From Glaciimonas soli (GTDB lineage: Bacteria > Pseudomonadota > Gammaproteobacteria > Burkholderiales > Burkholderiaceae_D), in the NCBI RefSeq assembly GCF_009497155.1, contig NZ_WINI01000001.1, positions 1 to 64,000 on the forward strand: a DNA stretch of 64,000 nt. The letters run 5' to 3'. This document shows, piece after piece, positions 1-64,000 of the stretch (the first letter of the stretch is position 1; every line of letters begins with the position of its first letter). Made by a program: the position numbers and the translations under genes. The notes beneath the pieces are model-generated. The model ran no database searches. It had not been told where the DNA came from and worked only from the letters and a program-made list of their open reading frames with translations.

Positions 1-6
1 ACCCAG

Positions 7-41
7 AAAACCCCATCCTCTTAACCGAGGGTGGGGTTTTT
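7..41. terminator. Bidirectional intrinsic terminator
   Basis: A 14-bp stem (positions 7-20 against 27-40, one G-T pair) closes a six-base loop, with an A-run on the left and a T-run on the right. It could end transcription arriving from either side. The gene it serves to the left lies outside the window. Confidence 0.75.
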
Positions 42-418
42 GCTTTGCATAAACGCTTGGTGCGAACGATTGGCAGTGCCGCTTGTTAAGCAAGCTCAGG
101 CTGCGCCGACGTCAACAGCGCGATCAACCAATCAACGCGCTGACAGATGCTGTGCGGCTGACCATAAGCTTACCGCTGGCGCGATGCAGAGCCCTGCGCA
201 TTTCCGGCTCCCATTTCTCCTGCCCCCGTAGTTATCGGCAATAAAAAAGCCAGCTGATTAGGCTGGCTTCTTAAACAGGACTTATCAATTGCATATCCAC
301 GCTCGACGAAAAGGCCAAAGGTCCAAGCCCCGTTACAGGCTTGATCCATGCCGCAGGCATCACCAGCCCAAATACTAAAGGTCGGCCTGTGCGGCACGGT
401 ACTTGTGCTTGAGGAGAG
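42..418. other. Gene-free stretch downstream of the uxaA remnant, with a second terminator
   Basis: I see no supportable gene here. The open frames on both strands are short and match nothing I recognise. A clear hairpin at 247-269 (AAGCCAGC against GCTGGCTT, flanked by A and T runs) looks like the intrinsic terminator of the leftward uxaA remnant that ends at 419. Because the neighbouring genes carry deletions, this stretch may also contain unrecognisable gene remains. Confidence 0.5.
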
Positions 419-1045
419 TTACATCACCGCACCAATTTGCCAAGGTACGAATTCATTTTGTCCGTAACCGTGGACTTCACTCTTCGTGCGTGTGCCGGAC
501 GCGACGGCTATGATCATGTGGAAAATCTGCTCACCGACGGTCTCGACATCGGTGATGCCGTCGGCGATGCCGCCGCAGTTGAGATCCATGTCTTCTTCCT
601 GGCGCTGCCACAATCCTGAATTGGTTGCTAGTTTCAGCGACGGAGAGGGCGCACAGCCATAGGCCGAACCGCGTCCGGTAGTAAAACAGATCACGTTGGC
701 ACCGCCGGCAACCTGCCCAGTGGCGGAAACCGGATCGTAGCCGGGCGTATCCATGAACGTCAGGCCTTTGGCGGTGACCGATGCGCCATATTCGACTACA
801 TCTACCAGGTTGGTGCTGCCTGATTTGGCCACTGCACCCAACGATTTTTCCAAGATGGTGGTTAAGCCGCCAGCCTTGTTGCCGGCCGATGGATTATTGT
901 TCATCTCCGCATTTTGGCGCACGCAGTATTCTTCCCACCAGCGAACACGAGCTAACAGTTTGTTGCCGATTTCAGGGGTCGTGGCGCGGCGCGTGAGCAA
1001 ATGTTCGGCGCCGTAGATCTCGGGCGTTTCCGACAGAATCGCACT
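419..1045 (-). pseudogene. uxaA: Altronate dehydratase (UxaA/GarD family), C-terminal remnant
   Basis: Only about the last 205 residues of a protein that is normally near 500 residues remain. The visible conserved blocks are typical of the UxaA/GarD C-terminal domain: SETPEIYGAEHLLTRRA, MNNNPSAGNKAGGLTTILEK, FMDTPGYDPVSATGQVAGGA, FTTGRGSAYGCAPSPSLKLA and the ending FVPWQIGAVM. An intact enzyme dehydrates D-altronate to 2-dehydro-3-deoxygluconate. Homology stops abruptly near 1045, where the oppositely oriented permease remnant begins, so the N-terminal half and the gene start are deleted. The nearby reductase and KDG-kinase genes belong to the same hexuronate pathway, which supports the assignment. 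There is no plausible start for the fragment, so I treat it as dead. Confidence 0.85.
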
Positions 1046-1049
1046 GAAT

Positions 1050-1436
1050 GTGAAGCTCTGTATGCAAGGGTATCCATTTCTGCATGGTCTGATGCTGTCG
1101 TTTGAACCATTGGACGGTGGCGCATGGTCGAATTACATCAAGTTTTTCAATACCGACAATCTATACCTTACGATACCAGGGCTAGCGATGGCGTTCTGTC
1201 TGTCGTTCGTGCAGGCCTTCTCGGTCTTTCCGTCCGCGGTATTGTTAGGCTCGCCCGCCGGGCCAACCCGGGTCATTTCGATTGCCGCCTATGAGGCTGC
1301 ATTCGAAAATTACGATTATCCGATGGCCTCTACGATTGCCATGATTATGGGCATGGTGCAACTTGCGGTGGTCGCTTTTGTACTTGGGCTGCGCAGCATG
1401 GTGTATCGCGGGCCAGTTACTGGCGGAAAGGGGTAA
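1050..1436 (+). pseudogene. ABC transporter permease (PotB-like), internally deleted
   Basis: The frame encodes about 128 residues against roughly 280-300 for an intact binding-protein-dependent permease. The first 40 residues resemble the start of such a permease (YPFLHGLMLSF, then NYIKFF). After about residue 45 it jumps directly to a C-terminal block (PGLAMAFCLSFVQAFSVFPS, then VISIAAYEAAF and YRGPVTGGKG). The middle membrane helices and the EAA loop that contacts the ATPase are missing, and the extreme N-terminus also appears cut at the uxaA junction. The frame is still open, so a short protein could be made, but it could not form a working channel. It ends three bases before the intact partner permease at 1440. 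Confidence 0.8.
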
Positions 1437-1439
1437 ATC

Positions 1440-2339
1440 ATGACGAAATCAATATCGCCAACTGCGATCATGCCGATGTCTGCTTCTGCTTCGCCAAAGC
1501 CGCACGTTAATTGGTGGAGCCGTATCTGGAGTGGCCTGGTGATCGGCTTCATGACATTCTTCTTGCTCAATGTCGGCTTGATGATTGCTTCGGTAGCCAC
1601 CAACTCGATCGCTCGCAGCTGGTTCGGCACCTGGCTGCCTGACGGTTTTACTTTTGAATGGTACGCATCCGCCTGGAATGAGTTCCAGCTTGGTGACGTA
1701 TTGCTGGTAACGGTAGAAGTAGTGCTGGCCGTTGTGGTGTTGGCATTGGCAATTGGCGTGCCAGCCGCATACGCATTGGCGCGCAGAGATTTTCGTGGAA
1801 AGCGTTTGTTGACCATGTTGTTTCTGCTGCCGCTGATGATACCGCCGATCACCTACGGTATTCCACTGGCCACGCTGATGTACCAAATGCATCTTGCGGG
1901 AACCTTGTTTGGTGTAGTGATCGCCAATTTGTTGCCGGCCTTGCCGTTCGTTATTCTGGTTATGACACCGTTTATCGAACAGATCGACCCGAATCTGGAA
2001 TCGGCTGCACGCGTGTTCGGTGCGTCGACCTGGAAAATGTTCCGTCATGTGTTAGTGCCGCTGTTGGCACCGGGCATCCTTGCTGCGTCGTTGCTGGTAC
2101 TGGTGCGCACCATCGCGATGTTCGAGCTGACCTTTATGACGGCCGGATCGGATACCCAGACGCTGGTCGTGGCGCTGTACTACTCAGTGTTCGCAGCCGG
2201 GGTGCGGGCTCCACAATCGATCGATGCGATGGCAATGGTCTATATGATCATCACGCTGGTGTGGCTGTTGATTGCGATGCGTTTTGTCAGTCCGACACAA
2301 CTTGTCTCCAGGGTACGTGAGCACCCGCAGGGCGCTTAA
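1440..2339 (+). CDS. ABC transporter permease (PotC-like)
   Basis: An intact inner-membrane permease of 299 residues of the binding-protein-dependent type. It has about six hydrophobic segments (near residues 35-60, 95-115, 125-150, 160-180, 220-240 and 265-285). A partly conserved EAA loop (residues about 180-200: LESAARVFGASTWKMFRHVL) would contact the ATPase. In an intact operon it would pair with the permease just upstream, which is deleted, and no ATPase or periplasmic binding protein gene is visible in the window. The substrate is unknown; the neighbouring hexuronate/polyol genes suggest a sugar acid or polyol. It is followed within ten bases by the dehydrogenase gene, suggesting one transcript. 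The gene is intact but probably orphaned. Confidence 0.85.
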   Translation: MTKSISPTAIMPMSASASPKPHVNWWSRIWSGLVIGFMTFFLLNVGLMIASVATNSIARSWFGTWLPDGFTFEWYASAWNEFQLGDVLLVTVEVVLAVVVLALAIGVPAAYALARRDFRGKRLLTMLFLLPLMIPPITYGIPLATLMYQMHLAGTLFGVVIANLLPALPFVILVMTPFIEQIDPNLESAARVFGASTWKMFRHVLVPLLAPGILAASLLVLVRTIAMFELTFMTAGSDTQTLVVALYYSVFAAGVRAPQSIDAMAMVYMIITLVWLLIAMRFVSPTQLVSRVREHPQGA

Positions 2340-2348
2340 GGAGATGTG

Positions 2349-3824
2349 ATGAGACTTTCGAATACAGCTTTGGCATCGATGGGTGCGCATCAAATTGTAA
2401 TCGTGCCTAAGTATGACCGCTATCAGCTATCCCCAGGCATCGTGCATTTAGGCTTGGGGGCCTTCCATCGCGCACATGCGGCGGTATACACGGATCACGC
2501 AATTGCTGCTGGCGACCAGCGCTGGGGGATAGTTGGTGTATCCCTGCGTCAGGCGGATACCCGTGATGCGCTTGCGCCGCAAGACAATCTGTACACAGTG
2601 GTTGTGCGTGACGGCGGTGGCGAGCGATTGCATGTCATCGGCGCATTGATCGCGTCGCTGTTGGCACCGGAGAACCCGCACGCGGTGCTGGCCGCGATGG
2701 CCGATCCGCGTTGCCACGTTGTCAGTCTGACGGTGACTGAAAAGGGTTATTGCCACGATCCGGCGACACGTGCCTTGCGTCTGAATCACCCCGATATTGC
2801 ACATGATTTGACGCATCCCGATGTACCGCGTTCTGCCATCGGTTTCATCGTGCGTGCATTGGCGCTACGCCAAAAGGCGGGGCTGCCGCCGTTCACCGTG
2901 CTGTCGTGCGACAACCTGCCGTCGAATGGGTTGACTACACGTGGCTTGGTGCTGGCGTTCGCCGCAGCCATTGACCCTGGACTGGCGCATTGGATAGCTG
3001 AGCATGGTGCCTTTCCTAACGCGATGGTGGATCGCATCGTGCCAAAGACTACCGAGGATGACCGCGCCAGCGTTGCGATTCGCCTTGGTGCCGACGATGC
3101 ATGGCCGGTGATGACCGAACCGTTCAGCCAGTGGGTGATTGAGAACCGGTTTGTCGGACCACGGCCGCGCTGGGAGGATGCCGGAGCGACCATCGTAGCG
3201 GAGGTTGAGCCATACGAAAACGCCAAACTGCGCATGCTCAATGGCACGCATTCCAGTCTCGCGTATCTGGGTTCCGTGATTGGCTATGTAACGGTCGATG
3301 AGGCCATCGCCGATACACGATTAGCCAATTTTATTGCTGCCATGATGGGTGACGAGATTGAGCCGACGTTGTCGCGTCCCGGTCTGGCTGTGTATCGCGC
3401 GCAATTGCTGGCGCGCTACCGCAATCCGGCGCTCAAGCACAAATTGCAGCAAATTGCGATGGACGGGTCGCAGAAATTGCCGCAACGCTTGCTCGGCACT
3501 ATTCGCGATCGTTTGCTGGCTGGTGCGTCCTGCGACCGGCTTTGTTTTGCCGTCGCCGGCTGGTTTCGCTATCTGGTCGGCAAGGACGAGTCCGGCCTTG
3601 CATATCCAATTTCCGATCCTCTCGCCGAAACGTTACATGCCGCTGCGACCAGCTCTCTGAACGCGGCGGAGCAAGTTGTTGCCTTGCTGGCTGTGCGTGA
3701 AGTGTTTGGCGATGACTTGCCCCGTAATCAGCAGTTCGTTTTCACATTGACTCAACACCTGGAAAATATCGGTAAGTACGGAGTCGTTGAGGCGATGAGT
3801 GCTTTGGAATCCAAAAAAGCGTGA
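2349..3824 (+). CDS. Mannitol dehydrogenase family oxidoreductase (fructuronate reductase-like)
   Basis: A long-chain polyol/uronate dehydrogenase of 491 residues, full length for the family. Expected landmarks are present: the N-terminal nucleotide-binding region (HLGLGAFHRAHAAVY), SLTVTEKGYC, the SCDNLPSNG block, FPNAMVDRIVP, and the catalytic-domain motif around AKLRMLNGTHSSLAYLG, where Lys and Asn-His contribute to catalysis. The family covers mannitol, arabinitol, fructuronate and tagaturonate substrates. The adjacent uxaA remnant and KDG kinase favour an NAD-dependent uronate reductase, but sequence reading alone cannot fix the substrate. I chose the second of two start codons (ATG at 2349) because AAGGAG lies five bases upstream; a GTG sits just before it. 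Confidence 0.85.
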   Translation: MRLSNTALASMGAHQIVIVPKYDRYQLSPGIVHLGLGAFHRAHAAVYTDHAIAAGDQRWGIVGVSLRQADTRDALAPQDNLYTVVVRDGGGERLHVIGALIASLLAPENPHAVLAAMADPRCHVVSLTVTEKGYCHDPATRALRLNHPDIAHDLTHPDVPRSAIGFIVRALALRQKAGLPPFTVLSCDNLPSNGLTTRGLVLAFAAAIDPGLAHWIAEHGAFPNAMVDRIVPKTTEDDRASVAIRLGADDAWPVMTEPFSQWVIENRFVGPRPRWEDAGATIVAEVEPYENAKLRMLNGTHSSLAYLGSVIGYVTVDEAIADTRLANFIAAMMGDEIEPTLSRPGLAVYRAQLLARYRNPALKHKLQQIAMDGSQKLPQRLLGTIRDRLLAGASCDRLCFAVAGWFRYLVGKDESGLAYPISDPLAETLHAAATSSLNAAEQVVALLAVREVFGDDLPRNQQFVFTLTQHLENIGKYGVVEAMSALESKKA

Positions 3825-3884
3825 GCACGTGAGACAGCGCTTCAGCATGTATGAAGCGCTGTCGCATGAAAAATAGAGGAGGGG

Positions 3885-4850
3885 ATGATGGGCATTGACA
3901 AGCGTTTTGACATTGTCGGATTGGGAGAGCCGATGATCGAATTCAATGAGACGGGGACCGCTCTGTACCGACAAGGGTTTGGTGGTGATACTGCCAATTT
4001 TGCGATTGCTGCGGCAAGGCAGGGGGCAAACGTCGCATACTACACGCGCCTCGGTGATGATCGCTTCGGCCGCATGTTTCTCGATTTATGGGCCAAGGAA
4101 AGGATTGATACGTCAGCAGTCGGGATTGATCAGAATGCGCATACCGGCGTGTACTTCGTCACGCATGGTACGGATGGACATCAATTTGAATACTTGCGCG
4201 CTGGTTCCGCCGCTAGTCGCATGACCGTTGATGATTTGCCGCTGAATATGCTTCGTGATACGCGCTTCCTGCATGTATCGGGCATCAGTCAAGCCATTAG
4301 CCCAACTGCCTGCGATGCGGTGGGCGCTGCGGTGGCAACTGCCAGCGCAGCTGGCGCATCTATTACCTACGACCCGAATCTACGCTTGCGATTGTGGTCG
4401 CTGGCAAAGGCGAAAGCCACAATTGAAGCCACGATCCCGCACATTGATATTTTCTTGCCTAGTCTTGATGAAGCGTTGATTCTGGCCGATGCCGATAACC
4501 GCGATGACGTATTTGCGTGGTGCGCTCGGCACGGCGCGAAGAACGTGGTGCTCAAATGCGGCGCAGAAGGTGCGTGGATCTGGCAAGAAAGTGATGGCGT
4601 GCCGCGACATGTGCCGGGGTTCGCAGTACAACCTATCGATGCCACCGGCGCCGGCGACTGCTTTGACGGCAGCCTGGTTGCGCGTCTTGCCGTCGGTGAA
4701 AGTTTACTGGACGCAGTGCGTTACGCCAACGTGGCTGCTGCAATTTCGACGACCGGATACGGGGCCATCGCGCCGATTCCGCATCAGGCCGATGTTCTCA
4801 TTAAGTTGGTAAATAAATTGGCAGTGACAATGACGGAGGCCGCCACTTGA
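3885..4850 (+). CDS. kdgK: PfkB-family sugar kinase, probable 2-dehydro-3-deoxygluconokinase
   Basis: A ribokinase/PfkB-fold kinase of 321 residues. The N-terminal block (GLGEPMIEF, GGDTANFAIAAARQG, YYTRLGDDRFG) and the ATP-binding/anion-hole signature DATGAGDCFDG near residues 252-262 are complete, with the catalytic Asp in that motif. YDPNLRLRLW is the form typical of KDG kinases. It would phosphorylate 2-dehydro-3-deoxygluconate to KDPG in the cytoplasm, the step after UxaA/UxuA, which fits the uxaA remnant and reductase nearby. It has a strong GAGGAGGGG ribosome site just before the start and follows the dehydrogenase after 60 bases. Substrate assignment is inferred from family and context. 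Confidence 0.8.
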   Translation: MMGIDKRFDIVGLGEPMIEFNETGTALYRQGFGGDTANFAIAAARQGANVAYYTRLGDDRFGRMFLDLWAKERIDTSAVGIDQNAHTGVYFVTHGTDGHQFEYLRAGSAASRMTVDDLPLNMLRDTRFLHVSGISQAISPTACDAVGAAVATASAAGASITYDPNLRLRLWSLAKAKATIEATIPHIDIFLPSLDEALILADADNRDDVFAWCARHGAKNVVLKCGAEGAWIWQESDGVPRHVPGFAVQPIDATGAGDCFDGSLVARLAVGESLLDAVRYANVAAAISTTGYGAIAPIPHQADVLIKLVNKLAVTMTEAAT

Positions 4851-5063
4851 TCACCACGCCTGGCAGAGCCAGTTAACTATCGCGGAAATATCCGCAATCC
4901 CCTTCGGGCGCTAATGCGGCGCCAGTGACAATGAGTAGTGGTTGGTTTAACCACCCTCAGGGGCAGACTTGCGCCCGCATCACACGGAAAGTGTGTCGAG
5001 CGTCGTACCTAGTAGCACCGTAGTTTCCATGAAATATTCAATAACTTATAAACAGGGGATGAA

Positions 5064-5848
5064 ATGAAGACGAAAAGCAGTTTGATGATAGCTGGAGTGA
5101 TGGCAATGTCGATCGGGGCAGTGTGCGATGTTTATGCGCAAAGCAGCGTACCGGTTGTTGCGGCGGCAGTTCCGACGTTATTCCGCTATACACGGTAACG
5201 CCGCTACAAGGCATGCAGAACACGCTAGCCCAGTTGGGATCGAGTGCAACGGTAAATCTGGTCGTCGTTGCCCCAGATAACAGCAATCTTGCAGCCGTGG
5301 TCGATGCTGCGAGCAAGGCCGATGTTGTGGTCATCATGGCTGGCACGCTTGCAGAGGAGGGACAGGACCGCCTGAGTATCTCGCTGGATGGAGGCGACTA
5401 CATGAACACCACTGGCACGTACATCAACCAAAACCAGAACCAGAACGCTATGATAACCACAGTTCTCGCGGCCAATCCGACGAAGACCGTTGTCGTTCTA
5501 AAGGACAACGCGTCAGTGCTGTTGCCATGGATCGATCAGGTTCCTGCGGTACTGGAAGCGTGGTTCCCCGGTCAGGAAGATGGCAACATTGTCGCTAATT
5601 TGCTATTCGGTACGGTCAATCCGTCGGGTAAGCTGCCGGTCACGTTCCCGAAGAACGATGGCGACTGGCCGGCAAATACGCCCACACAGTTTCCAGGCAT
5701 TATGGTCAATGGCAAACCGACGGTGACCTACTCCGAAGGCTTGAATATCGTCCAGCAATGGAACATCGCCAATGATCAGTACAAGGTCCTTGTTGGTAAT
5801 TCGTCGAGAAATCTGAATCTCAACAGCACGATCATCGTCAGTAAGTAA
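5064..5848 (+). pseudogene. Secreted glycoside hydrolase family 3 (beta-glucosidase) remnant with two deletions
   Basis: A signal peptide starting at 5064 (MKTKSSLMIAGVMAMSIGAV, then the VYAQS cleavage-type end) runs into a stop at 5196. In another frame, from about 5160, the C-terminal GH3 domain begins (GGSSDVIPLYTVTPLQGMQ, with DVVVIMAGTLAEEGQDR, VLEAWFPGQEDGNIVANLLF and GKLPVTFPK). So the catalytic TIM-barrel domain, several hundred residues, is gone and the join is out of frame. A second, in-frame join at about 5735 takes VTYSEGL straight to the end of the fibronectin-like domain (QQWNIANDQYKVLVGNSSR), removing the usual GYGLSYT block. No working enzyme can be made. The gene probably acted in periplasmic or extracellular sugar release before decay. 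Confidence 0.85.
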
Positions 5849-6273
5849 GGCGAGGTGATGCAGGACCAGCGAATTTGCTGGTTCGGCACCGCCAGGTCGA
5901 TCGGCAGGTGGCCATAGATCTGTCAATCTTGGCGTTCGGTATGGGGTAGTGCGATTATCTGCACCGCGCCGGGTGCGCCGATTGGGTTTGGCGCATCGAT
6001 TGGCCTTGTTAGTTCTGTGTTGTGCTTGCCGCGTGAGCAGCATTAGTGAAAGACGCCCTTGGGTAACCCCCAGTTCTCCCATTATATTTAATGGGATTTT
6101 TTTTGGGAGCGATGGCGCGACACTTCGATGCCGTGCCCAAAATTTATTAGCAAAATAGCGGGCACTGCATCATTCGTTCTAATTTTTGCGCTTGCTACCG
6201 ATCATCAAAAAGTCGTTACGGACTTAGCGGCAGTGTTTAATTTGAAACCATTTTATTGAAATGACCTATTAGC
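5849..6273. other. Gene-free stretch with one strong terminator
   Basis: I see no supportable gene. An almost ideal rightward terminator lies at 6077-6104: stem TCCCATTA against TAATGGGA, four-base loop, then eight T. It sits about 230 bases after the GH3 remnant, so it may have belonged to a gene now lost between them, or it ends read-through from the remnant. Confidence 0.5.
6077..6104 (+). terminator. Intrinsic terminator
   Basis: A perfect 8-bp stem (6077-6084 with 6089-6096), loop TATT, followed by eight T (6097-6104). Rightward orientation. Confidence 0.85.
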
Positions 6274-7512
6274 TCAATTTTCAACTGCCGCATCGCGGTT
6301 AGCGTAATTTACCGATGTATCGGCGGGGTGTTCCAAGTGCTGTAGAAGCTTGCTGACCATTATGATCACAGTCAATCCTACGATGACGAAGAAAATGGCC
6401 ATGGGAGTGAGGCTATGAATAGACACGAATCCGGCCAATCCCATCATGGCCGACGAAACGAGCAGCAGGGCAAATCCGAGGATGGCACTAGTCAATCCTG
6501 CAATGTGAGGAAAAATCGAATTTCCCTTTGCCATCAGGGTCGGATACATGGCGCCGGCGCAAAATCCCATGAGCAGAACAGGGGTAGTCAGCGTCCATAC
6601 GCGCAGTCCGACTGTCACGGAAAGAATAAGCATGACGAACGCGGCGCCAGTCATGACGCGTGCGCCGATCCGAAGGCGCTGTTCCGGAGTAGGCAGGCGT
6701 GGATGATGTATACGATTAGAAATGCCGCCGAGAAAATACATCAATCCGATTGCAAGAGCCAGATAGCCAAAATAGGTCGGTGGCTTGTGCAAAGTGTTTT
6801 GCACCATGAATGGGCCAACAATGTTGAACACCAAAAGAATGCTGTAGCACAGTCCCTGCGAAAGAAAACAGCTACGGAAAACTGGACTGACGAGCACCAT
6901 GCGCGCATTCTTCACCAGCGTTTTCATATTCAGATGCACCGGTTGCTGTAGCGTTTCGCGGTAACGCCAAAGTACTGCCCACATCACAAATGAATAGACC
7001 AGCAGGAAAATCAGGCAGGAACGCCAGCCGAACATTGCTTGCAGATGCGCACCAATGACCGGAGCCACAATCGGCGCCAATCCCCACGCCGTCGCCATGT
7101 AAGTAAAGGCATGCATCAAGGCCTGACCAGAAAACGAGTCAGTGATGATGGCCTTGGCAAGCAAATTGGTCGCAGCGATGCCAAAACCTTGCAGGCAGCG
7201 TGCAAATACGAACGTTTCCAGATTGCTTGCCGCGAGCGAGAGCAGGCAGCCGCACGTAAAGACTGCCAATCCCAGTGCAAGAATTGGTTTGCGTCCGTAT
7301 GCATCTGCGAGAGGGCCGAAGACCAGTTGGCCGAACGCATAGGCCATCAGATAGCTGGTCACGCTCAATTGAATGGCTTGCGGCGAAGCCTGAAAGAAAT
7401 GCGCCATCGCGGGCAATGCAGGTACATAGATGTCGATTGCAAGCTGCCCGGCGGAAGCAAAGGCGCAAATGAGAAATAATAAAAAGCGGGGGTGATTGGT
7501 GGCGTTACGCAT
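6274..7512 (-). CDS. MFS transporter, Bcr/CflA-like drug efflux family
   Basis: An inner-membrane protein of about 412 residues with twelve predicted hydrophobic helices. The first loop has the antiporter A-like motif GPLADAYGRKPIL, and the N-terminus has the IDIYVPALPAM block typical of the Bcr/CflA multidrug efflux branch. That branch exports hydrophobic drugs or metabolites in exchange for protons. I chose the ATG at 7512 because family members start a few residues before the first helix; the frame stays open upstream but that extension is not membrane-protein-like. No strong ribosome site is visible. The gene is divergent from the YddG-like exporter. The substrate is unknown. Confidence 0.85.
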   Translation of the reverse strand: MRNATNHPRFLLFLICAFASAGQLAIDIYVPALPAMAHFFQASPQAIQLSVTSYLMAYAFGQLVFGPLADAYGRKPILALGLAVFTCGCLLSLAASNLETFVFARCLQGFGIAATNLLAKAIITDSFSGQALMHAFTYMATAWGLAPIVAPVIGAHLQAMFGWRSCLIFLLVYSFVMWAVLWRYRETLQQPVHLNMKTLVKNARMVLVSPVFRSCFLSQGLCYSILLVFNIVGPFMVQNTLHKPPTYFGYLALAIGLMYFLGGISNRIHHPRLPTPEQRLRIGARVMTGAAFVMLILSVTVGLRVWTLTTPVLLMGFCAGAMYPTLMAKGNSIFPHIAGLTSAILGFALLLVSSAMMGLAGFVSIHSLTPMAIFFVIVGLTVIIMVSKLLQHLEHPADTSVNYANRDAAVEN

Positions 7513-7842
7513 AGAAGGGTTTTGTCGCAATACGAAGATGGGGACTAGCGGAATTTTAAAAAAAGAGGTGCCGCATGCTTGAGGCAGAATAGGCCGCAAT
7601 TCTGCCACACTTAGACAATTTGTGAATTTGATGACGACGGTGAGGCGGGGAAGTTGAATCTTCATCTGGGTCCAGGTAATACTCGCGCTACCATGAATGC
7701 CATCTTTTTTGAGTGAATTTGATGTGCCCGACATCAGCAGTTCCTAAACGTTTACTTTGACTTGTCTCAGTGGGCAGGCTACCTTGACGGCATAAAGGAA
7801 GGGGCAAGAACCCTTCGCAACCCGCAAACTTGAAGAGCATCA
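7513..7842. other. Divergent intergenic region between two transporter genes
   Basis: This 330-bp gap must hold the promoters of the leftward MFS gene and the rightward YddG-like gene. A small hairpin (GAAGGG at 7798 with CCCTTC at 7811) lies about 26 bases before the yddG start and could affect its translation. I see no clear operator. Confidence 0.4.
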
Positions 7843-8763
7843 ATGAATAATAGGAAAGCTACTCTTATCGGACTCGTCGCGGTGCTTCTTTGGAGCGCAA
7901 TCGTTGGATTGATACGCGGCGTCAGTGAGCATCTCGGTCCCACAGGAGGCGCTGCGGCGATTTACAGTGTCGCCTCGGTGTTTCTGCTGTTCTCGGTCGG
8001 GTTCCCGAAGCTCAGCACCTTTCCTAAACGATATTTGTTGTGGGGAAGTCTTTTGTTCGTTGCTTACGAGCTATGCCTTTCTCTGTCCATCGGTTACGCA
8101 AATACAGGCAGACAAGCAATTGAAGTCGGCATGGTCAATTATCTGTGGCCGACATTCACGCTCATTTCGGCAATTGCCTTCAGCAACCAGAGGGCAAACC
8201 TTTTGGTCGTGCCTGGTTTCGTGCTCTCGTTGCTGGGAATTTGCTGGGTATTGGGTGGCAATCAAGGGTTGGACTTGGCCGGTATGCTGGTCAACGTTCA
8301 GGACAACCCACTCAGCTACGGACTGGCTTTGGCCGGCGCAATCATCTGGGCTGCGTATTGCACTGTGACGACCAACATCGCGCGAGGTAAAAACGGCGTT
8401 ACGCCGTTCTTCATGCTGGTGGCGTTGGTTCTTTGGGTGAAATTTTTCCTCGGAGATCACGGCCAGATGTCCTTTAGCGCGCCGGCAATCATCTATCTGT
8501 TGTTGGCCGCAGCGGCGATGGGGTTTGGCTACGCAGCATGGAACGTTGGCATTTTACATGGCAACGTCACTGTTCTGGCGGGAGCCTCGTACTTCATTCC
8601 CATCTTTTCGTCGGTGCTATCTGCGTTTTTGTTGCACGCACCTTTGCCAAGATCATTCTGGGTTGGTTCGTCCATGGTGTGCGCTGGTTCGATTCTCTGC
8701 TGCTTGGCCACGAGGACGAAAAAGTCACCGCCGAGTCAAAGAGATGTGGTCGCAAACAGCTAG
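7843..8763 (+). CDS. yddG: YddG-like aromatic amino acid/DMT exporter
   Basis: A drug/metabolite transporter superfamily protein of 306 residues with about ten hydrophobic helices in two repeats (first repeat from LIGLVAVLLWSAIVGLIRGV, second from ALAGAIIWAAYCTVT). The pattern VGMVNYLWPTFT and the segment MGFGYAAWNVGILHGNVTVL match the YddG subgroup, which exports aromatic amino acids and related metabolites. It acts in the inner membrane. Start ATG at 7843 has a GAAGAG ribosome site about seven bases upstream. It is a single gene between divergent and convergent neighbours. Confidence 0.85.
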   Translation: MNNRKATLIGLVAVLLWSAIVGLIRGVSEHLGPTGGAAAIYSVASVFLLFSVGFPKLSTFPKRYLLWGSLLFVAYELCLSLSIGYANTGRQAIEVGMVNYLWPTFTLISAIAFSNQRANLLVVPGFVLSLLGICWVLGGNQGLDLAGMLVNVQDNPLSYGLALAGAIIWAAYCTVTTNIARGKNGVTPFFMLVALVLWVKFFLGDHGQMSFSAPAIIYLLLAAAAMGFGYAAWNVGILHGNVTVLAGASYFIPIFSSVLSAFLLHAPLPRSFWVGSSMVCAGSILCCLATRTKKSPPSQRDVVANS

Positions 8764-8764
8764 T

Positions 8765-9235
8765 CTATTCTTTTCGTGAAAAAAATATTTTCACAAATCC
8801 CCAGATGGCAGCGATGATTACAAGGCCGCCTAGCTTTGTGTACCAAGTCGAAAACCATTGTGTATTCAAGCTCGTTAATTCTAAAGATGAATCATGGGAC
8901 ATAACGCTCCCTGGTCCAGCCTTAGATGACCAAAAATTGAGCGCAGGCCAAAAAAATAGCCAAAATAAAGCAAGAATGATAGGCCAAGTTTTCTTGAATC
9001 TTATTTGTTTATATTTATTTCCAAACCGTAAAATTGCGCCTGCAAGTACCGTAGTTACAATCCAGCCAATAATTATTTCGCCTCCAGTCGGCATGTCGAT
9101 GCCGAACCACGACGAGAACTGCCAAACAGAAAAAAACATAAAAGCAGCCACGCACGCAATAACAACTTTTACAAAACTATTGTTGCCGCCATTTTCATTT
9201 CCGGAATTTACACTCACATCATCTCCATTGATCAT
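8765..9235 (-). CDS. Small membrane protein of unknown function
   Basis: A 156-residue protein I do not recognise. It has a polar N-terminus rich in Asn/Gly/Ser (residues 1-20), then three hydrophobic segments (about 22-42, 54-70 and 84-101), a polar loop of about 30 residues and a fourth segment near the C-terminus (about 133-150) ending in FFSRKE. It converges with the yddG-like gene, with one base between the stops. The composition is AT-richer than its left neighbour, like the island that starts 250 bases away, so it may be acquired DNA, but it lies outside the 51-bp repeats. Confidence 0.6.
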   Translation of the reverse strand: MINGDDVSVNSGNENGGNNSFVKVVIACVAAFMFFSVWQFSSWFGIDMPTGGEIIIGWIVTTVLAGAILRFGNKYKQIRFKKTWPIILALFWLFFWPALNFWSSKAGPGSVMSHDSSLELTSLNTQWFSTWYTKLGGLVIIAAIWGFVKIFFSRKE

Positions 9236-9434
9236 CTTGCATCTTTAAATAATAACAGAAGGACAATGAAGCACTAGCTGTTAAATATTGCAGTAGGGGG
9301 AATGATGTTGATGGTGTGTAGCCAGAAATGGCGGCGTAATATTTGCAGAGTCGGATTGATACCGACGCAGACTATATTTCAGAGTATTGAGTAGGCGTAA
9401 AAAAAAACCACGTGAGAGCAGGCTAATTTGAATA

Positions 9435-9455
9435 ATATTAGACACTGTCTAATAT
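9435..9455. repeat. Perfect 10-bp inverted repeat beside the left att-like repeat
   Basis: ATATTAGACA and TGTCTAATAT are perfect inverted arms around a single C. It lies 31 bases outside the left copy of the tRNA repeat and is followed by an imperfect TACAG/CTGTA pair. It could be a dimeric-protein site (regulator or recombination factor) or chance in AT-rich DNA. Confidence 0.5.
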
Positions 9456-9486
9456 ACAGTGCTGTATGTATACGCAGCTTGCGCAG

Positions 9487-9537
9487 TAAGTCTTTGATTC
9501 TATTGGTCGGGACGGAGTGATTCGAACACTCGACCCC
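9487..9537 (+). repeat. Left att-like direct repeat (copy of the tRNA-Pro 3' end)
   Basis: These 51 bases are identical to 14289-14339. They carry the last 34 bases of tRNA-Pro(GGG), including the encoded CCA, plus 17 bases downstream of it. Weaker similarity continues about 12 bases into the anticodon arm (TGCACC..ATGC). The 5' half of a tRNA is absent, so this is not a second tRNA gene. Confidence 0.85.
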
Positions 9538-9693
9538 ATGCACCTGATGCGGGAGTTTATAAGTCCGTACCGCCCGTAAACATTGGCTTTCCACCTGGAT
9601 CGTATAATATCCAGCGGTTCTTCATGAGCCTGTATCTCGCATGAAATAGTGACGTACTTCGCCAGATTATACAAATTTAGGTTTATTCCTGAT

Positions 9694-9933
9694 TTAATTC
9701 GATGAGTCGGGAATTTGTATTTTTTCGCGTAAAACGACGACCCATATTCGGCTAGAAAGATCCGTCAGTGCATCCTCTTCAAAAATAACAGTCATCCGCA
9801 TGCGTTTACCGTGTGCATCGGCTTTAATGAAATGGACGCTCCTTTCAGTCAAACTGGCAATTTTCGCATTTTGGCACTTCGATACCGTTTCGAAATAAGG
9901 CGCCCATTTCATTAAAACCACTGAGGAATGCAT
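9694..9933 (-). CDS. Small hypothetical protein, doubtful
   Basis: A 79-residue frame from ATG 9933 (six residues more if a TTG at 9951 is used). It has no recognisable domain; the sequence is mixed alpha/beta-looking (RMRMTVIFEEDALTDLSSRI, then WVVVLREKIQ). No good ribosome site is visible. It is the only frame of any length in the left part of the island and is read opposite to the two large genes. It may be a small island gene or the C-terminal scrap of a deleted one. Confidence 0.3.
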   Translation of the reverse strand: MHSSVVLMKWAPYFETVSKCQNAKIASLTERSVHFIKADAHGKRMRMTVIFEEDALTDLSSRIWVVVLREKIQIPDSSN

Positions 9934-10096
9934 CGCTTTTCGCCGAATCAAATCAGCAATTCGTCGTTAATATTGGTGGGGCCGGATCGACTAAAAACTG
10001 ATTGCTACCAAAAGGGCGAGCTAAGCGTCGTGCCAACTCTGCGCCCCTGTGTTTCGATTTATCAATGCAAGCAAAGAGGGAAATTGAACTCGGACT

Positions 10097-11440
10097 ATGA
10101 ATAAAGAAAATAATGTTTTAAGTGTGAATCAAAAAAATGTCGTGCACTCATCCAACTCTGAAATGCAGGAAAAAATTGTACAGCCTACGTCTACATGGTT
10201 CAGTCAGATAAAAGCAGCGATTTTTCGGACGCATACCAAAACTGATGAGCAAGGTGAGAGGCCTCCCAGAGATGTTGAAATACACTCGGCCGAATCGCAC
10301 GGCGGGGTAAAAAGTGATCCACTTGAAGAAATGAAGCGGATGAAGGAGTTTTATAAAGAATTTGTCGCGATAGGAAAAGACACGCTTGAAGTTGGATGGA
10401 AACTTGCACCATTGGCGTTTTTGCCGACGGGCTTGCTTCTATGGGTTTACCTCCGATCAATACATTGGACGGGACTGTTTCAAGATTCGGCGATGGCGGT
10501 AAGTGGCCTGGTATTTTTATTTGTAGCGGCACTGTTTTTGGCATTTGCAGTTTTACTACAGTTCGTTGCCCCGTCCGTAATTCTGATATGCACCGTCTCT
10601 GGCTATGCTCAAAATCGCTTTATGCCGAAATATGTTGCGAATATTTATCGCTGGGCATTGGTGGGTTGGCTCATTGGAGTTAGCTTGATCATCTGGTGGG
10701 ACAATAGTAACGGCAAATGGATAGCGTTGGCATTGCCAATTGTGACGTCGTTGATTTATTTGTTTGTATATATGCGGAAAGAGCCAACTTTGTTGCCGGG
10801 CAAGTCAACATTTGCGTGGTTTATGAAAAATGCTGGATGGTCTCTTGCGGCGACATTCACGGTTGCTTCCACCAGTTTACCATTGGTAATCGGCTTACAA
10901 ATCGCGGGTCATGTCCCTAATATCGAAGAAGGTTGGCAAACTTGGGTTGCGATGGGAGTCTGCATCGGGATCTCGGCAATCAGTCTCGTCCCTGGATTGA
11001 TGTATTTAGGCGCGAGAACTTCTAGTATGGGTGCTTATCGCCCAATGAAATTTGCAATTGGCGGAGTTGTTTTTATTTCATACGTAGTCATCAGCAGCGT
11101 TGTTTTTTTTGCCCCGGTGTCATCGACAGTGCTGCGCTTATCCGGTATTTACAGCAATGAGCTTCAGACGTTTCAGGTTCGTGAACCTACGCTTACACCT
11201 GTGTTTACCGCAGTGGGCTTGAATGTCACCAAGAAAGAAGATTTAACTTTGGTCCGCGCTTATCTTCGGTATGGATTTGGAGGGTATAAGCTTCTGTGTG
11301 CTAATAAGTTTAACCCGGCTACTGTTTCTCAGGAAGCAGTGAAGAAAGCTCGACTTGATAAAAAGCCGGACCCGGGCATCGTTGGCGGGAGCCACTGCGC
11401 TCCGGCCTATCCCAACGAGGTTCGGGAGATAAGAGAATAG
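10097..11440 (+). CDS. Multi-pass membrane protein of unknown function (island gene 1)
   Basis: A 447-residue protein I do not recognise. Residues 1-100 are polar and probably cytoplasmic, ending in a charged helix (PLEEMKRMKEFYKEFVAIGK). Seven or so hydrophobic segments follow, at about 102-122, 133-172 (long, perhaps two helices), 185-203, 208-228, 245-268, 283-305 and 322-345. The last 100 residues are soluble, with an ordered-looking block (FQVREPTLTPVFTAVGLNVT; two Cys at about 397 and 432). It starts at ATG 10097 with only a weak ribosome site. It precedes the TPR protein in the same direction with a 576-bp gap. The protein shows no transporter motif I know. Confidence 0.7.
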   Translation: MNKENNVLSVNQKNVVHSSNSEMQEKIVQPTSTWFSQIKAAIFRTHTKTDEQGERPPRDVEIHSAESHGGVKSDPLEEMKRMKEFYKEFVAIGKDTLEVGWKLAPLAFLPTGLLLWVYLRSIHWTGLFQDSAMAVSGLVFLFVAALFLAFAVLLQFVAPSVILICTVSGYAQNRFMPKYVANIYRWALVGWLIGVSLIIWWDNSNGKWIALALPIVTSLIYLFVYMRKEPTLLPGKSTFAWFMKNAGWSLAATFTVASTSLPLVIGLQIAGHVPNIEEGWQTWVAMGVCIGISAISLVPGLMYLGARTSSMGAYRPMKFAIGGVVFISYVVISSVVFFAPVSSTVLRLSGIYSNELQTFQVREPTLTPVFTAVGLNVTKKEDLTLVRAYLRYGFGGYKLLCANKFNPATVSQEAVKKARLDKKPDPGIVGGSHCAPAYPNEVREIRE

Positions 11441-12016
11441 TCTTTCCAGGACTACAGGCTTAGGTGCAGCGGTAGGCGTTAGGAGGCGAATTCCGGTGTA
11501 AGCATTCTTAGTGGAAAATGAGATGAAATGGAAAAGGCCTACAAGTCAAGAGCTGTAATCCTTTGATTTTATTGGCCAGGTATTCTAGGTTGCTATGCCG
11601 ATACGGCGGAAGTCTGGCAAGCAGGTTGACTAAGCCAATTTTGCGGAGAACAATAAGATATTGACTTGCGGGAACGTTGACCAAGTCAGGCTAAGAGTCT
11701 GCGCTCGCTTGCCGCCGCTATTTTTTTTTGCGCTAAATCGATCGATGCGGAGAAAATGTTTAGCAGAATACGAGCGAACTGATATATGGCGTTCATTTGC
11801 ATACCGAAGAAAAAATAAAAAAATCTCCCATAAAGTTGGTTTTTTGTTTTCCCTGCATCAGTTGTCACGTCAACGTGCATCGGCCCTATAAGGCAAATAT
11901 ATCTTGCGCTAGGTGCTAATTGGGCAACACCGTTGTCACTAGCCGCTAGAATCAATCCGCAGCAAGAACGTCGTTTGGCGAGGAGTACCGCCGTTTTAAC
12001 TTGAGAGGGGATTACT
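11441..12016. other. Long non-coding gap between the two island genes
   Basis: 576 bases with no convincing gene; short open frames here lack ribosome sites and coding character. The stretch is AT-rich, with A/T homopolymers around 11720 and 11810-11850. The downstream gene probably has its own promoter here. GAGAGGGG at 12003-12010 is the ribosome site of the next gene. Confidence 0.5.
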
Positions 12017-13960
12017 TTGAATGATGCGAGCAAAGATGTGCCTGTTTCCCTCGTGGCGTCGGTGGCAGGAAGGGATGATTCAAGCTTTGAAGTTACCCAA
12101 AAATTTCAAGTTCGTCAGGTGCCGGATGATGCTAAGGAATACTATATTCGTTTTCGGATAAGTACGTTGAAGCGTTGTCGGGAACAATTAGGCATTCTGG
12201 AAAATGCAGGATTTCCCTATGGCGAGTTATGTCTGGCGATAGCATCAATTACTCTTGGAGCGGCATTAGGCGCGTGGGCCGGGGGAGTGAAACTAGAAGC
12301 TAAATTTACGTCTGGATTTTTCTATATTGCATTACCATGCATTGCAGTCGGCACCTTCATTTTGTACGTATTTCTGAGACATTCTTCTGTCGTAGATGCT
12401 AAGAAAATCGCGAAGAACGTCCTTGGTGATCTTCCCTTAATTGATTCTCATACGGAGCCAAATCAAGATTTTTCTAAAATTGCAACATCCATGCAAGATG
12501 ATGCGTCCACTCTGGGCACCGTGGAAAAGCCCATTTCAACATTTGAAATAACAGAACCGGCAGCAGACAAAGGGGGCTTCGATTTTTCAGATCCAAAAGT
12601 GAGTTGGAACCAATTCGATTTTAATACGGCATATTTTCTGCAAATCAATCAGGAAAGTGGCAAAGCCGATTTAGTTGATCAAGTTTTTCAGCAAAGCCCG
12701 CTGGCCGAAGATCCGCATGAAGTACTTAAATGGTCAGGTTGGAAGCTGTACTGCAAATTGGAATATGGTATGTCTGGGCAATTTGATGCGTTAGAAGTTC
12801 TTGCGAAGGATAATCCTGGTATTCATGATTTTGCGGCCCACTTAGGTCGGATTTACCGTAAATATGGCGATAATAAACAAGCTGCAGTTTGGTTTGAATG
12901 CGCTGCGGACAGCTGTCAGATTAAGGCAGTGTCCCTTAGATTACTTGGTGATGCTGCCGAGGCGTCATTGATCAGCGGACAAAAGGACCGTGCAAATTCA
13001 TTGGCTAATCGTATTCGAGAATATCAGGCGAATGATAGTGACTTAGACCGGATTAAGTTGACGATAGAACGTAGGCTTTTGGAAATTGGGAAGGATGACG
13101 AGAGGTCGATTGGTATTTTAGAGAGGCTACTTGAATTAGATCCGACGGATGATAATTTGCGATTCCTCTTAGGTTTCAAATATTCTGAAATGAACAGGCA
13201 TGCACTGGCTGCATTGCATTATGGGCGTATTGATATTCGAAAGCGAGGGGGGAGCTCTTGGAATAATTTAGGGGTTGCGTTGTATCACATTGGCATTCCG
13301 AGTCTTTCAATTGAGGCCTTCCTCGCCTCGTCGGCCCATGGGGAAACACTTGCGGCAAGTAATCTAGCGAATCAACTAATTCCTGCCGGATTTTTGCAAC
13401 AGGCCGAGGACCTCCTTGATAAGGCGTCGATAACTAAACCATATGACAATGCTGTCGATACTTCGCGTTCTACTCTGAATGAACGGAAGAGCGAAAGTCT
13501 GAAAAAACTTGAAGAATCAAACAAAAAAGTCACTTTTATTAGCGATTTTTATAAGCGATTTGGCGAGAGCATTGTCTTACCGCACCCCCCTATTCAGAAT
13601 GGTATTTTTGAAGGGCCAGAATTTTCAGTAACGGTATCAATCAACGGAGACCAATTTTTAGCTCATGGGAAGTACGTGGTACAAGCGAATAAATTGTTGG
13701 GGATTGTGTTCCCGGCCGGGGCACAACCAATACCTATCTCCTATGAAGTGACGATTAGAGGAAATTTGCTCGGTTCAACGATGGTCGGGAATATCAAGAA
13801 AATAGTCGTCGAAAGACCGCCGGTTGCTCCGACATTGCTTGACGTACAAAATGGAACTCCGTTACTTCTGATTCTAAGTCCTGATGGAAATAGCCTGCAC
13901 GCCATGGAAATTGAGCCGGAAGTGTCACCATCGATATTCTCGTTCGTTCGCCATCCATAG
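12017..13960 (+). CDS. Two-helix membrane protein with TPR-like repeats, unknown function (island gene 2)
   Basis: A 647-residue protein I do not recognise as a family. Residues 1-65 are soluble and include a helix (YIRFRISTLKRCREQLGIL); two hydrophobic helices follow at about 68-90 and 99-120, joined by a short loop. After a linker, residues about 195-470 form TPR-like helical repeats, for example YRKYGDNKQAAVWFECAADS, LERLLELDPTDDNLRFLLGF and SWNNLGVALYHIGIPSLSIE. The last 140 residues look beta-rich (FSVTVSINGDQFLAHGKYVV). It starts at TTG 12017, six bases after GAGAGGGG; the nearby ATG at 12021 is out of frame. The N-terminal two-helix module followed by a repeat scaffold suggests a membrane-anchored sensor or assembly platform, which is inference only. 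Confidence 0.75.
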   Translation: MNDASKDVPVSLVASVAGRDDSSFEVTQKFQVRQVPDDAKEYYIRFRISTLKRCREQLGILENAGFPYGELCLAIASITLGAALGAWAGGVKLEAKFTSGFFYIALPCIAVGTFILYVFLRHSSVVDAKKIAKNVLGDLPLIDSHTEPNQDFSKIATSMQDDASTLGTVEKPISTFEITEPAADKGGFDFSDPKVSWNQFDFNTAYFLQINQESGKADLVDQVFQQSPLAEDPHEVLKWSGWKLYCKLEYGMSGQFDALEVLAKDNPGIHDFAAHLGRIYRKYGDNKQAAVWFECAADSCQIKAVSLRLLGDAAEASLISGQKDRANSLANRIREYQANDSDLDRIKLTIERRLLEIGKDDERSIGILERLLELDPTDDNLRFLLGFKYSEMNRHALAALHYGRIDIRKRGGSSWNNLGVALYHIGIPSLSIEAFLASSAHGETLAASNLANQLIPAGFLQQAEDLLDKASITKPYDNAVDTSRSTLNERKSESLKKLEESNKKVTFISDFYKRFGESIVLPHPPIQNGIFEGPEFSVTVSINGDQFLAHGKYVVQANKLLGIVFPAGAQPIPISYEVTIRGNLLGSTMVGNIKKIVVERPPVAPTLLDVQNGTPLLLILSPDGNSLHAMEIEPEVSPSIFSFVRHP

Positions 13961-14107
13961 CGATATCAGCCGCCGACAGTATTGGTAACGGTATTTTTCA
14001 TGGTATTTGAATTTGCGGTGATCACCAGGGGCAATTAAATATTGGCATACTGGTTTAATTGATAATTGAGTGGGGATGGTCTGATGTCAGGCACACGCTA
14101 GTATTTA

Positions 14108-14148
14108 GAAGCAAAAAAAGCCTGCGTAAACGCGCGCTTTTTTGCTTC
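14108..14148 (+). terminator. Intrinsic terminator after the TPR gene
   Basis: GAAGCAAAAAAAGC pairs with GCTTTTTTGCTTC (one bulged A), with an inner GCG/CGC pair. The T-run lies in the right arm. Probably ends the island transcript; near-symmetric, so it could also act leftwards. Confidence 0.7.
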
Positions 14149-14168
14149 TTGGTTTAGTGTCGCTTGCC

Positions 14169-14291
14169 ATGTCAATGTATACGCCACGGACCGATGCCAC
14201 GACGATATATTTCAATCCGAATCCGACACCAATTCCTGCAGCGAATTTTCCGCAACAAATGAAGGGTGTTTACATACAGGTTTCACGCTAA
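14169..14291 (+). CDS. Short orphan frame ending exactly at the att repeat
   Basis: A 40-residue frame (MSMYTPRTDATTIYFNPNPT, then PIPAANFPQQMKGVYIQVSR) that stops with the TAA formed by the first bases of the right repeat. Codons favour G/C in the third position in the first part (ACG, CGG, ACC, GCC, ACG), unlike the two large island genes. No ribosome site is visible and the frame stays open a little upstream, so it may be the C-terminal scrap of a deleted gene rather than a real small protein. Confidence 0.25.
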   Translation: MSMYTPRTDATTIYFNPNPTPIPAANFPQQMKGVYIQVSR

Positions 14292-14339
14292 GTCTTTGAT
14301 TCTATTGGTCGGGACGGAGTGATTCGAACACTCGACCCC
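14289..14339 (+). repeat. Right att-like direct repeat (3' end of tRNA-Pro)
   Basis: Identical over 51 bases to 9487-9537. It overlaps the last 34 bases of the tRNA-Pro gene and 17 bases beyond its CCA end. Confidence 0.85.
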
Positions 14340-14382
14340 TTGCACCCCATGCAAGTACGCTACCAGGCTGCGCTACGCCCCG
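14306..14382 (-). tRNA. tRNA-Pro (anticodon GGG)
   Basis: A complete 77-base tRNA on the minus strand. The acceptor CGGGGCG pairs with CGTCCCG (one G-U), followed by A73 and an encoded CCA. TAGCGCAGCCTGGTAGCG forms the D arm, the anticodon stem is CTTGC/GCAAG with loop ATGGGGT (anticodon GGG, reading CCC/CCU), and GAGTG TTCGAAT CACTC forms the T arm. It matches the shape of the known bacterial tRNA-Pro(GGG). Its 3' half is duplicated at 9487-9537, marking it as the integration target of the island. Confidence 0.95.
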
Positions 14383-14556
14383 ACAAGCCTGCTATTATAG
14401 CAGTGCAAAAAAGCTTTTTTCGCGCGGATTTAAAAAATTCTGCCGGTTTTTTGCCTGATCAACATTTCCTTATTTACTTGCTCCTTGCTTGTTCGATGTT
14501 AATTTGGCTCATGAGGCCGGATTGGAATCGACTGGCTAACATTCTGTGATTATTCT

Positions 14557-15678
14557 ATGTCTATAAAAATCAGCCAACAATTTGACGGTGGTGCCATCGA
14601 GGTTTTGCGCGCCGAACATCCACAACAAATCGAAGTCAATCTACGCCCAGATTCGCATGCGGATTTTACGCAGTGGTTTTATTTTCGCGTGCAAGGCGTG
14701 CGTGGCGAGGCTTGTCAGATACGTTTCATGAATGCTGGTAAAGCGACGTATGCAAAGGGTTGGAAAGACTACAGCGTTTGCGCTAGTTACGACCGTGAAA
14801 ACTGGTTTCGCGTGCCCACCAGTTTTGATGGTGAAGTGATGACGGTGACACACACGCCTGAGTCTGACAGCGTGTATTACGCTTATTTTGAGCCTTACAC
14901 TTGGGAGCGGCATTTGGCATTGATTGGCCGGGTAGGGCAGTCTGCTCAGGTGCAAGTGCAGGATTTGGGGAATACCGTTGACGGTCGTGATCTGAATTTA
15001 CTGGTGATTGGCAATCCTGCCGCGGCAAAAAAAGTATGGGTAATCGCACGCCAGCATCCGGGCGAGACGATGGCAGAATGGTTTGTCGAGGGTTTGGTGG
15101 ATGCGTTGCTTGATCGCGCCAATCCTATCGCTACGCGCCTGTTGCAGGAAGCGGTGTTTTATGTTGTGCCGAATATGAATCCGGATGGTTCTGTGCGCGG
15201 TAATTTGCGTACTAATGCCGCTGGTGCAAATTTGAATCGTGAATGGATGACGCCTTCGTTGGATAAAAGCCCGGAAGTATTTCACGTCAAAAATAAGATC
15301 CACGAAATTGGCTGCGACTTCTTTTTGGATGTACATGGAGATGAAGCCTTGCCTTATAACTTTGTGGCGGGCTCGGAAATGCTGAATGGATTCACTGCGG
15401 AGCAAGCAACGGAGCAGGATAAATTTATTGCTAACTTTAAAAATGCCAGTCCGGATTTCCAGAGTGAATTTGGTTATGCGGCGAGCAAATACAGTGCGGA
15501 TGTGTTAACGCTGGCTTCTAAATATATTGGCCATACATTTAAATGCCTGTCATTGACGCTGGAAATGCCGTTTAAAGACAATGCCAATTTACCGGATGCG
15601 CAAGTTGGCTGGAATGGCGCCCGTAGCGTGCGGCTGGGTGCGGCTAGTTTGCAGCCGATTTTGAAGGCGTTTGAATAA
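14557..15678 (+). CDS. M14-family zinc carboxypeptidase (cytosolic type)
   Basis: A 373-residue protein with an N-terminal beta-rich domain (residues 1-120) and a C-terminal M14 carboxypeptidase domain, the layout of the cytosolic carboxypeptidase branch. The zinc-binding signature HPGETMAEW is near residues 166-174 (His and Glu ligands), NMNPDG and NLNREW follow, and DVHGDE near residue 265 supplies the third ligand His. There is no signal peptide, so it acts in the cytoplasm, probably trimming C-terminal residues or amidated substrates; the natural substrate is unknown. It stands alone between the tRNA and a convergent gene. The start has no obvious ribosome site. Confidence 0.85.
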   Translation: MSIKISQQFDGGAIEVLRAEHPQQIEVNLRPDSHADFTQWFYFRVQGVRGEACQIRFMNAGKATYAKGWKDYSVCASYDRENWFRVPTSFDGEVMTVTHTPESDSVYYAYFEPYTWERHLALIGRVGQSAQVQVQDLGNTVDGRDLNLLVIGNPAAAKKVWVIARQHPGETMAEWFVEGLVDALLDRANPIATRLLQEAVFYVVPNMNPDGSVRGNLRTNAAGANLNREWMTPSLDKSPEVFHVKNKIHEIGCDFFLDVHGDEALPYNFVAGSEMLNGFTAEQATEQDKFIANFKNASPDFQSEFGYAASKYSADVLTLASKYIGHTFKCLSLTLEMPFKDNANLPDAQVGWNGARSVRLGAASLQPILKAFE

Positions 15679-15686
15679 GACAAAGA

Positions 15687-15716
15687 GGGCGCAACCGATA
15701 AAATCCGGTCGTGCCC
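15687..15716 (+). terminator. Possible terminator between convergent genes
   Basis: GGGC..ACCG pairs with CGGT..GCCC with an internal 3-base mismatch, followed by AACTTTTG. Weak, but placed right after the carboxypeptidase stop. Confidence 0.4.
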
Positions 15717-15730
15717 AACTTTTGTCAATT

Positions 15731-16957
15731 TCAATGGAAATGCGCCGAGCTTGGCGGCGTATCTTCCGGCATTTCCGGATGCACCAATTCCCCATCATTA
15801 TCAGCATATAGCGGCGTTCCGCAATCATCGCAAAACTCCATCGCAAATAATTCGTTGTGACATTGAATGTGGCTGATGCCATTCTCTCGTAACAACGCGA
15901 GGATTTGTTCTAGCGGGGTTTGTGCTTCCGGATCTTCTGTTGAGGATGCTGCATCGCCGGTTTCTTCGTTTGCTTCTTCTTGCCCGTAGAGCGGCCAGAC
16001 GACGCCATAGACAACGTCATGGTTTTCTGCGATGGCAAAAGCGATGCGGTACTCGTCGACCCGACCGCTTTCGGGTTCTTCGCTAAAGCGCCCGATAGTG
16101 GCGTGTAATTCGGTGCTGGCAACGTTCAAGGTGCTGGTCAAATAAAAGCTGGCAGCACGTAAAGAAATCGGCCGTATTTGCTTATCTGCTTCACGACAAG
16201 CGACAAAATAGGCTTCCGGCAGCAACACGTCAATTCCACAACCCGGCAATAAACGATTAAACGTCGGCGTTGCTTGCGCTTGCCATAGTCTTAATGCGCT
16301 GTCTTTTGTGCCCGCACCGGTTTGCCAGTTAAACAGCGGTGCCCCACGAGGTACTACCAATGCCGCCAATAGATAGCGTGTATCGGCAAGGAAAGGAGCA
16401 GTTTCCGGTTGTTTGGCAGGCCGATGCAAGGCGCTGTTACTCAATGCTGCATGCGCCATCGTTTGCAACAGCGCAGCGGTGTCCGCATGTGTGCGTGGTA
16501 GCTGATCAATCGCATATAAATTTGGCATCAGTGCAGTACGTACGCCTGATGCCAGAACATGCGCATGAAAATGGGCATTCAGTGTGATTAAAAGATCTGC
16601 TGGAATAGGGCCCGACGCAATTGAAAAGCGAGTCCAGGCCAATATCGGCAGGGCGACTAACAAGGCGTCGTAAGAAACGCCTTCATAGTCAATAATCGTC
16701 GACTCGCTACAAGCCTCGATCCCATCCATTAACGCGTTATAGGCATCCGCCTGATCGGGAAATAACAACTCTAATGCGCTATCAATTGGATCTTGCTGAT
16801 TAGCTTTCAACAGTTTATTGACATGAATATCAAGTTCATCTTCCCACGCACGCAATTCAAGGCGACTTGAAGCTTCTGTCAGGGCATGTGCTAATGCGGT
16901 GAGTCGTTGGCTGTCAGCGGAAGGTTTGCGAGAAGTACTTTTAGTCGGACGGCGCAT
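15731..16957 (-). CDS. DUF2863 family protein
   Basis: A 408-residue protein that I recognise as the DUF2863 family, found mainly in Burkholderiales; function unknown. Visible conserved features are the basic N-terminus (MRRPTKSTSRK), the block YDALLVALPILAWTRFSIAS near residue 95, FLADTRYLLAALVVPRGAPL, LLPEAYFVACREADKQIRP, and a C-terminal CDDCGTPLYADNDGE (about residue 385) that resembles half of a metal-binding cysteine pair. There is no signal peptide and no membrane helix. The start is the ATG at 16957; an upstream extension is not conserved-looking. It lies downstream of acnA, separated by a terminator. Confidence 0.8.
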   Translation of the reverse strand: MRRPTKSTSRKPSADSQRLTALAHALTEASSRLELRAWEDELDIHVNKLLKANQQDPIDSALELLFPDQADAYNALMDGIEACSESTIIDYEGVSYDALLVALPILAWTRFSIASGPIPADLLITLNAHFHAHVLASGVRTALMPNLYAIDQLPRTHADTAALLQTMAHAALSNSALHRPAKQPETAPFLADTRYLLAALVVPRGAPLFNWQTGAGTKDSALRLWQAQATPTFNRLLPGCGIDVLLPEAYFVACREADKQIRPISLRAASFYLTSTLNVASTELHATIGRFSEEPESGRVDEYRIAFAIAENHDVVYGVVWPLYGQEEANEETGDAASSTEDPEAQTPLEQILALLRENGISHIQCHNELFAMEFCDDCGTPLYADNDGELVHPEMPEDTPPSSAHFH

Positions 16958-17040
16958 GATGATCTCGGCAACAGAATCGGAACTTGTATTGTAGAGGAGT
17001 AATGAGCAGAACGCTGATGGCATCAAATATAAAGACGAAA

Positions 17041-17066
17041 AAAAACCGCACTAATGTGCGGTTTTT
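17041..17066 (-). terminator. Intrinsic terminator downstream of acnA
   Basis: AAAAACCGCAC pairs with GTGCGGTTTTT around a TAAT loop. Leftward use ends acnA; it is symmetric. Confidence 0.85.
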
Positions 17067-17128
17067 CTTGAGTAGCATTTAAGCTTAATTTAGCGCCAGA
17101 TTGGCGCCAAATTAGTACTTAATAGTAC

Positions 17129-19852
17129 TTAAGCCGCCAGCAACTGACGCAACACGAACGGCAAGATGCCGCCATGTTTGTAGTAATCGACTTCAATCGG
17201 TGTATCAATACGCAGCAAAACTTTGACTTCTTTAGATTCGCCGTTGGCACGGTGAATCACTAAAGTAGCGTCTTGTTGCGGTTTGATTTCACCGTCGATA
17301 CCCTTGAGGTCAAAAGTTTCATTACCAGTGATACCTAGTGTGTCAACACTGTCAGTGCCGATGAATTGCAATGGCAACACGCCCATACCGACCAGGTTAG
17401 AACGGTGAATACGCTCAAATGAACGCGCAAATACCGCTTTAACGCCTAACAGTTGTGTACCTTTAGCAGCCCAGTCACGTGACGAACCAGTACCGTATTC
17501 TTCGCCCGCAAATACCATGGTTGGCACGTCATCTTTGATGTACTGCATAGCCGCATCGTAGATCGATGTTTCTGTACCAGCCGGTTGATGCAGAGTGATA
17601 CCGCCTTCAACGCGACCGCCATCTGCTTTTGCAGGAATCATCAGATTTTTGATACGAACGTTAGCGAATGTACCGCGCATCATGATTTCGTGGTTACCGC
17701 GACGTGAGCCGTAAGAGTTGAAATCTGCTTTCAGGACACCGTTCTTTTCCAACCATTTACCTGCAGGGCTGGATTCTTTAATCGCGCCAGCCGGAGAGAT
17801 ATGGTCGGTGGTGATGGAATCGCCAAATACGCCCAATGCACGCGCGCCTGTGATGCCAGTTGCTGCGGCTTTTGGTTCCATCGTGAAGTCACCGAAGAAT
17901 GGCGGTTCAGCGATGTAGGTTGAGGTTGGCCAGTTATAAACTTCACCTTGTGCCACGCCTTTGATGTCTTCCCACAATTTGCCTGGCGCGCCTTTAACAT
18001 CGGCGTAGTTGGCTTTGAAGACTTTTGAATTCATCGCGAACTTCATCATTGCTGCGACTTCTTTTGAAGTTGGCCAGATATCGCCCAGGTAAATGTCTTT
18101 ACCGCCTTTACCTTTGCCAACTGGTTCAGTCATCAAATCGCGTGTCATGTTACCGGCGATAGCGTAAGCGACGACCAGCGGTGGCGATGCCAGGAAGTTA
18201 GAGCGAATGTTTGGATGAATCCGTGCTTCAAAGTTACGGTTGCCCGACAACACTGCAGAAGCAACGATATCGTTTTTAACGATGGCTTCGTTCATTGCCG
18301 GTGTCAAATCGCCGGCGTTACCGATACAGGTCGTGCAGCCATAAGCTGTTACGCCGAAACCGAGTTTTTCCAGGTATGGCAGCAAACCAGCGGCAGTCAG
18401 ATATTCTGTAACAACGCGCGAGCCAGGGGCTAATGACGTTTTGATGTGAGGCGATACTTTCAGACCGGCTTCCACTGCTTTTTTCGCCAACAAACCAGCT
18501 GCCAGCATTACGCTAGGATTGGAAGTGTTAGTGCAAGAAGTGATCGCAGCAATCAATACGTCACCGTTCATGACATTGACGCCGTCAGCATTGACGTATT
18601 TAGCATCCAGATCGGCAGCTTTTTTGTTGAAGCCGTTTTCGGCAGCTGGTTTGCTGAACAGTTCAGCAAAGTTGTTTTTGACGTTGCCGATTTCGATACG
18701 GTCTTGAGGACGTTTTGGACCTGCCAATGATGGTGCAACGGTTCCCAAATCCAGTTCAACGACAGTGGTGTAGTCGATTTCGCCAGCTTTTGGAATACCA
18801 AACAGATTTTGTGAACGGAAATAGCTTTCGAAGGCGTCGATTTCGGCTTTGCTGCGGCCTGTGCCTTGGAAGTATTCGATAGTGGCTTCGTCAACTGGGA
18901 AGAAGCCCATAGTCGCGCCGTATTCTGGTGCCATGTTTGCTAGCGTAGCGCGATCTGTCAGGCTTAACGATTGCGTGCCTTCACCGAAGTATTCGACAAA
19001 TTTACCGACAACTTTTGCTTTACGCAGCAATTCAGTAATGGTCAATACCAAGTCAGTTGCGGTAACGCCTTCACGCAATTGGCCTGTCAGATTTACGCCG
19101 ACAACGTCTGGTGTCAGGAAATACACTGGCTGACCGAGCATGCCTGCTTCGGCTTCGATACCGCCAACGCCCCAGCCGACTACGCCGATACCGTTGATCA
19201 TGGTGGTGTGCGAATCAGTACCTACCAGAGTGTCCGGGTAGTAAACGTCATCTTTGCCTGTGCGTTTCTTGTGCACGCCGCGCGCCAGATATTCCAGATT
19301 GACTTGATGGACGATACCAAAGCCAGGAGGCACAACGCCGAAAGTATCAAATGCTTGCATACCCCATTTCATGAACTGATAGCGCTCGTTATTGCGCTGA
19401 AATTCCAGTTTCATGTTGAGATCAAGCGCTTTCTTTTCGCGGAAATGATCGATAGTGACAGAGTGATCGACTACCAAGTCCACCGGCACCAATGGTTCGA
19501 TATTTTTAGGATTTTTGCCCAGCGAAGCAGCAACGTTACGCATTGCCGCCAAATCAGCCAGCAAAGGCACGCCAGTGAAATCCTGCAGCACGACGCGTGA
19601 AACGACGAAAGGAATTTCATCAGTACGTTCGCCATTTGCTTTCCAGTTGGCGAGTTGTTTAACGTGTTCTTCGGTAACTTTTTTACCGTCGCAATTGCGC
19701 AGTACTGATTCCAGTACGATACGGATAGAAACAGGTAGGCGTGAAATTTTAACGCCGAGTTTTTTCTCTAGAGCTGGCAGTGAGTAAAACTTACCTTTTT
19801 TGTTCCCAGAAATAGTAAATTCTTTGAGTGTGTTCAAGGTGTTATTGGACAT
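17129..19852 (-). CDS. acnA: Aconitate hydratase A
   Basis: A 907-residue cytoplasmic 4Fe-4S enzyme, the usual AcnA length, that isomerises citrate to isocitrate via cis-aconitate. The three cluster cysteines are in [11 protein letters not shown] and [29 protein letters not shown], the C-terminal swivel domain with [31 protein letters not shown] and [10 protein letters not shown] are all present. I chose ATG 19852 ([11 protein letters not shown]) because AGGAG lies six bases upstream; the longer frame adds 19 residues with no homology. It is transcribed leftwards alone, with the TCA genes that follow mostly rightwards. IRP-type RNA binding in stress is known for the family but not shown here. 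Confidence 0.97.
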
Positions 19853-20033
19853 GATTTCTCCTGAAGTGACGATGCGTGATATGCATATAACGGGTTTCAA
19901 CATACTCAAAGAATGTTGGTTGAATACCCCGGTGTTGCCGATTACTGATGCTAAATGCTTGATTCTTCTTTCCGCCCTCTCTCAAATACGTGCGAGAGAG
20001 GACAGGTTTGTGTCACAGCGCTGGCGTTCTTTC

Positions 20034-20570
20034 TTATGCTGCAGGTGTTGCGTTGGCTACTGGTGCCGCCGCGTGTTGCTCAACCGATGTGCAGTCATTG
20101 GCTAATTCATGCCCACCTTTTGAATCCAGCAGCATTCCCTTTGATGGAATGCCAATCCAAACGAAGCCGTATTTTTTATTTTCGTAACGGCTTGCACCTG
20201 TGGTGGTTGGAATTTCTTTCATGCGACGAATAACATTGCCCCATTTCAGAGCGATATATTGAGGATCTTCAGCATTGCGATAAATGGTCAGATTGCTGCC
20301 GACTGCGCACTGATATGCGACGGCTGTGGAGGTCTTAATGTCTGGTGTGATGTCATCTTCATCAGTGCTTACCGCTGCAGCAGCTGCTGCAGTTGCAGGT
20401 ACAGCCGCTTTTTTCACGACTTTCTTTTTGACGACCTTTTTCTTGACAACCTTCTTCGCCGGCGCGGTTGTGCTTGCACTCGTGCTAGCAGTTTGTGCCA
20501 TTGAAACGGTAGGTGCTACGACCATCAAACTGGCGCAAAGCAGGCTCAGAAGAGTTAAGGATTTTTTCAC
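20034..20570 (-). CDS. Exported protein with MliC-like (lysozyme inhibitor) C-terminal domain
   Basis: A 178-residue protein with a clear signal peptide (MKKSLTLLSLLCASLMVVAP, cleavage after SMAQ). A Lys/Val/Ala low-complexity linker follows (AKKVVKKKVVKKKVVKK, residues about 38-55), then a domain from about residue 85 to 160. That domain has the MliC pattern: YQCAVGSNLTIYR, IRRMKEIPTTTGASRY, then FVWIGIPSKGMLL and a closing Cys. MliC proteins inhibit C-type lysozyme in the periplasm. The usual Lys after Trp-x in the inhibitory loop is replaced here by IGIPSKG, so inhibitor activity is not assured. The basic linker could bind cell wall or nucleic acid. Confidence 0.6.
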   Translation of the reverse strand: MKKSLTLLSLLCASLMVVAPTVSMAQTASTSASTTAPAKKVVKKKVVKKKVVKKAAVPATAAAAAAVSTDEDDITPDIKTSTAVAYQCAVGSNLTIYRNAEDPQYIALKWGNVIRRMKEIPTTTGASRYENKKYGFVWIGIPSKGMLLDSKGGHELANDCTSVEQHAAAPVANATPAA

Positions 20571-20622
20571 TGTTAATGCTCCGTGGGTAAGTATTTATAC
20601 TGAGTATGTGTATTAAGTACGC

Positions 20623-21597
20623 TTAATTAAATAAATGTGCAGCAAATTCTGGCAGCGTTATACCACTACATTGTGCACGTTGTAAAACACTCCAGTAATA
20701 ACGGTAGCTCGCACGATCATGTAAGTTGCCGTTGTGTTGTATTGGCCCCCATTCTGCATGTTGGGCGGCCTGTAATATTTGCGTCGCTTCGCTGACCTCC
20801 GACTGTGGCGGTGTAAATGCGTTCACGATCGCTTTTATCTGTTGCGGATGAATACTCCACATCCGCGTGTAACCACATTCTGCAGCAGCGCGATGAGCGT
20901 CGCTGGTAACAACAGCCATATCGACTATATCTGTGGTGACATTGTGCGATGGCACTTTGCCATGGGCGTGACATGCTGCCGCAATTTCCAGCTTTGCGCG
21001 CATGACTAATGGATGACTAAATTGCCCCGGAGAGCGCATGGCACTGCTGGGGATCGCGCCGTAATGCGCAGAGACGAAATCCATAATGCCGAATGACAGT
21101 GATTCGACTTGCGGTATGGCTGCAATTGCGGCGACGTCGGCCAATGCACCATGGGTTTCTATCAGCACATGTACTGGCAATGACTGACGACCCGCTTTGT
21201 GACTGTGATGATTGATCAGGTTTACGGCCTGTTGCACGTCCGCCAGATTCTCTGCTTTTGGCAGCATGAGATAAGCCAGGCGTGACGCGGCATGCTGGCA
21301 AATGACACTGACATCAGACTCAAAAAATACACTGTGAACATCGTGTACTCGTGCGCCGATGCGGCCAAAGCGATTGTCGTCGCTGGCGATGACTGTCCCG
21401 ACCAAATGCGCATGTGCTGCTTCGTTACCCGCACTGGCACCGTCTTCACAGTCAAAAGTAATATCGAATATGGAACCGAGTTCGCGCTGCAATGCGAGCG
21501 ATTTGCGCATCAGTTTTTCACTGCCGGCGTAATGGTCGCAAACCGGCAAATAAACCGGTGCTTGCTTGCCTAGGAATAAAACCTCGGTGGGATGCAT
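20623..21597 (-). CDS. HpcH/HpaI aldolase / citrate lyase beta-like (CitE-like) protein
   Basis: A 324-residue TIM-barrel protein of the CitE-like family. Recognisable elements are the N-terminal VYLPVCDHYAGSEKLMRKSL, FDCEDGA (metal and carboxylate site; Glu-Asp), LMLPKAENLADVQ, and HVLIETHGALADVAAIAAIP with the metal-binding Glu, then FGIMDFVSAH. Relatives act on malyl-CoA, citramalyl-CoA or citryl-CoA. No CitD/CitF partners are near, so it is not a classical citrate lyase. It follows mdh on the same strand with a 90-bp gap, an arrangement I know from other Burkholderiales, which suggests a role linked to C4-dicarboxylates. Substrate unknown. Confidence 0.8.
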   Translation of the reverse strand: MHPTEVLFLGKQAPVYLPVCDHYAGSEKLMRKSLALQRELGSIFDITFDCEDGASAGNEAAHAHLVGTVIASDDNRFGRIGARVHDVHSVFFESDVSVICQHAASRLAYLMLPKAENLADVQQAVNLINHHSHKAGRQSLPVHVLIETHGALADVAAIAAIPQVESLSFGIMDFVSAHYGAIPSSAMRSPGQFSHPLVMRAKLEIAAACHAHGKVPSHNVTTDIVDMAVVTSDAHRAAAECGYTRMWSIHPQQIKAIVNAFTPPQSEVSEATQILQAAQHAEWGPIQHNGNLHDRASYRYYWSVLQRAQCSGITLPEFAAHLFN

Positions 21598-21622
21598 ACG
21601 ACTTAATCTATGAAATGTTGAA

Positions 21623-21649
21623 TGGATGGGATTTTAATAATCCCATCCA
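21623..21649 (-). other. Perfect hairpin between mdh and the CitE-like gene
   Basis: TGGATGGGATT pairs perfectly with AATCCCATCCA around TTAAT. No T-run follows on the minus strand, so it is more likely an intercistronic RNA hairpin (partial attenuator or end protector for mdh mRNA) than a full terminator. Confidence 0.6.
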
Positions 21650-21687
21650 CAGGCGATAAAAGAGTTCGTCGAACTAATTGTATGAAA

Positions 21688-22677
21688 TTAGCCGAGCAAA
21701 TCTTTCACAGCGTCACGTTCACCTTCTAATTCAGCTAAAGTTTTGTTGATGCCTTCTTGCGTGAATGCGTCAATTTCCAAGCCTTGAACGATTTTGTATT
21801 CGCCATTTTCAGTTGTCACTGGGAAGCCAAACATGATGCCTTCTGGAATACCATATGAGCCGTCCGAAGGAACGCCCATCGTTGTCCATTTGCCGTTTGT
21901 GCCCAATAACCAGTCATGCACGTGATCAATCGCTGCGCTTGCTGCTGATGCTGCTGACGACAAGCCGCGTGCTTCAATGATAGCTGCGCCACGTTTGCCA
22001 ACGGTCGGCAAGAATACTTCTTTGTTCCACACTTGATCGTTGATCAGATCTTTTACAGATGCGCCATCCGTTGTTGCAAAGCGATAGTCTGCGTGCATAG
22101 TTGGAGAATGATTTCCCCAAACGCATAGCTTTTCAAGAGAGGCGATTGGCTTGCCGATTTTGGCGGCAACTTGTGACAATGCACGGTTGTGATCCAGGCG
22201 CAGCATCGCAGTGAAGTTTTTCGCAGGCAGATTTGGTGCCGATTTCATCGCAATGTAAGCGTTGGTGTTGGCAGGGTTGCCGACTACCAGAACTTTGACG
22301 TTACGTGATGCAACTGCGTCCAATGCTTTGCCTTGTGCAGTGAAAATTTTCGCGTTAGCTTGCAACAGGTCGCTGCGTTCCATGCCAGGACCGCGCGGAC
22401 GTGCGCCGACCAATACAGCAACGTCGCAATCTTTGAATGCAGTCATTGGATCGCCGTGGGCAGTCATTTCGGCTACCAATGGGAATGCGCAATCGTTGAT
22501 TTCCATCATGACGCCTTGCAACGCTTTTTGCGCTTTTTCGTCAGGAATTTCTAACAATTGCAAAATGACCGGTTGGTCTTTGCCTAGCATGTCGCCATTG
22601 GCAATACGGAATAATAGGGAGTAACTGATTTGACCAGCGGCGCCACTGACGGCAACACGCAAAGGGGCTTTAGCCAT
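21688..22677 (-). CDS. mdh: Malate dehydrogenase
   Basis: A 329-residue NAD-dependent malate dehydrogenase of the cytoplasmic-type (group with eukaryotic cytosolic MDH, common in Burkholderiales). It oxidises malate to oxaloacetate. Visible motifs are the Rossmann start [35 protein letters not shown] (substrate arginines), [24 protein letters not shown] and [11 protein letters not shown] with the catalytic His. ATG 22677 is supported by GGAG eight bases upstream and by the conserved [11 protein letters not shown]-terminus. It is divergent from the GntR regulator gene and shares its promoter region. Confidence 0.97.
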
Positions 22678-22910
22678 GATGAATCTCCGAGGTGATGAAA
22701 ACGTACTAAATGTAAATAACCGCGGTAAAAAAACGGCGGTAAATAGCAGCAGTAACAATGTAGAACTGAAGCTAATTCTTTGAGCCTACATCTACAGCCC
22801 GATATCATACCGTTGAAAATCGTGTTTCGCCGGCATGTATCTGGCATATACTTGAATTCCCGTGAATGCCCGCGAGTTTAGGCTTGCGCAGCGACGCTGT
22901 CAACGACTAT

Positions 22911-22928
22911 CTTATATCTTATATAAGA
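22911..22928. promoter_or_regulatory. Operator-like palindromes between mdh and gntR
   Basis: Two overlapping palindromes: CTTATAT-CTT-ATATAAG at 22911-22927 and a perfect TCTTATATAAGA at 22917-22928. The site lies 43 bases before the chosen gntR start and in the shared mdh/gntR control region. GntR-family proteins bind such symmetric sites as dimers, so autoregulation and control of mdh are plausible. Confidence 0.5.
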
Positions 22929-22970
22929 CATATCACTGTGCATTTTTTGCTGGACGACAGTACTCGTTCT

Positions 22971-23837
22971 ATGGTGAAATCTTGGGTTATGAACTCTTCA
23001 ACAACCAACAAGGTTATCGATAAAGTCGGCAATGCTGCTGACACCGTCGCCGCGGCTGCTATTGTCGGCACTAATGTCGCTAGTAATTCCCCTGTTGCGC
23101 AAGTGGCATCGTCTGCTGTGTCTCCTACTTTTAGTCCCCTTTACCAGCAAATCAAAGTGTTGATCTTGCAACGCCTGCAATCGGGTGAGTGGAAGTCGGG
23201 CGAAATGATTCCAAGTGAAGTGGAGCTTGGTAACCGTTTTAAGGTAAGTCAGGGAACTGTGCGTAAGGCAATTGATGAACTTGCAGCTGAAAATTTGGTG
23301 GTGCGGCGGCAAGGGAAGGGTACTTTTGTTGCGACGCACCATGAAGACCATGTTCAGTTTCGTTTTTTGCGCCTGATGCCTGATGATGGTCAGCCTAAGC
23401 CTGGCGAAAAGAAAATTATTGAATTCAAGCGTTTGCGTGCTCCGGCGGAAATTGCGCGCTTGTTGAGTATGAAGTCGGGTGATTCGGTCGTATTTGTTAA
23501 GCGCGTGATGTCATTTGATGGTGCGCCGACGATTCTCGAAGAATTATGGTTGCCGGGTGTTACCTTCAAAGCACTGACGTTGGAGCGTTTGAATGAATAC
23601 CAAGGGCCAATGTATGGTCTGTTTGAAACCGAATTTGGCACCCGCATGATACGCGCAACAGAGCAGATTCGTGCGGCGAGCGCGGATGATGAAGTTGCGC
23701 AATTGCTGAATGTTGCGCAGATGTCGCCGTTATTATCCGTAGAGCGAGTGTCATTTACGTATGGCGATAAGCCGGTCGAGGTGAGGCGCGGTTTATATGT
23801 GACACATCATCATCATTATCAGAATGAATTAAATTGA
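22971..23837 (+). CDS. GntR-family (HutC/UTRA subgroup) regulator of the TCA gene cluster
   Basis: A regulator of about 288 residues. A winged-helix GntR domain spans roughly residues 60-125 (SPLYQQIKVLILQRLQSGEW, then IPSEVELGNRFKVSQGTVRK, AIDELAAENLVVRRQGKGTF), followed by a UTRA ligand-binding domain (about 135-280; PTILEELWLP, FGTRMIRATEQIRAASAD). The N-terminal 50 residues are a low-complexity Ala/Val/Ser tail unusual for the family. Start candidates are ATG 22971 and ATG 22989; neither has a strong ribosome site. It stands immediately upstream of sdhCDAB in the same direction and divergent to mdh, so control of TCA genes by a carboxylate ligand is likely but inferred. Confidence 0.85.
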   Translation: MVKSWVMNSSTTNKVIDKVGNAADTVAAAAIVGTNVASNSPVAQVASSAVSPTFSPLYQQIKVLILQRLQSGEWKSGEMIPSEVELGNRFKVSQGTVRKAIDELAAENLVVRRQGKGTFVATHHEDHVQFRFLRLMPDDGQPKPGEKKIIEFKRLRAPAEIARLLSMKSGDSVVFVKRVMSFDGAPTILEELWLPGVTFKALTLERLNEYQGPMYGLFETEFGTRMIRATEQIRAASADDEVAQLLNVAQMSPLLSVERVSFTYGDKPVEVRRGLYVTHHHHYQNELN

Positions 23838-23923
23838 GCGATCTGCATTATTTGAGAAATATATTTGTCGTTGCAGGGCCGTGAAAGCAAGAAATGCCGT
23901 CGATGTATTACCGCTAAGCTGCA

Positions 23924-23945
23924 ATTATTCTAAATAAAGAATAAT
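23924..23945. promoter_or_regulatory. Inverted repeat upstream of sdhC
   Basis: ATTATTCT and AGAATAAT are perfect 8-bp arms separated by AAATAA, about 100 bases before sdhC. There is no T-run, so it is a candidate operator or leader hairpin rather than a terminator. Its sequence differs from the mdh/gntR palindrome. Confidence 0.4.
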
Positions 23946-24047
23946 AACTATTGGTGTGTCGCACAAAAATAGGCGAAAATTACGAGATTGCGTTTGCGTT
24001 GTAGCAAACAATTATGAAAACTAAGTAAAACTGAGGAGGACCCAGGA

Positions 24048-24464
24048 ATGTCTGAAACCGAAGCCGAGAAAAAACAGCGGCCACAATTTCGAAATATAGG
24101 CTTAAATCAAATCGTCGGATACCGCATGCCATTGGCAGCGTTGGTTTCGATTATGCACCGGATTAGCGGGCTGTTCATGTTTTTGCTGCTACCGTTCATT
24201 CTATGTCTGCTCGATACCAGTCTTGTATCGGAAAGCTCATTCGAGTACTTCAAAGGTATTGCCTCCCACTGGTTTGTTAAATTGATTATCTTGGCGCTGT
24301 CATGGGCTTATCTGCATCATTTTTGCGCAGGTATCCGTCATTTGATTATGGATAATCATATTGGTCTGGATAAAGACAGTGCGCGTAAATCAGCTGCTGG
24401 CGTGCTGATCATCAGCATACCTCTGGCTTTCATCGTAGCCTTGAAACTGTTTGGAGCATTCTAA
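24048..24464 (+). CDS. sdhC: Succinate dehydrogenase cytochrome b556 subunit
   Basis: A 138-residue membrane anchor with three helices (about 32-53, 75-97 and 112-135). The conserved SIMHRISGLFMF segment forms the quinone site (Ser, Arg), and HHFCAGIRHLIMD carries the heme-ligand His. With SdhD it anchors SdhAB to the inner membrane and passes electrons to ubiquinone. GAGGAGG about eight bases upstream marks the ATG at 24048. It is the first gene of sdhCDAB; its stop overlaps the sdhD start by one base (TAATG), implying coupled translation. Confidence 0.95.
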   Translation: MSETEAEKKQRPQFRNIGLNQIVGYRMPLAALVSIMHRISGLFMFLLLPFILCLLDTSLVSESSFEYFKGIASHWFVKLIILALSWAYLHHFCAGIRHLIMDNHIGLDKDSARKSAAGVLIISIPLAFIVALKLFGAF

Positions 24465-24832
24465 TGGCAAATACAAATAATGTTGGAGCCAAGCGCCTGG
24501 TTGTCGGCGCACATTACGGTCTGCGTGACTGGCTGGCGCAGCGCATGACTGCGGTGGTAATGGCGGTTTATACGATCATTTTGTTGGCGAAATTTTTGTG
24601 CGCAAATGATTTTAGTTATCAGGGCTGGGCTGGCATGTTTGCGCATCAGTGGTTCAAGATTGCCACTTTCGTTGCTTTGATGTCGCTGTTTTTCCATGCC
24701 TGGATTGGTGTGCGTGATATTTGGATGGATTATGTCAAGCCAGTCGCTTTGCGTCTGTTCTTGCAAGTTGCCACAATTTTGTGGCTAGTCGGTTGTGCCG
24801 GATGGGCGGCGCAGATTTTGTGGAGAGTGTAA
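24464..24832 (+). CDS. sdhD: Succinate dehydrogenase hydrophobic membrane anchor
   Basis: A 122-residue protein with three helices (about 28-50, 63-85 and 95-118). RMTAVVMAVYTIILLAKFL and FFHAWIGVRDIWMDYV are typical of SdhD; the His and Asp in the latter lie near the heme b/quinone site. It pairs with SdhC in complex II. Translation is probably coupled to sdhC through the one-base overlap, and the sdhA start follows two bases after its stop. Confidence 0.93.
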   Translation: MANTNNVGAKRLVVGAHYGLRDWLAQRMTAVVMAVYTIILLAKFLCANDFSYQGWAGMFAHQWFKIATFVALMSLFFHAWIGVRDIWMDYVKPVALRLFLQVATILWLVGCAGWAAQILWRV

Positions 24833-24834
24833 TC

Positions 24835-26613
24835 GTGGCAGCTATCAAATCCACAATTCCTACACGCCGCTTTGATGCGGTAATCGTTGGTGCCGGTGGT
24901 TCCGGTATGCGTGCTTCGCTGCAATTAGCTGAAGCTGGTTTAAATGTTGCCGTGTTGTCGAAGGTATTTCCGACGCGCTCGCACACCGTTGCAGCGCAGG
25001 GCGGTATTGGTGCATCGCTCGGTAATATGTCCGAAGATAACTGGTACTGGCACATGTTTGATACCGTCAAAGGTTCAGACTATCTGGGTGACCAGGACGC
25101 GATTGAGTTCATGTGCCGTGAGGCGGCAAAAGCAGTCTATGAACTAGAGCATCTGGGGATGCCGTTTGACCGTAATGCCGATGGTACGATTTATCAGCGT
25201 CCTTTCGGTGGGCACTCGGCCAACTTCGGTGAGAAGCCGGTTGCGCGTGCCTGTGCTGCGGCTGACCGTACTGGTCATGCTTTGCTGCATACGCTGTATC
25301 AGCGTAACGTCCGTGCAAAAACACATTTCTTCGTTGAGTGGATGGCGATCGATCTGGTGCGCGATGCTGAAGGCGACGTGCTAGGCGTGCTGGCATTGGA
25401 AATGGAAACCGGCGAAGTGATGATGCTGGAAGCGAAGACAACTGTTCTTGCTACTGGCGGTGCTGGCCGTATCTGGGCAGCGTCAACTAACGCCTTCATC
25501 AATACTGGCGACGGTATGGGTATGGCGGCACGCGCTGGCATTCCGTTGGAAGATATGGAATTCTGGCAGTTCCATCCAACCGGTGTTGCTGGCGCTGGTG
25601 TCTTGATTACTGAGGGTGTGCGCGGCGAGGGCGGTATTTTGATCAATGCCAACGGCGAGCGTTTCATGGAGCGTTATGCGCCTACGTTGAAAGATTTGGC
25701 TCCACGCGATTTCGTTTCACGCTCGATGGATCAGGAAATCAAAGAAGGTCGTGGTTGCGGTCCGTTGAAGGATCATGTGATGCTGGACTTGCGTCATATT
25801 GGTGCTGATACGATCAAAAAACGTTTGCCATCGATTCTGGAAATTGGCCATAAATTCGCCAACGTTGATGCGCTTAAAGAGCCTATCCCTGTGGTACCAA
25901 CTATCCATTATCAAATGGGTGGTATTCCGACCAACGTGTATGGTCAGGTAGTGGTGCCTAAGAATGGTATTCCTAACGCGATTGTTAACGGTTTGTACGC
26001 TATCGGTGAGTGTGCTTGCGTTTCTGTGCATGGTGCAAATCGCCTGGGTACGAACTCGTTGCTGGACTTGGTGGTATTCGGTCGCGCAGCTGGTAATCAC
26101 ATTGTTGACAGCAAGCTCAAAGAGCGTAGCCATAAGCCGTTGCCGGCCGACGCTACCGATTACGCGGTAGGCCGTTTGTCGGACCTGGAAAACAGTACTG
26201 GTTCAGAGCGGGTGCAAGACGTTGCCAATGATATTCGTAAAACCATGCAGCATTATTGCGGCGTGTTCCGTACCGACGAATTGCTGCAGCAAGGTTACAA
26301 AGAAATCATGGTGTTGGATGAGCGTCGTAAGCATGTTTCATTCAAGGATAAGTCCAAAGTATTCAACACTGCACGTGTTGAGGCGCTAGAATTGAGCAAC
26401 ATCATTGAGGCGGCCAAGGCAACGATTACTGCAGCTGCAGCCCGTAAAGAATCTCGTGGCGCGCATGCGCATCGTGATTACGAACATCGTGATGATGAAA
26501 ACTGGATGAAACACTCATTGTGGTATTCGGAAGGAAATCGTTTGGATTACAAACCTGTGATCACCAAGCCGTTGACCGTCGATACGTTCAAGCCAAAGCC
26601 ACGTACTTTCTAA
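24835..26613 (+). CDS. sdhA: Succinate dehydrogenase flavoprotein subunit
   Basis: The 592-residue catalytic subunit of complex II, oxidising succinate to fumarate. It has the FAD-binding start FDAVIVGAGGSGMRASLQLA, the flavinylation region RSHTVAAQGGIGASLGNMSE (His carries FAD covalently), the substrate-site blocks HPTGVAGAGVLITEGVRGEG and GANRLGTNSLLDLVVFG, and a full C-terminal domain ending in KPKPRTF. The start is GTG 24835, two bases after the sdhD stop, with GGAGAG upstream; a longer frame overlapping sdhD is not homologous. SdhE, encoded downstream, would attach the flavin. Confidence 0.97.
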   Translation: MAAIKSTIPTRRFDAVIVGAGGSGMRASLQLAEAGLNVAVLSKVFPTRSHTVAAQGGIGASLGNMSEDNWYWHMFDTVKGSDYLGDQDAIEFMCREAAKAVYELEHLGMPFDRNADGTIYQRPFGGHSANFGEKPVARACAAADRTGHALLHTLYQRNVRAKTHFFVEWMAIDLVRDAEGDVLGVLALEMETGEVMMLEAKTTVLATGGAGRIWAASTNAFINTGDGMGMAARAGIPLEDMEFWQFHPTGVAGAGVLITEGVRGEGGILINANGERFMERYAPTLKDLAPRDFVSRSMDQEIKEGRGCGPLKDHVMLDLRHIGADTIKKRLPSILEIGHKFANVDALKEPIPVVPTIHYQMGGIPTNVYGQVVVPKNGIPNAIVNGLYAIGECACVSVHGANRLGTNSLLDLVVFGRAAGNHIVDSKLKERSHKPLPADATDYAVGRLSDLENSTGSERVQDVANDIRKTMQHYCGVFRTDELLQQGYKEIMVLDERRKHVSFKDKSKVFNTARVEALELSNIIEAAKATITAAAARKESRGAHAHRDYEHRDDENWMKHSLWYSEGNRLDYKPVITKPLTVDTFKPKPRTF

Positions 26614-26643
26614 TTACGCTCGAAAATAAGTAAAGGTATAGCC

Positions 26644-27354
26644 ATGTCGCGTACAGTTAAATTTAAAATCTATCGCTACGATCCGGATCGTGATGCGAAG
26701 CCGTACATGCAGGATTTGACGGTTGAATTACAGCCAACCGATAAGATGTTGCTGGATGCTTTGCAGCGTATCAAGGCCGATGTTGATGACTCATTGGCGT
26801 TGCGCCGCTCTTGCCGTGAAGGCGTGTGTGGATCCGATGCCATGAACATCAACGGCAAAAATGGTCTGGCGTGTACAACTAACTTGAATGAGTTGTCCGA
26901 GCCTATCATTTTGAAGCCGTTGCCAGGTCTGCCAGTTATTCGCGATCTGATCGTCGATATGACGCAGTTCTTCAAGCAATATGATTCAGTTAAACCATAT
27001 CTGATCAACGACAATATTCCGCCTGAAAAAGAACGTCTGCAGTCGCCGGAACAACGTGAAGAGTTGGACGGTCTATATGAGTGTATTTTGTGCGCTTGTT
27101 GTTCGACCTCTTGCCCGTCGTTCTGGTGGAATCCAGATAAGTTTGTCGGTCCGGCTGGTTTGTTGCAAGCTTACCGCTTTATCGCAGATAGCCGTGATGA
27201 GGCAACTAGTGAGCGCCTGGATAATCTGGAAGATCCATATCGCTTGTTCCGTTGCCGCTCGATTATGAATTGCGTCGATGTTTGTCCTAAGGGTCTGAAC
27301 CCGAATGCAGCCATCGGTAAAATCAAAGAAATGATGGTCCGTCGCGCAGTTTAA
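26644..27354 (+). CDS. sdhB: Succinate dehydrogenase iron-sulfur subunit
   Basis: A 236-residue electron-transfer subunit of complex II. The N-terminal ferredoxin domain has the 2Fe-2S cysteines in [12 protein letters not shown] and GLACTT. The C-terminal domain has [12 protein letters not shown] and [17 protein letters not shown] for the 4Fe-4S and 3Fe-4S clusters. It follows sdhA by 30 bases and ends the sdhCDAB block; sdhE lies 170 bases further on, after a leader hairpin. Confidence 0.97.
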
Positions 27355-27459
27355 TTAGTTATCGTAGAATGTAGGGCTAATGTCGATCGGTTGTGGCTAA
27401 AGCTGCAGCCGATTTGCCGGCGACATTGCTGGCACCAAGCCCTGTAGAGCCGTATGTAA

Positions 27460-27484
27460 GATGAGGGGACGTATTTTCCTCATC
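27460..27484 (+). other. Leader hairpin upstream of sdhE
   Basis: GATGAGG (27460-27466) pairs with CCTCATC (27478-27484) with an 11-base loop. No T-run follows. It sits in the 170-bp gap between sdhB and sdhE and could stabilise or separate the two transcripts. Confidence 0.4.
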
Positions 27485-27524
27485 TGCTTTCAAGTTTAAA
27501 AAAATCCTCAAAAAGAGCATCATC

Positions 27525-27794
27525 ATGACCATTACCCATCAAGCCGACCCGGCAAAGCGTGCACGATTGCGCTGGCGCGCACGGCGTGGCCTATTGGAAA
27601 ATGATTTGATTTTGACGCGTTTTCTTGATGCAAACGAATCAACCATGACTGACGATGATGTTGACGCATTTACGCGTTTGATGGAATTGACCGACAGTGA
27701 GTTGATGAATTTGCTGATGGAACGCAATGACCCCGCCGGCGAGGTTGATTTGCCTTCTGTGCACGCATTGGTAGCAAAATTACGAGTGGCGTAA
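27525..27794 (+). CDS. sdhE: FAD assembly factor SdhE
   Basis: An 89-residue cytoplasmic protein of the SdhE/YgfY (DUF339) family, which promotes covalent flavinylation of SdhA. The signature RWRARRGLLENDLILTRFL near residues 16-34 contains the RGxxE motif that is critical for function. The position just after sdhCDAB and before gltA is normal for this order. The start ATG at 27525 follows AAAAAGAGC about nine bases upstream. Confidence 0.92.
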   Translation: MTITHQADPAKRARLRWRARRGLLENDLILTRFLDANESTMTDDDVDAFTRLMELTDSELMNLLMERNDPAGEVDLPSVHALVAKLRVA

Positions 27795-27911
27795 AGAGGG
27801 CGTGAAGCCTACTATTTTCCAAATATTGCATGCAAATAGTGCGCACCGGATCAGCTATTTTTAAATCTAGCATCACCTTGTTTTACCTGATGACAATAAG
27901 GAAAGAGTCCC

Positions 27912-29228
27912 ATGACTAACATTAGTGCTGACACCAAAGCGACCCTATCGTTTTCCGATGGAAGTCCATCTATCGATTTTCCAATTTACAAGGGTACGAT
28001 AGGCCCGGAAGTGATTGACATTCGTAAGCTGTATGGCACCACTGGTAAATTTACTTATGATCCAGGTTTTTTATCTACGGCTGCTTGTAATTCGTCAATC
28101 ACCTATATCGACGGTGACAAGGGCGAGTTGTTATATCGCGGTTATCCGATTGAGCAACTGGCGGAGAAGTGCGATTTTCTGGAAACATGCTATCTGTTGC
28201 TGAACGGCGAATTGCCAACTGCGGCGCAGAAAAAAGAATTTGATCAAAATGTGACCAGTCATACTATGGTCCACGAGCAGATGCAATTTTTCTTCCGTGG
28301 CTTCCGTCGCGATGCGCATCCTATGGCGGTACTGGTCGGTACGGTTGGTGCATTGTCGTCGTTCTATCATGACTCGCTCGATATTACCAATCCGCATCAC
28401 CGTGAGGTTTCTGCAATTCGCCTGATTGCAAAACTGCCAACGTTGGTCGCAATGGCGCACAAATATACGATTGGTCAGCCTTTCGTTTATCCAAAAAATA
28501 ATTTGTCGTACAGTGCGAATTTCTTGAACATGATGTTCTCGACGCCATGCGAAGAATATAAAGTCAATGATGTACTGGTACGCGCTTTGGATCGCATTTT
28601 GACTTTGCACGCGGATCATGAGCAGAACGCTTCGACTTCTACTGTGCGTTTGGCCGGCTCTAGCGGTGCTAATCCGTTTGCTTGTATCGCTGCTGGTATT
28701 GCTTGTTTGTGGGGTCCTGCTCATGGCGGCGCCAACGAAGCAGCATTGACAATGTTGAAAGAAATCGGCACGGTCGATAACATTCCAGACTTCATTGCAA
28801 AAGTAAAAGACAAGTCTTCAGGCGTTAAGCTGATGGGCTTCGGTCACCGTGTTTATAAAAACTTTGACCCGCGCGCTAAATTGATGCGTGAAACTTGCTA
28901 CGAAGTTCTGAAAGAGCTGAAGTTGGAAGACGATCCATTGTTCAAGTTGGCATTGGCATTGGAAAAAATTGCGTTGGAAGATGAATATTTCGTTTCGCGC
29001 AAACTGTATCCAAACGTCGATTTCTACTCAGGTATCGTTCAATCGGCATTGGGTATTCCAACTTCGCTGTTTACTGGTATTTTTGCAATGGCGCGTACGG
29101 TTGGTTGGATCGCGCAATGGAATGAAATGATTTCCGATCCAGAGCAAAAAATTGGTCGTCCACGTCAATTGTTTATTGGCTCACCTAGTCGTGATGTTGA
29201 ACCAATGGCAAGTCGTACTGCGAAATAA
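27912..29228 (+). CDS. gltA: Citrate synthase
   Basis: A 438-residue citrate synthase of the hexameric, Gram-negative type, condensing acetyl-CoA and oxaloacetate. [15 protein letters not shown] and [15 protein letters not shown] carry catalytic histidines, and the late [20 protein letters not shown] block includes the Asp region. The N-terminal beta domain before residue 60, typical of the NADH-sensitive type, is present. An intrinsic terminator follows at once, so gltA ends the sdh-gltA transcript. Confidence 0.97.
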
Positions 29229-29240
29229 TAATGGAATTTC

Positions 29241-29270
29241 AAAAAAGCGAATCTGACGGTTCGCTTTTTT
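29241..29270 (+). terminator. Intrinsic terminator after gltA
   Basis: AAAAAAGCGAA pairs with TTCGCTTTTTT (29241-29251 with 29260-29270) and ends in a T-run. Confidence 0.9.
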
Positions 29271-29301
29271 GTTTAGTAGTTATGCTATGCTGCTATACCA
29301 T

Positions 29302-29331
29302 TTATGACTTGTGCTAAATAGCAGGTCATAA
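29302..29331 (+). promoter_or_regulatory. Stem-loop in the odhA upstream region
   Basis: TTATGAC..TGCTA pairs with TAGCA..GTCATAA with a two-base bulge, about 150 bases before odhA. No T-run follows. It could be an operator or a leader structure affecting the oxoglutarate dehydrogenase operon. Confidence 0.4.
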
Positions 29332-29482
29332 GCGGTACAGAATATAGTAGGTAGTTTGTAAGGTATTTGTAGATAAAGCCCTTCCCCACAACTTGATGTG
29401 CAATCCGCTAACCGGTCAGGCCGTGTCGCGGAAGGTTATGTTAACCCGCTAATCTCGCGAAACGCGAAGAAAGGTGAGCAAG

Positions 29483-32338
29483 ATGATGCAGCAATACCGC
29501 TCTAATTCGTATCTCTTCGGAGGTAATGCACCGTACATTGAAGAACTGTACGAGTCATACCTCGACAATCCCGGTTCAGTCTCTGATAACTGGCGTGCGT
29601 ATTTTGACGCCATGCAACATGTGCCTGCTGTTGACGGCTCTGATAAGCCTGACGTCGGCCATGCATCAGTGATCGCATCTTTTGCAGAACGTGCCAAACA
29701 AGGCCCGATCCGCACCATTACTGCTTCTGCTGATGCAGAAATGGGACGCAAGCGCGTCGCTGCGACGCAGCTGATTGCCGCTTATCGTTATCTAGGCTCA
29801 CGCTGGGCCAATCTGGACCCATTGCAACGCCAGGAACGTTCGGAACTGCCGGAACTTGATCCAAGTTTTTACGGCTTTACTGATGCTGATATGGACATTG
29901 TGTTCAACATCAGCAATACCTACTTTGGCACCGAAACATCAACTTTACGTGATTTGCTGAACTCATTGCGCGACACTTATTGTCGCTCTATTGGCGCTGA
30001 ATATATGTATCTTAGCGATCCAACAGAAAAGCGCTGGATGCAAGAGCGTCTGGAAGGCACGCGTTCGAGCCCAGGTTTTTCAGTAGAAAAGAAAAAACAT
30101 ATTCTTGAGCGTTTGACCGCTGCGGAAGGTTTAGAGCGTTATCTGCATACTAAGTATGTCGGGCAAAAACGCTTTTCGCTAGAGGGCGGTGAAAGTTTCA
30201 TCGTCTCACTTGACGAGACTATTCAACGCGCCGGCGAAAAAGGCGTGCAAGAAATCGTTATCGGTATGGCGCATCGTGGCCGTTTGAACGTGTTGGTCAA
30301 CACTCTGGGCAAAATGCCACAAGAGCTGTTTGCGGAATTTGAAGGCAAACACGGCGATGACTTGCCTGCTGGTGACGTTAAGTACCATCAAGGTTTCTCA
30401 TCCGATATCACCACGCCTGGTGGCCCGGTTCATCTATCGTTGGCGTTTAACCCATCACATCTGGAAATCGTTAATCCAGTAGTTGAAGGTTCAGTTAAAG
30501 CGCGTATGGATAGACGCGATGATCCTGAAGGCAAGCAGGTATTGCCGATTCTGGTGCATGGTGATGCTGCGTTTGCTGGTCAAGGCGTCGTGATGGAAAC
30601 ACTGAATCTGGCGCAAACACGTGGCTACGGCACTGGCGGTACGGTGCACATCGTGATTAATAATCAGATTGGCTTTACTACTTCAGATCCACGTGACTCA
30701 CGTTCAACCTTGTATTGCTCTGACGTCGTCAAGATGATCGAAGCGCCAGTATTGCACGTGAATGCTGATGATCCGGAAGCAGTGGTGTTTGCTACACAAC
30801 TGGCGTTGGATTATCGCGTTGAATTCAAAAAAGATATCGTGCTTGATATTATTTGCTTCCGCAAACTAGGTCATAACGAACAAGATACCCCAGCGCTGAC
30901 TCAGCCGCTGATGTACAAAAAAATTGGCCAGCACCCGGGTACACGTAAAGTGTACGCAGATAAATTGGCCGCCCAAGGGACGATTGCAGCTGATGAAGGC
31001 GATGCAATGGTCAAGGCTTATCGTGATGCGATGGATGCAGGTAAGCATACGGTAGATCCAGTCATTACTAACTTCAAGAGCAAGTACGCAGTTGATTGGC
31101 TGCCGTTCCTGAACCGTAAATGGACTGACGCTGCCGATACTGCAGTCCCGCTGACAGAGTTAAAACGTTTGGCTGCCCGTATCACTGCCGTTCCTGAAAA
31201 CTTTAAACCGCATGCGCTGGTTGAGAAAGTGTTGAACGATCGCAGTGCGATGGGACGTGGCGACATGAATCTGGATTGGGGTATGGGCGAACATCTCGCT
31301 TATGCGTCTTTAGTGTCTTCAGGTTATGCGATTCGTTTGACTGGTCAAGATGCTGGTCGTGGCACATTCGTTCATCGTCACGCTGTGTTGCATGATCAAA
31401 ATCGTGAGCGTTGGGATGCTGGCACATATATCCCGTTGCAAAACGTTTCGGATCAGCAGGCACCGTTTACAGTCATTGACTCTGTATTGTCAGAAGAAGC
31501 GGTACTTGGTTTTGAGTACGGTTATTCAACCGCTGAACCAAACACATTGACCATCTGGGAAGCGCAGTTCGGCGACTTCGCTAACGGCGCTCAAGTTGTT
31601 ATTGACCAGTTCATCAGCTCCGGCGAAGTGAAGTGGGGCCGCGCGTCAGGTTTGGTCATGATGCTGCCGCATGGTTATGAAGGTCAAGGCCCTGAGCACT
31701 CATCGGCTCGTCCTGAACGCTTCTTGCAACTATGCGCAGACAACAATATGCAAGTCGTGCAACCGACCACTGCGGCGCAGATTTTCCATTTGCTGCGTCG
31801 TCAAATGATCCGTTTGTTCCGCAAGCCATTGGTAATCATGACGCCAAAATCGTTGTTGCGTAATAAAGATGCCGGTTCACCGTTATCTGACTTTACCAAA
31901 GGCGGTTTCCAGACTGTGATCGGTGAAGTTGATGACAAAATAGATCCTAAAAAAGTCAAGCGTATCGTCGCTTGCTCTGGCAAGGTTTATTACGATCTTA
32001 TCAATGCGCGTAAAGAGCGTGGTCAGACTGATACGGCGATTATCCGTTTGGAACAATTGTATCCATTCCCGCACAAAGCTTTTGCTGCGGTGTTGAAGCA
32101 ATTCCCACATTTCAATGAATTAGTTTGGACACAAGATGAGCCACAAAACCAAGGTGCGTGGCTGCAAATTCAACACAATATTTTTGAAAATCTGGAAGAA
32201 GGTCAAAAACTTGCCTACGCAGGTCGTCCAGCCAGCGCATCGCCTGCTGTCGGTTACTACGACAAGCATTACGCGCAGCAAAAAGCATTGTTGGATACTG
32301 CATTTTCCAAACTCAAAGGTTTTGTTCTTACTAAATAA
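29483..32338 (+). CDS. odhA: 2-oxoglutarate dehydrogenase E1 component
   Basis: The 951-residue thiamine-diphosphate-dependent decarboxylase of the 2-oxoglutarate dehydrogenase complex, full length for the family (also called sucA). It has the N-terminal [20 protein letters not shown] motif that anchors E1 to E2. [39 protein letters not shown] with the downstream NNQIGFTT block, and the transketolase-like C-terminal part with [20 protein letters not shown] are also present. I chose ATG 29483 (a second ATG follows) because AAGGTGAG precedes it; a GTG three codons earlier is possible. It is the first gene of odhA-odhB-lpdA. Confidence 0.97.
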
Positions 32339-32409
32339 TTGAAATGCGTTGTGTTGATCTGAGTGACTCAGTAATCAACACAACTGCCAACACCCATTAC
32401 GGAGAAATC

Positions 32410-33660
32410 ATGGCTCAAATAGAAGTACTCGTTCCGCAATTATCGGAATCTGTCGCTGAAGCGACTTTGCTGACTTGGCATAAAAAAGTCGGTGACAGTG
32501 TTACACGCGACGAAAATTTAATTGATGTTGAAACTGATAAAGTTGTTCTCGAATTGCCAGCACCGGCAGACGGCGTGATTGTGCAAATCATTGAGGCTGA
32601 TGGCGCCACAGTGGTGGCTGGTCAGTTGCTCGCTATTATCGATACTGATGCTAGTGCCAAGGCCAGCCCAGTGGCTGCTGCGGCTCCTGCTCCACAAGTC
32701 TCCAATGCTCCAGCACCGGTTGCTGCACCTGCATCGGCGAGCAATTCAGCTGCAGGCATTGCAATGCCTGCAGCTGCTAAATTATTGGCTGACAATAATT
32801 TGGCGGTGACACAGGTTTCTGGCACAGGTAAAGATGGCCGCGTGACTAAAGGTGATGTACTCAACACCTTGGCCAAGCCAGCAGCGCCAGCACCGGCGGC
32901 AGCACCTGCCAAACCGGCATTGCAACAAGTTGCTGCACCTACCCAGGCGAATCTGGATGAGCGTCCAGAAGAGCGCGTGCCTATGAGTCGTTTGCGCGCA
33001 CGTATTGCTGAGCGTTTGATTCAATCGCAATCGACTAATGCAATTTTGACGACATTCAATGAAGTCAACATGCAGCCAGTAATTGATCTGCGTACTAAGT
33101 ACAAAGATAAATTTGAAAAAGAACACGGTGTGAAACTTGGTTTCATGTCGTTCTTTGTCAAAGCCGCTGTTGCAGCGTTGAAAAAATATCCTATCGTTAA
33201 TGCTTCTGTTGATGGCAACGATATCGTGTATCACGGTTATTTCGATATCGGTATCGCAGTTGGTTCACCACGTGGATTAGTGGTGCCAGTGTTGCGCAAT
33301 GCGGATCAAATGTCGATTGCCGACATCGAAAAGAAAATCGGCGAATTTGGCGCTAAAGCTAAAGACGGCAAGTTGACGTTGGATGATTTGAGTGGCGGTA
33401 CGTTCTCGATCTCGAATGGCGGTACGTTCGGTTCGATGTTGTCGACACCAATTATCAACCCACCGCAATCTGCGATTTTGGGTGTGCATGCAACTAAAGA
33501 TCGTGCAGTGGTTGAAAATGGTCAGATCGTCATTCGCCCTATGAACTATCTGGCGATGTCTTACGATCACCGCATCATTGATGGCCGCGAAGCGGTGTTG
33601 GCTCTGGTTGCGATGAAAGATGCGTTGGAAGATCCGGCACGTTTGTTGTTGGATCTGTAA
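32410..33660 (+). CDS. odhB: Dihydrolipoyl succinyltransferase (E2 of 2-oxoglutarate dehydrogenase)
   Basis: A 416-residue protein (also called sucB) with one lipoyl domain (residues 1-77; lipoylated Lys in [16 protein letters not shown]) and Ala/Pro linkers. A peripheral subunit-binding domain (about 118-155, [15 protein letters not shown]) and the catalytic domain (about 190-416) with [16 protein letters not shown] (His, Asp) follow. It transfers the succinyl group to CoA and forms the core of the complex. ATG 32410 follows GGAG with a six-base gap; the frame opens earlier but without homology. Confidence 0.97.
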
Positions 33661-33679
33661 TTTGCATCCGTAAGCATTA

Positions 33680-33707
33680 TCCCTACTCTCGCTTGCGAGA
33701 GTAGGGA
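33680..33707 (+). other. Very stable hairpin between odhB and lpdA
   Basis: TCCCTACTCTCGC pairs perfectly with GCGAGAGTAGGGA (33680-33692 with 33695-33707) with a two-base gap, effectively a 12-bp stem with a four-base loop. No T-run follows. It probably lowers read-through or protects the odhAB mRNA end, setting lpdA level relative to odhAB. Confidence 0.65.
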
Positions 33708-33742
33708 GCAAACCAAACATAAAGAAAATTCGAAGGAAAACT

Positions 33743-35176
33743 ATGAGCAAGCAATTTGACGTAGTCGTGATCGGCGGTGGTCCCGGTGGTTATATCGCAG
33801 CGATTCGTGCGGCACAGCTTGGTTTTAATACGGCATGTATCGACGAGTGGAAAAACGCAAAAAATGGCCCGGCACCTGGCGGCACTTGCACCAACGTCGG
33901 TTGTATCCCGTCTAAAGCATTGTTGCAATCGTCTGAGCATTTTGAACACGCTGGCCATTCCTTTGCTGAACACGGCATTGACGTCGCAGGATTGAGCTTG
34001 AATCTGGGACAGATGCTGGCGCGCAAAGAAACTATCATTAAACAAAACAATGATGGCATTTTGTATCTCTTCAAAAAGAACAAGGTGACGTTCTTTCACG
34101 GTCGCGGTTCTTTTGTCAAAGCCGGTGCTAACGGCGATGGCTATGAAATTAACGTTGCTGGCGCAACTGAAGAAACGATTACTGGCAAGCACATCATTGT
34201 GGCGACAGGTTCGAATGCACGCGCATTACCTGGCGCAGATTTCGACGAAAAATTGATTTTGTCGAATACCGGTGCGTTGGCAATTGACGAAGTGCCGAAG
34301 AAGCTAGGTGTGATCGGTGCTGGTGTGATCGGCCTGGAAATGGGTAGCGTCTGGCGTCGTTTAGGTTCTGAAGTGACGGTATTGGAAGCATTGCCGGCAT
34401 TCCTCGGAGCGGTGGATGATCAAATCGCCAAAGAAGCCAGCAAACTGTTCGCGAAACAAGGTTTGAACATTCATCTGGGCGTTAACATCGGTGCGATTAC
34501 ACCGGGTAAAAAAGACGTCACGGTGGAATACACAGACAACAAAGGCGCGGCACAAAAAGCTGTTTTCGACAAGTTGATCGTGTCGATTGGCCGTACGCCA
34601 AACACCATCGGTCTCAATGGCGATGTGGTTGGTTTGCAATTAGACGAGCGCGGTTTTATTGCGGTCGATAACAATTGCAAGACCAACTTGCCTAACGTTT
34701 GGGCAGTTGGTGATGTGGTGCGCGGTCCGATGCTGGCACATAAAGCAGAAGAAGAGGGCGTTGCCGTTGCCGAGCGTATTGCTGGTCAACATGGCCACGT
34801 CAATTTCAACACCATTCCTTGGGTGATTTACACTTCTCCGGAAATCGCATGGGTTGGTAAGACTGAGCAACAATTGAAGGCAGAAGGCGTCGCTTACAAA
34901 GCGGGTACTTTCCCTTTCATGGCCAACGGCCGTGCACGTGCATTGGGTGATACCTCAGGCATGGTGAAGTTCTTGGCTGATGCGAAGAGTGATGAAATTC
35001 TAGGCGTGCACATCGTTGGTCCGATGGCGTCCGAATTGATTTCGGAAGCAGTCGTTGCGATGGAATTCCGTGCCTCGGCAGAAGACATTGCACGTATTTG
35101 TCATGCACATCCATCTCTCTCTGAAGCCACTAAAGAAGCTGCATTGGCGGTTGATAAGCGTTCATTGAATTTTTAA
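33743..35176 (+). CDS. lpdA: Dihydrolipoyl dehydrogenase (E3)
   Basis: A 477-residue flavoprotein that reoxidises dihydrolipoamide with NAD for the 2-oxoglutarate dehydrogenase complex. It shows the FAD motif [20 protein letters not shown], the redox-active disulfide in [16 protein letters not shown], the NAD motif [15 protein letters not shown], the second FAD motif [20 protein letters not shown], and the catalytic His-Glu in [16 protein letters not shown]. It follows odhB after the hairpin and ends with a strong terminator. It may also serve pyruvate dehydrogenase or glycine cleavage. Confidence 0.97.
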
Positions 35177-35200
35177 TTACGCATAGTGAATGTCCGATCA

Positions 35201-35231
35201 AATGGGTGAGCGAAGGCTCGCCCATTTTTTT
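35201..35231 (+). terminator. Intrinsic terminator after lpdA
   Basis: ATGGGTGAGC pairs with GCTCGCCCAT (one G-T) around GAAG, followed by seven T. Confidence 0.9.
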
Positions 35232-35382
35232 AGGCTTAAGTAATTTTGCATAAGTGTTTATACGTCGCTGTCTCTCCTTATCGTACGAATGTACTGTCTG
35301 CGTCGAGAGGTCTAGTCTACATATTTACGCGGACTTACTTTTATTGTTAGTTTAGCCTTCGCAAAAAGTTGAAATGTAACCC

Positions 35383-36489
35383 ATGAATAAGATGACCGTC
35401 CGGGAGTTCTACGATCAAGCGTTAACCCAGCGTGGCTTTCAGCCCGATGAGGCGCAACTGCGCGCGGTTGAACGTTTGCAACAATCTTATGATGAATGGG
35501 TCGACTATAAAGCACAACGTTCTAATTCATTCAAACGCTTGATTCTTCATCCAGATGTGCCGCGTGGCGTCTATATGTGGGGTGGCGTTGGGCGCGGCAA
35601 ATCGTTTTTGATGGATAGTTTTTATTCTGTCGTTCCGGTGGTGCGCAAAGTACGTCTGCATTTTCATGAATTTATGCGTGCAGTGCATCGTCAGTTAGAT
35701 GAGCTCAAAGGCGTTGAGGATCCTTTGGATGAGGTTGCCAAGCGTGTAGCAAAAAAATATCGGCTGATTTGTTTTGATGAGTTTCATGTGTCAGACATTG
35801 CTGATGCAATGATTTTGTATAACTTGCTGCGTGCTCTGTTCGACAATGGCGTGTCGTTTGTGATGACATCCAATTATGAGCCGAGCACCTTATATCCGGA
35901 TGGCTTGCACCGCGATCGCATGCTGCCAACCATCAAATTATTGCAAGATAAATTAGATGTAATGAACATTGATGCGGGCATCGATTATCGCAAACGCGCT
36001 TTGGATCAGTTGGATGTGTATGTAACACCATTAAATGCAGATACCGATCGAAAATTACGCCATGCTTTTAAAGATGTCGCGGAAACGGCAGATGATGATC
36101 CCGTAATTGATATTGAAGCACGTAAAATTAAATCTTTGCGTCGTGCTGGAGGCGTAATCTGGTTTGATTTTTCTACTTTGTGTGGTGGGCCACGATCACA
36201 AAATGATTACCTGGAAATTGCCAGCCGCTTCCATACAGTGATATTGTCCAACATCCCGCAGATGTCAGCGGCGATGTCATCCGAAGCGCGTCGTTTCACC
36301 TGGTTGATTGACGTATTTTATGATCACAAAGTGAAGTTAATTATGTCAGCAGCGGTCGTGCCGGAAGAATTATATACAGTAGGTACTCTTGCGAATGAGT
36401 TTCATCGCACGGTGTCGCGTATCATAGAGATGCAATCGCGTGAATATATGGATGCAGAGCAGCGTTCGGAAGCTGATTCGATTGTATAA
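35383..36489 (+). CDS. zapE: Cell division protein ZapE (AFG1-like ATPase)
   Basis: A 368-residue AFG1-family P-loop ATPase. Walker A is GGVGRGKSFLMDSFY (about residues 67-81), Walker B is LICFDEFHVSDIADAMIL (about 127-144), and SFVMTSNYEPSTLYPDGL matches the sensor region. In E. coli ZapE interacts with FtsZ at the late division ring; mitochondrial relatives help degrade misfolded proteins. There is no signal peptide, so it is cytoplasmic or membrane-peripheral. It sits directly after the odhAB-lpdA operon, as in many Burkholderiales, but has its own leader after the lpdA terminator. Confidence 0.92.
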   Translation: MNKMTVREFYDQALTQRGFQPDEAQLRAVERLQQSYDEWVDYKAQRSNSFKRLILHPDVPRGVYMWGGVGRGKSFLMDSFYSVVPVVRKVRLHFHEFMRAVHRQLDELKGVEDPLDEVAKRVAKKYRLICFDEFHVSDIADAMILYNLLRALFDNGVSFVMTSNYEPSTLYPDGLHRDRMLPTIKLLQDKLDVMNIDAGIDYRKRALDQLDVYVTPLNADTDRKLRHAFKDVAETADDDPVIDIEARKIKSLRRAGGVIWFDFSTLCGGPRSQNDYLEIASRFHTVILSNIPQMSAAMSSEARRFTWLIDVFYDHKVKLIMSAAVVPEELYTVGTLANEFHRTVSRIIEMQSREYMDAEQRSEADSIV

Positions 36490-36565
36490 GTTGAGAAAAC
36501 ATAGTAAGAAATTAATGCTTCATGCGCATAAACGATAAAATTTCCTCTAGAACGGACAGCAACAC

Positions 36566-37513
36566 GTGAAATTAGCATCTCCTCATCTTTGTCAGTCTTT
36601 TGCCTGCGCGCTCATGCTGATTACAGCACCGGCCATCTATGCGCAATCGGCAGCAACGTCCAATGAGCCGACAGTGACGCAGTCAGGCACGTCATCGACT
36701 ACAGTAGAGAAAAAAAACGATGATGTGGCGGCACCGCCAACTGCGGTGGCAGTTACACCGACAGTTTCTGACGAATCTGCTAGTACACCGGAACCGACGA
36801 AAAGTGCGCCTGTGGTTGAAGATGGTCGCGACATCAGCGATATCGCCAATGCCGTCGTAACCCATTACCCAGCGGGTTCAATTCATTCGGTTGAGACTGC
36901 TGATCAGGCATTGGCAGAAGTGTCTTCGGCCAAATCGTATATTGAGGCGCAGAGCTTCGACGAGCAGCGCGTTTGTTACAGCAAATTTTTCACTAACAAC
37001 TGTCTGGATGTAGCCAAAACTAAACGACGCTTGGCTCTAAAGAAAGTTCGCCCTGTTGAAGTGGAAGCGAATGCTTTCAAGCGTCGCACGACAGCGGATG
37101 ATAGAGATAAAGCGTTGGCAGCACAAAATACGCAAGAAGCCATTGATGCACCGAAAAAGGCGCAAGAAGCGAAAGATAAAGCGGAATCCAACGTGAAGCA
37201 ACTGCAAGACATGCAGCAAAAAGATAAGGAAGTGATTGCCAATACCAAACTGCATGCCGGTGATGCTGACAAACGTGTCGCTGATCAGGCTGCCAAAGTG
37301 CGGGCGCAGCAACAATCGGATGCTGCAAAAGCACCGCAACGGGCTGCCAATGTAGCTGCGTACAATAAAAAGGCGCAGGACGCTGCGGCACGTCAGCGCG
37401 AGGTTGCACAGAAAAAAGCAGAGAAAGAACGTGACCTGGCGGCGAAAAAAGCAGCAGCGGATGCCGCCGCAGCAAGTGCGCCAGCTACACCAGTCGTGCC
37501 TGCTAAGCCGTAA
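36566..37513 (+). CDS. Exported Lys/Ala-rich coiled-coil protein, unknown function
   Basis: A 315-residue protein that I recognise only as hypothetical. A signal peptide (MKLASPHLCQSFACALMLIT, cleavage after IYAQS) is followed by a Thr/Val/Pro low-complexity region (to about 95), then a compact part with two Cys (RVCYSKFFTNNCLDVAKTKR, about residues 132-151). A long charged helix or coiled coil (about 150-300), rich in Lys, Ala, Gln and Asp, and a Pro/Ala tail complete it. It would sit in the periplasm, perhaps as a structural or cell-wall-interacting protein. The start is a GTG with a weak ribosome site. A very strong terminator follows. Confidence 0.7.
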   Translation: MKLASPHLCQSFACALMLITAPAIYAQSAATSNEPTVTQSGTSSTTVEKKNDDVAAPPTAVAVTPTVSDESASTPEPTKSAPVVEDGRDISDIANAVVTHYPAGSIHSVETADQALAEVSSAKSYIEAQSFDEQRVCYSKFFTNNCLDVAKTKRRLALKKVRPVEVEANAFKRRTTADDRDKALAAQNTQEAIDAPKKAQEAKDKAESNVKQLQDMQQKDKEVIANTKLHAGDADKRVADQAAKVRAQQQSDAAKAPQRAANVAAYNKKAQDAAARQREVAQKKAEKERDLAAKKAAADAAAASAPATPVVPAKP

Positions 37514-37528
37514 TTTGGAAGTTGAATG

Positions 37529-37572
37529 CGCAAAGAGGAAAAGACTTAAGGTCTTTTCCTCTTTGCGTTTTT
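37529..37572. terminator. Bidirectional terminator with a 17-bp perfect stem
   Basis: Positions 37529-37545 pair perfectly with 37551-37567 around a five-base loop; T-run follows on the right and an A-rich part in the stem serves the other strand. It separates the exported protein gene from the convergent PP2C gene. Confidence 0.9.
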
Positions 37573-37617
37573 CGTCAGCGTTTTAGTAACTATTGTCAGT
37601 TTGCTTATTGGTTTGCG

Positions 37618-38421
37618 TTATACCGCGCGGCGCATTTTCTTGACGGTATAGTTTTGCTCTTCTTTCGGCAAGGCGATCAGTTTGACGATCGCAAACGTGC
37701 AATTGTCAGCCGCTTTGCCTGCTGCCCGGGAGCGCGCTTTATTGATGAGCATTTCTGCAGCATCGCGCGGTTTTTGCATGGCGATAGCTGCACCCAATTC
37801 GTTGTTATTAAAGTATGGCCAGAAACCGTCGGAGCATAGCAAAAACATGTCGCCGGCTTGCAAGCCTGCATGGCGAGCGATCGTTACCTCGGGATCAGAA
37901 GATGTTCCCAGCACATTGATAAGCACATTAGAAAGACTATGTGACTTTGCTTCTTCGCGGGTTATTTTCCCTTCGCTGACCAATTGCTCGACATAGGAGT
38001 GATCTATCGTATGTTCGACAAAATTGGGGCCGTCAAAACGGTACATCCGGGAATCGCCGACGTGGCCCCAAGTCGCTACGCCGTCAGGTGACAGCACCAA
38101 TGCGACCATTGTGGTATGCGGGTCTTTTTCGCTTGAAAAGCGACTCAATTTAATGACGGTATGCGTTTCATGCGCGATCGTGCGCAATAAATTTTCGACG
38201 GTGTCGTTATGTGGAGAAAATGCTTCAAACAACTGCTTCGCCGTGCTTACCAGCTGTTCCGCAGCCAGTGAGCCGCCGCTGCGTCCACCCATGCCATCGG
38301 CAAGTACGGCCATCATATAACCTGGTGCTTTAGGCGATGTAAATAACCCTGCGCGATCCTGTTGTTCTGCACGATCACCGATGTGTTGCCCGGTACCTGC
38401 TTCGATCTTGTATTGGCTCAT
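37618..38421 (-). CDS. PP2C-family serine/threonine protein phosphatase
   Basis: A 267-residue cytoplasmic PPM/PP2C phosphatase of the bacterial Stp type. Metal-binding motifs are visible: DRAEQQDRAG near the start, VLADGMGGRSGG (metal Asp and Gly), ATWGHVGDSRMYRF, LLCSDGFWPYF and the final DNCTFAIV. It would remove phosphate from Ser/Thr residues, normally opposing a Hanks-type kinase, but no kinase gene is seen in this window. I chose ATG 38421 (MSQYKIEAGTGQHIGDR) because the conserved domain begins there; the frame continues upstream without homology. Confidence 0.88.
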   Translation of the reverse strand: MSQYKIEAGTGQHIGDRAEQQDRAGLFTSPKAPGYMMAVLADGMGGRSGGSLAAEQLVSTAKQLFEAFSPHNDTVENLLRTIAHETHTVIKLSRFSSEKDPHTTMVALVLSPDGVATWGHVGDSRMYRFDGPNFVEHTIDHSYVEQLVSEGKITREEAKSHSLSNVLINVLGTSSDPEVTIARHAGLQAGDMFLLCSDGFWPYFNNNELGAAIAMQKPRDAAEMLINKARSRAAGKAADNCTFAIVKLIALPKEEQNYTVKKMRRAV

Positions 38422-38704
38422 TTGTCTGGGTAGATTAAACTGTGCTTTTATGGGTAACTGCTGGGAATTTTCAATGCAAGTCAGCTGATAAGTCACTAAA
38501 AAATGTTCATTTTCTGCTGCACGGCAGTGTACTACTAGTGCCGGGGTGGTCTAAACTGTTTTTTTGACATACTTATTATGATGTAAATACGATGCTGTAA
38601 TTACGCTTCGAAAACAAGTAAAAATTGCTTTACGGCATTATATCCACGAATTATCGTATTTACACCATGATTTGTGTTTCAATTTATTACCGCCGGAAGG
38701 ATCT

Positions 38705-38905
38705 ATGTTAGATCGAGAAGAAATTCGCCATCGCATTACCGAACTGGAAATTGAACATCGCGATTTAGATGCTGTAATTGACGTCCTCTCTAATGATTTA
38801 CGACGTGAGGAGTTACAATTGCGACGTTTGAAAAAACGCAAATTGCAACTGAAAGATCACATTACGCTATTGAAGATGCAGTTAATTTCAGATATTCCTG
38901 CATAA
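38705..38905 (+). CDS. YdcH-like (DUF465) small coiled-coil protein
   Basis: A 66-residue highly charged helical protein (REEIRHRITELEIEHRDLDA, then REELQLRRLKKRKLQLKDHI), matching the YdcH/DUF465 pattern with a conserved HR-LD start and KK-KL-KD centre. Function unknown. ATG 38705 has GGAAGG seven bases upstream. The gene stands alone, transcribed towards the helicase gene. Confidence 0.75.
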   Translation: MLDREEIRHRITELEIEHRDLDAVIDVLSNDLRREELQLRRLKKRKLQLKDHITLLKMQLISDIPA

Positions 38906-39073
38906 TTATTTTCTTTGCAAGTCAGCATCTGACCTGCTGCGGGCATAGCACTGTGCGTGCAGCATAAATGACTTTCTTGCTTGGATTCCCCGCGTGAGCA
39001 CAAAATGCCATGCCTCATACTCCCGCCTGCAAGTTGGCGTAAAGTTTATTAAAACACTACTGAACAAGTTATT

Positions 39074-41098
39074 TTGACCGCCGACACTTCTCTTTCTACA
39101 GCCGAAAATACGATATCCCCTGGTTCACATGATGCAGATGTCGATCAGTTATTTGGACCTTCGGGGCCACTCGGGCAGGCCGTTGGCGGCTTTCGTCCTC
39201 GCCATGCACAAACCGAAATGGCGAAAGCCATTGCTGAAGCGATTGCACAGCAAACTACTTTGATTGCAGAAGCTGGTACCGGTACCGGGAAAACGTTTGC
39301 TTATCTGGTCCCGGCTTTATTGTGGGGCGGCAAAGTGATCGTTTCCACTGGCACCAAGAATTTGCAAGATCAACTTTTTTTGCGCGATATACCCACCGTA
39401 CGGAAAGCACTGAGTGCGCCGGTATCGATCGCTTTATTGAAAGGCAGGGCCAACTACGTCTGCCATTTTCATCTGGAGCGTACGCTGCAAAATGGCCGTA
39501 TGACTTCACGTGAAGATGTCGGCTATTTGCGTGAGATTTCGCGCTTCATGAAAACAACCAGCTCCGGCGATAAAGCAGAGTTATCTAAAGTACCAGAGAC
39601 TGCGCTGATCTGGAATCTGGTGACCTCGACTCGCGATACTTGTCTGGGTGCGGAATGTCAGTATTATCAGGATTGTTTTGTCATGAAAGCGCGCAAAGAG
39701 GCGCAGCAAGCGGATGTGGTGGTCGTAAATCACCATTTGTTCTTTGCCGATGTCGCGTTGAAGGATACCGGCGTCGCAGAGTTATTGCCTTCAGCGAATA
39801 CGATTATCTTTGATGAAGCGCATCAATTACCGGAAGTAGCCACCTTGTTCTTTGGCGATACGGTATCGACCTCACAGATTCTGGAATTGTGTCGTGATGT
39901 GATCGCCGAAGGTTTGTCCCATGCACGGGATGGCGCTGATTGGGCGCAAGTGATATTGCCTGTTGAAAAAGCTGCGCGCGATTTGCGTTTGGCGTTCCCT
40001 CAAGACGTGATCCGACTTTCTGTTAATCAGATTGCCCCGTCTAGCCAATTTTTCCCGGCATTAGCGACGCTGCAGAAAGAATTCGATGCGATGGTGGCCG
40101 TTCTGGAGAAGCAAGCCGAGCGGGCTGAAACCATCGAACAATGTCGTGTGCGTGCGATTGAAATTGGTATGCGGATGGATGCCTGGTCCAAGAAAACGGC
40201 CGGCAACAAAGAAGCGGCAAATGCGGCAATAGATGACAAAGTTTTATGGGTAGAGGCATTTTCATCTTCTTTGCAATTACATCAGACGCCGTTGTCGATT
40301 GCGCCGATTTTCAACAAGCAGCGCGAAGGTGTGGCGCGGACCTGGATTTTTACGTCAGCAACGTTGGCAGTAAAAAATGATTTCCATCACTATGCTGCAC
40401 AAATGGGATTAACGGATGAGCCTGCGCAATCCTGGCCGAGTCCGTTTGACTATGGTGAGCAAGGTTTGCTTTACGTCCCGCAAAATTTACCGCAACCAAA
40501 TTCGCCCGACTATACGGATGCCGTGATTGATGCGGCTTTGCCAGTGATAGAAGCTGCCGGTGGTCGTACCTTTTTATTATGTACCACCATTCGCGCCGTC
40601 AATCATGCCGCAGAAAGATTGCGTAAGGAATTCGCTGAACGTAATTTGCCTTTTCCATTAATGGTGCAGGGTGAAGCTGGCCGAACTGAATTACTTGACC
40701 GGTTTCGTGCAGCAGGCAATGCGGTGCTGATCGGCAGTCAAAGTTTTTGGGAGGGCGTAGATGTTCGGGGAGAAGCGTTGTCGTGCGTGATTATCGACAA
40801 ATTACCATTTTCACCACCCGATGACCCGGTACTAGCGGCGCGGATCGAGGCACTGGAGAAAAAGGGCATAAACGGTTTTATGCACCATCAATTACCGGCC
40901 GCGATCATCAATTTGAAACAGGGTGCAGGGCGTCTCATCCGTGATGAAACTGATCGTGGTGTCTTGATGATTTGTGATCCGCGCCTGATTTCCAAGGGCT
41001 ATGGGCGTCGCATTTGGCAAAGCCTGCCGCCGTTTAAACGCACACGTGATGCCGAAGTTGTCGTCAACTTCTGGAAAGCTGGACAGCCAGTAGACTGA
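39074..41098 (+). CDS. ATP-dependent DNA helicase, YoaA/DinG (XPD-like) family
   Basis: A 674-residue superfamily 2 helicase of the iron-sulfur XPD/DinG group, YoaA branch. Walker A is IAEAGTGTGKTFAYLVPALL (about residues 63-82) and the DEAH box is TIIFDEAHQLPEVA. Four spaced cysteines (YVC, DTCLGAEC, QDCF) lie between motifs Ia and II, as needed for the 4Fe-4S cluster. Helicase motifs V and VI are seen in SQSFWEGVDVRGEALSCVII and KQGAGRLIRDETDRGVL. It unwinds 5'-to-3' and helps resolve DNA damage or replication conflicts. The start is TTG 39074, with no clear ribosome site; family members do begin about 20 residues before QLFGPSGPL, which supports it. Confidence 0.88.
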   Translation: MTADTSLSTAENTISPGSHDADVDQLFGPSGPLGQAVGGFRPRHAQTEMAKAIAEAIAQQTTLIAEAGTGTGKTFAYLVPALLWGGKVIVSTGTKNLQDQLFLRDIPTVRKALSAPVSIALLKGRANYVCHFHLERTLQNGRMTSREDVGYLREISRFMKTTSSGDKAELSKVPETALIWNLVTSTRDTCLGAECQYYQDCFVMKARKEAQQADVVVVNHHLFFADVALKDTGVAELLPSANTIIFDEAHQLPEVATLFFGDTVSTSQILELCRDVIAEGLSHARDGADWAQVILPVEKAARDLRLAFPQDVIRLSVNQIAPSSQFFPALATLQKEFDAMVAVLEKQAERAETIEQCRVRAIEIGMRMDAWSKKTAGNKEAANAAIDDKVLWVEAFSSSLQLHQTPLSIAPIFNKQREGVARTWIFTSATLAVKNDFHHYAAQMGLTDEPAQSWPSPFDYGEQGLLYVPQNLPQPNSPDYTDAVIDAALPVIEAAGGRTFLLCTTIRAVNHAAERLRKEFAERNLPFPLMVQGEAGRTELLDRFRAAGNAVLIGSQSFWEGVDVRGEALSCVIIDKLPFSPPDDPVLAARIEALEKKGINGFMHHQLPAAIINLKQGAGRLIRDETDRGVLMICDPRLISKGYGRRIWQSLPPFKRTRDAEVVVNFWKAGQPVD

Positions 41099-41484
41099 TG
41101 TGTATTGTCATGATCATAGCGGCATATCAATCGAGATAAATAATTTGTATTTGATTATTTATTCAGGAATTGATATCGCCAGCCTCTCATCTTTGCTTTT
41201 TCAGCTTGCGTCGGTTTAATTTTGCTTTGTGCTTGTCACTAAGGTGTCATAAACAAGTCTTATTGTCCGTTGCTCATAATTGTATTTCCAAAACAAATGC
41301 AAGCTTTGCGTTTGATGTAATGCGTTTGATTTGGAAATGTAAGTATGTCAAAAAAACTGTTCATACGCTGACCCAACCGCTCCGCGGTACCAAAGTACAG
41401 TCTGCGCCGTAGAGCTAAATTTAAATAGTTTTTTTGCATACTTAATTGATATTTAACTGTGCATTGAGATGAAAGAGGGACGCA
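41099..41484. other. Control region upstream of ppx
   Basis: This 386-bp gap has no supportable gene. It contains an AT hairpin (ATAAATAAT 41136-41144 with ATTATTTAT 41154-41162) that may help end the helicase transcript, the Pho-box-like triplet described separately, and a leader of about 200 bases before ppx. Confidence 0.5.
41234..41280 (+). promoter_or_regulatory. Putative Pho box (three 11-bp units) and -10 element for ppx
   Basis: TTGTCACTAAG, GTGTCATAAAC and AAGTCTTATTG follow one another with GTC at 41235, 41246 and 41257, an exact 11-bp period. The known PhoB unit has the form CTGTCATAWAW, and PhoB dimers bind such tandem units. CATAAT at 41275-41280 could be the -10 element. This suggests phosphate-starvation control of ppx, about 200 bases downstream. 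Confidence 0.55.
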
Positions 41485-42939
41485 ATGTTTGCAGCAGTCG
41501 ATTTAGGGTCGAATAGTTTCCGTTTGCATATAGGCAAATACAACGGTGATGCAATTCGCGTGATCAAAAGTGCGCGCGACCCAATTCGCCTGGCCGCAGG
41601 GCTCGATAGCAAAGGGAATTTAACAGACGCCGCAATGCAATCAGGCCTCGAATCGCTTGCGCGCTTTAAATCCATTCTGGCCGAATATCAGTTGGAAGCT
41701 GTACGTGTGGTTGCCACTAACACTATGCGTATTGCAAAAAATGCCGCAGTTTTTTTGCCAAAAGCTGAAGCCGCTATTGGCTATCCAATTGAAATTATTT
41801 CGGGTGAAGAAGAAGGTCGCTTAATTTATATGGGCGTCGCCAGCATGCTGCGTTTGCCGAACGAAAAGCGCCTTGTGCTTGATATCGGCGGCGGCTCCAC
41901 TGAACTGATTTTGGGCCGGGGCCAATCGATCGAAAGAGTGGAGTCATTTGGTATTGGGACAGTCAATCAAAGTCTGGCTTTTTTCGCAGATGGCAATATC
42001 ACGACTGAGGCTTTCGATGCCGCGATTCTTTCTGCTCGTAGTCATTTTGAAGATGCGGCGCCACCATATCGTCCACAGAACTGGAGTAATGCTTACGGTT
42101 CTTCCGGCACCATTCGGGCGATTGCTGAAACTATAGAAAAAAATGCGCTCGGCGATGGCCGTCTCTCTTATACCAGCCTCGAAATCCTAAAGAGTAAATT
42201 CATAGAATTGCAGCATGTCAGCAACATCAATATGCCAGGCATGAAAGCCGAACGCGCGCCGGTAATCGTTGGCGGTGTCGCGGTATTGTTAGGTTTGATG
42301 CAAGAGCTTGGAATCGCCATGTTGACGCCGATTGAAGCGGGCTTGCGGATGGGGGTAATGTGGGATTTGCAATTGCGTGGAACACGGCTGGATCGACGCG
42401 ATCAATCGGTGCGTGACTTTTGCCAGCGTTTTCATGTCGATCAGTTACGCGCTAATCGCGTAGCAGAAACTGCGGCAACCTTGTTTAGTATGCTCAAACC
42501 CAGCAATGACAATCTGAGTAAATATCTGCATTGGAGCGGTTTGCTGCACGAAGTCGGTATGGTAGTGTCGCAAAGTGGCTATCACAAGCACGCCGCTTAT
42601 CTTATTGCCAACGCCGATTTGCCAGGTTTCACCACGCGTGAACAGCGCACCATGAGTCTGTTGATTCTTGGTCAGAAAGGCAATTTACGTAAACTCAATG
42701 GAACGTTGGCTGATGCCGACTATTCTAAAGCGGTCTTGGCATTGCGGCTGGCGGTAATGTTTTTGCATTCCCGGATCGAAGTCGATTTTGACGAATTGCG
42801 CTTGCGGATGAAAAGTAAAATCGAACTAGATCTCAAGCAAGAGTGGATCGTCGATCATCCGACGACGTCATTCTGGATGGAAAAAGAGCGCGAATTCTGG
42901 CGTGAAATCGGCGTGGAGTTTTTATTTAGACATGGTTGA
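41485..42939 (+). CDS. ppx: Exopolyphosphatase (Ppx/GppA family)
   Basis: A 484-residue cytoplasmic enzyme of the ASKHA ATPase-fold Ppx/GppA family, releasing phosphate from the ends of polyphosphate chains or hydrolysing pppGpp. AAVDLGSNSFRLHIG (residues 3-17), VATNTMRIAKN, ISGEEEGRLIYMG, LVLDIGGGSTELILG (phosphate loops) and YGSSGTIRAI are conserved. The C-terminal HD-like domain has HWSGLLHEVGM. ATG 41485 has AGAGGGA seven bases upstream. Its end overlaps the convergent aldolase gene by 18 bases. It appears to be under Pho control (see the upstream site). Confidence 0.92.
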   Translation: MFAAVDLGSNSFRLHIGKYNGDAIRVIKSARDPIRLAAGLDSKGNLTDAAMQSGLESLARFKSILAEYQLEAVRVVATNTMRIAKNAAVFLPKAEAAIGYPIEIISGEEEGRLIYMGVASMLRLPNEKRLVLDIGGGSTELILGRGQSIERVESFGIGTVNQSLAFFADGNITTEAFDAAILSARSHFEDAAPPYRPQNWSNAYGSSGTIRAIAETIEKNALGDGRLSYTSLEILKSKFIELQHVSNINMPGMKAERAPVIVGGVAVLLGLMQELGIAMLTPIEAGLRMGVMWDLQLRGTRLDRRDQSVRDFCQRFHVDQLRANRVAETAATLFSMLKPSNDNLSKYLHWSGLLHEVGMVVSQSGYHKHAAYLIANADLPGFTTREQRTMSLLILGQKGNLRKLNGTLADADYSKAVLALRLAVMFLHSRIEVDFDELRLRMKSKIELDLKQEWIVDHPTTSFWMEKEREFWREIGVEFLFRHG

Positions 42940-44031
42940 ATTGTTCTCGACTTGCTGATTTGATCGTTTGCTTAATTCGAGTGCAACATCAGTCACCATA
43001 TCGATTTGTCCGCCAATGATTTGACGCCTTCCTAGCTCAGATAAAATGCTGTGCGAATCAATACCATGATTGTGTGCAGCCTCTTTTGCAGTATGTGAAA
43101 AATCAGCATGCAAACCGTTAGATCCTGCGTTCAGGCTGTTCTGATCAAGATAAAGAACGCGATTTTGCCAAGGTCGCACTAAGGTTTCTGCCGCGACGAT
43201 TAAGTCAGATAAGTTGATATTATGCTGGTATCCGTAGGTATCGGCTGCAGCAATAAAAACTTCCATTGGTGTATTGCCTGCACCGGCACCAACTCCCGCC
43301 AATGACAGATCGACTCGGGTTGCGCCATGCTGTACTGCGGTGATTGAATTGGCAACTCCGAGAGAGAGTTGATGTTGCGCATAAATGCCAAATCGAGTTT
43401 CTGGTTTTAGTATCTGCGCGTAAGCAATCGAACGCGCTGCCACGTCGTTCATCGTCATCATGCCGCAAGAGTCTGCAACATAGACGCAGTGTGCTCCATA
43501 CTCCTCCATCAACTTGGCTTGCTGTGCCAATGCTTCGGGCGATGTCATATGACTCATCATTAACAGCCCGGATACATCCATATCCAAATGACGTGCATAT
43601 TCAATATGCTGTTTAGTTACGTCTGCTTCTGTGCAGTGAGTCGCAATGCGTACAGATGAAACTCCCATGTCATGAGCACGCTTTAAATCATGGACAGTAC
43701 CGATACCGGGAACTAATAAGGCGCTCAAACGCGCGTGCTTGACGACGGACGCTGCAGCTGCAATCCAGTCCCAATCAGTATGATCGCCAAAGCCGGAGTG
43801 AAAAGAAGAACCGGACAAACCATCGCCACGAGAAATTTCAATCGCGTCTACTTTGGCCTTATCTAAGGCTTTAGCAATTTGACGTACTTGCTCCAACGTA
43901 TAACGACGTTGCATCGCGTGCAGACCATCACGCAGGGTGATGTCTTGAATATACAGCTTCCCTGCTGGTGCAATGGTGTTGGGGGCTAAGTATCCATATG
44001 CGTTGTCAGATATGCCGCTAATCGCATTCAT
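42922..44031 (-). CDS. 4-hydroxy-2-oxovalerate aldolase-like protein lacking the usual metal ligands
   Basis: A 369-residue protein of the HMGL-like TIM-barrel family, closest by eye to 4-hydroxy-2-oxovalerate aldolases (DmpG/BphI/MhpE). The N-terminal active-site block [15 protein letters not shown] keeps Arg34, Asp35 and His38, and [13 protein letters not shown] and [11 protein letters not shown] follow the family. However, the HxH metal-binding motif (normally G-x-H-x-H) reads [15 protein letters not shown]: both ligand histidines are Tyr217 and Gln219. The region of the catalytic tyrosine also differs ([13 protein letters not shown]). It overlaps its partner dehydrogenase gene by four bases (ATGA). 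The pair stands without other meta-cleavage genes, so the reaction is probably changed. The first 20 residues are an extra N-terminal extension. Confidence 0.75.
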
Positions 44032-45017
44032 GCAGCATACTCCAGCACTTGCTGGGAGTTACTGAGATGTTCCACCATCCGTTCCGCTGTTTTGAGTGCG
44101 GCGGAAGTCATGATATCGAGATTTCCGGCATACGCTGCTAAATAATGGCCAGCTCCTTCGACTTCTAGAAATACACTCACTTTGATGCCACGAAAATATT
44201 GATTCATTTCAGGAATGAACAATGGATTGTTGGCGCCATAGTGCGTGAATTGCACTGTTTGTTTGAGTCGATAACCTGGTACGTAACTCTGCACTTGCGC
44301 CACCATCGTTTGAATTGCTGCGTTGATTTTGCTCTCATCTGCATCATCACACAGGCAATGTACTGTATCGCGCATGATCATCGGTGGCTCGCTAGGATTG
44401 ATAATAATCATGGCTTTACCACGTAGAGCACCACCCACACTCTCTATGGCTTTAGAAGTAGTTTCAACAAATTCATCAATGTTGGCTCGCGTACCAGGCC
44501 CAACAGATTTTGAGGAAACAGAAGCGATAATTTCTGCATAATGCACTTTGCTCACACTGCTGACGGCTGCAACAATGGGAATAGTCGCCTGACCACCGCA
44601 AGTGACCATGTTGACATTGGTTTGATGCAAATGTGCGTCGCCGTTAAGTGCAGGTATGGTGAACGGGCCGATCGCCGCTGGTGTCAAATCAACTACGCGC
44701 TTACCGTGACGCTGCAAAATAGCATTGTGTTCATGATGTGCATTCGCGCTTGTAGCATCAAAGACGATGTCGATTTCGGCAAATTCTGGCATATCGAGCA
44801 AGCCAGCTAAGCCAGCTAAGCCAGCTAAGCCAGATGCTGAGGTAGGAATCCCTAGTTGTGTTGCCCGTTTAAGTCCTTCGGAAGCAGGGCGAGTGCCAAC
44901 CATGGCGGCCATTTCCAGATTTTTCGACAGGCGGATCACTTTCATCATTAAATCGATGCCAATGTTACCCGGGCCGATAATGCCAACTTTTGTTTTTGAT
45001 AATGATGCATTACTCAT
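44028..45017 (-). CDS. Acylating acetaldehyde dehydrogenase (MhpF/DmpF family)
   Basis: A 329-residue NAD- and CoA-dependent aldehyde dehydrogenase. Elements seen are the Rossmann start [36 protein letters not shown], the catalytic Cys in [32 protein letters not shown] and [20 protein letters not shown]. In the DmpG-DmpF complex the aldehyde formed by the aldolase is channelled to this enzyme and turned into an acyl-CoA. The start ATG 45017 has GGAG six bases upstream. A GLA repeat (residues about 63-72) comes from a 9-bp DNA repeat. Because its partner lacks metal ligands, the native aldehyde is uncertain. Confidence 0.85.
44802..44833. repeat. Nine-base tandem repeat inside the aldehyde dehydrogenase gene
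   Basis: Three copies of GCCAGCTAA plus a partial fourth (GCCAG). In the encoded strand it adds Gly-Leu-Ala units in frame, so length changes would not break the gene. Confidence 0.85.
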
Positions 45018-45059
45018 TTTGTTCTCCAAAGTGAGGCGGCAAACATAAGAAAAATACAA

Positions 45060-45418
45060 AAAGTGCCAGCGTGCTGTAAAGCAGTGTGGTTTATAGGAAT
45101 CAGAGTTAACGTTATAAGATACGAGGGAGGACGGTGTTATTTAGATCGTCTTAAGCATAGTCGATATATGCTGCGGCGCAATATGTATTGCGATTTAGTG
45201 TATGAATATCAGGTATGGAAAATATTCATAGGGGAGTTCATATCATTTTCTTTAATAACAATATCAAATCAGTCACAGCACTAGCGGGGCAGTGGCCGTT
45301 ATAATAGATAGCTATGAGGCGACATTGCTGACCCAGCTTAGTGAGTGGACAAGGTTGTTTCAAGAAATTTCCTTATACTTTCCTGCAATTAGCAGATATC
45401 ACCATTACAAATCACTCT
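45060..45418. other. Gene-free divergent region upstream of thrC
   Basis: 359 bases between the leftward aldehyde dehydrogenase gene (whose start is at 45017) and thrC. No supportable gene. A TATAAT at 45300-45305 could be a -10 element for thrC but has no good -35. hom, the usual upstream neighbour of thrC, is not here. Confidence 0.45.
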
Positions 45419-46876
45419 ATGCAATACGTATCCACACGCGGCCATGCTGCAGCGCAGACTTTTTCCCATATTTTGCTCGGCGGCCTGGCACCGGATGGTG
45501 GCCTTTATTTGCCTGCCGAATATCCGCAAGTAAGCGATGCCGAGCTGACGCATTGGCGCACGTTGTCTTATGCAGATTTGGCATTTGAAGTACTGAAAAA
45601 ATTTGCTACGGACATTCCTGAGGCAGATTTGAAAGCATTGGCGCACAAGACCTATACCGCCGATGTTTATCGCAATGTGCGCGCTGGTGAAAATGCTGCC
45701 CAGATCACGCCTTTACGCGTTCTGGAAGAAAAAAATGGTAAAAAAATAGTATTGCAGGCCTTGTCAAACGGCCCGACTTTGGCATTCAAAGATATGGCGA
45801 TGCAATTGTTGGGTAACTTATTCGAGTACACCTTAGCCAAAGATAACGCCGAGCTGAATATTTTCGGTGCCACTTCTGGCGATACCGGTAGTGCCGCCGA
45901 ATATGCGATGCGTGGTAAAAAAGGCGTACGCGTTTTCATGCTGTCGCCGTATAAAAAGATGAGTGCGTTTCAGACAGCACAAATGTTTAGTTTGCAAGAT
46001 CCGAATATTTTCAATATCGCAGTCAAAGGCGTGTTCGACGATTGCCAGGATATGGTCAAAGCGGTATCCAACGATCATGCATTTAAAGCGGCGAAAAAAA
46101 TTGGTACGGTCAATTCAATTAACTGGGCGCGCGTGGTTGCGCAGGTTGTGTACTACTTCCGTGGTTATCTGAGCGCTACCACTAGTAATGACCAAAAAGT
46201 TTCTTTCACCGTACCTTCGGGGAATTTCGGTAACATCTGCGCCGGCCACATTGCGCGCATGATGGGCTTGCCTATCGATAAACTCGTCGCGGCGACTAAC
46301 GAAAATGATGTTCTGGACGAATTTTTCCGCACCGGCGTGTATCGGGTTCGCCCATCGTCCGAGACCTATCATACTAGTAGCCCGAGTATGGACATCAGCA
46401 AAGCGTCGAATTTCGAACGTTTCATTTATGATTTAACTGGCCGCGATAGCAAACGTCTGAGTGCGTTGTTCCATTTGGTTGAAACTAAAGGCGGTTTTGA
46501 TTTATCCGGTAAGCCGGGTAGTGATGGCGATGAATTTCATAAAATTGCTGAATATGGTTTCTGCTCTGGTAAATCAACTCATGATGACCGTCTCGCGACT
46601 ATTCGCGATGTTCAGAAAAATTATGGCATCACTGTCGATACGCATACCGCTGACGGGATTAAAGTCGCGCGTGAATATTTGACCCCCGACGTAACGATGA
46701 TCGTGTTGGAAACCGCGTTACCAGCCAAATTTAATGAAACCATACGTGAAGCGTTGGGCAGAGATGCAGAGCGTCCAGCTGGTTTTGAAAACATTGAAGC
46801 CTTGCCGCAAAAATTTGAAGTGATGGATGCTGACGTTGCTCAGGTTAAAGCATACATTGCGGCCCATACTGAATAA
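45419..46876 (+). CDS. thrC: Threonine synthase
   Basis: A 485-residue PLP enzyme that converts O-phosphohomoserine to threonine. MQYVSTRGHAAAQTFSHILL is the typical N-terminus of the longer fold-type II class, LSNGPTLAFKDMAMQLLGN holds the PLP Lys, and FGATSGDTGSAAEYAMRG and TVPSGNFGNICAGHIAR bind the cofactor phosphate. ATG 45419 was chosen because homology begins there; the frame opens earlier. moeA follows within six bases, so thrC-moeA-moaD may be one transcript. Confidence 0.95.
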   Translation: MQYVSTRGHAAAQTFSHILLGGLAPDGGLYLPAEYPQVSDAELTHWRTLSYADLAFEVLKKFATDIPEADLKALAHKTYTADVYRNVRAGENAAQITPLRVLEEKNGKKIVLQALSNGPTLAFKDMAMQLLGNLFEYTLAKDNAELNIFGATSGDTGSAAEYAMRGKKGVRVFMLSPYKKMSAFQTAQMFSLQDPNIFNIAVKGVFDDCQDMVKAVSNDHAFKAAKKIGTVNSINWARVVAQVVYYFRGYLSATTSNDQKVSFTVPSGNFGNICAGHIARMMGLPIDKLVAATNENDVLDEFFRTGVYRVRPSSETYHTSSPSMDISKASNFERFIYDLTGRDSKRLSALFHLVETKGGFDLSGKPGSDGDEFHKIAEYGFCSGKSTHDDRLATIRDVQKNYGITVDTHTADGIKVAREYLTPDVTMIVLETALPAKFNETIREALGRDAERPAGFENIEALPQKFEVMDADVAQVKAYIAAHTE

Positions 46877-46882
46877 GCCAAG

Positions 46883-48121
46883 ATGCAGAAATCACCTATT
46901 CCGGCGATCCAGACGGTTGAGCAGGCATTAAACATATTGTTGACGTCCGCGCAGCCACTGACAGAAGTGGACAGCGTACCTACACTCAATGCCAATCGCC
47001 GAATATTGGCTGCCGCCCAGACATCAAAATTGAATGTGCCACCGGCCGATAATACGCAAATGGATGGGTACGCGGTACGCGCTGAAGATTGCATCGGTGG
47101 CGCCTCGATATTAACGATTTCTCAGCGAATTCCCGCCGGTTATGTTGGCCAGCCACTGCAACCGGGTACGGCCGCGCGTATTTTTACCGGTGCCATGATT
47201 CCAGAAGGTGCTGATGCCGTCGTGATGCAGGAAATGTGTGAGGCGGATGGTAACAAGGTCATCGTTAAGCATGCTCCTAAGTCTGGCGAGTGGATACGGC
47301 GTGCCGGCGAAGACATCGGCGCTGGCAATGTCATTTTGGCAGCGGGCACGCGTTTGCAGGCGCAGCATCTGGGTTTAGCCGCTTCGGTCGGCCTGGCTGA
47401 ATTGCCGGTAATACGCAAATTACGTGTCGCGGTATTCTTTACGGGCGATGAACTGACTATGCCCGGTGAGACATTAAAGCCAGGTGCCATCTACAATTCC
47501 AATCGCTTTGTGCTGCGTGGCCTGTTGGAAAATCTCGATTGCGATATCACCGACTACGGTATTGTTCCGGATTCATTGCAGGCAACACGCGATACGTTGC
47601 GTAGCGCTGCTCAACAGCATGATTTGATTATCACTTCCGGCGGCGTTTCTGTTGGTGAGGAAGATCACATTAAACCGGCGGTTGAAGCTGAAGGACGTTT
47701 GACCATGTGGCAAATCGCCATGAAGCCGGGCAAGCCATTGGCCTTCGGCCAAGTGCGGAGATTACATAAAAATCCTGATGAAAATGCCTTTTTCATTGGT
47801 TTACCGGGGAATCCCGTTTCCAGTTTCGTCACGTTTCTGATTTTTGTGCGGCCATTTATTTTGCGATTGCAAGGAGTCGAAAACGTCATGCCGCAATCGT
47901 ATGCAATGCGTGCAGATTTTGATTGGAGCAAAGCGGATCGACGTGAAGAGTTTTTACGCGCAAAAATTAACGAGCAGGGTGGACTTTCATTATTCTCGCA
48001 TCAAGGTTCTGGCGTCTTAACTTCCACAGTATGGGGCGATGGTTTGATTGATAATCCTGCGGGTAAAATAATTGCTGCTGGTGATGTCGTGCGCTTTTAT
48101 CCTTTTTCATCGTTGATGTAG
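46883..48121 (+). CDS. moeA: Molybdopterin molybdenumtransferase MoeA
   Basis: A 412-residue enzyme that inserts molybdenum into adenylylated molybdopterin. NVPPADNTQMDGYAVRAED (about residues 50-68), IFTGAMIPEGADAVVMQE, the MPT-binding domain with FTGDELTMPGETL, IITSGGVSVGEEDHIK and FFIGLPGNPVSSFVTFLIF are conserved, and the small C-terminal domain is present. It starts six bases after the thrC stop and is followed by moaD 17 bases later. The cytoplasmic product acts with MoaD/MoaE, encoded downstream, in Mo-cofactor synthesis. Confidence 0.95.
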   Translation: MQKSPIPAIQTVEQALNILLTSAQPLTEVDSVPTLNANRRILAAAQTSKLNVPPADNTQMDGYAVRAEDCIGGASILTISQRIPAGYVGQPLQPGTAARIFTGAMIPEGADAVVMQEMCEADGNKVIVKHAPKSGEWIRRAGEDIGAGNVILAAGTRLQAQHLGLAASVGLAELPVIRKLRVAVFFTGDELTMPGETLKPGAIYNSNRFVLRGLLENLDCDITDYGIVPDSLQATRDTLRSAAQQHDLIITSGGVSVGEEDHIKPAVEAEGRLTMWQIAMKPGKPLAFGQVRRLHKNPDENAFFIGLPGNPVSSFVTFLIFVRPFILRLQGVENVMPQSYAMRADFDWSKADRREEFLRAKINEQGGLSLFSHQGSGVLTSTVWGDGLIDNPAGKIIAAGDVVRFYPFSSLM

Positions 48122-48138
48122 TTAAGAGTTTTGAAATC

Positions 48139-48396
48139 ATGAAAATCCAATGCCGTTTTTTTGCCAGTGTTCGCGAAGCCCTTAACGAAACAGATGAAAC
48201 GCTGGAATTGCCAGCAACCGTGCACACCGTTGGTGACGTGCGCAATTATCTACGTGAACGTGGTGGTGTGTGGGAAGAAGTATTGGGGGAAGGGCGCGCA
48301 CTGCGAATGGCATACAATCAAGTGATGACCACGCCGGATACGCCAATAACGGCTGATTGCGAAGTCGCATTTTTTCCACCGGTCACTGGCGGTTGA
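48139..48396 (+). CDS. moaD: Molybdopterin synthase sulfur carrier subunit
   Basis: An 85-residue ubiquitin-fold protein ending in FFPPVTGG; the C-terminal Gly-Gly is the thiocarboxylate site that donates sulfur to precursor Z. It works with MoaE. It starts with KIQCRFFASVREAL. It is 17 bases after moeA. The gap to moaE is unusually large (about 200 bases) because of the palindromic element. Confidence 0.93.
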   Translation: MKIQCRFFASVREALNETDETLELPATVHTVGDVRNYLRERGGVWEEVLGEGRALRMAYNQVMTTPDTPITADCEVAFFPPVTGG

Positions 48397-48412
48397 GTTT
48401 TCCGAGGCTGAC

Positions 48413-48567
48413 GCAAAACAAGGCTGAGCGTACCATTTTTTGCTCACGATCTCGTAACGTCGGTATCGATGATGGGATATGCGTCGCCACCATTTCTAAA
48501 CTTAATTGCTTTCTGTTTGTATCTCGTCTTTTCTGAGCAAAAAATGGTACGCTCAGCCCTGTTTAGC
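48413..48567. repeat. MITE-like element with long terminal inverted repeats
   Basis: 48422-48446 and 48534-48558 are perfect 25-bp inverted repeats. With two mismatches the arms extend to 34 bp (48413-48446 and 48534-48567), leaving 87 bases between. The inner part codes for nothing obvious. It separates moaD from moaE, which are normally almost adjacent. No clear target-site duplication is visible. Confidence 0.65.
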
Positions 48568-48597
48568 TTAATTTTTATAGCGCTTCCAATTGTTACT

Positions 48598-49050
48598 ATG
48601 CCTATCCGTATTCAAACTGCCGATTTTGATGTCAGCGCTGAGTTGGCGCAATTGCGTATGGAGAATCCGAAAGTGGGTGCCATCGTCAGTTTTGTCGGTA
48701 CGGTACGTGATCTTAACGATGGTCATTCAATTTCGCAGATGGAATTGGAACATTATCCGGGCATGACCGAAAAAGCGCTGGAAACGATTATTACGCAAGC
48801 ACAAACGCGCTGGGATATTGCTGATGCGTTGGTGATTCACCGTGTTGGCCCTTTATTGCCTCTGGATCAAATTGTGTTAGTCGCAGTAACCTCAGCCCAT
48901 CGCGGCGAAGCGTTTAAAGCCTGCGAATACATCATCGATTATTTAAAAACGGAAGCGCCATTGTGGAAGAAAGAGCAAACGCCAGAAGGTGCGCATTGGG
49001 TTGACGCGCGTGACAGTGATGATACGGCGTTGACTAAATGGCAGTTGTAG
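48598..49050 (+). CDS. moaE: Molybdopterin synthase catalytic subunit
   Basis: A 150-residue subunit that, with MoaD, makes molybdopterin from precursor Z. VGAIVSFVGTVRDLNDGHSI, LEHYPGMTEKALE, IHRVGPLLPLDQIVLVAV, AHRGEAFKACEYIIDYLK and PLWKKEQTPEGAHWVDARDS (catalytic Lys) are all present. MPIRIQTADFD at ATG 48598 is the family start; no Shine-Dalgarno-like sequence precedes it, and the palindromic element ends only 30 bases upstream. Its expression may therefore depend on the element or on read-through. Confidence 0.93.
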   Translation: MPIRIQTADFDVSAELAQLRMENPKVGAIVSFVGTVRDLNDGHSISQMELEHYPGMTEKALETIITQAQTRWDIADALVIHRVGPLLPLDQIVLVAVTSAHRGEAFKACEYIIDYLKTEAPLWKKEQTPEGAHWVDARDSDDTALTKWQL

Positions 49051-49090
49051 GCAATGATCGGGCTTGTTAAATACATCAGATGAGCCCGCC

Positions 49091-50245
49091 ATGAAAAAAA
49101 TGCCTGGTGCTTTTTCTACCTTATTCCTACTCATTACATTCCTTATGCCACTGCAAGGACATGCCCAAGAAAAAAATCTCCATCTACTGATCGGCACTTA
49201 TACGAATACCAATCGTAACGTGAAGAGTGAGGGGATTTATGCGGTTGACTTCAATCCGAAGAGTGCTGAAGCCATCTATAAAAATGTCGTGAAAAATGTG
49301 ATTAACCCTAGTTATCTGGCGGTTTCACCAGACAAGAAGTTTGTTTACGCTGTCAATGAGAATGGCGAAAAAAGTGAAGTCAGTGCGTTTTCCTATGATG
49401 AAAAATCCGGCAACTTGCACTTTCTTAATAAAGTCGCTTCGCTTGGCGCAGACCCGTGCTACATCACGTTAGATAAAGATGGCAAACATGTGATTGTCGC
49501 CAATTACACCGGCGGCAGTCTGGCAGTGTTTGCTGTTGAGCCTGATGGAAAATTGAGTGAAGCGATTCAGGTGATACAACATGCCGGTAGCAGCGTCACT
49601 AAAAATCGTCAGGACAGTCCTCATGTCCATATGGTGAAATTCGCGCCGGATGGTAAATATCTGTTGGTGAGTGACCTTGGAACCGATCAAGTTTTTAGCT
49701 ACGCTTATAACGCTGCTAACCCAAGAACGCCGTTGACGCTCAAACATACATTCAATGTCAAAAAAGGTAGTGGGCCGCGTCACCTTATCTTTAGCGCGAA
49801 CGGCAAGATCGCTTATCTATTGCACGAGATCGATGGCACATTGACTGTGTTTGGCTACCATGATGGTGTGCTTACACCTGTGCAAGAAACGACAGTCGCC
49901 GCTAAAAATTTTGATAGGACCAAGGAAGGCACGATAGACGCTGCGGATATTCATCTCTCACCCGATGGCAAATTTTTGTACGCATCCAGTCGTGGCGCAG
50001 TTAACGACATCAGTATTTTTTCAGTAGCGGCAAATGGCACATTAAGTCTGGTTACGCACACGCCTGCTTTAGGCAAAGGCCCGCGCAATTTTGCTATCGA
50101 TCCTAGCGGACAATTTTTGTTGGTCGCTCATCAAACCAGCGATGAAGTCGTCATTTTTCGACGCGATCTAGTGACTGGCTTGTTGACCGATAGCGGTAAA
50201 CGCATAGTTATAGGCAGCCCTGTTTGCCTGGTGTTTGTAGGCTGA
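49091..50245 (+). CDS. Exported lactonase family (Pgl-type) beta-propeller protein
   Basis: A 384-residue protein with a signal peptide (MKKMPGAFSTLFLLITFLMP, cleavage after GHAQ) and a seven-bladed propeller of the 6-phosphogluconolactonase/YbhE lactonase family. Blade motifs include LAVSPDKKFVYAVNE, HVIVANYTGGSLAVF, PHVHMVKFAPDGKYLLVSDL, GPRHLIFSANGKIAYLLHE and IHLSPDGKFLYASSRG. Cytoplasmic relatives hydrolyse 6-phosphogluconolactone, but the signal peptide puts this one in the periplasm, so the substrate is more likely another sugar lactone. Its 3' end overlaps the convergent EamA gene by 38 bases. Confidence 0.85.
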   Translation: MKKMPGAFSTLFLLITFLMPLQGHAQEKNLHLLIGTYTNTNRNVKSEGIYAVDFNPKSAEAIYKNVVKNVINPSYLAVSPDKKFVYAVNENGEKSEVSAFSYDEKSGNLHFLNKVASLGADPCYITLDKDGKHVIVANYTGGSLAVFAVEPDGKLSEAIQVIQHAGSSVTKNRQDSPHVHMVKFAPDGKYLLVSDLGTDQVFSYAYNAANPRTPLTLKHTFNVKKGSGPRHLIFSANGKIAYLLHEIDGTLTVFGYHDGVLTPVQETTVAAKNFDRTKEGTIDAADIHLSPDGKFLYASSRGAVNDISIFSVAANGTLSLVTHTPALGKGPRNFAIDPSGQFLLVAHQTSDEVVIFRRDLVTGLLTDSGKRIVIGSPVCLVFVG

Positions 50246-51140
50246 ACGTTTCTTGTGTTGTTATCTTCGATGGAGCGAGCTTGCTTTGCGCAGCTCGCTG
50301 TCCCAGCCATACACTCAGCAAAATCACTATAGAGCCAACGATCTGCAACGGCGATAATTGTTGATCCAACACTAGCCAGCCGAGCAGTGTCGCTGTTACC
50401 GGACTCAATAAACCGAGCGAAGCTGCCGCTGCTGGTTGCAGTTTTTGCAGACCGCGAAACCACAGCCAGTAGGTTAATCCTGCGCCAATTAATCCTAAGT
50501 ACACAAAACCGACGATGTTTTCATTGCTCAATGCGGGCAATGGCGGTTCAAACCACAGCGCAAGAGGCAACAACAATAAACCACCGGCAGTTAATTGCCA
50601 TGCGGTGTAAGTCAGTAACGGGACTGGCGCACGCCAACGCTGGCTTAACGTAGTTCCGACAGCCATGGAGACAGCACCCAATAGTCCGGCACCGATGCCA
50701 ACCGCATCCAATTGTGCCGATGGTGTCAATACTAACAAGGCAACGCCAGCAATACCGATTGCACCAGCGAATATTGCTAATGCACGTGGTGCCTTGCCAA
50801 ACATGAGCCATGAGAACAGCACCACCATTAACGGTTGTATTGCCCCGACTGTCGCGGCGACACCGCCGGGCAAGCGATAGGCAGAAAGAAATAGTAACGA
50901 CCAAAAGATCGTGAAGTTGAGCCCGCCCAGGATAAACACGCGTAGCCACCAGACTCCGGTGGGCAACTGGCGCAACATAATCAGCAACAACAAGCCTATA
51001 GGCAAGGCGCGTAAAGTGGCCAGCGTCAACGGATAACCGGACGGTAGCATTTCTGTCGTGATTAGATAGGTGCTTCCCCAGATTGCCGGTGCAATCGCGG
51101 TAATCAGGGTGTCGCGCAATAGTGTGTTTGATTTTGTCAT
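50208..51140 (-). CDS. EamA/DMT-family transporter
   Basis: A 310-residue inner-membrane protein with ten hydrophobic helices in two EamA repeats (from about residue 10 and from about 145). Typical pieces are IWGSTYLITTEMLPSGYPLT, GAIQPLMVVLFSWLMFGKAP and SLGLLSPVTATLLGWLVLDQ. The family exports small metabolites such as amino acids or drugs; the substrate is unknown. ATG 51140 was preferred to a TTG two codons upstream. It is divergent from a MarR regulator gene with two palindromic sites between them, so repression by that MarR is likely. Confidence 0.87.
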   Translation of the reverse strand: MTKSNTLLRDTLITAIAPAIWGSTYLITTEMLPSGYPLTLATLRALPIGLLLLIMLRQLPTGVWWLRVFILGGLNFTIFWSLLFLSAYRLPGGVAATVGAIQPLMVVLFSWLMFGKAPRALAIFAGAIGIAGVALLVLTPSAQLDAVGIGAGLLGAVSMAVGTTLSQRWRAPVPLLTYTAWQLTAGGLLLLPLALWFEPPLPALSNENIVGFVYLGLIGAGLTYWLWFRGLQKLQPAAAASLGLLSPVTATLLGWLVLDQQLSPLQIVGSIVILLSVWLGQRAAQSKLAPSKITTQETFSLQTPGKQGCL

Positions 51141-51165
51141 GCTCAATGCCTTTAGTTTAGGACTT

Positions 51166-51211
51166 ACGCAAAACAGCCTCAGTGGCGTTTTCGCCTAGCC
51201 GTATTTTGCGT
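51166..51211. repeat. Small palindromic element between the EamA gene and marR
   Basis: ACGCAAAA (51166-51173) pairs with TTTTGCGT (51204-51211), with an inner GGCG/CGCC hairpin (51184-51187 with 51192-51195). Read on the minus strand its end matches 16 of 20 bases of 48411-48430, the left end of the moaD-moaE element. Confidence 0.45.
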
Positions 51212-51270
51212 TGCTTTGATCTGATAGTTTTGTGTGTGCCTTATATCCGAGAATAAATCTTCACATGAAC

Positions 51271-51288
51271 TATCTTCATATCAAGATA
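51271..51288. promoter_or_regulatory. MarR-type operator 1
   Basis: TATCTTCATATCAAGATA, an 18-bp near-palindrome (outer arms TATCTT/AAGATA perfect). It shares form and length with the site at 51308 and lies between the divergent EamA and marR genes. Confidence 0.6.
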
Positions 51289-51307
51289 CATGCATTTTAC
51301 ATTTTTA

Positions 51308-51325
51308 TATCTCGACGTCAAGATA
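51308..51325. promoter_or_regulatory. MarR-type operator 2
   Basis: TATCTCGACGTCAAGATA, an 18-bp near-palindrome 37 bases from operator 1 (centre to centre). The pair probably lets the MarR protein repress both directions. Confidence 0.6.
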
Positions 51326-51410
51326 TAATTGCATCGTGCAAGTCATATACCGCCATTTTGTTGCAATGCCGTATATCGCGCAGATGGATGGAACAGGAGT
51401 CATTAAGACA

Positions 51411-51977
51411 ATGAAAATGCAAAATAAAGAAAAAATACAGCAGCGCAATCACCAAGAACACCAGAAAGACGGTATCAGCGACGAAAGAAAATTTGATAAA
51501 GTCGACACCATTCTTGCGCAATGGCAGCGCGAGCGCCCAGATCTGGATAGCGCGCCAATGGGTATCATTGGTCGTCTGGGGCGCTTGGCGCATTACTTTG
51601 AAGCGGGTGTCAGCGAAGGCTTGGAACAGTTTGGATTGACCAGGTGGTCGTTTGATGTGCTGGCGGCGTTGCGCCGCGCAGGAGCGCCGTATAGCTTGTC
51701 GCCGAATGCATTGTTGCAATCGTTGATGATTACCTCCGGCACCATGACCAATCGCATCGACCATTTGGAGCGTGCCGCTTTGGTGGTGCGTGAAAACAAT
51801 CCGGATGACAGGCGCAGTGTCCTGATTACCTTAACCCCGGCTGGTTTGGAGGTAATTGAACAAGCAGTGTCGGCACACGTCGCCAACGAACATCGTTTAT
51901 TGGCGTCGTTAAAAGAAAATGAACGCGAACAGTTGGCCGGATTATTGCGTCAATTATTATTGGAATTTGAATCTTGA
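51411..51977 (+). CDS. MarR-family transcriptional regulator
   Basis: A regulator of about 188 residues. A charged N-terminal tail (residues 1-40, rich in Gln/Lys/Glu) precedes a MarR winged-helix domain: LGRLAHYFEAGVSEGLEQFG, TRWSFDVLAALRRAGAPYSL, TSGTMTNRIDHLERAALVVR and ENNPDDRRSVLITLTPAG (wing). It probably represses itself and the divergent EamA exporter through the two 18-bp sites. ATG 51411 is supported by AGGAG eleven bases upstream; earlier in-frame ATGs would place the operators closer to the start. Its stop overlaps the TTG start of earP by a few bases. Confidence 0.85.
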   Translation: MKMQNKEKIQQRNHQEHQKDGISDERKFDKVDTILAQWQRERPDLDSAPMGIIGRLGRLAHYFEAGVSEGLEQFGLTRWSFDVLAALRRAGAPYSLSPNALLQSLMITSGTMTNRIDHLERAALVVRENNPDDRRSVLITLTPAGLEVIEQAVSAHVANEHRLLASLKENEREQLAGLLRQLLLEFES

Positions 51978-53167
51978 GTAATCTAAAAGAAAATCAAAAA
52001 GCGGTACCCATAAATGATCAGGCAACATCACTTGCATTGTTTTGCAAAGTCGTTGATAACTATGGCGACATTGGCATTTGCTGGCGTCTGGCGCGACAGT
52101 TGGAGCAGGAACATGGCATTGCCGTCACTTTGTGGGTGGATGACTTAATCAGTTTTAAGCGAATTTGTCCGGAAGTCGTCATTGACTGTGATGTGCAGCA
52201 GATCGGTACCGTGATCGTACGGCATTGGCGTGATCAGGACGGCGTGTTTACGGTCAATGACATCGCCGATATCGTGATTGAGTTTTTCGGTTGCAATATA
52301 CCGCCTGCGTACATTGCGACGATGGCACTATGCACTCCGCAACCTGCATGGATTAATCTGGAAGGACTCAGTGCAGAGGAATGGGTAGAGGGGTGCCACA
52401 CGTTGCCTTCGCCACACCCAACGCTGTCATTGACGAAGTACTTTTTTTATCCGGGCTTTACAGCGCGCACAGGAGGCTTGTTGGTCGAAGCCAATCTGGC
52501 GCAGCAGAGGCAAGAGTTCCAACAGGACCCGGTCGCGATGGCGGCATTTTTGACCAATCTAGGTGTGACGCAAACAGAGATAGCATCATTAAAGATCTCC
52601 CTTTTTTGCTATCCGTTCGCACCGGTATCGGAATTGTTTGATACATGGCAAAGCGGTGACACAGCGATTACTTGTTTAGTGCCGGAAGGCGTAGCTATAG
52701 ATGCGATGCAGGTGTTTTTTGGAGGACCTGTTGTTGCAGGATCAGTTGCGACGAAGGGTGCATTGACTGTGCGTATTTTGCCTTTTATTACGCAACAAGA
52801 TTACGATAAATTGTTGTGGGCTTGCGATCTCAATTTTGTTCGAGGGGAAGACTCTTTCGTTCGTGCGCAGTGGGCAGAAAAACCTTTTGTCTGGCATATT
52901 TATCCGCAAGACAAAAATTTGCATCACGTAAAATTACAAGCTTTTTTGCGACGTTATCTGGAAAATACCAATAGTGAGGGTCTGGCAGCGATGTGGCGCA
53001 GCTGGAATCATATGGGAAATCCGCCCGAGGAAATTGCGTCAGCATGGCCTTTATTCCATGCTGAAATGCCAAAAATTACTGAGATGACAATAATATGGCG
53101 ACAACACATGCTTGAAAATGGTGATTTCACCTCAAATTTGCTGCGCTTTGTCGAGACAATTAAATGA
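51974..53167 (+). CDS. earP: EF-P arginine rhamnosyltransferase EarP
   Basis: A 397-residue GT-B-type glycosyltransferase that attaches rhamnose from dTDP-rhamnose to an arginine of EF-P. LFCKVVDNYGDIGICWRLAR near residue 25 holds the catalytic Asp region, and the C-terminal domain has PFITQQDYDKLLWACDLNFV and RGEDSFVRAQWAEKPFVWHI, the nucleotide-sugar-binding block. It starts at TTG 51974, overlapping the marR stop, so it may be co-transcribed with marR; efp lies 140 bases downstream, the usual partner. Confidence 0.93.
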   Translation: MSNLKENQKAVPINDQATSLALFCKVVDNYGDIGICWRLARQLEQEHGIAVTLWVDDLISFKRICPEVVIDCDVQQIGTVIVRHWRDQDGVFTVNDIADIVIEFFGCNIPPAYIATMALCTPQPAWINLEGLSAEEWVEGCHTLPSPHPTLSLTKYFFYPGFTARTGGLLVEANLAQQRQEFQQDPVAMAAFLTNLGVTQTEIASLKISLFCYPFAPVSELFDTWQSGDTAITCLVPEGVAIDAMQVFFGGPVVAGSVATKGALTVRILPFITQQDYDKLLWACDLNFVRGEDSFVRAQWAEKPFVWHIYPQDKNLHHVKLQAFLRRYLENTNSEGLAAMWRSWNHMGNPPEEIASAWPLFHAEMPKITEMTIIWRQHMLENGDFTSNLLRFVETIK

Positions 53168-53306
53168 GAGCAGTATAAAAATCGGTTAAAATATAAGGCT
53201 AATTTTTAAATGCATTATTAAATTCAATCACTCGTAGGCTTGCGACGTTTTCTGTTGGTAGGCTGAAGATGATTTTTTTGTAACTTACTTTTTACGTATA
53301 TTCGCT

Positions 53307-53867
53307 ATGAATCCAGCAAAAGAAATTAAAGTCGGCAACATCATTGAGTTCGGCGATTCAAAAACACCTATGATCGTTCTGCGTTCAGACGTCAACGGTT
53401 CTAGTCGTACTGGCTTTACCTACAAATGGAAGATGAAAAATCTTTTGACTGGTAGCCCTCAAGAGGTCGTCGCGCGTGGCGATGATAAATATCAAAAAAT
53501 CGTGCTTGATAAAAAAGAAGTCACCTATTCTTATTTCGCAGATCCGTTGTATGTGTTCATGGACAGTGAATACAATCAGTATGAGATTGAAGGCGAAAAT
53601 ATGGGCGATGCCTTGGGTTATCTTGAAGACGGCATGGTATGCGAAGCTGTTTTCTACAATGAAAAAGCTATTTCAGTTGAATTGCCAACCACAATCGTGC
53701 GTAAAGTTGTGTACAGCGAGCCAGCGGTTAAAGGTAACACTTCAGGTAACGTGTTGAAAGAAGCAAAACTGGCAACTGGCCACATCGTTCAAGTGCCGTT
53801 GTTTGTTTCGCAAGACGACATGATTGAAATTGATACACGCACCAATGAATACAAAAAACGTGTGTAA
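53307..53867 (+). CDS. efp: Translation elongation factor P (arginine-modified type)
   Basis: A 186-residue three-domain factor that relieves ribosome stalling at polyproline. The modification loop reads NGSSRTGF, with Arg34 in place of the Lys of the E. coli type, which fits rhamnosylation by EarP encoded upstream. The domains (KOW-like 1-65, OB 68-130, OB 131-186) are complete, with the C-terminal [14 protein letters not shown] signature. It has its own AT-rich leader and a terminator directly after. Confidence 0.97.
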
Positions 53868-53884
53868 TTAGTTTTAATGCACGC

Positions 53885-53919
53885 AAAAAACGCTGCTGAT
53901 TTTCTGCAGCGTTTTTTTT
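53885..53919 (+). terminator. Intrinsic terminator after efp
   Basis: AAAAAACGCTGC pairs with GCAGCGTTTTTT (53885-53896 with 53906-53917); eight T in a row. Confidence 0.92.
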
Positions 53920-54046
53920 CGCCTTTGCATTCTTTTGTTTGATGGGGAAACAAGGTAATATTGGTAAAATATTTCTCGTCGGAACTATTTTTTTGTGCGC
54001 ATACTCATCGCGTTACAAATTGTCGTTTTGACCTTCGGAGATTGTT

Positions 54047-54439
54047 ATGAAAAAAATCGTCACGTTGTTGTCAATCTCTGGCGTATTTGTGTTGGCAGGT
54101 TGCGTTGCAGTCCCTATGGATCAACCCGGCTATTATCAACCGCAAGCGGCCGCTGCACAGTCTTTATATTACGACTCAATTCCAGTGACGCCGACTTACG
54201 TAGATCCAGTCCCGGTTGCTTCAGTGTATGTGCCGCCGGCGACGGTAGCGATGCCGGTAATTAGCACATCAATTCACCTTGGCGGACATTATCATCGGCT
54301 CCCGCATCATCATAGGCCGCATCATAAACCTCATCGTCCACCGCATCATGGCCATCGTCCGCCCAGCCATAGACCGCCGCATCACGGACACCGGCCACCA
54401 CATCACGGTCATCGACCAAGCGCCAAACCGCACAAATGA
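54047..54439 (+). CDS. His/Pro-rich lipoprotein, unknown function
   Basis: A 130-residue protein with a lipoprotein signal (lipobox VLAGC, Cys19), a Pro/Val/Tyr-rich middle, and a C-terminal third (from about residue 78) built from repeats of RPPHHGH and similar units with more than twenty histidines. Such tails commonly bind Ni, Zn or Cu, so a metal-buffering or metal-delivery role at the cell envelope is possible but not shown. The ATG at 54047 has GGAG about nine bases upstream. The repeat is also visible in the DNA (54290-54420) and may vary in copy number. It stands alone between efp and metR. Confidence 0.75.
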   Translation: MKKIVTLLSISGVFVLAGCVAVPMDQPGYYQPQAAAAQSLYYDSIPVTPTYVDPVPVASVYVPPATVAMPVISTSIHLGGHYHRLPHHHRPHHKPHRPPHHGHRPPSHRPPHHGHRPPHHGHRPSAKPHK

Positions 54440-54588
54440 GGCGGAACAAAATAAATCATTTGAGACAAGCAGAAACGAATCGTCAGTTTGAAAATCATCA
54501 TCGTCCGGTTCAAATGGGAGTGACATTCGGAGGTCAGGCAGAGGCATCTCAAAATTCAAATTAGTTTTTGCCGCCGGCTTTCTGCAGT

Positions 54589-54622
54589 AAAAAACCACAT
54601 GCTTTTATACATGTGGTTTTTT
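54589..54622. terminator. Bidirectional terminator between the lipoprotein gene and metR
   Basis: AAAAAACCACATG pairs perfectly with CATGTGGTTTTTT around an eight-base loop. It can serve the convergent genes on both sides. Confidence 0.9.
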
Positions 54623-54629
54623 ATGTGCG

Positions 54630-55550
54630 TCACAATAATTCAACGCTCAATAAATTCAAATAACAACTCTCTCGCGTCGTGTTTACAAAATCAGCCAGAT
54701 ACGGTTTTTCTGACGCGTCTGGTAAACAAGCCGCATATAACTTGCCGATCAAGCCGTCGGGAGTAATGCGTTTTGCCAGCACATAATCCCGATTAACATA
54801 ACTTTGGGCTGCCCAGATAGGTAGGGTTGCGATCCCGCGGCGACTGGCAACCAATTGCAGCATTGCTACGGTTAATTCTGTGGTGCGTCGTGGGGTTTGG
54901 ATGCCTGCGGGTTTTAATACTTGTCTGACGATATCGAGCATGTCGTCAGGCACAGGGTAAGTGATCAGGGTATCGCTGGCAAAGTCGGCTGCGACCAGAT
55001 AATCACGTGCGGCCAACGGATGATCATGCGCTAATAGAGCGACAATTTCAAAGCTGAACAAAGGGTGATAATCGACTTTTTCATCCTGGTCGATTTCCGC
55101 CACAATCGCGACATCAGCCCGATGTTCGTACAGTAATCCGACTGGATCGGCTTGAAATCCCGAGACGATATCAAGTTCTACCTCGGGCCATCGCTTGCGG
55201 AAAATATCCATCGCGGGCATCAGCCAATCAAAGCAGGTATGACACTCCACCGCAATGCGCAACTGTCCGGCGACGCCTTGCGCCAGGCGCACCAAATCAC
55301 GCTCACTTTCCGCTACTTGCGGTAATACGGTATCCGCTAATTTTAATAGGCGCTCACCAGCCGGGGTAAAGCGTACCGGTACCGATTTTCGTTCAAACAA
55401 AGTGGTGCCGTGATGATCTTCCAACTGCTTGATCTGATGTGATAAAGCCGATTGCGTGACGTTGAGTAACGTCGCGGCACGCAGTAAGTTGCCTGCTTCA
55501 CGTAGTGCATGCAGGGTTTTCAGATGGCGTAACTCGAGGATGGATTGCAT
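54630..55550 (-). CDS. metR: LysR-type regulator MetR
   Basis: A 306-residue LysR-family activator of methionine genes that uses homocysteine as co-effector. The N-terminal winged helix (ELRHLKTLHALREAGNLLRA, then NVTQSALSHQIKQLEDHHGT) is followed by the effector domain with ECHTCFDWLMPAMDIFRKRW, the characteristic MetR block. It is divergent from metE, with a MetR box between, so it most likely activates metE and regulates itself. Confidence 0.93.
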   Translation of the reverse strand: MQSILELRHLKTLHALREAGNLLRAATLLNVTQSALSHQIKQLEDHHGTTLFERKSVPVRFTPAGERLLKLADTVLPQVAESERDLVRLAQGVAGQLRIAVECHTCFDWLMPAMDIFRKRWPEVELDIVSGFQADPVGLLYEHRADVAIVAEIDQDEKVDYHPLFSFEIVALLAHDHPLAARDYLVAADFASDTLITYPVPDDMLDIVRQVLKPAGIQTPRRTTELTVAMLQLVASRRGIATLPIWAAQSYVNRDYVLAKRITPDGLIGKLYAACLPDASEKPYLADFVNTTRESCYLNLLSVELL

Positions 55551-55565
55551 AGGATGCTTTGATTA

Positions 55566-55578
55566 TGAATAAAATTCA
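55566..55578. promoter_or_regulatory. MetR box
   Basis: TGAATAAAATTCA fits the known MetR consensus TGAA-N5-TTCA exactly. It lies 16 bases before metR and 85 before metE in the divergent promoter region. A second half-site-like TTGAATCA follows at 55602. Confidence 0.75.
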
Positions 55579-55662
55579 AGTTGATTCTTAATATTTGTCG
55601 TTTGAATCATAGTCTATATTATTGCAACATGCCAAGTATCACTTACCACCTTGGATATAGTT

Positions 55663-57951
55663 ATGGCAATAGCACACGTTTTAGGTTTTCCCCGCATAGG
55701 CGCGCAGCGCGAACTGAAATTTGCGCAAGAAGCATTCTGGGCGGGGGAGTCTGACGAAACTGCTTTGCGTGCTACCGGCGCAACGTTGCGCGAGCGTCAT
55801 TGGCAAACGCAAGCCGATGCCGGTTTGGATTTGGTCACAGTGGGTGATTTTGCCTGGTATGACCAGGTATTGAATACCTTGGCATTATTGGGGGCGATTC
55901 CTGCTCGCTTTGGCTTTGATCCACAACAATTAAGTCTGGCCGACTATTTCACATTGGCGCGCGGAAGCAAGCAGCATTTTGCAATGGAAATGACAAAATG
56001 GTTTGACACGAATTATCACTATCTGGTGCCAGAGTGGAGTGCCGATGTGAAATTCGATGGTGGCGTTAACTGGTTGTTCGATGAGGTTTCTGAAGCACAG
56101 GCGCTTGGTCATTTCACCAAAGTCGCGTTGATAGGGCCGCTGACGTTGCTGTATCTGGGGAAAATAAAATCAGACCTCTCGCATAAATTAGATCTGTTGC
56201 CAAAAATCGTCGTCGGTTATCAGCAACTACTACAACGTTTACATTGGGCTGGCGTTACTACAGTACAAATTGACGAGCCGATACTATCGCTGGATTTAGC
56301 AGCAGAATGGCTAGCTGCATTTACACCGACATATACGGCATTATCCAAACAAGCACCAGCGTTGCTGTTGACTACGTATTTTGGTGAAGTCTGCGAACAT
56401 GCTGCATTGCTACGATCATTGCCAGTCCAGGGTGTGCATCTGGATTGTGTGCGTGGCGCTGAACAAGTGGGCGCATTCACGAAAGACTGGCCGAAAGATA
56501 AAATCTTGTCGCTTGGTGTGATTGATGGTCGTAATCTTTGGCGTGCAGATTTGGATGGGATACTTGGTAAACTTAAGTTGCTACATGAACAGCTCGATGA
56601 CCGCTTGTGGATAGGATCCAGTTGCTCGTTATTGCACGTGCCAGTTGATCTTAGTAATGAAAATAAACTGGATGATGAGCTGAAAAGCTGGCTAGCATTC
56701 GCGACCCAAAAACTGTCTGAAATCGTCGCGTTGAAACAAGCGTTGAATGGCAATTTTAGTGAAGCAGAAGCACAATTCATTGCTTCGCGTGCCGCACAAG
56801 CGAGCCGTCGCAACTCCGCTCGCATCCACAATCCCTTGGTGCAAAGGCGCTTGGCTGCAGTAAGCGATGCTGATGGGCAACGCATCAGCAATTTTCCTGA
56901 GCGCATTAGTAAACAGCAGGCTAAATGGAAGTTGCCAGCGTTCCCTACTACAACCATAGGTTCTTTCCCGCAGACTGCAGAAATCCGGCAAACGCGTGCA
57001 GCTTACAAACGTGGTGAAATTGGCCATCTTGCCTATCTGGAGCAAATGCGCGATGAAATTCGTTTTGTGGTGCAAAAACAAGAGGAGCTCGGGCTGGACG
57101 TGTTTGTACATGGCGAACCGGAGCGTAACGATATGGTGGAATACTTTGGTGAGCAATTGTGGGGCTACGCGTTCACCGCCAATGGTTGGGTGCAAAGTTA
57201 CGGTTCGCGTTGTGTTAAGCCGCCGATTATTTACGGCGATGTTTATCGTCCGGAAGCCATGACAGTAGGCTGGAGCCAGTTCGCGCAGAGCCTCACCAGT
57301 AAGCCGATGAAGGGGATGCTGACAGGGCCGGTGACGATGTTGCAATGGTCTTTCGTCCGCGATGATCAGCCACGCGCCACCACGGCATTGCAAATCGCTC
57401 TGGTGTTGCGCGATGAAGTGTGTGATCTGGAAAAAGCCGGTATCGGGATGATACAAATCGACGAACCAGCGTTCCGCGAAGGTCTGCCGTTGAAGTCGCG
57501 TGACTGGACATCCTATTTAGAGTCGGCAGTACGTGCCTTTAAAATCAGCGCGGCCGGTGTCAAAGACGAAACGCAAATTCATACACACATGTGTTATTCC
57601 GAATTTAATGACATCTTGCCATGGATTGCTGCGATGGATGCGGATGTGATTACGATCGAGACCTCGCGTTCGGACATGGAATTGTTAGACGGGTTTGGCG
57701 AGTTTGCTTATCCGAATGACATTGGCCCCGGTGTTTACGATATTCACGCACCACGTATTCCGCAAGTCGATGAAATGGAACGCTTGTTGCGTAAAGCACG
57801 CGGTGTGATTCCCGATCAGCGTTTGTGGGTTAATCCTGATTGTGGTTTGAAGACGCGTGGTTGGCCGGAGACCTATGCTGCATTGGAAAATATGGTGTCG
57901 GCGGCATGGCGTTTGCGAGAGGAGGTTGGAGCGGAGCTGAAGGTCGCTTAA
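55663..57951 (+). CDS. metE: Cobalamin-independent methionine synthase
   Basis: A 762-residue cytoplasmic zinc enzyme that methylates homocysteine from 5-methyltetrahydrofolate (triglutamate) without B12. The N-terminal barrel begins [20 protein letters not shown]. The C-terminal catalytic barrel has the sequence around [16 protein letters not shown], the zinc-binding HTHMCYSEF (His and Cys) and [11 protein letters not shown] (Cys). ATG 55663 begins the conserved MAIAHVLGF; a TTG four codons earlier is possible. It is regulated by the divergent MetR. Confidence 0.97.
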
Positions 57952-58070
57952 GCTGCTAATGACGCTCTCTTGGTTGGAGCGTTACTCCGTGGTTCCGGCA
58001 ATATCGAGGTAGCTCGATAGCAGTCGATGAAGATGCACATGAATTTTTTTGCTTAAATATCAAGCACATT

Positions 58071-58100
58071 CTTCTTTCATATAGAAATATATGAAGGAAG
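58071..58100. promoter_or_regulatory. Operator-like inverted repeat before the MarR cluster
   Basis: CTTC-T-TTCATAT and ATATGAA-G-GAAG are inverted arms (one mismatch) around AGAAAT, about 40 bases before the MarR gene. It is a likely autoregulatory site. Confidence 0.55.
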
Positions 58101-58138
58101 GCTTTGTAGTTTGGCTTCTTATCTGCTAAAGTAATGGC

Positions 58139-58597
58139 ATGAATAAGAACGCACGACAAGAGAGCCCCGAAATAAGCCATGCATTAGCTGTGGCAGGGGA
58201 GCTTCGTATCCTGATTGGCAAGCTGAAGCGGCGGCTTCGAGAAGAGGCGCATTTAGGCAATCTCAGTTTGTCACAGACGGCAGCACTCTCACATCTGGAG
58301 CGCGAAGGCCCTGCGACAGTGACAACGCTGGCGCGGGCTCAGGCTATGCGCCCACAGTCCATGGGGGCTACGGTTTCTTCTCTGGAAGAAGCTGGGCTCG
58401 TGATTGGCGTACCGGATCCGCACGACGGCCGACAAACCATTTGGTCTCTTACTGATGCTTGCCGAGAAATGATCAAAGTAAGCCGGGCAGCTGGAGAAGA
58501 CTGGTTGTTTCGTTCGATTCGGACAAAACTCACACCAGTGGAGCAAGAGGCACTTGCGACTGGTGTCGAACTGCTCAAACGTCTGGTCGACTCGTAA
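58139..58597 (+). CDS. MarR-family transcriptional regulator
   Basis: A 152-residue winged-helix regulator: GELRILIGKLKRRLREEAHL, LSLSQTAALSHLEREGPATV, TTLARAQAMRPQSMGATVSS, LEEAGLVIGVPDPHDGRQTI. It is first in a rightward cluster (isochorismatase-like, small membrane protein, MFS exporter, then an ABM-domain gene after a terminator) and probably controls that cluster in response to a small, perhaps phenolic, ligand. A palindromic site lies just upstream. It is a different subfamily from the MarR protein at 51.4 kb. Confidence 0.87.
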   Translation: MNKNARQESPEISHALAVAGELRILIGKLKRRLREEAHLGNLSLSQTAALSHLEREGPATVTTLARAQAMRPQSMGATVSSLEEAGLVIGVPDPHDGRQTIWSLTDACREMIKVSRAAGEDWLFRSIRTKLTPVEQEALATGVELLKRLVDS

Positions 58598-58649
58598 GCC
58601 AACCGTCTCATCACAACAAATCACCCTTAATCATCCCAAGGAAAATATC

Positions 58650-59213
58650 ATGACAGTAACCACGCTTGATCCCAAGACCGCTCTCATCGTCATCGATCTG
58701 CAGAACGGCATCGTCGCTTATCCCACCGTACATCCGGCCGCCGAGATTGTGAGTAAGGCCAGTACTTTGGCCGATGCATTTCGCAGCCACGGTTTGCCGG
58801 TTGTGCTGGTCAACGTTGCCGGCGGAGCGCCGGGGCGAGCAGAGCAGTCACGCAGCCTTAGCGATCTTCCCGCCGGTTGGGCTGATTTGGTTCCAGAACT
58901 CAATCAGCAGCCGACAGATCACACTGTGACGAAGCGGACTTGGGGAGCGTTCACCAATACCGACCTTGAAGAATATTTGAAGAAGCAGGGCGTTACGCAG
59001 GTGGTTATTGCTGGCATCGCTACCAGCATCGGCGTTGAATCAACCGCGCGTTATGCAAACGAGCTTGGATTCAACGTGACGTTTGCCCTCGACGCTATGA
59101 GCGATATGAATCCAGATGCACATATCAATAGCACGACACGGATTTTCCCGAGATTAGGTGAGACCGGCACAACGCAAGAGATCATGGCGCTTCTCCAAAA
59201 AAAGGGCGGATAA
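58650..59213 (+). CDS. Isochorismatase-family hydrolase lacking the catalytic Cys
   Basis: A 187-residue alpha/beta hydrolase of the isochorismatase-like superfamily. TALIVIDLQNGIVAYPTVHP supplies the catalytic Asp, KRTWGAFTNTDLEEYLKKQG the Lys, and VVIAGIATSIGVESTARYAN is the third site, where cysteine hydrolases have Cys but this protein has Gly (TSIGVES). Isochorismatases proper (EntB/PhzD) also lack that Cys, so a non-cysteine mechanism is possible. The natural substrate is unknown. ATG 58650 is preceded by AAGGAAA. Two bases separate its stop from the next gene, so they are co-translated. Confidence 0.85.
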   Translation: MTVTTLDPKTALIVIDLQNGIVAYPTVHPAAEIVSKASTLADAFRSHGLPVVLVNVAGGAPGRAEQSRSLSDLPAGWADLVPELNQQPTDHTVTKRTWGAFTNTDLEEYLKKQGVTQVVIAGIATSIGVESTARYANELGFNVTFALDAMSDMNPDAHINSTTRIFPRLGETGTTQEIMALLQKKGG

Positions 59214-59215
59214 CC

Positions 59216-59554
59216 ATGGAATTGATGGAATCGACTCACTACGTCGCCTACTTTTTTGGTGGTGTTTTTCTTACAAATGCAGTGCCCCATTTTGTAAGTG
59301 GCGTAATGGGGCGCCCATTTCAAAGCCCATTTGCCACGCCGAGCGGTGTGGGGCTTTCTTCGTCAACTGTCAACGTGTTGTGGGGATTTTTCAATTTTGT
59401 GATTGCCTATCTCCTGATATGCCGTGTCGGAAACTTTGACTTACGTTCCTCAGATCAGGTTATTGCTACGGGATTGGGCGTTCTTCTGATGAGCGTGATG
59501 GCGGCGCGCATGTTCGGACGATTTCATGGTGGTAACTCCCCGGACAACGCGTAA
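59216..59554 (+). CDS. Small conserved membrane protein
   Basis: A 112-residue protein with about three hydrophobic segments (8-30, 48-70 and 80-98). HYVAYFFGGVFLTNAVPHFV and SGVMGRPFQSPFATP at the start are motif-like. I recognise it only as hypothetical. It starts two bases after the isochorismatase-like gene and ends five bases before the MFS gene, so it is part of the same operon and may assist the exporter. Confidence 0.75.
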   Translation: MELMESTHYVAYFFGGVFLTNAVPHFVSGVMGRPFQSPFATPSGVGLSSSTVNVLWGFFNFVIAYLLICRVGNFDLRSSDQVIATGLGVLLMSVMAARMFGRFHGGNSPDNA

Positions 59555-59559
59555 ATGAT

Positions 59560-60873
59560 ATGGTACAAGGCACCTTCCGCTCACTGAGCAACTACAACTA
59601 TCGCCTGTGGGCTGGCGGTGCGATTGTATCCAATGTCGGAACCTGGATGCAGCGTACCGCTCAGGATTGGCTGGTGCTTACTGAACTTACTCACAAAAAT
59701 GCTACCGCTGTCGGCGTGGTCATGGCGCTTCAGTTCGGCCCACAGCTTCTGTTGCTACCTTTAACCGGTTTTGCCGCTGATTATTTCAATCGTCGAAAAT
59801 TCTTGATTGCCACTCAAGCGGCAATGGGGGTATTGGCCTTGGGTTTGGGTACTCTTACTGTTACGGGGCTGGTTCAGTTGTGGCAAGTGTATCTGTTTGC
59901 GTTTCTGCTTGGGTGCGTCACGGCATTCGATGCGCCAGTGCGTCAGACATTCGTTTCGGAACTAGTGACTGAAGCCGATTTATCAAATGCCGTCGCGCTT
60001 AATTCAACTTCATTTAACGCGGCGCGAATGATAGGTCCGGCAATCGCCGGTGTGCTGATCGCGGCAGTGGGGTCGGGGTGGGTATTTTTGATAAACGCAG
60101 CTTCGTTTGCAGCCGTCATCAGCTCGCTATATTTCCTTCGCCTTAATGAATTGCATCTGAGCAGCCGAGCCGCCCGAACCAAGGGCAGTTTCGCCGAGGG
60201 TTTTCGCTATGTAGCAAAACGTCCTGATTTAAAAGCCATCATTTTCATGGTGTTTTTGATCGGTACGTTTGGCCTCAACTTCCCAATTTTTATTTCGACA
60301 ATGTCCGTCAGCATTTTTCATGGCGGTGCAGGGCAGTACGGGCTACTGTCATCGACCATGGCAATCGGATCTGTCGCCGGTGCGCTGCTCTCAGCTAAAC
60401 GAGCGCATCCCCGCATCTCTCTTTTATTCGTCGGCGCGGCAATTTTCGGAATCGGTTTAACGTTTGCCGCTTTCATGCCGAACTACTGGCTCTTTGGATT
60501 TGTGCTCATCATCATTGGCATATCTGCTCAAACCTTTAACACCACTGCCAACAGTATGGTGCAGCTATCAACCGAGCCGGAGATGCGTGGCAGGGTGATG
60601 GCAATTTTCCTTGCCGTAGCGTTGGGTGGCACGCCACTCGGTGCGCCAGTTGTCGGTTGGGTAGCTGACAGGTTTGGTCCGCGTTGGGCACTTGGGATTG
60701 GTGCTGCGTCTGGTTTTGCGGCTGCGATTGTCGTGATTCATTATTTGATGAAATACCGTCATTTACGCATGCGCCTGGTTGCCGGGCGCATGCACTTCAG
60801 CATAGCCGATGTTGACCCGATGAGTCGCTCGCAGCAATCAGAACGGCTGACTCCAGAACAGAAGATTCGCTGA
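59560..60873 (+). CDS. MFS exporter, EntS-like (MFS_3) family
   Basis: A 437-residue membrane transporter with about eleven or twelve helices. The N-terminus LSNYNYRLWAGGAIVSNVGT with WMQRTAQDWLVLTEL and the loop GFAADYFNRRKFLI are typical of the EntS-like exporter group (siderophore and drug exporters). The final 40 residues are a cytoplasmic tail. In an operon with a MarR regulator and an isochorismatase-like enzyme, it probably exports a compound that the MarR protein senses. The substrate is unknown. A terminator (60954-60981) follows. Confidence 0.87.
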   Translation: MVQGTFRSLSNYNYRLWAGGAIVSNVGTWMQRTAQDWLVLTELTHKNATAVGVVMALQFGPQLLLLPLTGFAADYFNRRKFLIATQAAMGVLALGLGTLTVTGLVQLWQVYLFAFLLGCVTAFDAPVRQTFVSELVTEADLSNAVALNSTSFNAARMIGPAIAGVLIAAVGSGWVFLINAASFAAVISSLYFLRLNELHLSSRAARTKGSFAEGFRYVAKRPDLKAIIFMVFLIGTFGLNFPIFISTMSVSIFHGGAGQYGLLSSTMAIGSVAGALLSAKRAHPRISLLFVGAAIFGIGLTFAAFMPNYWLFGFVLIIIGISAQTFNTTANSMVQLSTEPEMRGRVMAIFLAVALGGTPLGAPVVGWVADRFGPRWALGIGAASGFAAAIVVIHYLMKYRHLRMRLVAGRMHFSIADVDPMSRSQQSERLTPEQKIR

Positions 60874-60953
60874 GTTGGAAGATCGGTAACGTACGCGTTG
60901 AACAACGTAGTCGGTGACCAGCAAAATCTATGCAGCTTGTGTAAAGTAAGCAG

Positions 60954-60981
60954 CATCGCACACCTTGCGATGGGCTTTTTT
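60954..60981 (+). terminator. Terminator after the MFS gene
   Basis: CATCGCA pairs with TGCGATG around a five-base loop and is followed by GGCTTTTTT. The next gene starts 12 bases later, so termination is probably partial. Confidence 0.65.
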
Positions 60982-60992
60982 ACAGGAGATAG

Positions 60993-61301
60993 ATGATGAT
61001 TAAGCACGCATTGTTTGCCCGTTTTGAAGCGAAACCCGGCAAAGAGGCGGATGTCGAGGCATTTCTTGATATGGGTTTAACATTGGCAAATCAGGAAGCC
61101 ACCACACCAATCTGGTTTGCATTACAACTATCTGCGTCTACTTTCGGCGTGTTCGATGCGTTTGAAGACGAGGCAGGTCGCCAGGCGCACTTGAACGGGC
61201 CAATCGCACAGGCATTGATGGCCAAAGCGGATGAGTTGTTTGTTGGTCCGCCCAGTATCGAAAAAATAGAAGTATTAGGGTTGAAAAATCTCGCTACTTA
61301 A
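60993..61301 (+). CDS. Antibiotic biosynthesis monooxygenase (ABM) domain protein
   Basis: A 102-residue ferredoxin-like-fold protein of the ABM/YgiN type (IKHALFARFEAKPGKEADVE, then PIWFALQLSASTFGVFDAFE and GRQAHLNGPIAQALMAKADE). Members oxidise quinols or aromatic compounds, or serve as small stress proteins. It sits just after the MFS gene with a terminator between, so it may be expressed with the MarR cluster at a lower level or alone. CAGGAG upstream marks the double ATG start. Function here is unknown. Confidence 0.8.
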   Translation: MMIKHALFARFEAKPGKEADVEAFLDMGLTLANQEATTPIWFALQLSASTFGVFDAFEDEAGRQAHLNGPIAQALMAKADELFVGPPSIEKIEVLGLKNLAT

Positions 61302-61306
61302 TCGAC

Positions 61307-61342
61307 GATAAGCGCAAAGATAAGTGCGAAGATAAGTGGCCA
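61307..61342. repeat. Twelve-base tandem repeat, three units
   Basis: GATAAGCGCAAA, GATAAGTGCGAA and GATAAGTGGCCA follow each other directly after the ABM gene stop. Short and degenerate; no known role. Confidence 0.6.
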
Positions 61343-61428
61343 TTTATGCCTTTTGAACGCAGTAACCGCTCTAAATCAATATATGAAAGCGGGGCAGAAT
61401 ATATCCGCACTTATTTTGTACCCGCTTT

Positions 61429-62250
61429 TCATTCCGCAGAACTAATCTGTTCACGCAACAGCGTCACAAAATTCGCCAATTCTGGTGCCGCAACGTCTGA
61501 TGCGACCCAATACACCATACCTTTACTGGTCCAGTGCATAAGATGATAGCCACGCTCACTCAGGCTTTTTGGTGCGGCATCTCTCACATTATCTGGCCAG
61601 ATATACACGTTAATCGGATGCAGCTGGCGATGATAGATTAGTGCCGCAACCGGATGCCCATCCAGATAATCCAATCGCCCACCCGCAAGCGGATAGCCTT
61701 GCTGCGCCAAATCAATTACTGTCGGAGAGAAGTTGATTTTCCCATTAAACCAAGGTTTGACGGTGTGCTTATCAGTGGAAATGACGTCGGATAAATGATT
61801 CACTTGTAAAGAACGCACGTGACTGGCAACAACTTCATCGGCGAGTCTGTCTTGTGCGGATGGCAGGTTCAAATATAAACCTGCACTCCATATCACCGCC
61901 AGCAATGTGGTTAGTACAGCACCGGCATTTATCCAATTGAAATTCAAATTGAAAAGTTTATAGACGCGCCAACCGGAACGATCAGCTTTATTTGGCTGCG
62001 CATGCGTAGTTGCTGGTTCGCTTTGCGCACCAGGTAACGCTGCATTAATACGCTGAGCCAGACTAGCTGACGCTTGATGATACGGCGCTTGTTTCTTGAT
62101 GAAATCGCTGACTTGGTTTTGCTGCGCATACTCTTGCTGACAACTACTGCAACTGTCTAAGTGTCGCGCTAGCTCTATCGTTTCGCTCACACTCAATTCC
62201 TGATCAACATAAGCTGGAATGAGTTCTAATGCTTGTTGATGATTCATCAT
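61429..62250 (-). CDS. Anti-sigma factor with zinc-finger domain
   Basis: A 273-residue transmembrane anti-sigma factor. The N-terminal putative zinc finger (zf-HC2: LARHLDSCSSCQQEYAQ, His and two Cys at about residues 30-37) would hold the ECF sigma factor. One helix (about 107-130, INAGAVLTTLLAVIWSAGLY) crosses the inner membrane and the periplasmic part follows, with a DLAQQGYPLAGGRLDYLDGH block typical of this anti-sigma group. Its start overlaps the sigma gene stop (ATGA), so the pair is translationally coupled. The signal that releases the sigma factor is unknown. Confidence 0.88.
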   Translation of the reverse strand: MMNHQQALELIPAYVDQELSVSETIELARHLDSCSSCQQEYAQQNQVSDFIKKQAPYHQASASLAQRINAALPGAQSEPATTHAQPNKADRSGWRVYKLFNLNFNWINAGAVLTTLLAVIWSAGLYLNLPSAQDRLADEVVASHVRSLQVNHLSDVISTDKHTVKPWFNGKINFSPTVIDLAQQGYPLAGGRLDYLDGHPVAALIYHRQLHPINVYIWPDNVRDAAPKSLSERGYHLMHWTSKGMVYWVASDVAAPELANFVTLLREQISSAE

Positions 62251-62897
62251 AACTCCTGCCGCTTTGCTGCCACTGATACTGGCGTTGTGACACCTGAAAC
62301 TCCGCTAGCAATCAGTTTTTTTGCCAATAGTTGGCGGCCGCGCCCTAAGCGTGACATCACCGTGCCAATGGGAATGTCGACGATGGCAGCGATTTGTTTG
62401 TACGACAAATCTTCCAATTCTCGCAATATCATCACTTCCCGAAATTCCAACGGTAAGGTGCGCAACGCTAGCTGCAGTTGTTGTTCGCAATCCTTTTGTA
62501 AGAGCAGGTTTTCCGGATCATTGTTTGCTTGCTGATGAACGTTTGCAAATTCGTTTGGATCTTCGCCTGTAGCGTTGTGATGACCGTAGCTATCGTCAGA
62601 TTGTTCATCAAATAATGCCGTGTGCGCATTGCGTGTTTGCTTTTGCTCGTACCACGTGTAGAACGTATTGCGCACGATGGCGAGCAACCAGGGGCGTCCA
62701 TCCTCGCCACCGTTGCTGGCATTGCTGCGATGACTGTTGAAGCTGTCAAAGAAAGTATACGCGCGCAAATAAGCCTCCTGAACCACATCCTCCGCATCCT
62801 GATGGCTGCCCGTGAGCCAGCGTGCCAGGTTAAAGGCAGAGTTGAGATGCGGTAAAACGATGGCTTGGAAGCGTTCTTCTTTAGTCTGGTCGGTCAT
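62247..62897 (-). CDS. ECF-family RNA polymerase sigma factor
   Basis: A 216-residue sigma-70 family protein of the ECF type: region 2 (LNSAFNLARWLTGSHQDAED, then VVQEAYLRAYTFFDSF) and region 4 (RTLPLEFREVMILRELEDLS, then YKQIAAIVDIPIGTVMSRLG). A longer-than-usual linker (about residues 70-135, with acidic and Gln-rich parts) separates them. ATG 62897 (MTDQTKEERF) lies 33 bases after the -10 box of an ECF-like promoter that is repeated in mirror image for the divergent metallophosphoesterase gene, which indicates autoregulation. Confidence 0.9.
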   Translation of the reverse strand: MTDQTKEERFQAIVLPHLNSAFNLARWLTGSHQDAEDVVQEAYLRAYTFFDSFNSHRSNASNGGEDGRPWLLAIVRNTFYTWYEQKQTRNAHTALFDEQSDDSYGHHNATGEDPNEFANVHQQANNDPENLLLQKDCEQQLQLALRTLPLEFREVMILRELEDLSYKQIAAIVDIPIGTVMSRLGRGRQLLAKKLIASGVSGVTTPVSVAAKRQEL

Positions 62898-62929
62898 TCT
62901 GCGCATTCGACATTCGCTGTGTTTTCCTA

Positions 62930-62958
62930 TCATACCGCCTGAGTCGATATTTTATTCC
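62930..62958 (-). promoter_or_regulatory. ECF-type promoter of the sigma/anti-sigma operon
   Basis: On the minus strand GGAATAAAAT (62958-62949), 11 bases, then CGGTATGA (62937-62930). The same two blocks with the same 11-base spacing occur on the plus strand at 62972-63000. The form (GGAAT -35, about 16 bp, GTATG-like -10) is that of ECF promoters. Confidence 0.75.
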
Positions 62959-62971
62959 CGCAAAATTTACA

Positions 62972-63000
62972 GGAATAAAATTGCCGCGCTATCGGTATGA
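62972..63000 (+). promoter_or_regulatory. ECF-type promoter of the metallophosphoesterase gene
   Basis: GGAATAAAAT (62972-62981), 11 bases, then CGGTATGA (62993-63000), the mirror copy of the promoter at 62930-62958. The start codon is 36 bases downstream. Confidence 0.75.
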
Positions 63001-63035
63001 GGATTTACCGGTCATGTGATCGGACTAAGGAGAGC

Positions 63036-63965
63036 ATGATGGAAAGTACCGTACCAAATGATGCACTTTCGGCTACATTTCAATTGTCGATGAAACGCCG
63101 TAGCTTTATCAAGCTAGCTGGCTTAGGTGGGGTTGTTTATGCATCAGGCTTAAGTGGTTGGGCTGCCAATGCAAGTCCGGTTGATGATTTCTTTTTTGTC
63201 CAGTTATCCGATAGCCATTGGGGGTTTGAGGGCGCGCCTAATCCCGATGCGCGTGGCACGCTGCCAAAAGCTGTGGCAGCGGTCAATGGTTTGGAGAAAA
63301 TGCCGGACTTTATTGTTTTTACCGGTGATTTGACCCACACCACCGATGATCCGCAAGAGCGCCGTAAGAGAATGACAGAATTCAAAGCCGTCGTCGCCGA
63401 TTTGAAAGTAAAACCAGTATATTTTATGCCCGGCGAACATGATGCCGGATTGGATCGGGGCGCCGCGTATCAGGAATTTTTTGGTAAAACGCATTACACC
63501 TTCGATCACAAAGGAGTGCATTTTATTGTTCTCGATAATGTATCCGATCCCGGTGCCAGCATCGGCGATGAGCAATTGGCATGGCTGGCGGCTGATTTGG
63601 AAAAACAAACAGCCGATGCGCAGATAGTGGTCTTTACGCATCGCCCCTTATTTGATCTCTACCCGCAATGGGATTGGGCGACACGCGACGGCGCCAAGGC
63701 ATTGGCGTTGCTAATGCCGTATAAAAATGTGACGGTATTTTATGGTCATATCCATCAGGAAAACCATCATATGACCGAGCACATAGCGCATCACTCGGCC
63801 AAATCCCTGATCTTTCCATTGCCTGCGCCGGGATCACAGCCGAAACGCACACCGATAGCGTGGGACAGCGCTCAGCCATATCGCGGCTTAGGATTTCGCG
63901 AAGTCGCAACAGTGCGAAAAACGATGGAATACCAGATAACCGAATTGCCAGTGCAAAAGAGCTAA
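63036..63965 (+). CDS. Tat-exported metallophosphoesterase
   Basis: A 309-residue calcineurin-like phosphoesterase with a twin-arginine signal (MKRRSFIKLAGLGGVVYASG, near residues 19-38), so it is exported folded. Metal-site motifs in order: LSDSHWG (D-x-H), VFTGDLTH, PGEHDAG (GNHD variant with Glu), VVFTHRPL and YGHIHQENH. The substrate is unknown (phosphodiester or phosphomonoester in the periplasm). ATG 63036 has AAGGAGAG just upstream. It is divergent from the ECF sigma/anti-sigma genes and has the same promoter motif, so it is a likely target of that sigma factor; a further gene begins two bases after its stop. Confidence 0.87.
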   Translation: MMESTVPNDALSATFQLSMKRRSFIKLAGLGGVVYASGLSGWAANASPVDDFFFVQLSDSHWGFEGAPNPDARGTLPKAVAAVNGLEKMPDFIVFTGDLTHTTDDPQERRKRMTEFKAVVADLKVKPVYFMPGEHDAGLDRGAAYQEFFGKTHYTFDHKGVHFIVLDNVSDPGASIGDEQLAWLAADLEKQTADAQIVVFTHRPLFDLYPQWDWATRDGAKALALLMPYKNVTVFYGHIHQENHHMTEHIAHHSAKSLIFPLPAPGSQPKRTPIAWDSAQPYRGLGFREVATVRKTMEYQITELPVQKS

Positions 63966-63967
63966 TC

Positions 63968-64000
63968 ATGGCTATCAATTTCCTGCCTCCCACTATTAAT
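63968..64000 (+). CDS. Start of a further gene, cut by the window edge
   Basis: An ATG two bases after the metallophosphoesterase stop opens a frame (MAINFLPPTIN) to the end of the window. Too short to identify. Its tight spacing suggests the same operon and therefore the same ECF-type promoter. Confidence 0.4.
   Translation, partial: MAINFLPPTIN

Follow-up and report, generated by a model that had tools for sequence, protein, structure and literature searches.

A segment of about 4.8 kb at the tRNA-Pro(GGG) gene of Glaciimonas soli very probably arose by site-specific insertion at this tRNA and has since lost its integrase. We analyzed the window, which is the whole 64,000-nt stretch of DNA, together with the same tRNA in related genomes, which are referred to below by handles such as G004. 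The segment appears to be a non-autonomous genomic island of the kind described as CIME-like, with two cargo genes between its attachment repeats. Four comparisons with relatives support insertion followed by integrase loss: the same tRNA-Pro in G004 carries an integrase-bearing prophage, the inner arms of the window island match the G004 prophage family in register, G002 keeps an integrase fragment and an excisionase-like gene, and for either cargo gene a relative is found near an integrase at a different tRNA. They bear out the preliminary description, which had proposed an island at this tRNA.

The two outer repeats are identical at 51/51 bp by exact comparison across the 64-kb window, where they form the longest exact repeat when direct repeats are counted. 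Around the 51-bp pair the similarity is weaker but continues, at 85% over 87 nt. ARAGORN called a single tRNA in the window, and the tRNA is the sole Rfam family above its gathering score. The right repeat copy consists of the 3' half of this tRNA plus 17 bp beyond it, so the earlier claim of identical ends, the second inside an intact tRNA-Pro(GGG), was correct. As in other tRNA-associated genomic islands, the segment is flanked by the intact tRNA and, on its other side, by a direct repeat of the tRNA 3' part. The GC content of the repeat-bounded segment is 44.8%, against 48.6% for the window. Other direct repeats of 20-mers occur in a single place of the window, from position 44800, over ~25 bp. 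An 85-aa frame at 9694-9951 is probably not a gene; it had no match in Pfam, NCBIfam, PADLOC, or PHROGs.

Table 1. Positions of the island, its repeats and cargo, and the adjoining genes in the window
Feature	Position	Strand	Basis or remark
156-aa membrane protein, outside the repeats, accessory	8765..9235	-	2/392 family genomes match
Outer left flank, similar to the tRNA-side end of this element family	9435..9486	+	Profile; in-register match
Truncated tRNA-Pro 3' end, outer attachment repeat	9487..9537	+	51/51 identical to 14289-14339
Left inner arm	9585..9614	+	In-register likeness to left end of G004 prophage
447-aa many-pass membrane protein, cargo	10097..11440	+	Open frame; relatives in G029 and Burkholderia catarinensis
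Probable decayed third tRNA-Pro 3' end with terminator flank	11526..11580	+	nhmmer
647-aa cargo protein, two predicted transmembrane segments, TPR, C-terminal part	12017..13960	+	Closest relative in G754
Right inner arm	14269..14288	+	In-register likeness to tRNA-side ends of G002, G004, and G001
Attachment repeat inside and beside the intact tRNA-Pro	14289..14339	+	Exact repeat
tRNA-Pro(GGG)	14306..14382	-	ARAGORN; Rfam RF00005 at 14309-14382
M14 carboxypeptidase gene, right-hand neighbor of the tRNA	14557..15678	+	Also adjoins the tRNA in relatives

The preliminary description had reported that the segment has no integrase, and this holds for the window as a whole: Pfam Phage_integrase has 0 matches within positions 1 to 64,000, with all 13 matches of the genome located elsewhere. 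Among Pfam, NCBIfam, and PHROGs models, none for integrase or transfer functions matched the cargo genes. When the G004 integrase was used as the query against this genome, no close relative was found; the two matches it gave (30% and 36%, ~142 residues each) are what general catalytic-domain similarity would produce. Because the genome has no close relative of the G004 integrase, the island is likely immobile at present. The description had left it open whether the integrase was lost or acts in trans. Continued mobilization in trans by another integrase of this genome would fit the perfect outer repeats and the 13 Phage_integrase matches, but the two weak matches are all that the genome offers as relatives of the G004 enzyme, and we consider this reading quite improbable. 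Loss of the integrase is the part that stood, on the strength of the four comparisons named above.

To find the same tRNA in relatives, we used its M14 carboxypeptidase neighbor, which was matched in 36 of the 60 genomes searched (at least one of these matches is weak), and took 17 stretches from 15 of the genomes with a good match. The tRNA-Pro is present in all five genus genomes compared, including that of the window. In G004, which belongs to this genus, ~40 kb separate a truncated tRNA-Pro copy (L057:14949) from the intact tRNA (L059:18205). A 364-aa tyrosine integrase adjoins the truncated copy (L057:15133-16227; Pfam E 8.5e-13), PHROGs identified portal, terminase, capsid, scaffold, sheath, and tape measure genes among the eight proteins scanned, integrase included, and UmuD/UmuC are encoded near the tRNA. 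We take this prophage to be P2-like. In G002, a 2.9-kb segment lies between a degenerate copy and the tRNA and contains a fragment of the G004-type integrase (79% over 134 aa), along with the excisionase-like gene and a ParD-like antitoxin. A second copy of the tRNA-Pro end was not seen in G001 or G003. In G003, the tRNA repeat of the single copy directly abuts a GGCC-hairpin terminator; G004 has a matching hairpin outside its truncated copy and carries another end at the tRNA. This displacement of the terminator outside the truncated copy is the pattern that insertion predicts.

The left flank of the island is, by its distribution, itself accessory. The 156-aa gene had one match in the family besides its own (a weak one, 28%), and the next gene had one 25% match in the four other genomes of the genus. 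The window's left neighbors were not found in G003, with its single-copy site, and the 447-aa, 647-aa, and 156-aa proteins and the left-side MFS and EamA-like genes had no match in the 17 stretches (E 1e-4). Because the flank is accessory, no literal empty site with the same left neighbor was found among the genomes compared, which represent one genome per species.

The ends of the island were compared in register with those of the elements at this tRNA. The left inner arm agrees with the left end of the G004 prophage at 21/30 positions, a count reached by 0 of 20000 random window positions and again by 0 when the comparison was repeated with 5000. Blocks of 20, 40, and 60 nt gave 15, 26, and 31 identities, reached by 2, 0, and 3 of 20000 random positions. 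The same arm gave 17/30 with G027, 13/30 with G002, and 10/30 with G015, values reached by 28, 1307, and 4157 of 5000 random positions; the left-arm evidence thus rests on G004, the only clear match among the four truncated copies compared. On the tRNA side, G001, G002, and G004 have a common end, and the right inner arm matches it at 18/20 positions in G002, 15/20 in G004, and 16/20 in G001 (reached by 1, 2, and 0 of 20000 random positions). The two best window matches of a profile of this end, built from these three rows, are located at the two repeat copies. The match at 14266-14288 (9.9 bits) is flush with the repeat. The two best hits from 20 shuffled windows score higher (11.2 and 11.0 bits), so the right-arm profile match does not exceed chance on its score alone. 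The match at 9435-9469 (12.9 bits, E 0.0045) ends 17 nt short of the repeat, as its position in the model requires, and the outer left flank agrees in register with G002 at 18/20 (0 of 20000 random positions). Further left there may therefore be an older unit of this kind, with the 156-aa gene in it.

These comparisons bear on two other accounts of the locus. An ancient duplication of the tRNA 3' end, made without site-specific recombination, would be compatible with the fact that no strain-level empty site could be shown, but it cannot accommodate the displaced-terminator pattern in G004 or the in-register agreement with the arms of an element that sits at this tRNA with an integrase, and the 51/51 identity spans 17 non-tRNA bases that vary between species; we give this account almost no weight. 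The second account agrees with our preferred reading on insertion and integrase loss and differs on where the cargo came from: a single P2-like prophage of the G004 family would have been deleted down to its two ends and two accessory genes. Both inner arms match the G004 prophage family, and that element is filled with phage structural genes and umuDC. However, the island has no coding similarity to the G004 stretches (tblastx, E 0.01), a probable third attachment copy separates the two cargo genes, and the best relatives of the cargo are found in other elements at other tRNAs. We regard such a prophage remnant as rather unlikely, and we favor an inserted island that has lost its integrase and whose cargo came from elsewhere than this prophage.

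The probable third copy was found with an attachment-end profile built from the relatives' ends without any window sequence. We used an 8-row and an 18-row version; in the latter, two pairs of rows come from the same place of one genome (G002 and G027), and the former has no such pair. The profile finds both known copies and a third place on the same strand between the two cargo genes, with E 8.5e-4 and 15.3 bits for 8 rows and E 2.5e-3 and 13.5 bits for 18 rows (nhmmer, 64 kb). The best scores from 20 shuffled windows, which preserve base composition only, in blocks of 300, were 9.1 and 10.0 bits, respectively. In 171 records totaling 1.2 Mb, some of which overlap and which contain many tRNA ends, the 8-row profile gave 45 distinct matches of at least 12.5 bits. 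Twenty-three of them scored at least 32 bits and were read as tRNA-Pro ends; among the 22 below 32 bits, the place at 11526-11580 was by eye the only one that could not be read as a tRNA end or tRNA terminator. A possible decayed copy near 9958-9991 (E 0.27 and 0.68) was not counted, and in a search for decayed copies in 1-9486, local alignment stayed within the shuffle scores.

The score of the internal copy is moderate, and the copy is more decayed than the outer pair. With a probable decayed third copy between the genes, the island is probably a composite, its two units having met at an older attachment site. An inner copy more decayed than the outer ones is not what simple tandem accretion in place would give. 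Since the outer 51-bp pair is perfect and the inner copy is not, the joined unit may have moved at a later time, or the outer repeats may have been refreshed. In the passages of PMC5704250 on which we draw, tandem accretion is described and movement of whole composites is not excluded.

The preliminary description had called the cargo two large unfamiliar membrane genes and had pointed to a search for the same cargo next to an integrase in relatives. The many-pass character applies to the 447-aa protein; the 647-aa protein has only two predicted membrane segments, together with TPR. Relatives of both genes were found a few kilobases from integrases, at tRNA-Lys in G029 for the 447-aa protein and at tRNA-Arg in G754 for the 647-aa protein.

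Plain hydropathy counts four membrane segments in the 447-aa protein; for two relatives the count is seven each. Models of Pfam, NCBIfam, and PADLOC gave no match to the 447-aa protein at E up to 1, and its matches in 300 genomes of the order are three: its own genome, G029, and a weak one in G547. The G029 relative is 45% identical over residues 80-446. Its gene is located in a 5.9-kb stretch bounded by tRNA-Lys and by a perfect 45-bp repeat of the tRNA-Lys 3' end, with an integrase adjoining the tRNA. Transposase-like frames were also seen by eye in this stretch. A pattern scan of a genome contig collection gave 147 stretches, of which one, in Burkholderia catarinensis (44%), was confirmed to hold a relative; it lies ~1.5 kb from paired type III methyltransferase and restriction genes. 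A structure prediction made with one relative was poor (mean pLDDT 45.1). The 447-aa protein would be the product of an independent accessory gene.

The 647-aa protein has predicted membrane segments at residues 71-89 and 102-120, on hydropathy only, and matches TPR models in Pfam, one of them above the cut-off. Modeled alone, it gave a poor prediction (mean pLDDT 38.6); neither this model nor that of the 447-aa protein was good enough to serve for a fold search. In PHROGs, phrog_31809, of unknown function, matched it at E 2.2e-9, and it is the only protein from the island genes with a match below E 0.001. Its NCBIfam and PADLOC matches (best E 0.0082 and 0.04) were weak, and we attribute them to chance or to a general resemblance among TPR proteins. 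Neither cargo gene reaches a PADLOC defense model, tblastn found no relative of the 647-aa protein in plasmid records, and IMG/VR pattern scans confirmed no relative of either cargo gene (28 and 67 stretches).

Six of 385 family genomes match the 647-aa protein: its own, a strong match in G754, and four weak ones. The G754 match is 32% over residues 185-632, and overall identity is 30%. Among 369 genomes of the class, 19 match, its own included, the best other being G287 (26%, residues 320-601). A four-protein profile found matches in at least 179 of 399 genomes of the order; among the profile matches listed, nearly all cover the TPR stretch only, and the two long ones, in G550 and G057, align over residues 244-635 and 251-645 at 23%. 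The N termini of these two proteins gave the Pfam model CAP12-PCTIR_TIR at E 0.1 and 0.075, below the cut-off, and a profile of both N termini matched no TIR chain in the PDB. They may, weakly, be TIR-like.

The N terminus of the G754 protein is a DUF4062 domain (Pfam, 4.5e-27). Its first 190 residues match the solved KpSwz chain at E 6.7e-45, with an FTEK stretch aligned, whose Glu would, from the numbering, be the catalytic E97. The gene is 3.8 kb from a tyrosine integrase adjoining tRNA-Arg. For the far end of this element, the sole candidate for a second tRNA-Arg end in ~33 kb has 19/23 bases (L130:4909-4931, E 0.33). The TPR and C-terminal part is common to the 647-aa protein and its G754 relative, and the N termini differ; Pfam matched no DUF4062 in the 647-aa protein.

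DUF4062 proteins are described in passages of a preprint (PMC13174449) as TIR-like NADases, five of which were tested in Escherichia coli against phages; protection by a Klebsiella DUF4062 protein requires both the active site and an auxiliary domain. The closest relative found of the 647-aa protein has the DUF4062 domain of these Swarozyc proteins and joins it to the TPR and C-terminal part. Unlike the Swarozyc proteins, the 647-aa protein has two predicted transmembrane segments in place of a DUF4062 match, and its auxiliary part is of the TPR type, in contrast to the HTH/winged part described for KpSwz in the same passages (PMC13174449). Because its N terminus differs in this way, we propose that it may be a membrane-acting immune protein. 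Judged from the relatives, it is quite possible, if short of probable, that the cargo is anti-phage. We offer more tentatively that the 647-aa protein may belong to a family of immune receptors with a shared TPR/C-terminal sensing part and exchangeable N-terminal effectors (a DUF4062 NADase in G754, domains in G550 and G057 that may be TIR-like, and here a two-helix membrane effector), and that small tRNA islands may spread this family.

Passages of PMC5704250 and PMC3146451 describe CIMEs as decayed ICEs or IMEs, occurring in tandem, that keep both att sites at a tRNA or similar gene and have no integration or transfer genes; those of PMC3146451 include 15 Dehalococcoides islands at ssrA without an integration module. 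Like a CIME, the window island keeps both att sites at a tRNA gene, has a probable tandem arrangement, and has no integrase or transfer genes between the att sites. In contrast to the ICE or IME origin described for CIMEs, its ends match a P2-like prophage family. It has the same attachment gene as the G004 prophage and similar inner arms, but none of that element's ~40-kb extent, integrase, or structural genes, and no Pfam phage model matched in the island.

From the observed repeats, arms, relatives, and differing N termini, we infer the following order of events. A tyrosine integrase of the kind carried by the G004 prophage would have inserted the segment into tRNA-Pro(GGG) at its 3' half, with the tRNA restored by the copy that the element brought and the host 3' end displaced to 9487. 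Two units of one gene each would have joined at the older attachment site, and the joined unit would later have moved or had its outer repeats refreshed. The integrase gene would have been lost, with no trace of it found in the island. In an infected cell, the 647-aa protein would use its TPR/C-terminal part to sense the infection, and its two transmembrane helices, standing where its relative has the NADase domain, would act on the membrane.

At a single tRNA, three stages can be lined up: a prophage with its integrase (G004), a broken one (G002), and ends and cargo only (the window), so integrase loss can be followed. Two unnamed gene families are linked to mobile islands. If the proposed function is true, the island carries a membrane-killing counterpart of an NADase defense protein, a lead on effector swapping in TPR-based bacterial immunity that is open to testing.

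We compared the anticodon stem of the tRNA-Pro gene at the island across the genus and found that it is formed by GCA/TGC, with GGA/TCC in all four of the other members. Another decayed tRNA-Pro 3'-end fragment lies 1.14 Mb away in the same genome, and its neighbors resemble, as judged by eye, a cluster encoding a P450, a ferredoxin and a dehydrogenase.

Features at the island and in the compared sequence stretches
Feature	Location	Strand	Remark
tRNA-Pro	14306-14382	-	
Orphan 156-aa membrane protein	8765-9235	-	Outside the 51-bp repeats
EamA-like gene	6274-8763		Next to the island, left flank
Decayed tRNA-Pro fragment	L124:6933-6979 (G000:C1, about 1,154,930-1,154,980)		
606-aa ATPase	L058:5298-7118		G004 prophage region
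Long relatives of the 647-aa protein (n = 2)	L162:8762-10702; L163:8261-10306		

The two long relatives of the 647-aa cargo protein are 47% identical to each other and share an N-terminal domain, which may be TIR-like. The ATPase in the P2-like prophage region of G004, another genus member, resembled the defense models for MAD3, PtuA and the retron Eco8 effector, with scores far below the cut-offs.

The orphan membrane protein matched phrog_4174, of unknown function, in PHROGs (E value of 4.6e-6); among 391 other genomes of the family, it had a single match, which was weak. Farther to the left, base 1 of the window is also base 1 of its contig. The left flank of the island may be accessory too, because the EamA-like gene had one match, at 25%, in the four other genus genomes searched (in G002).
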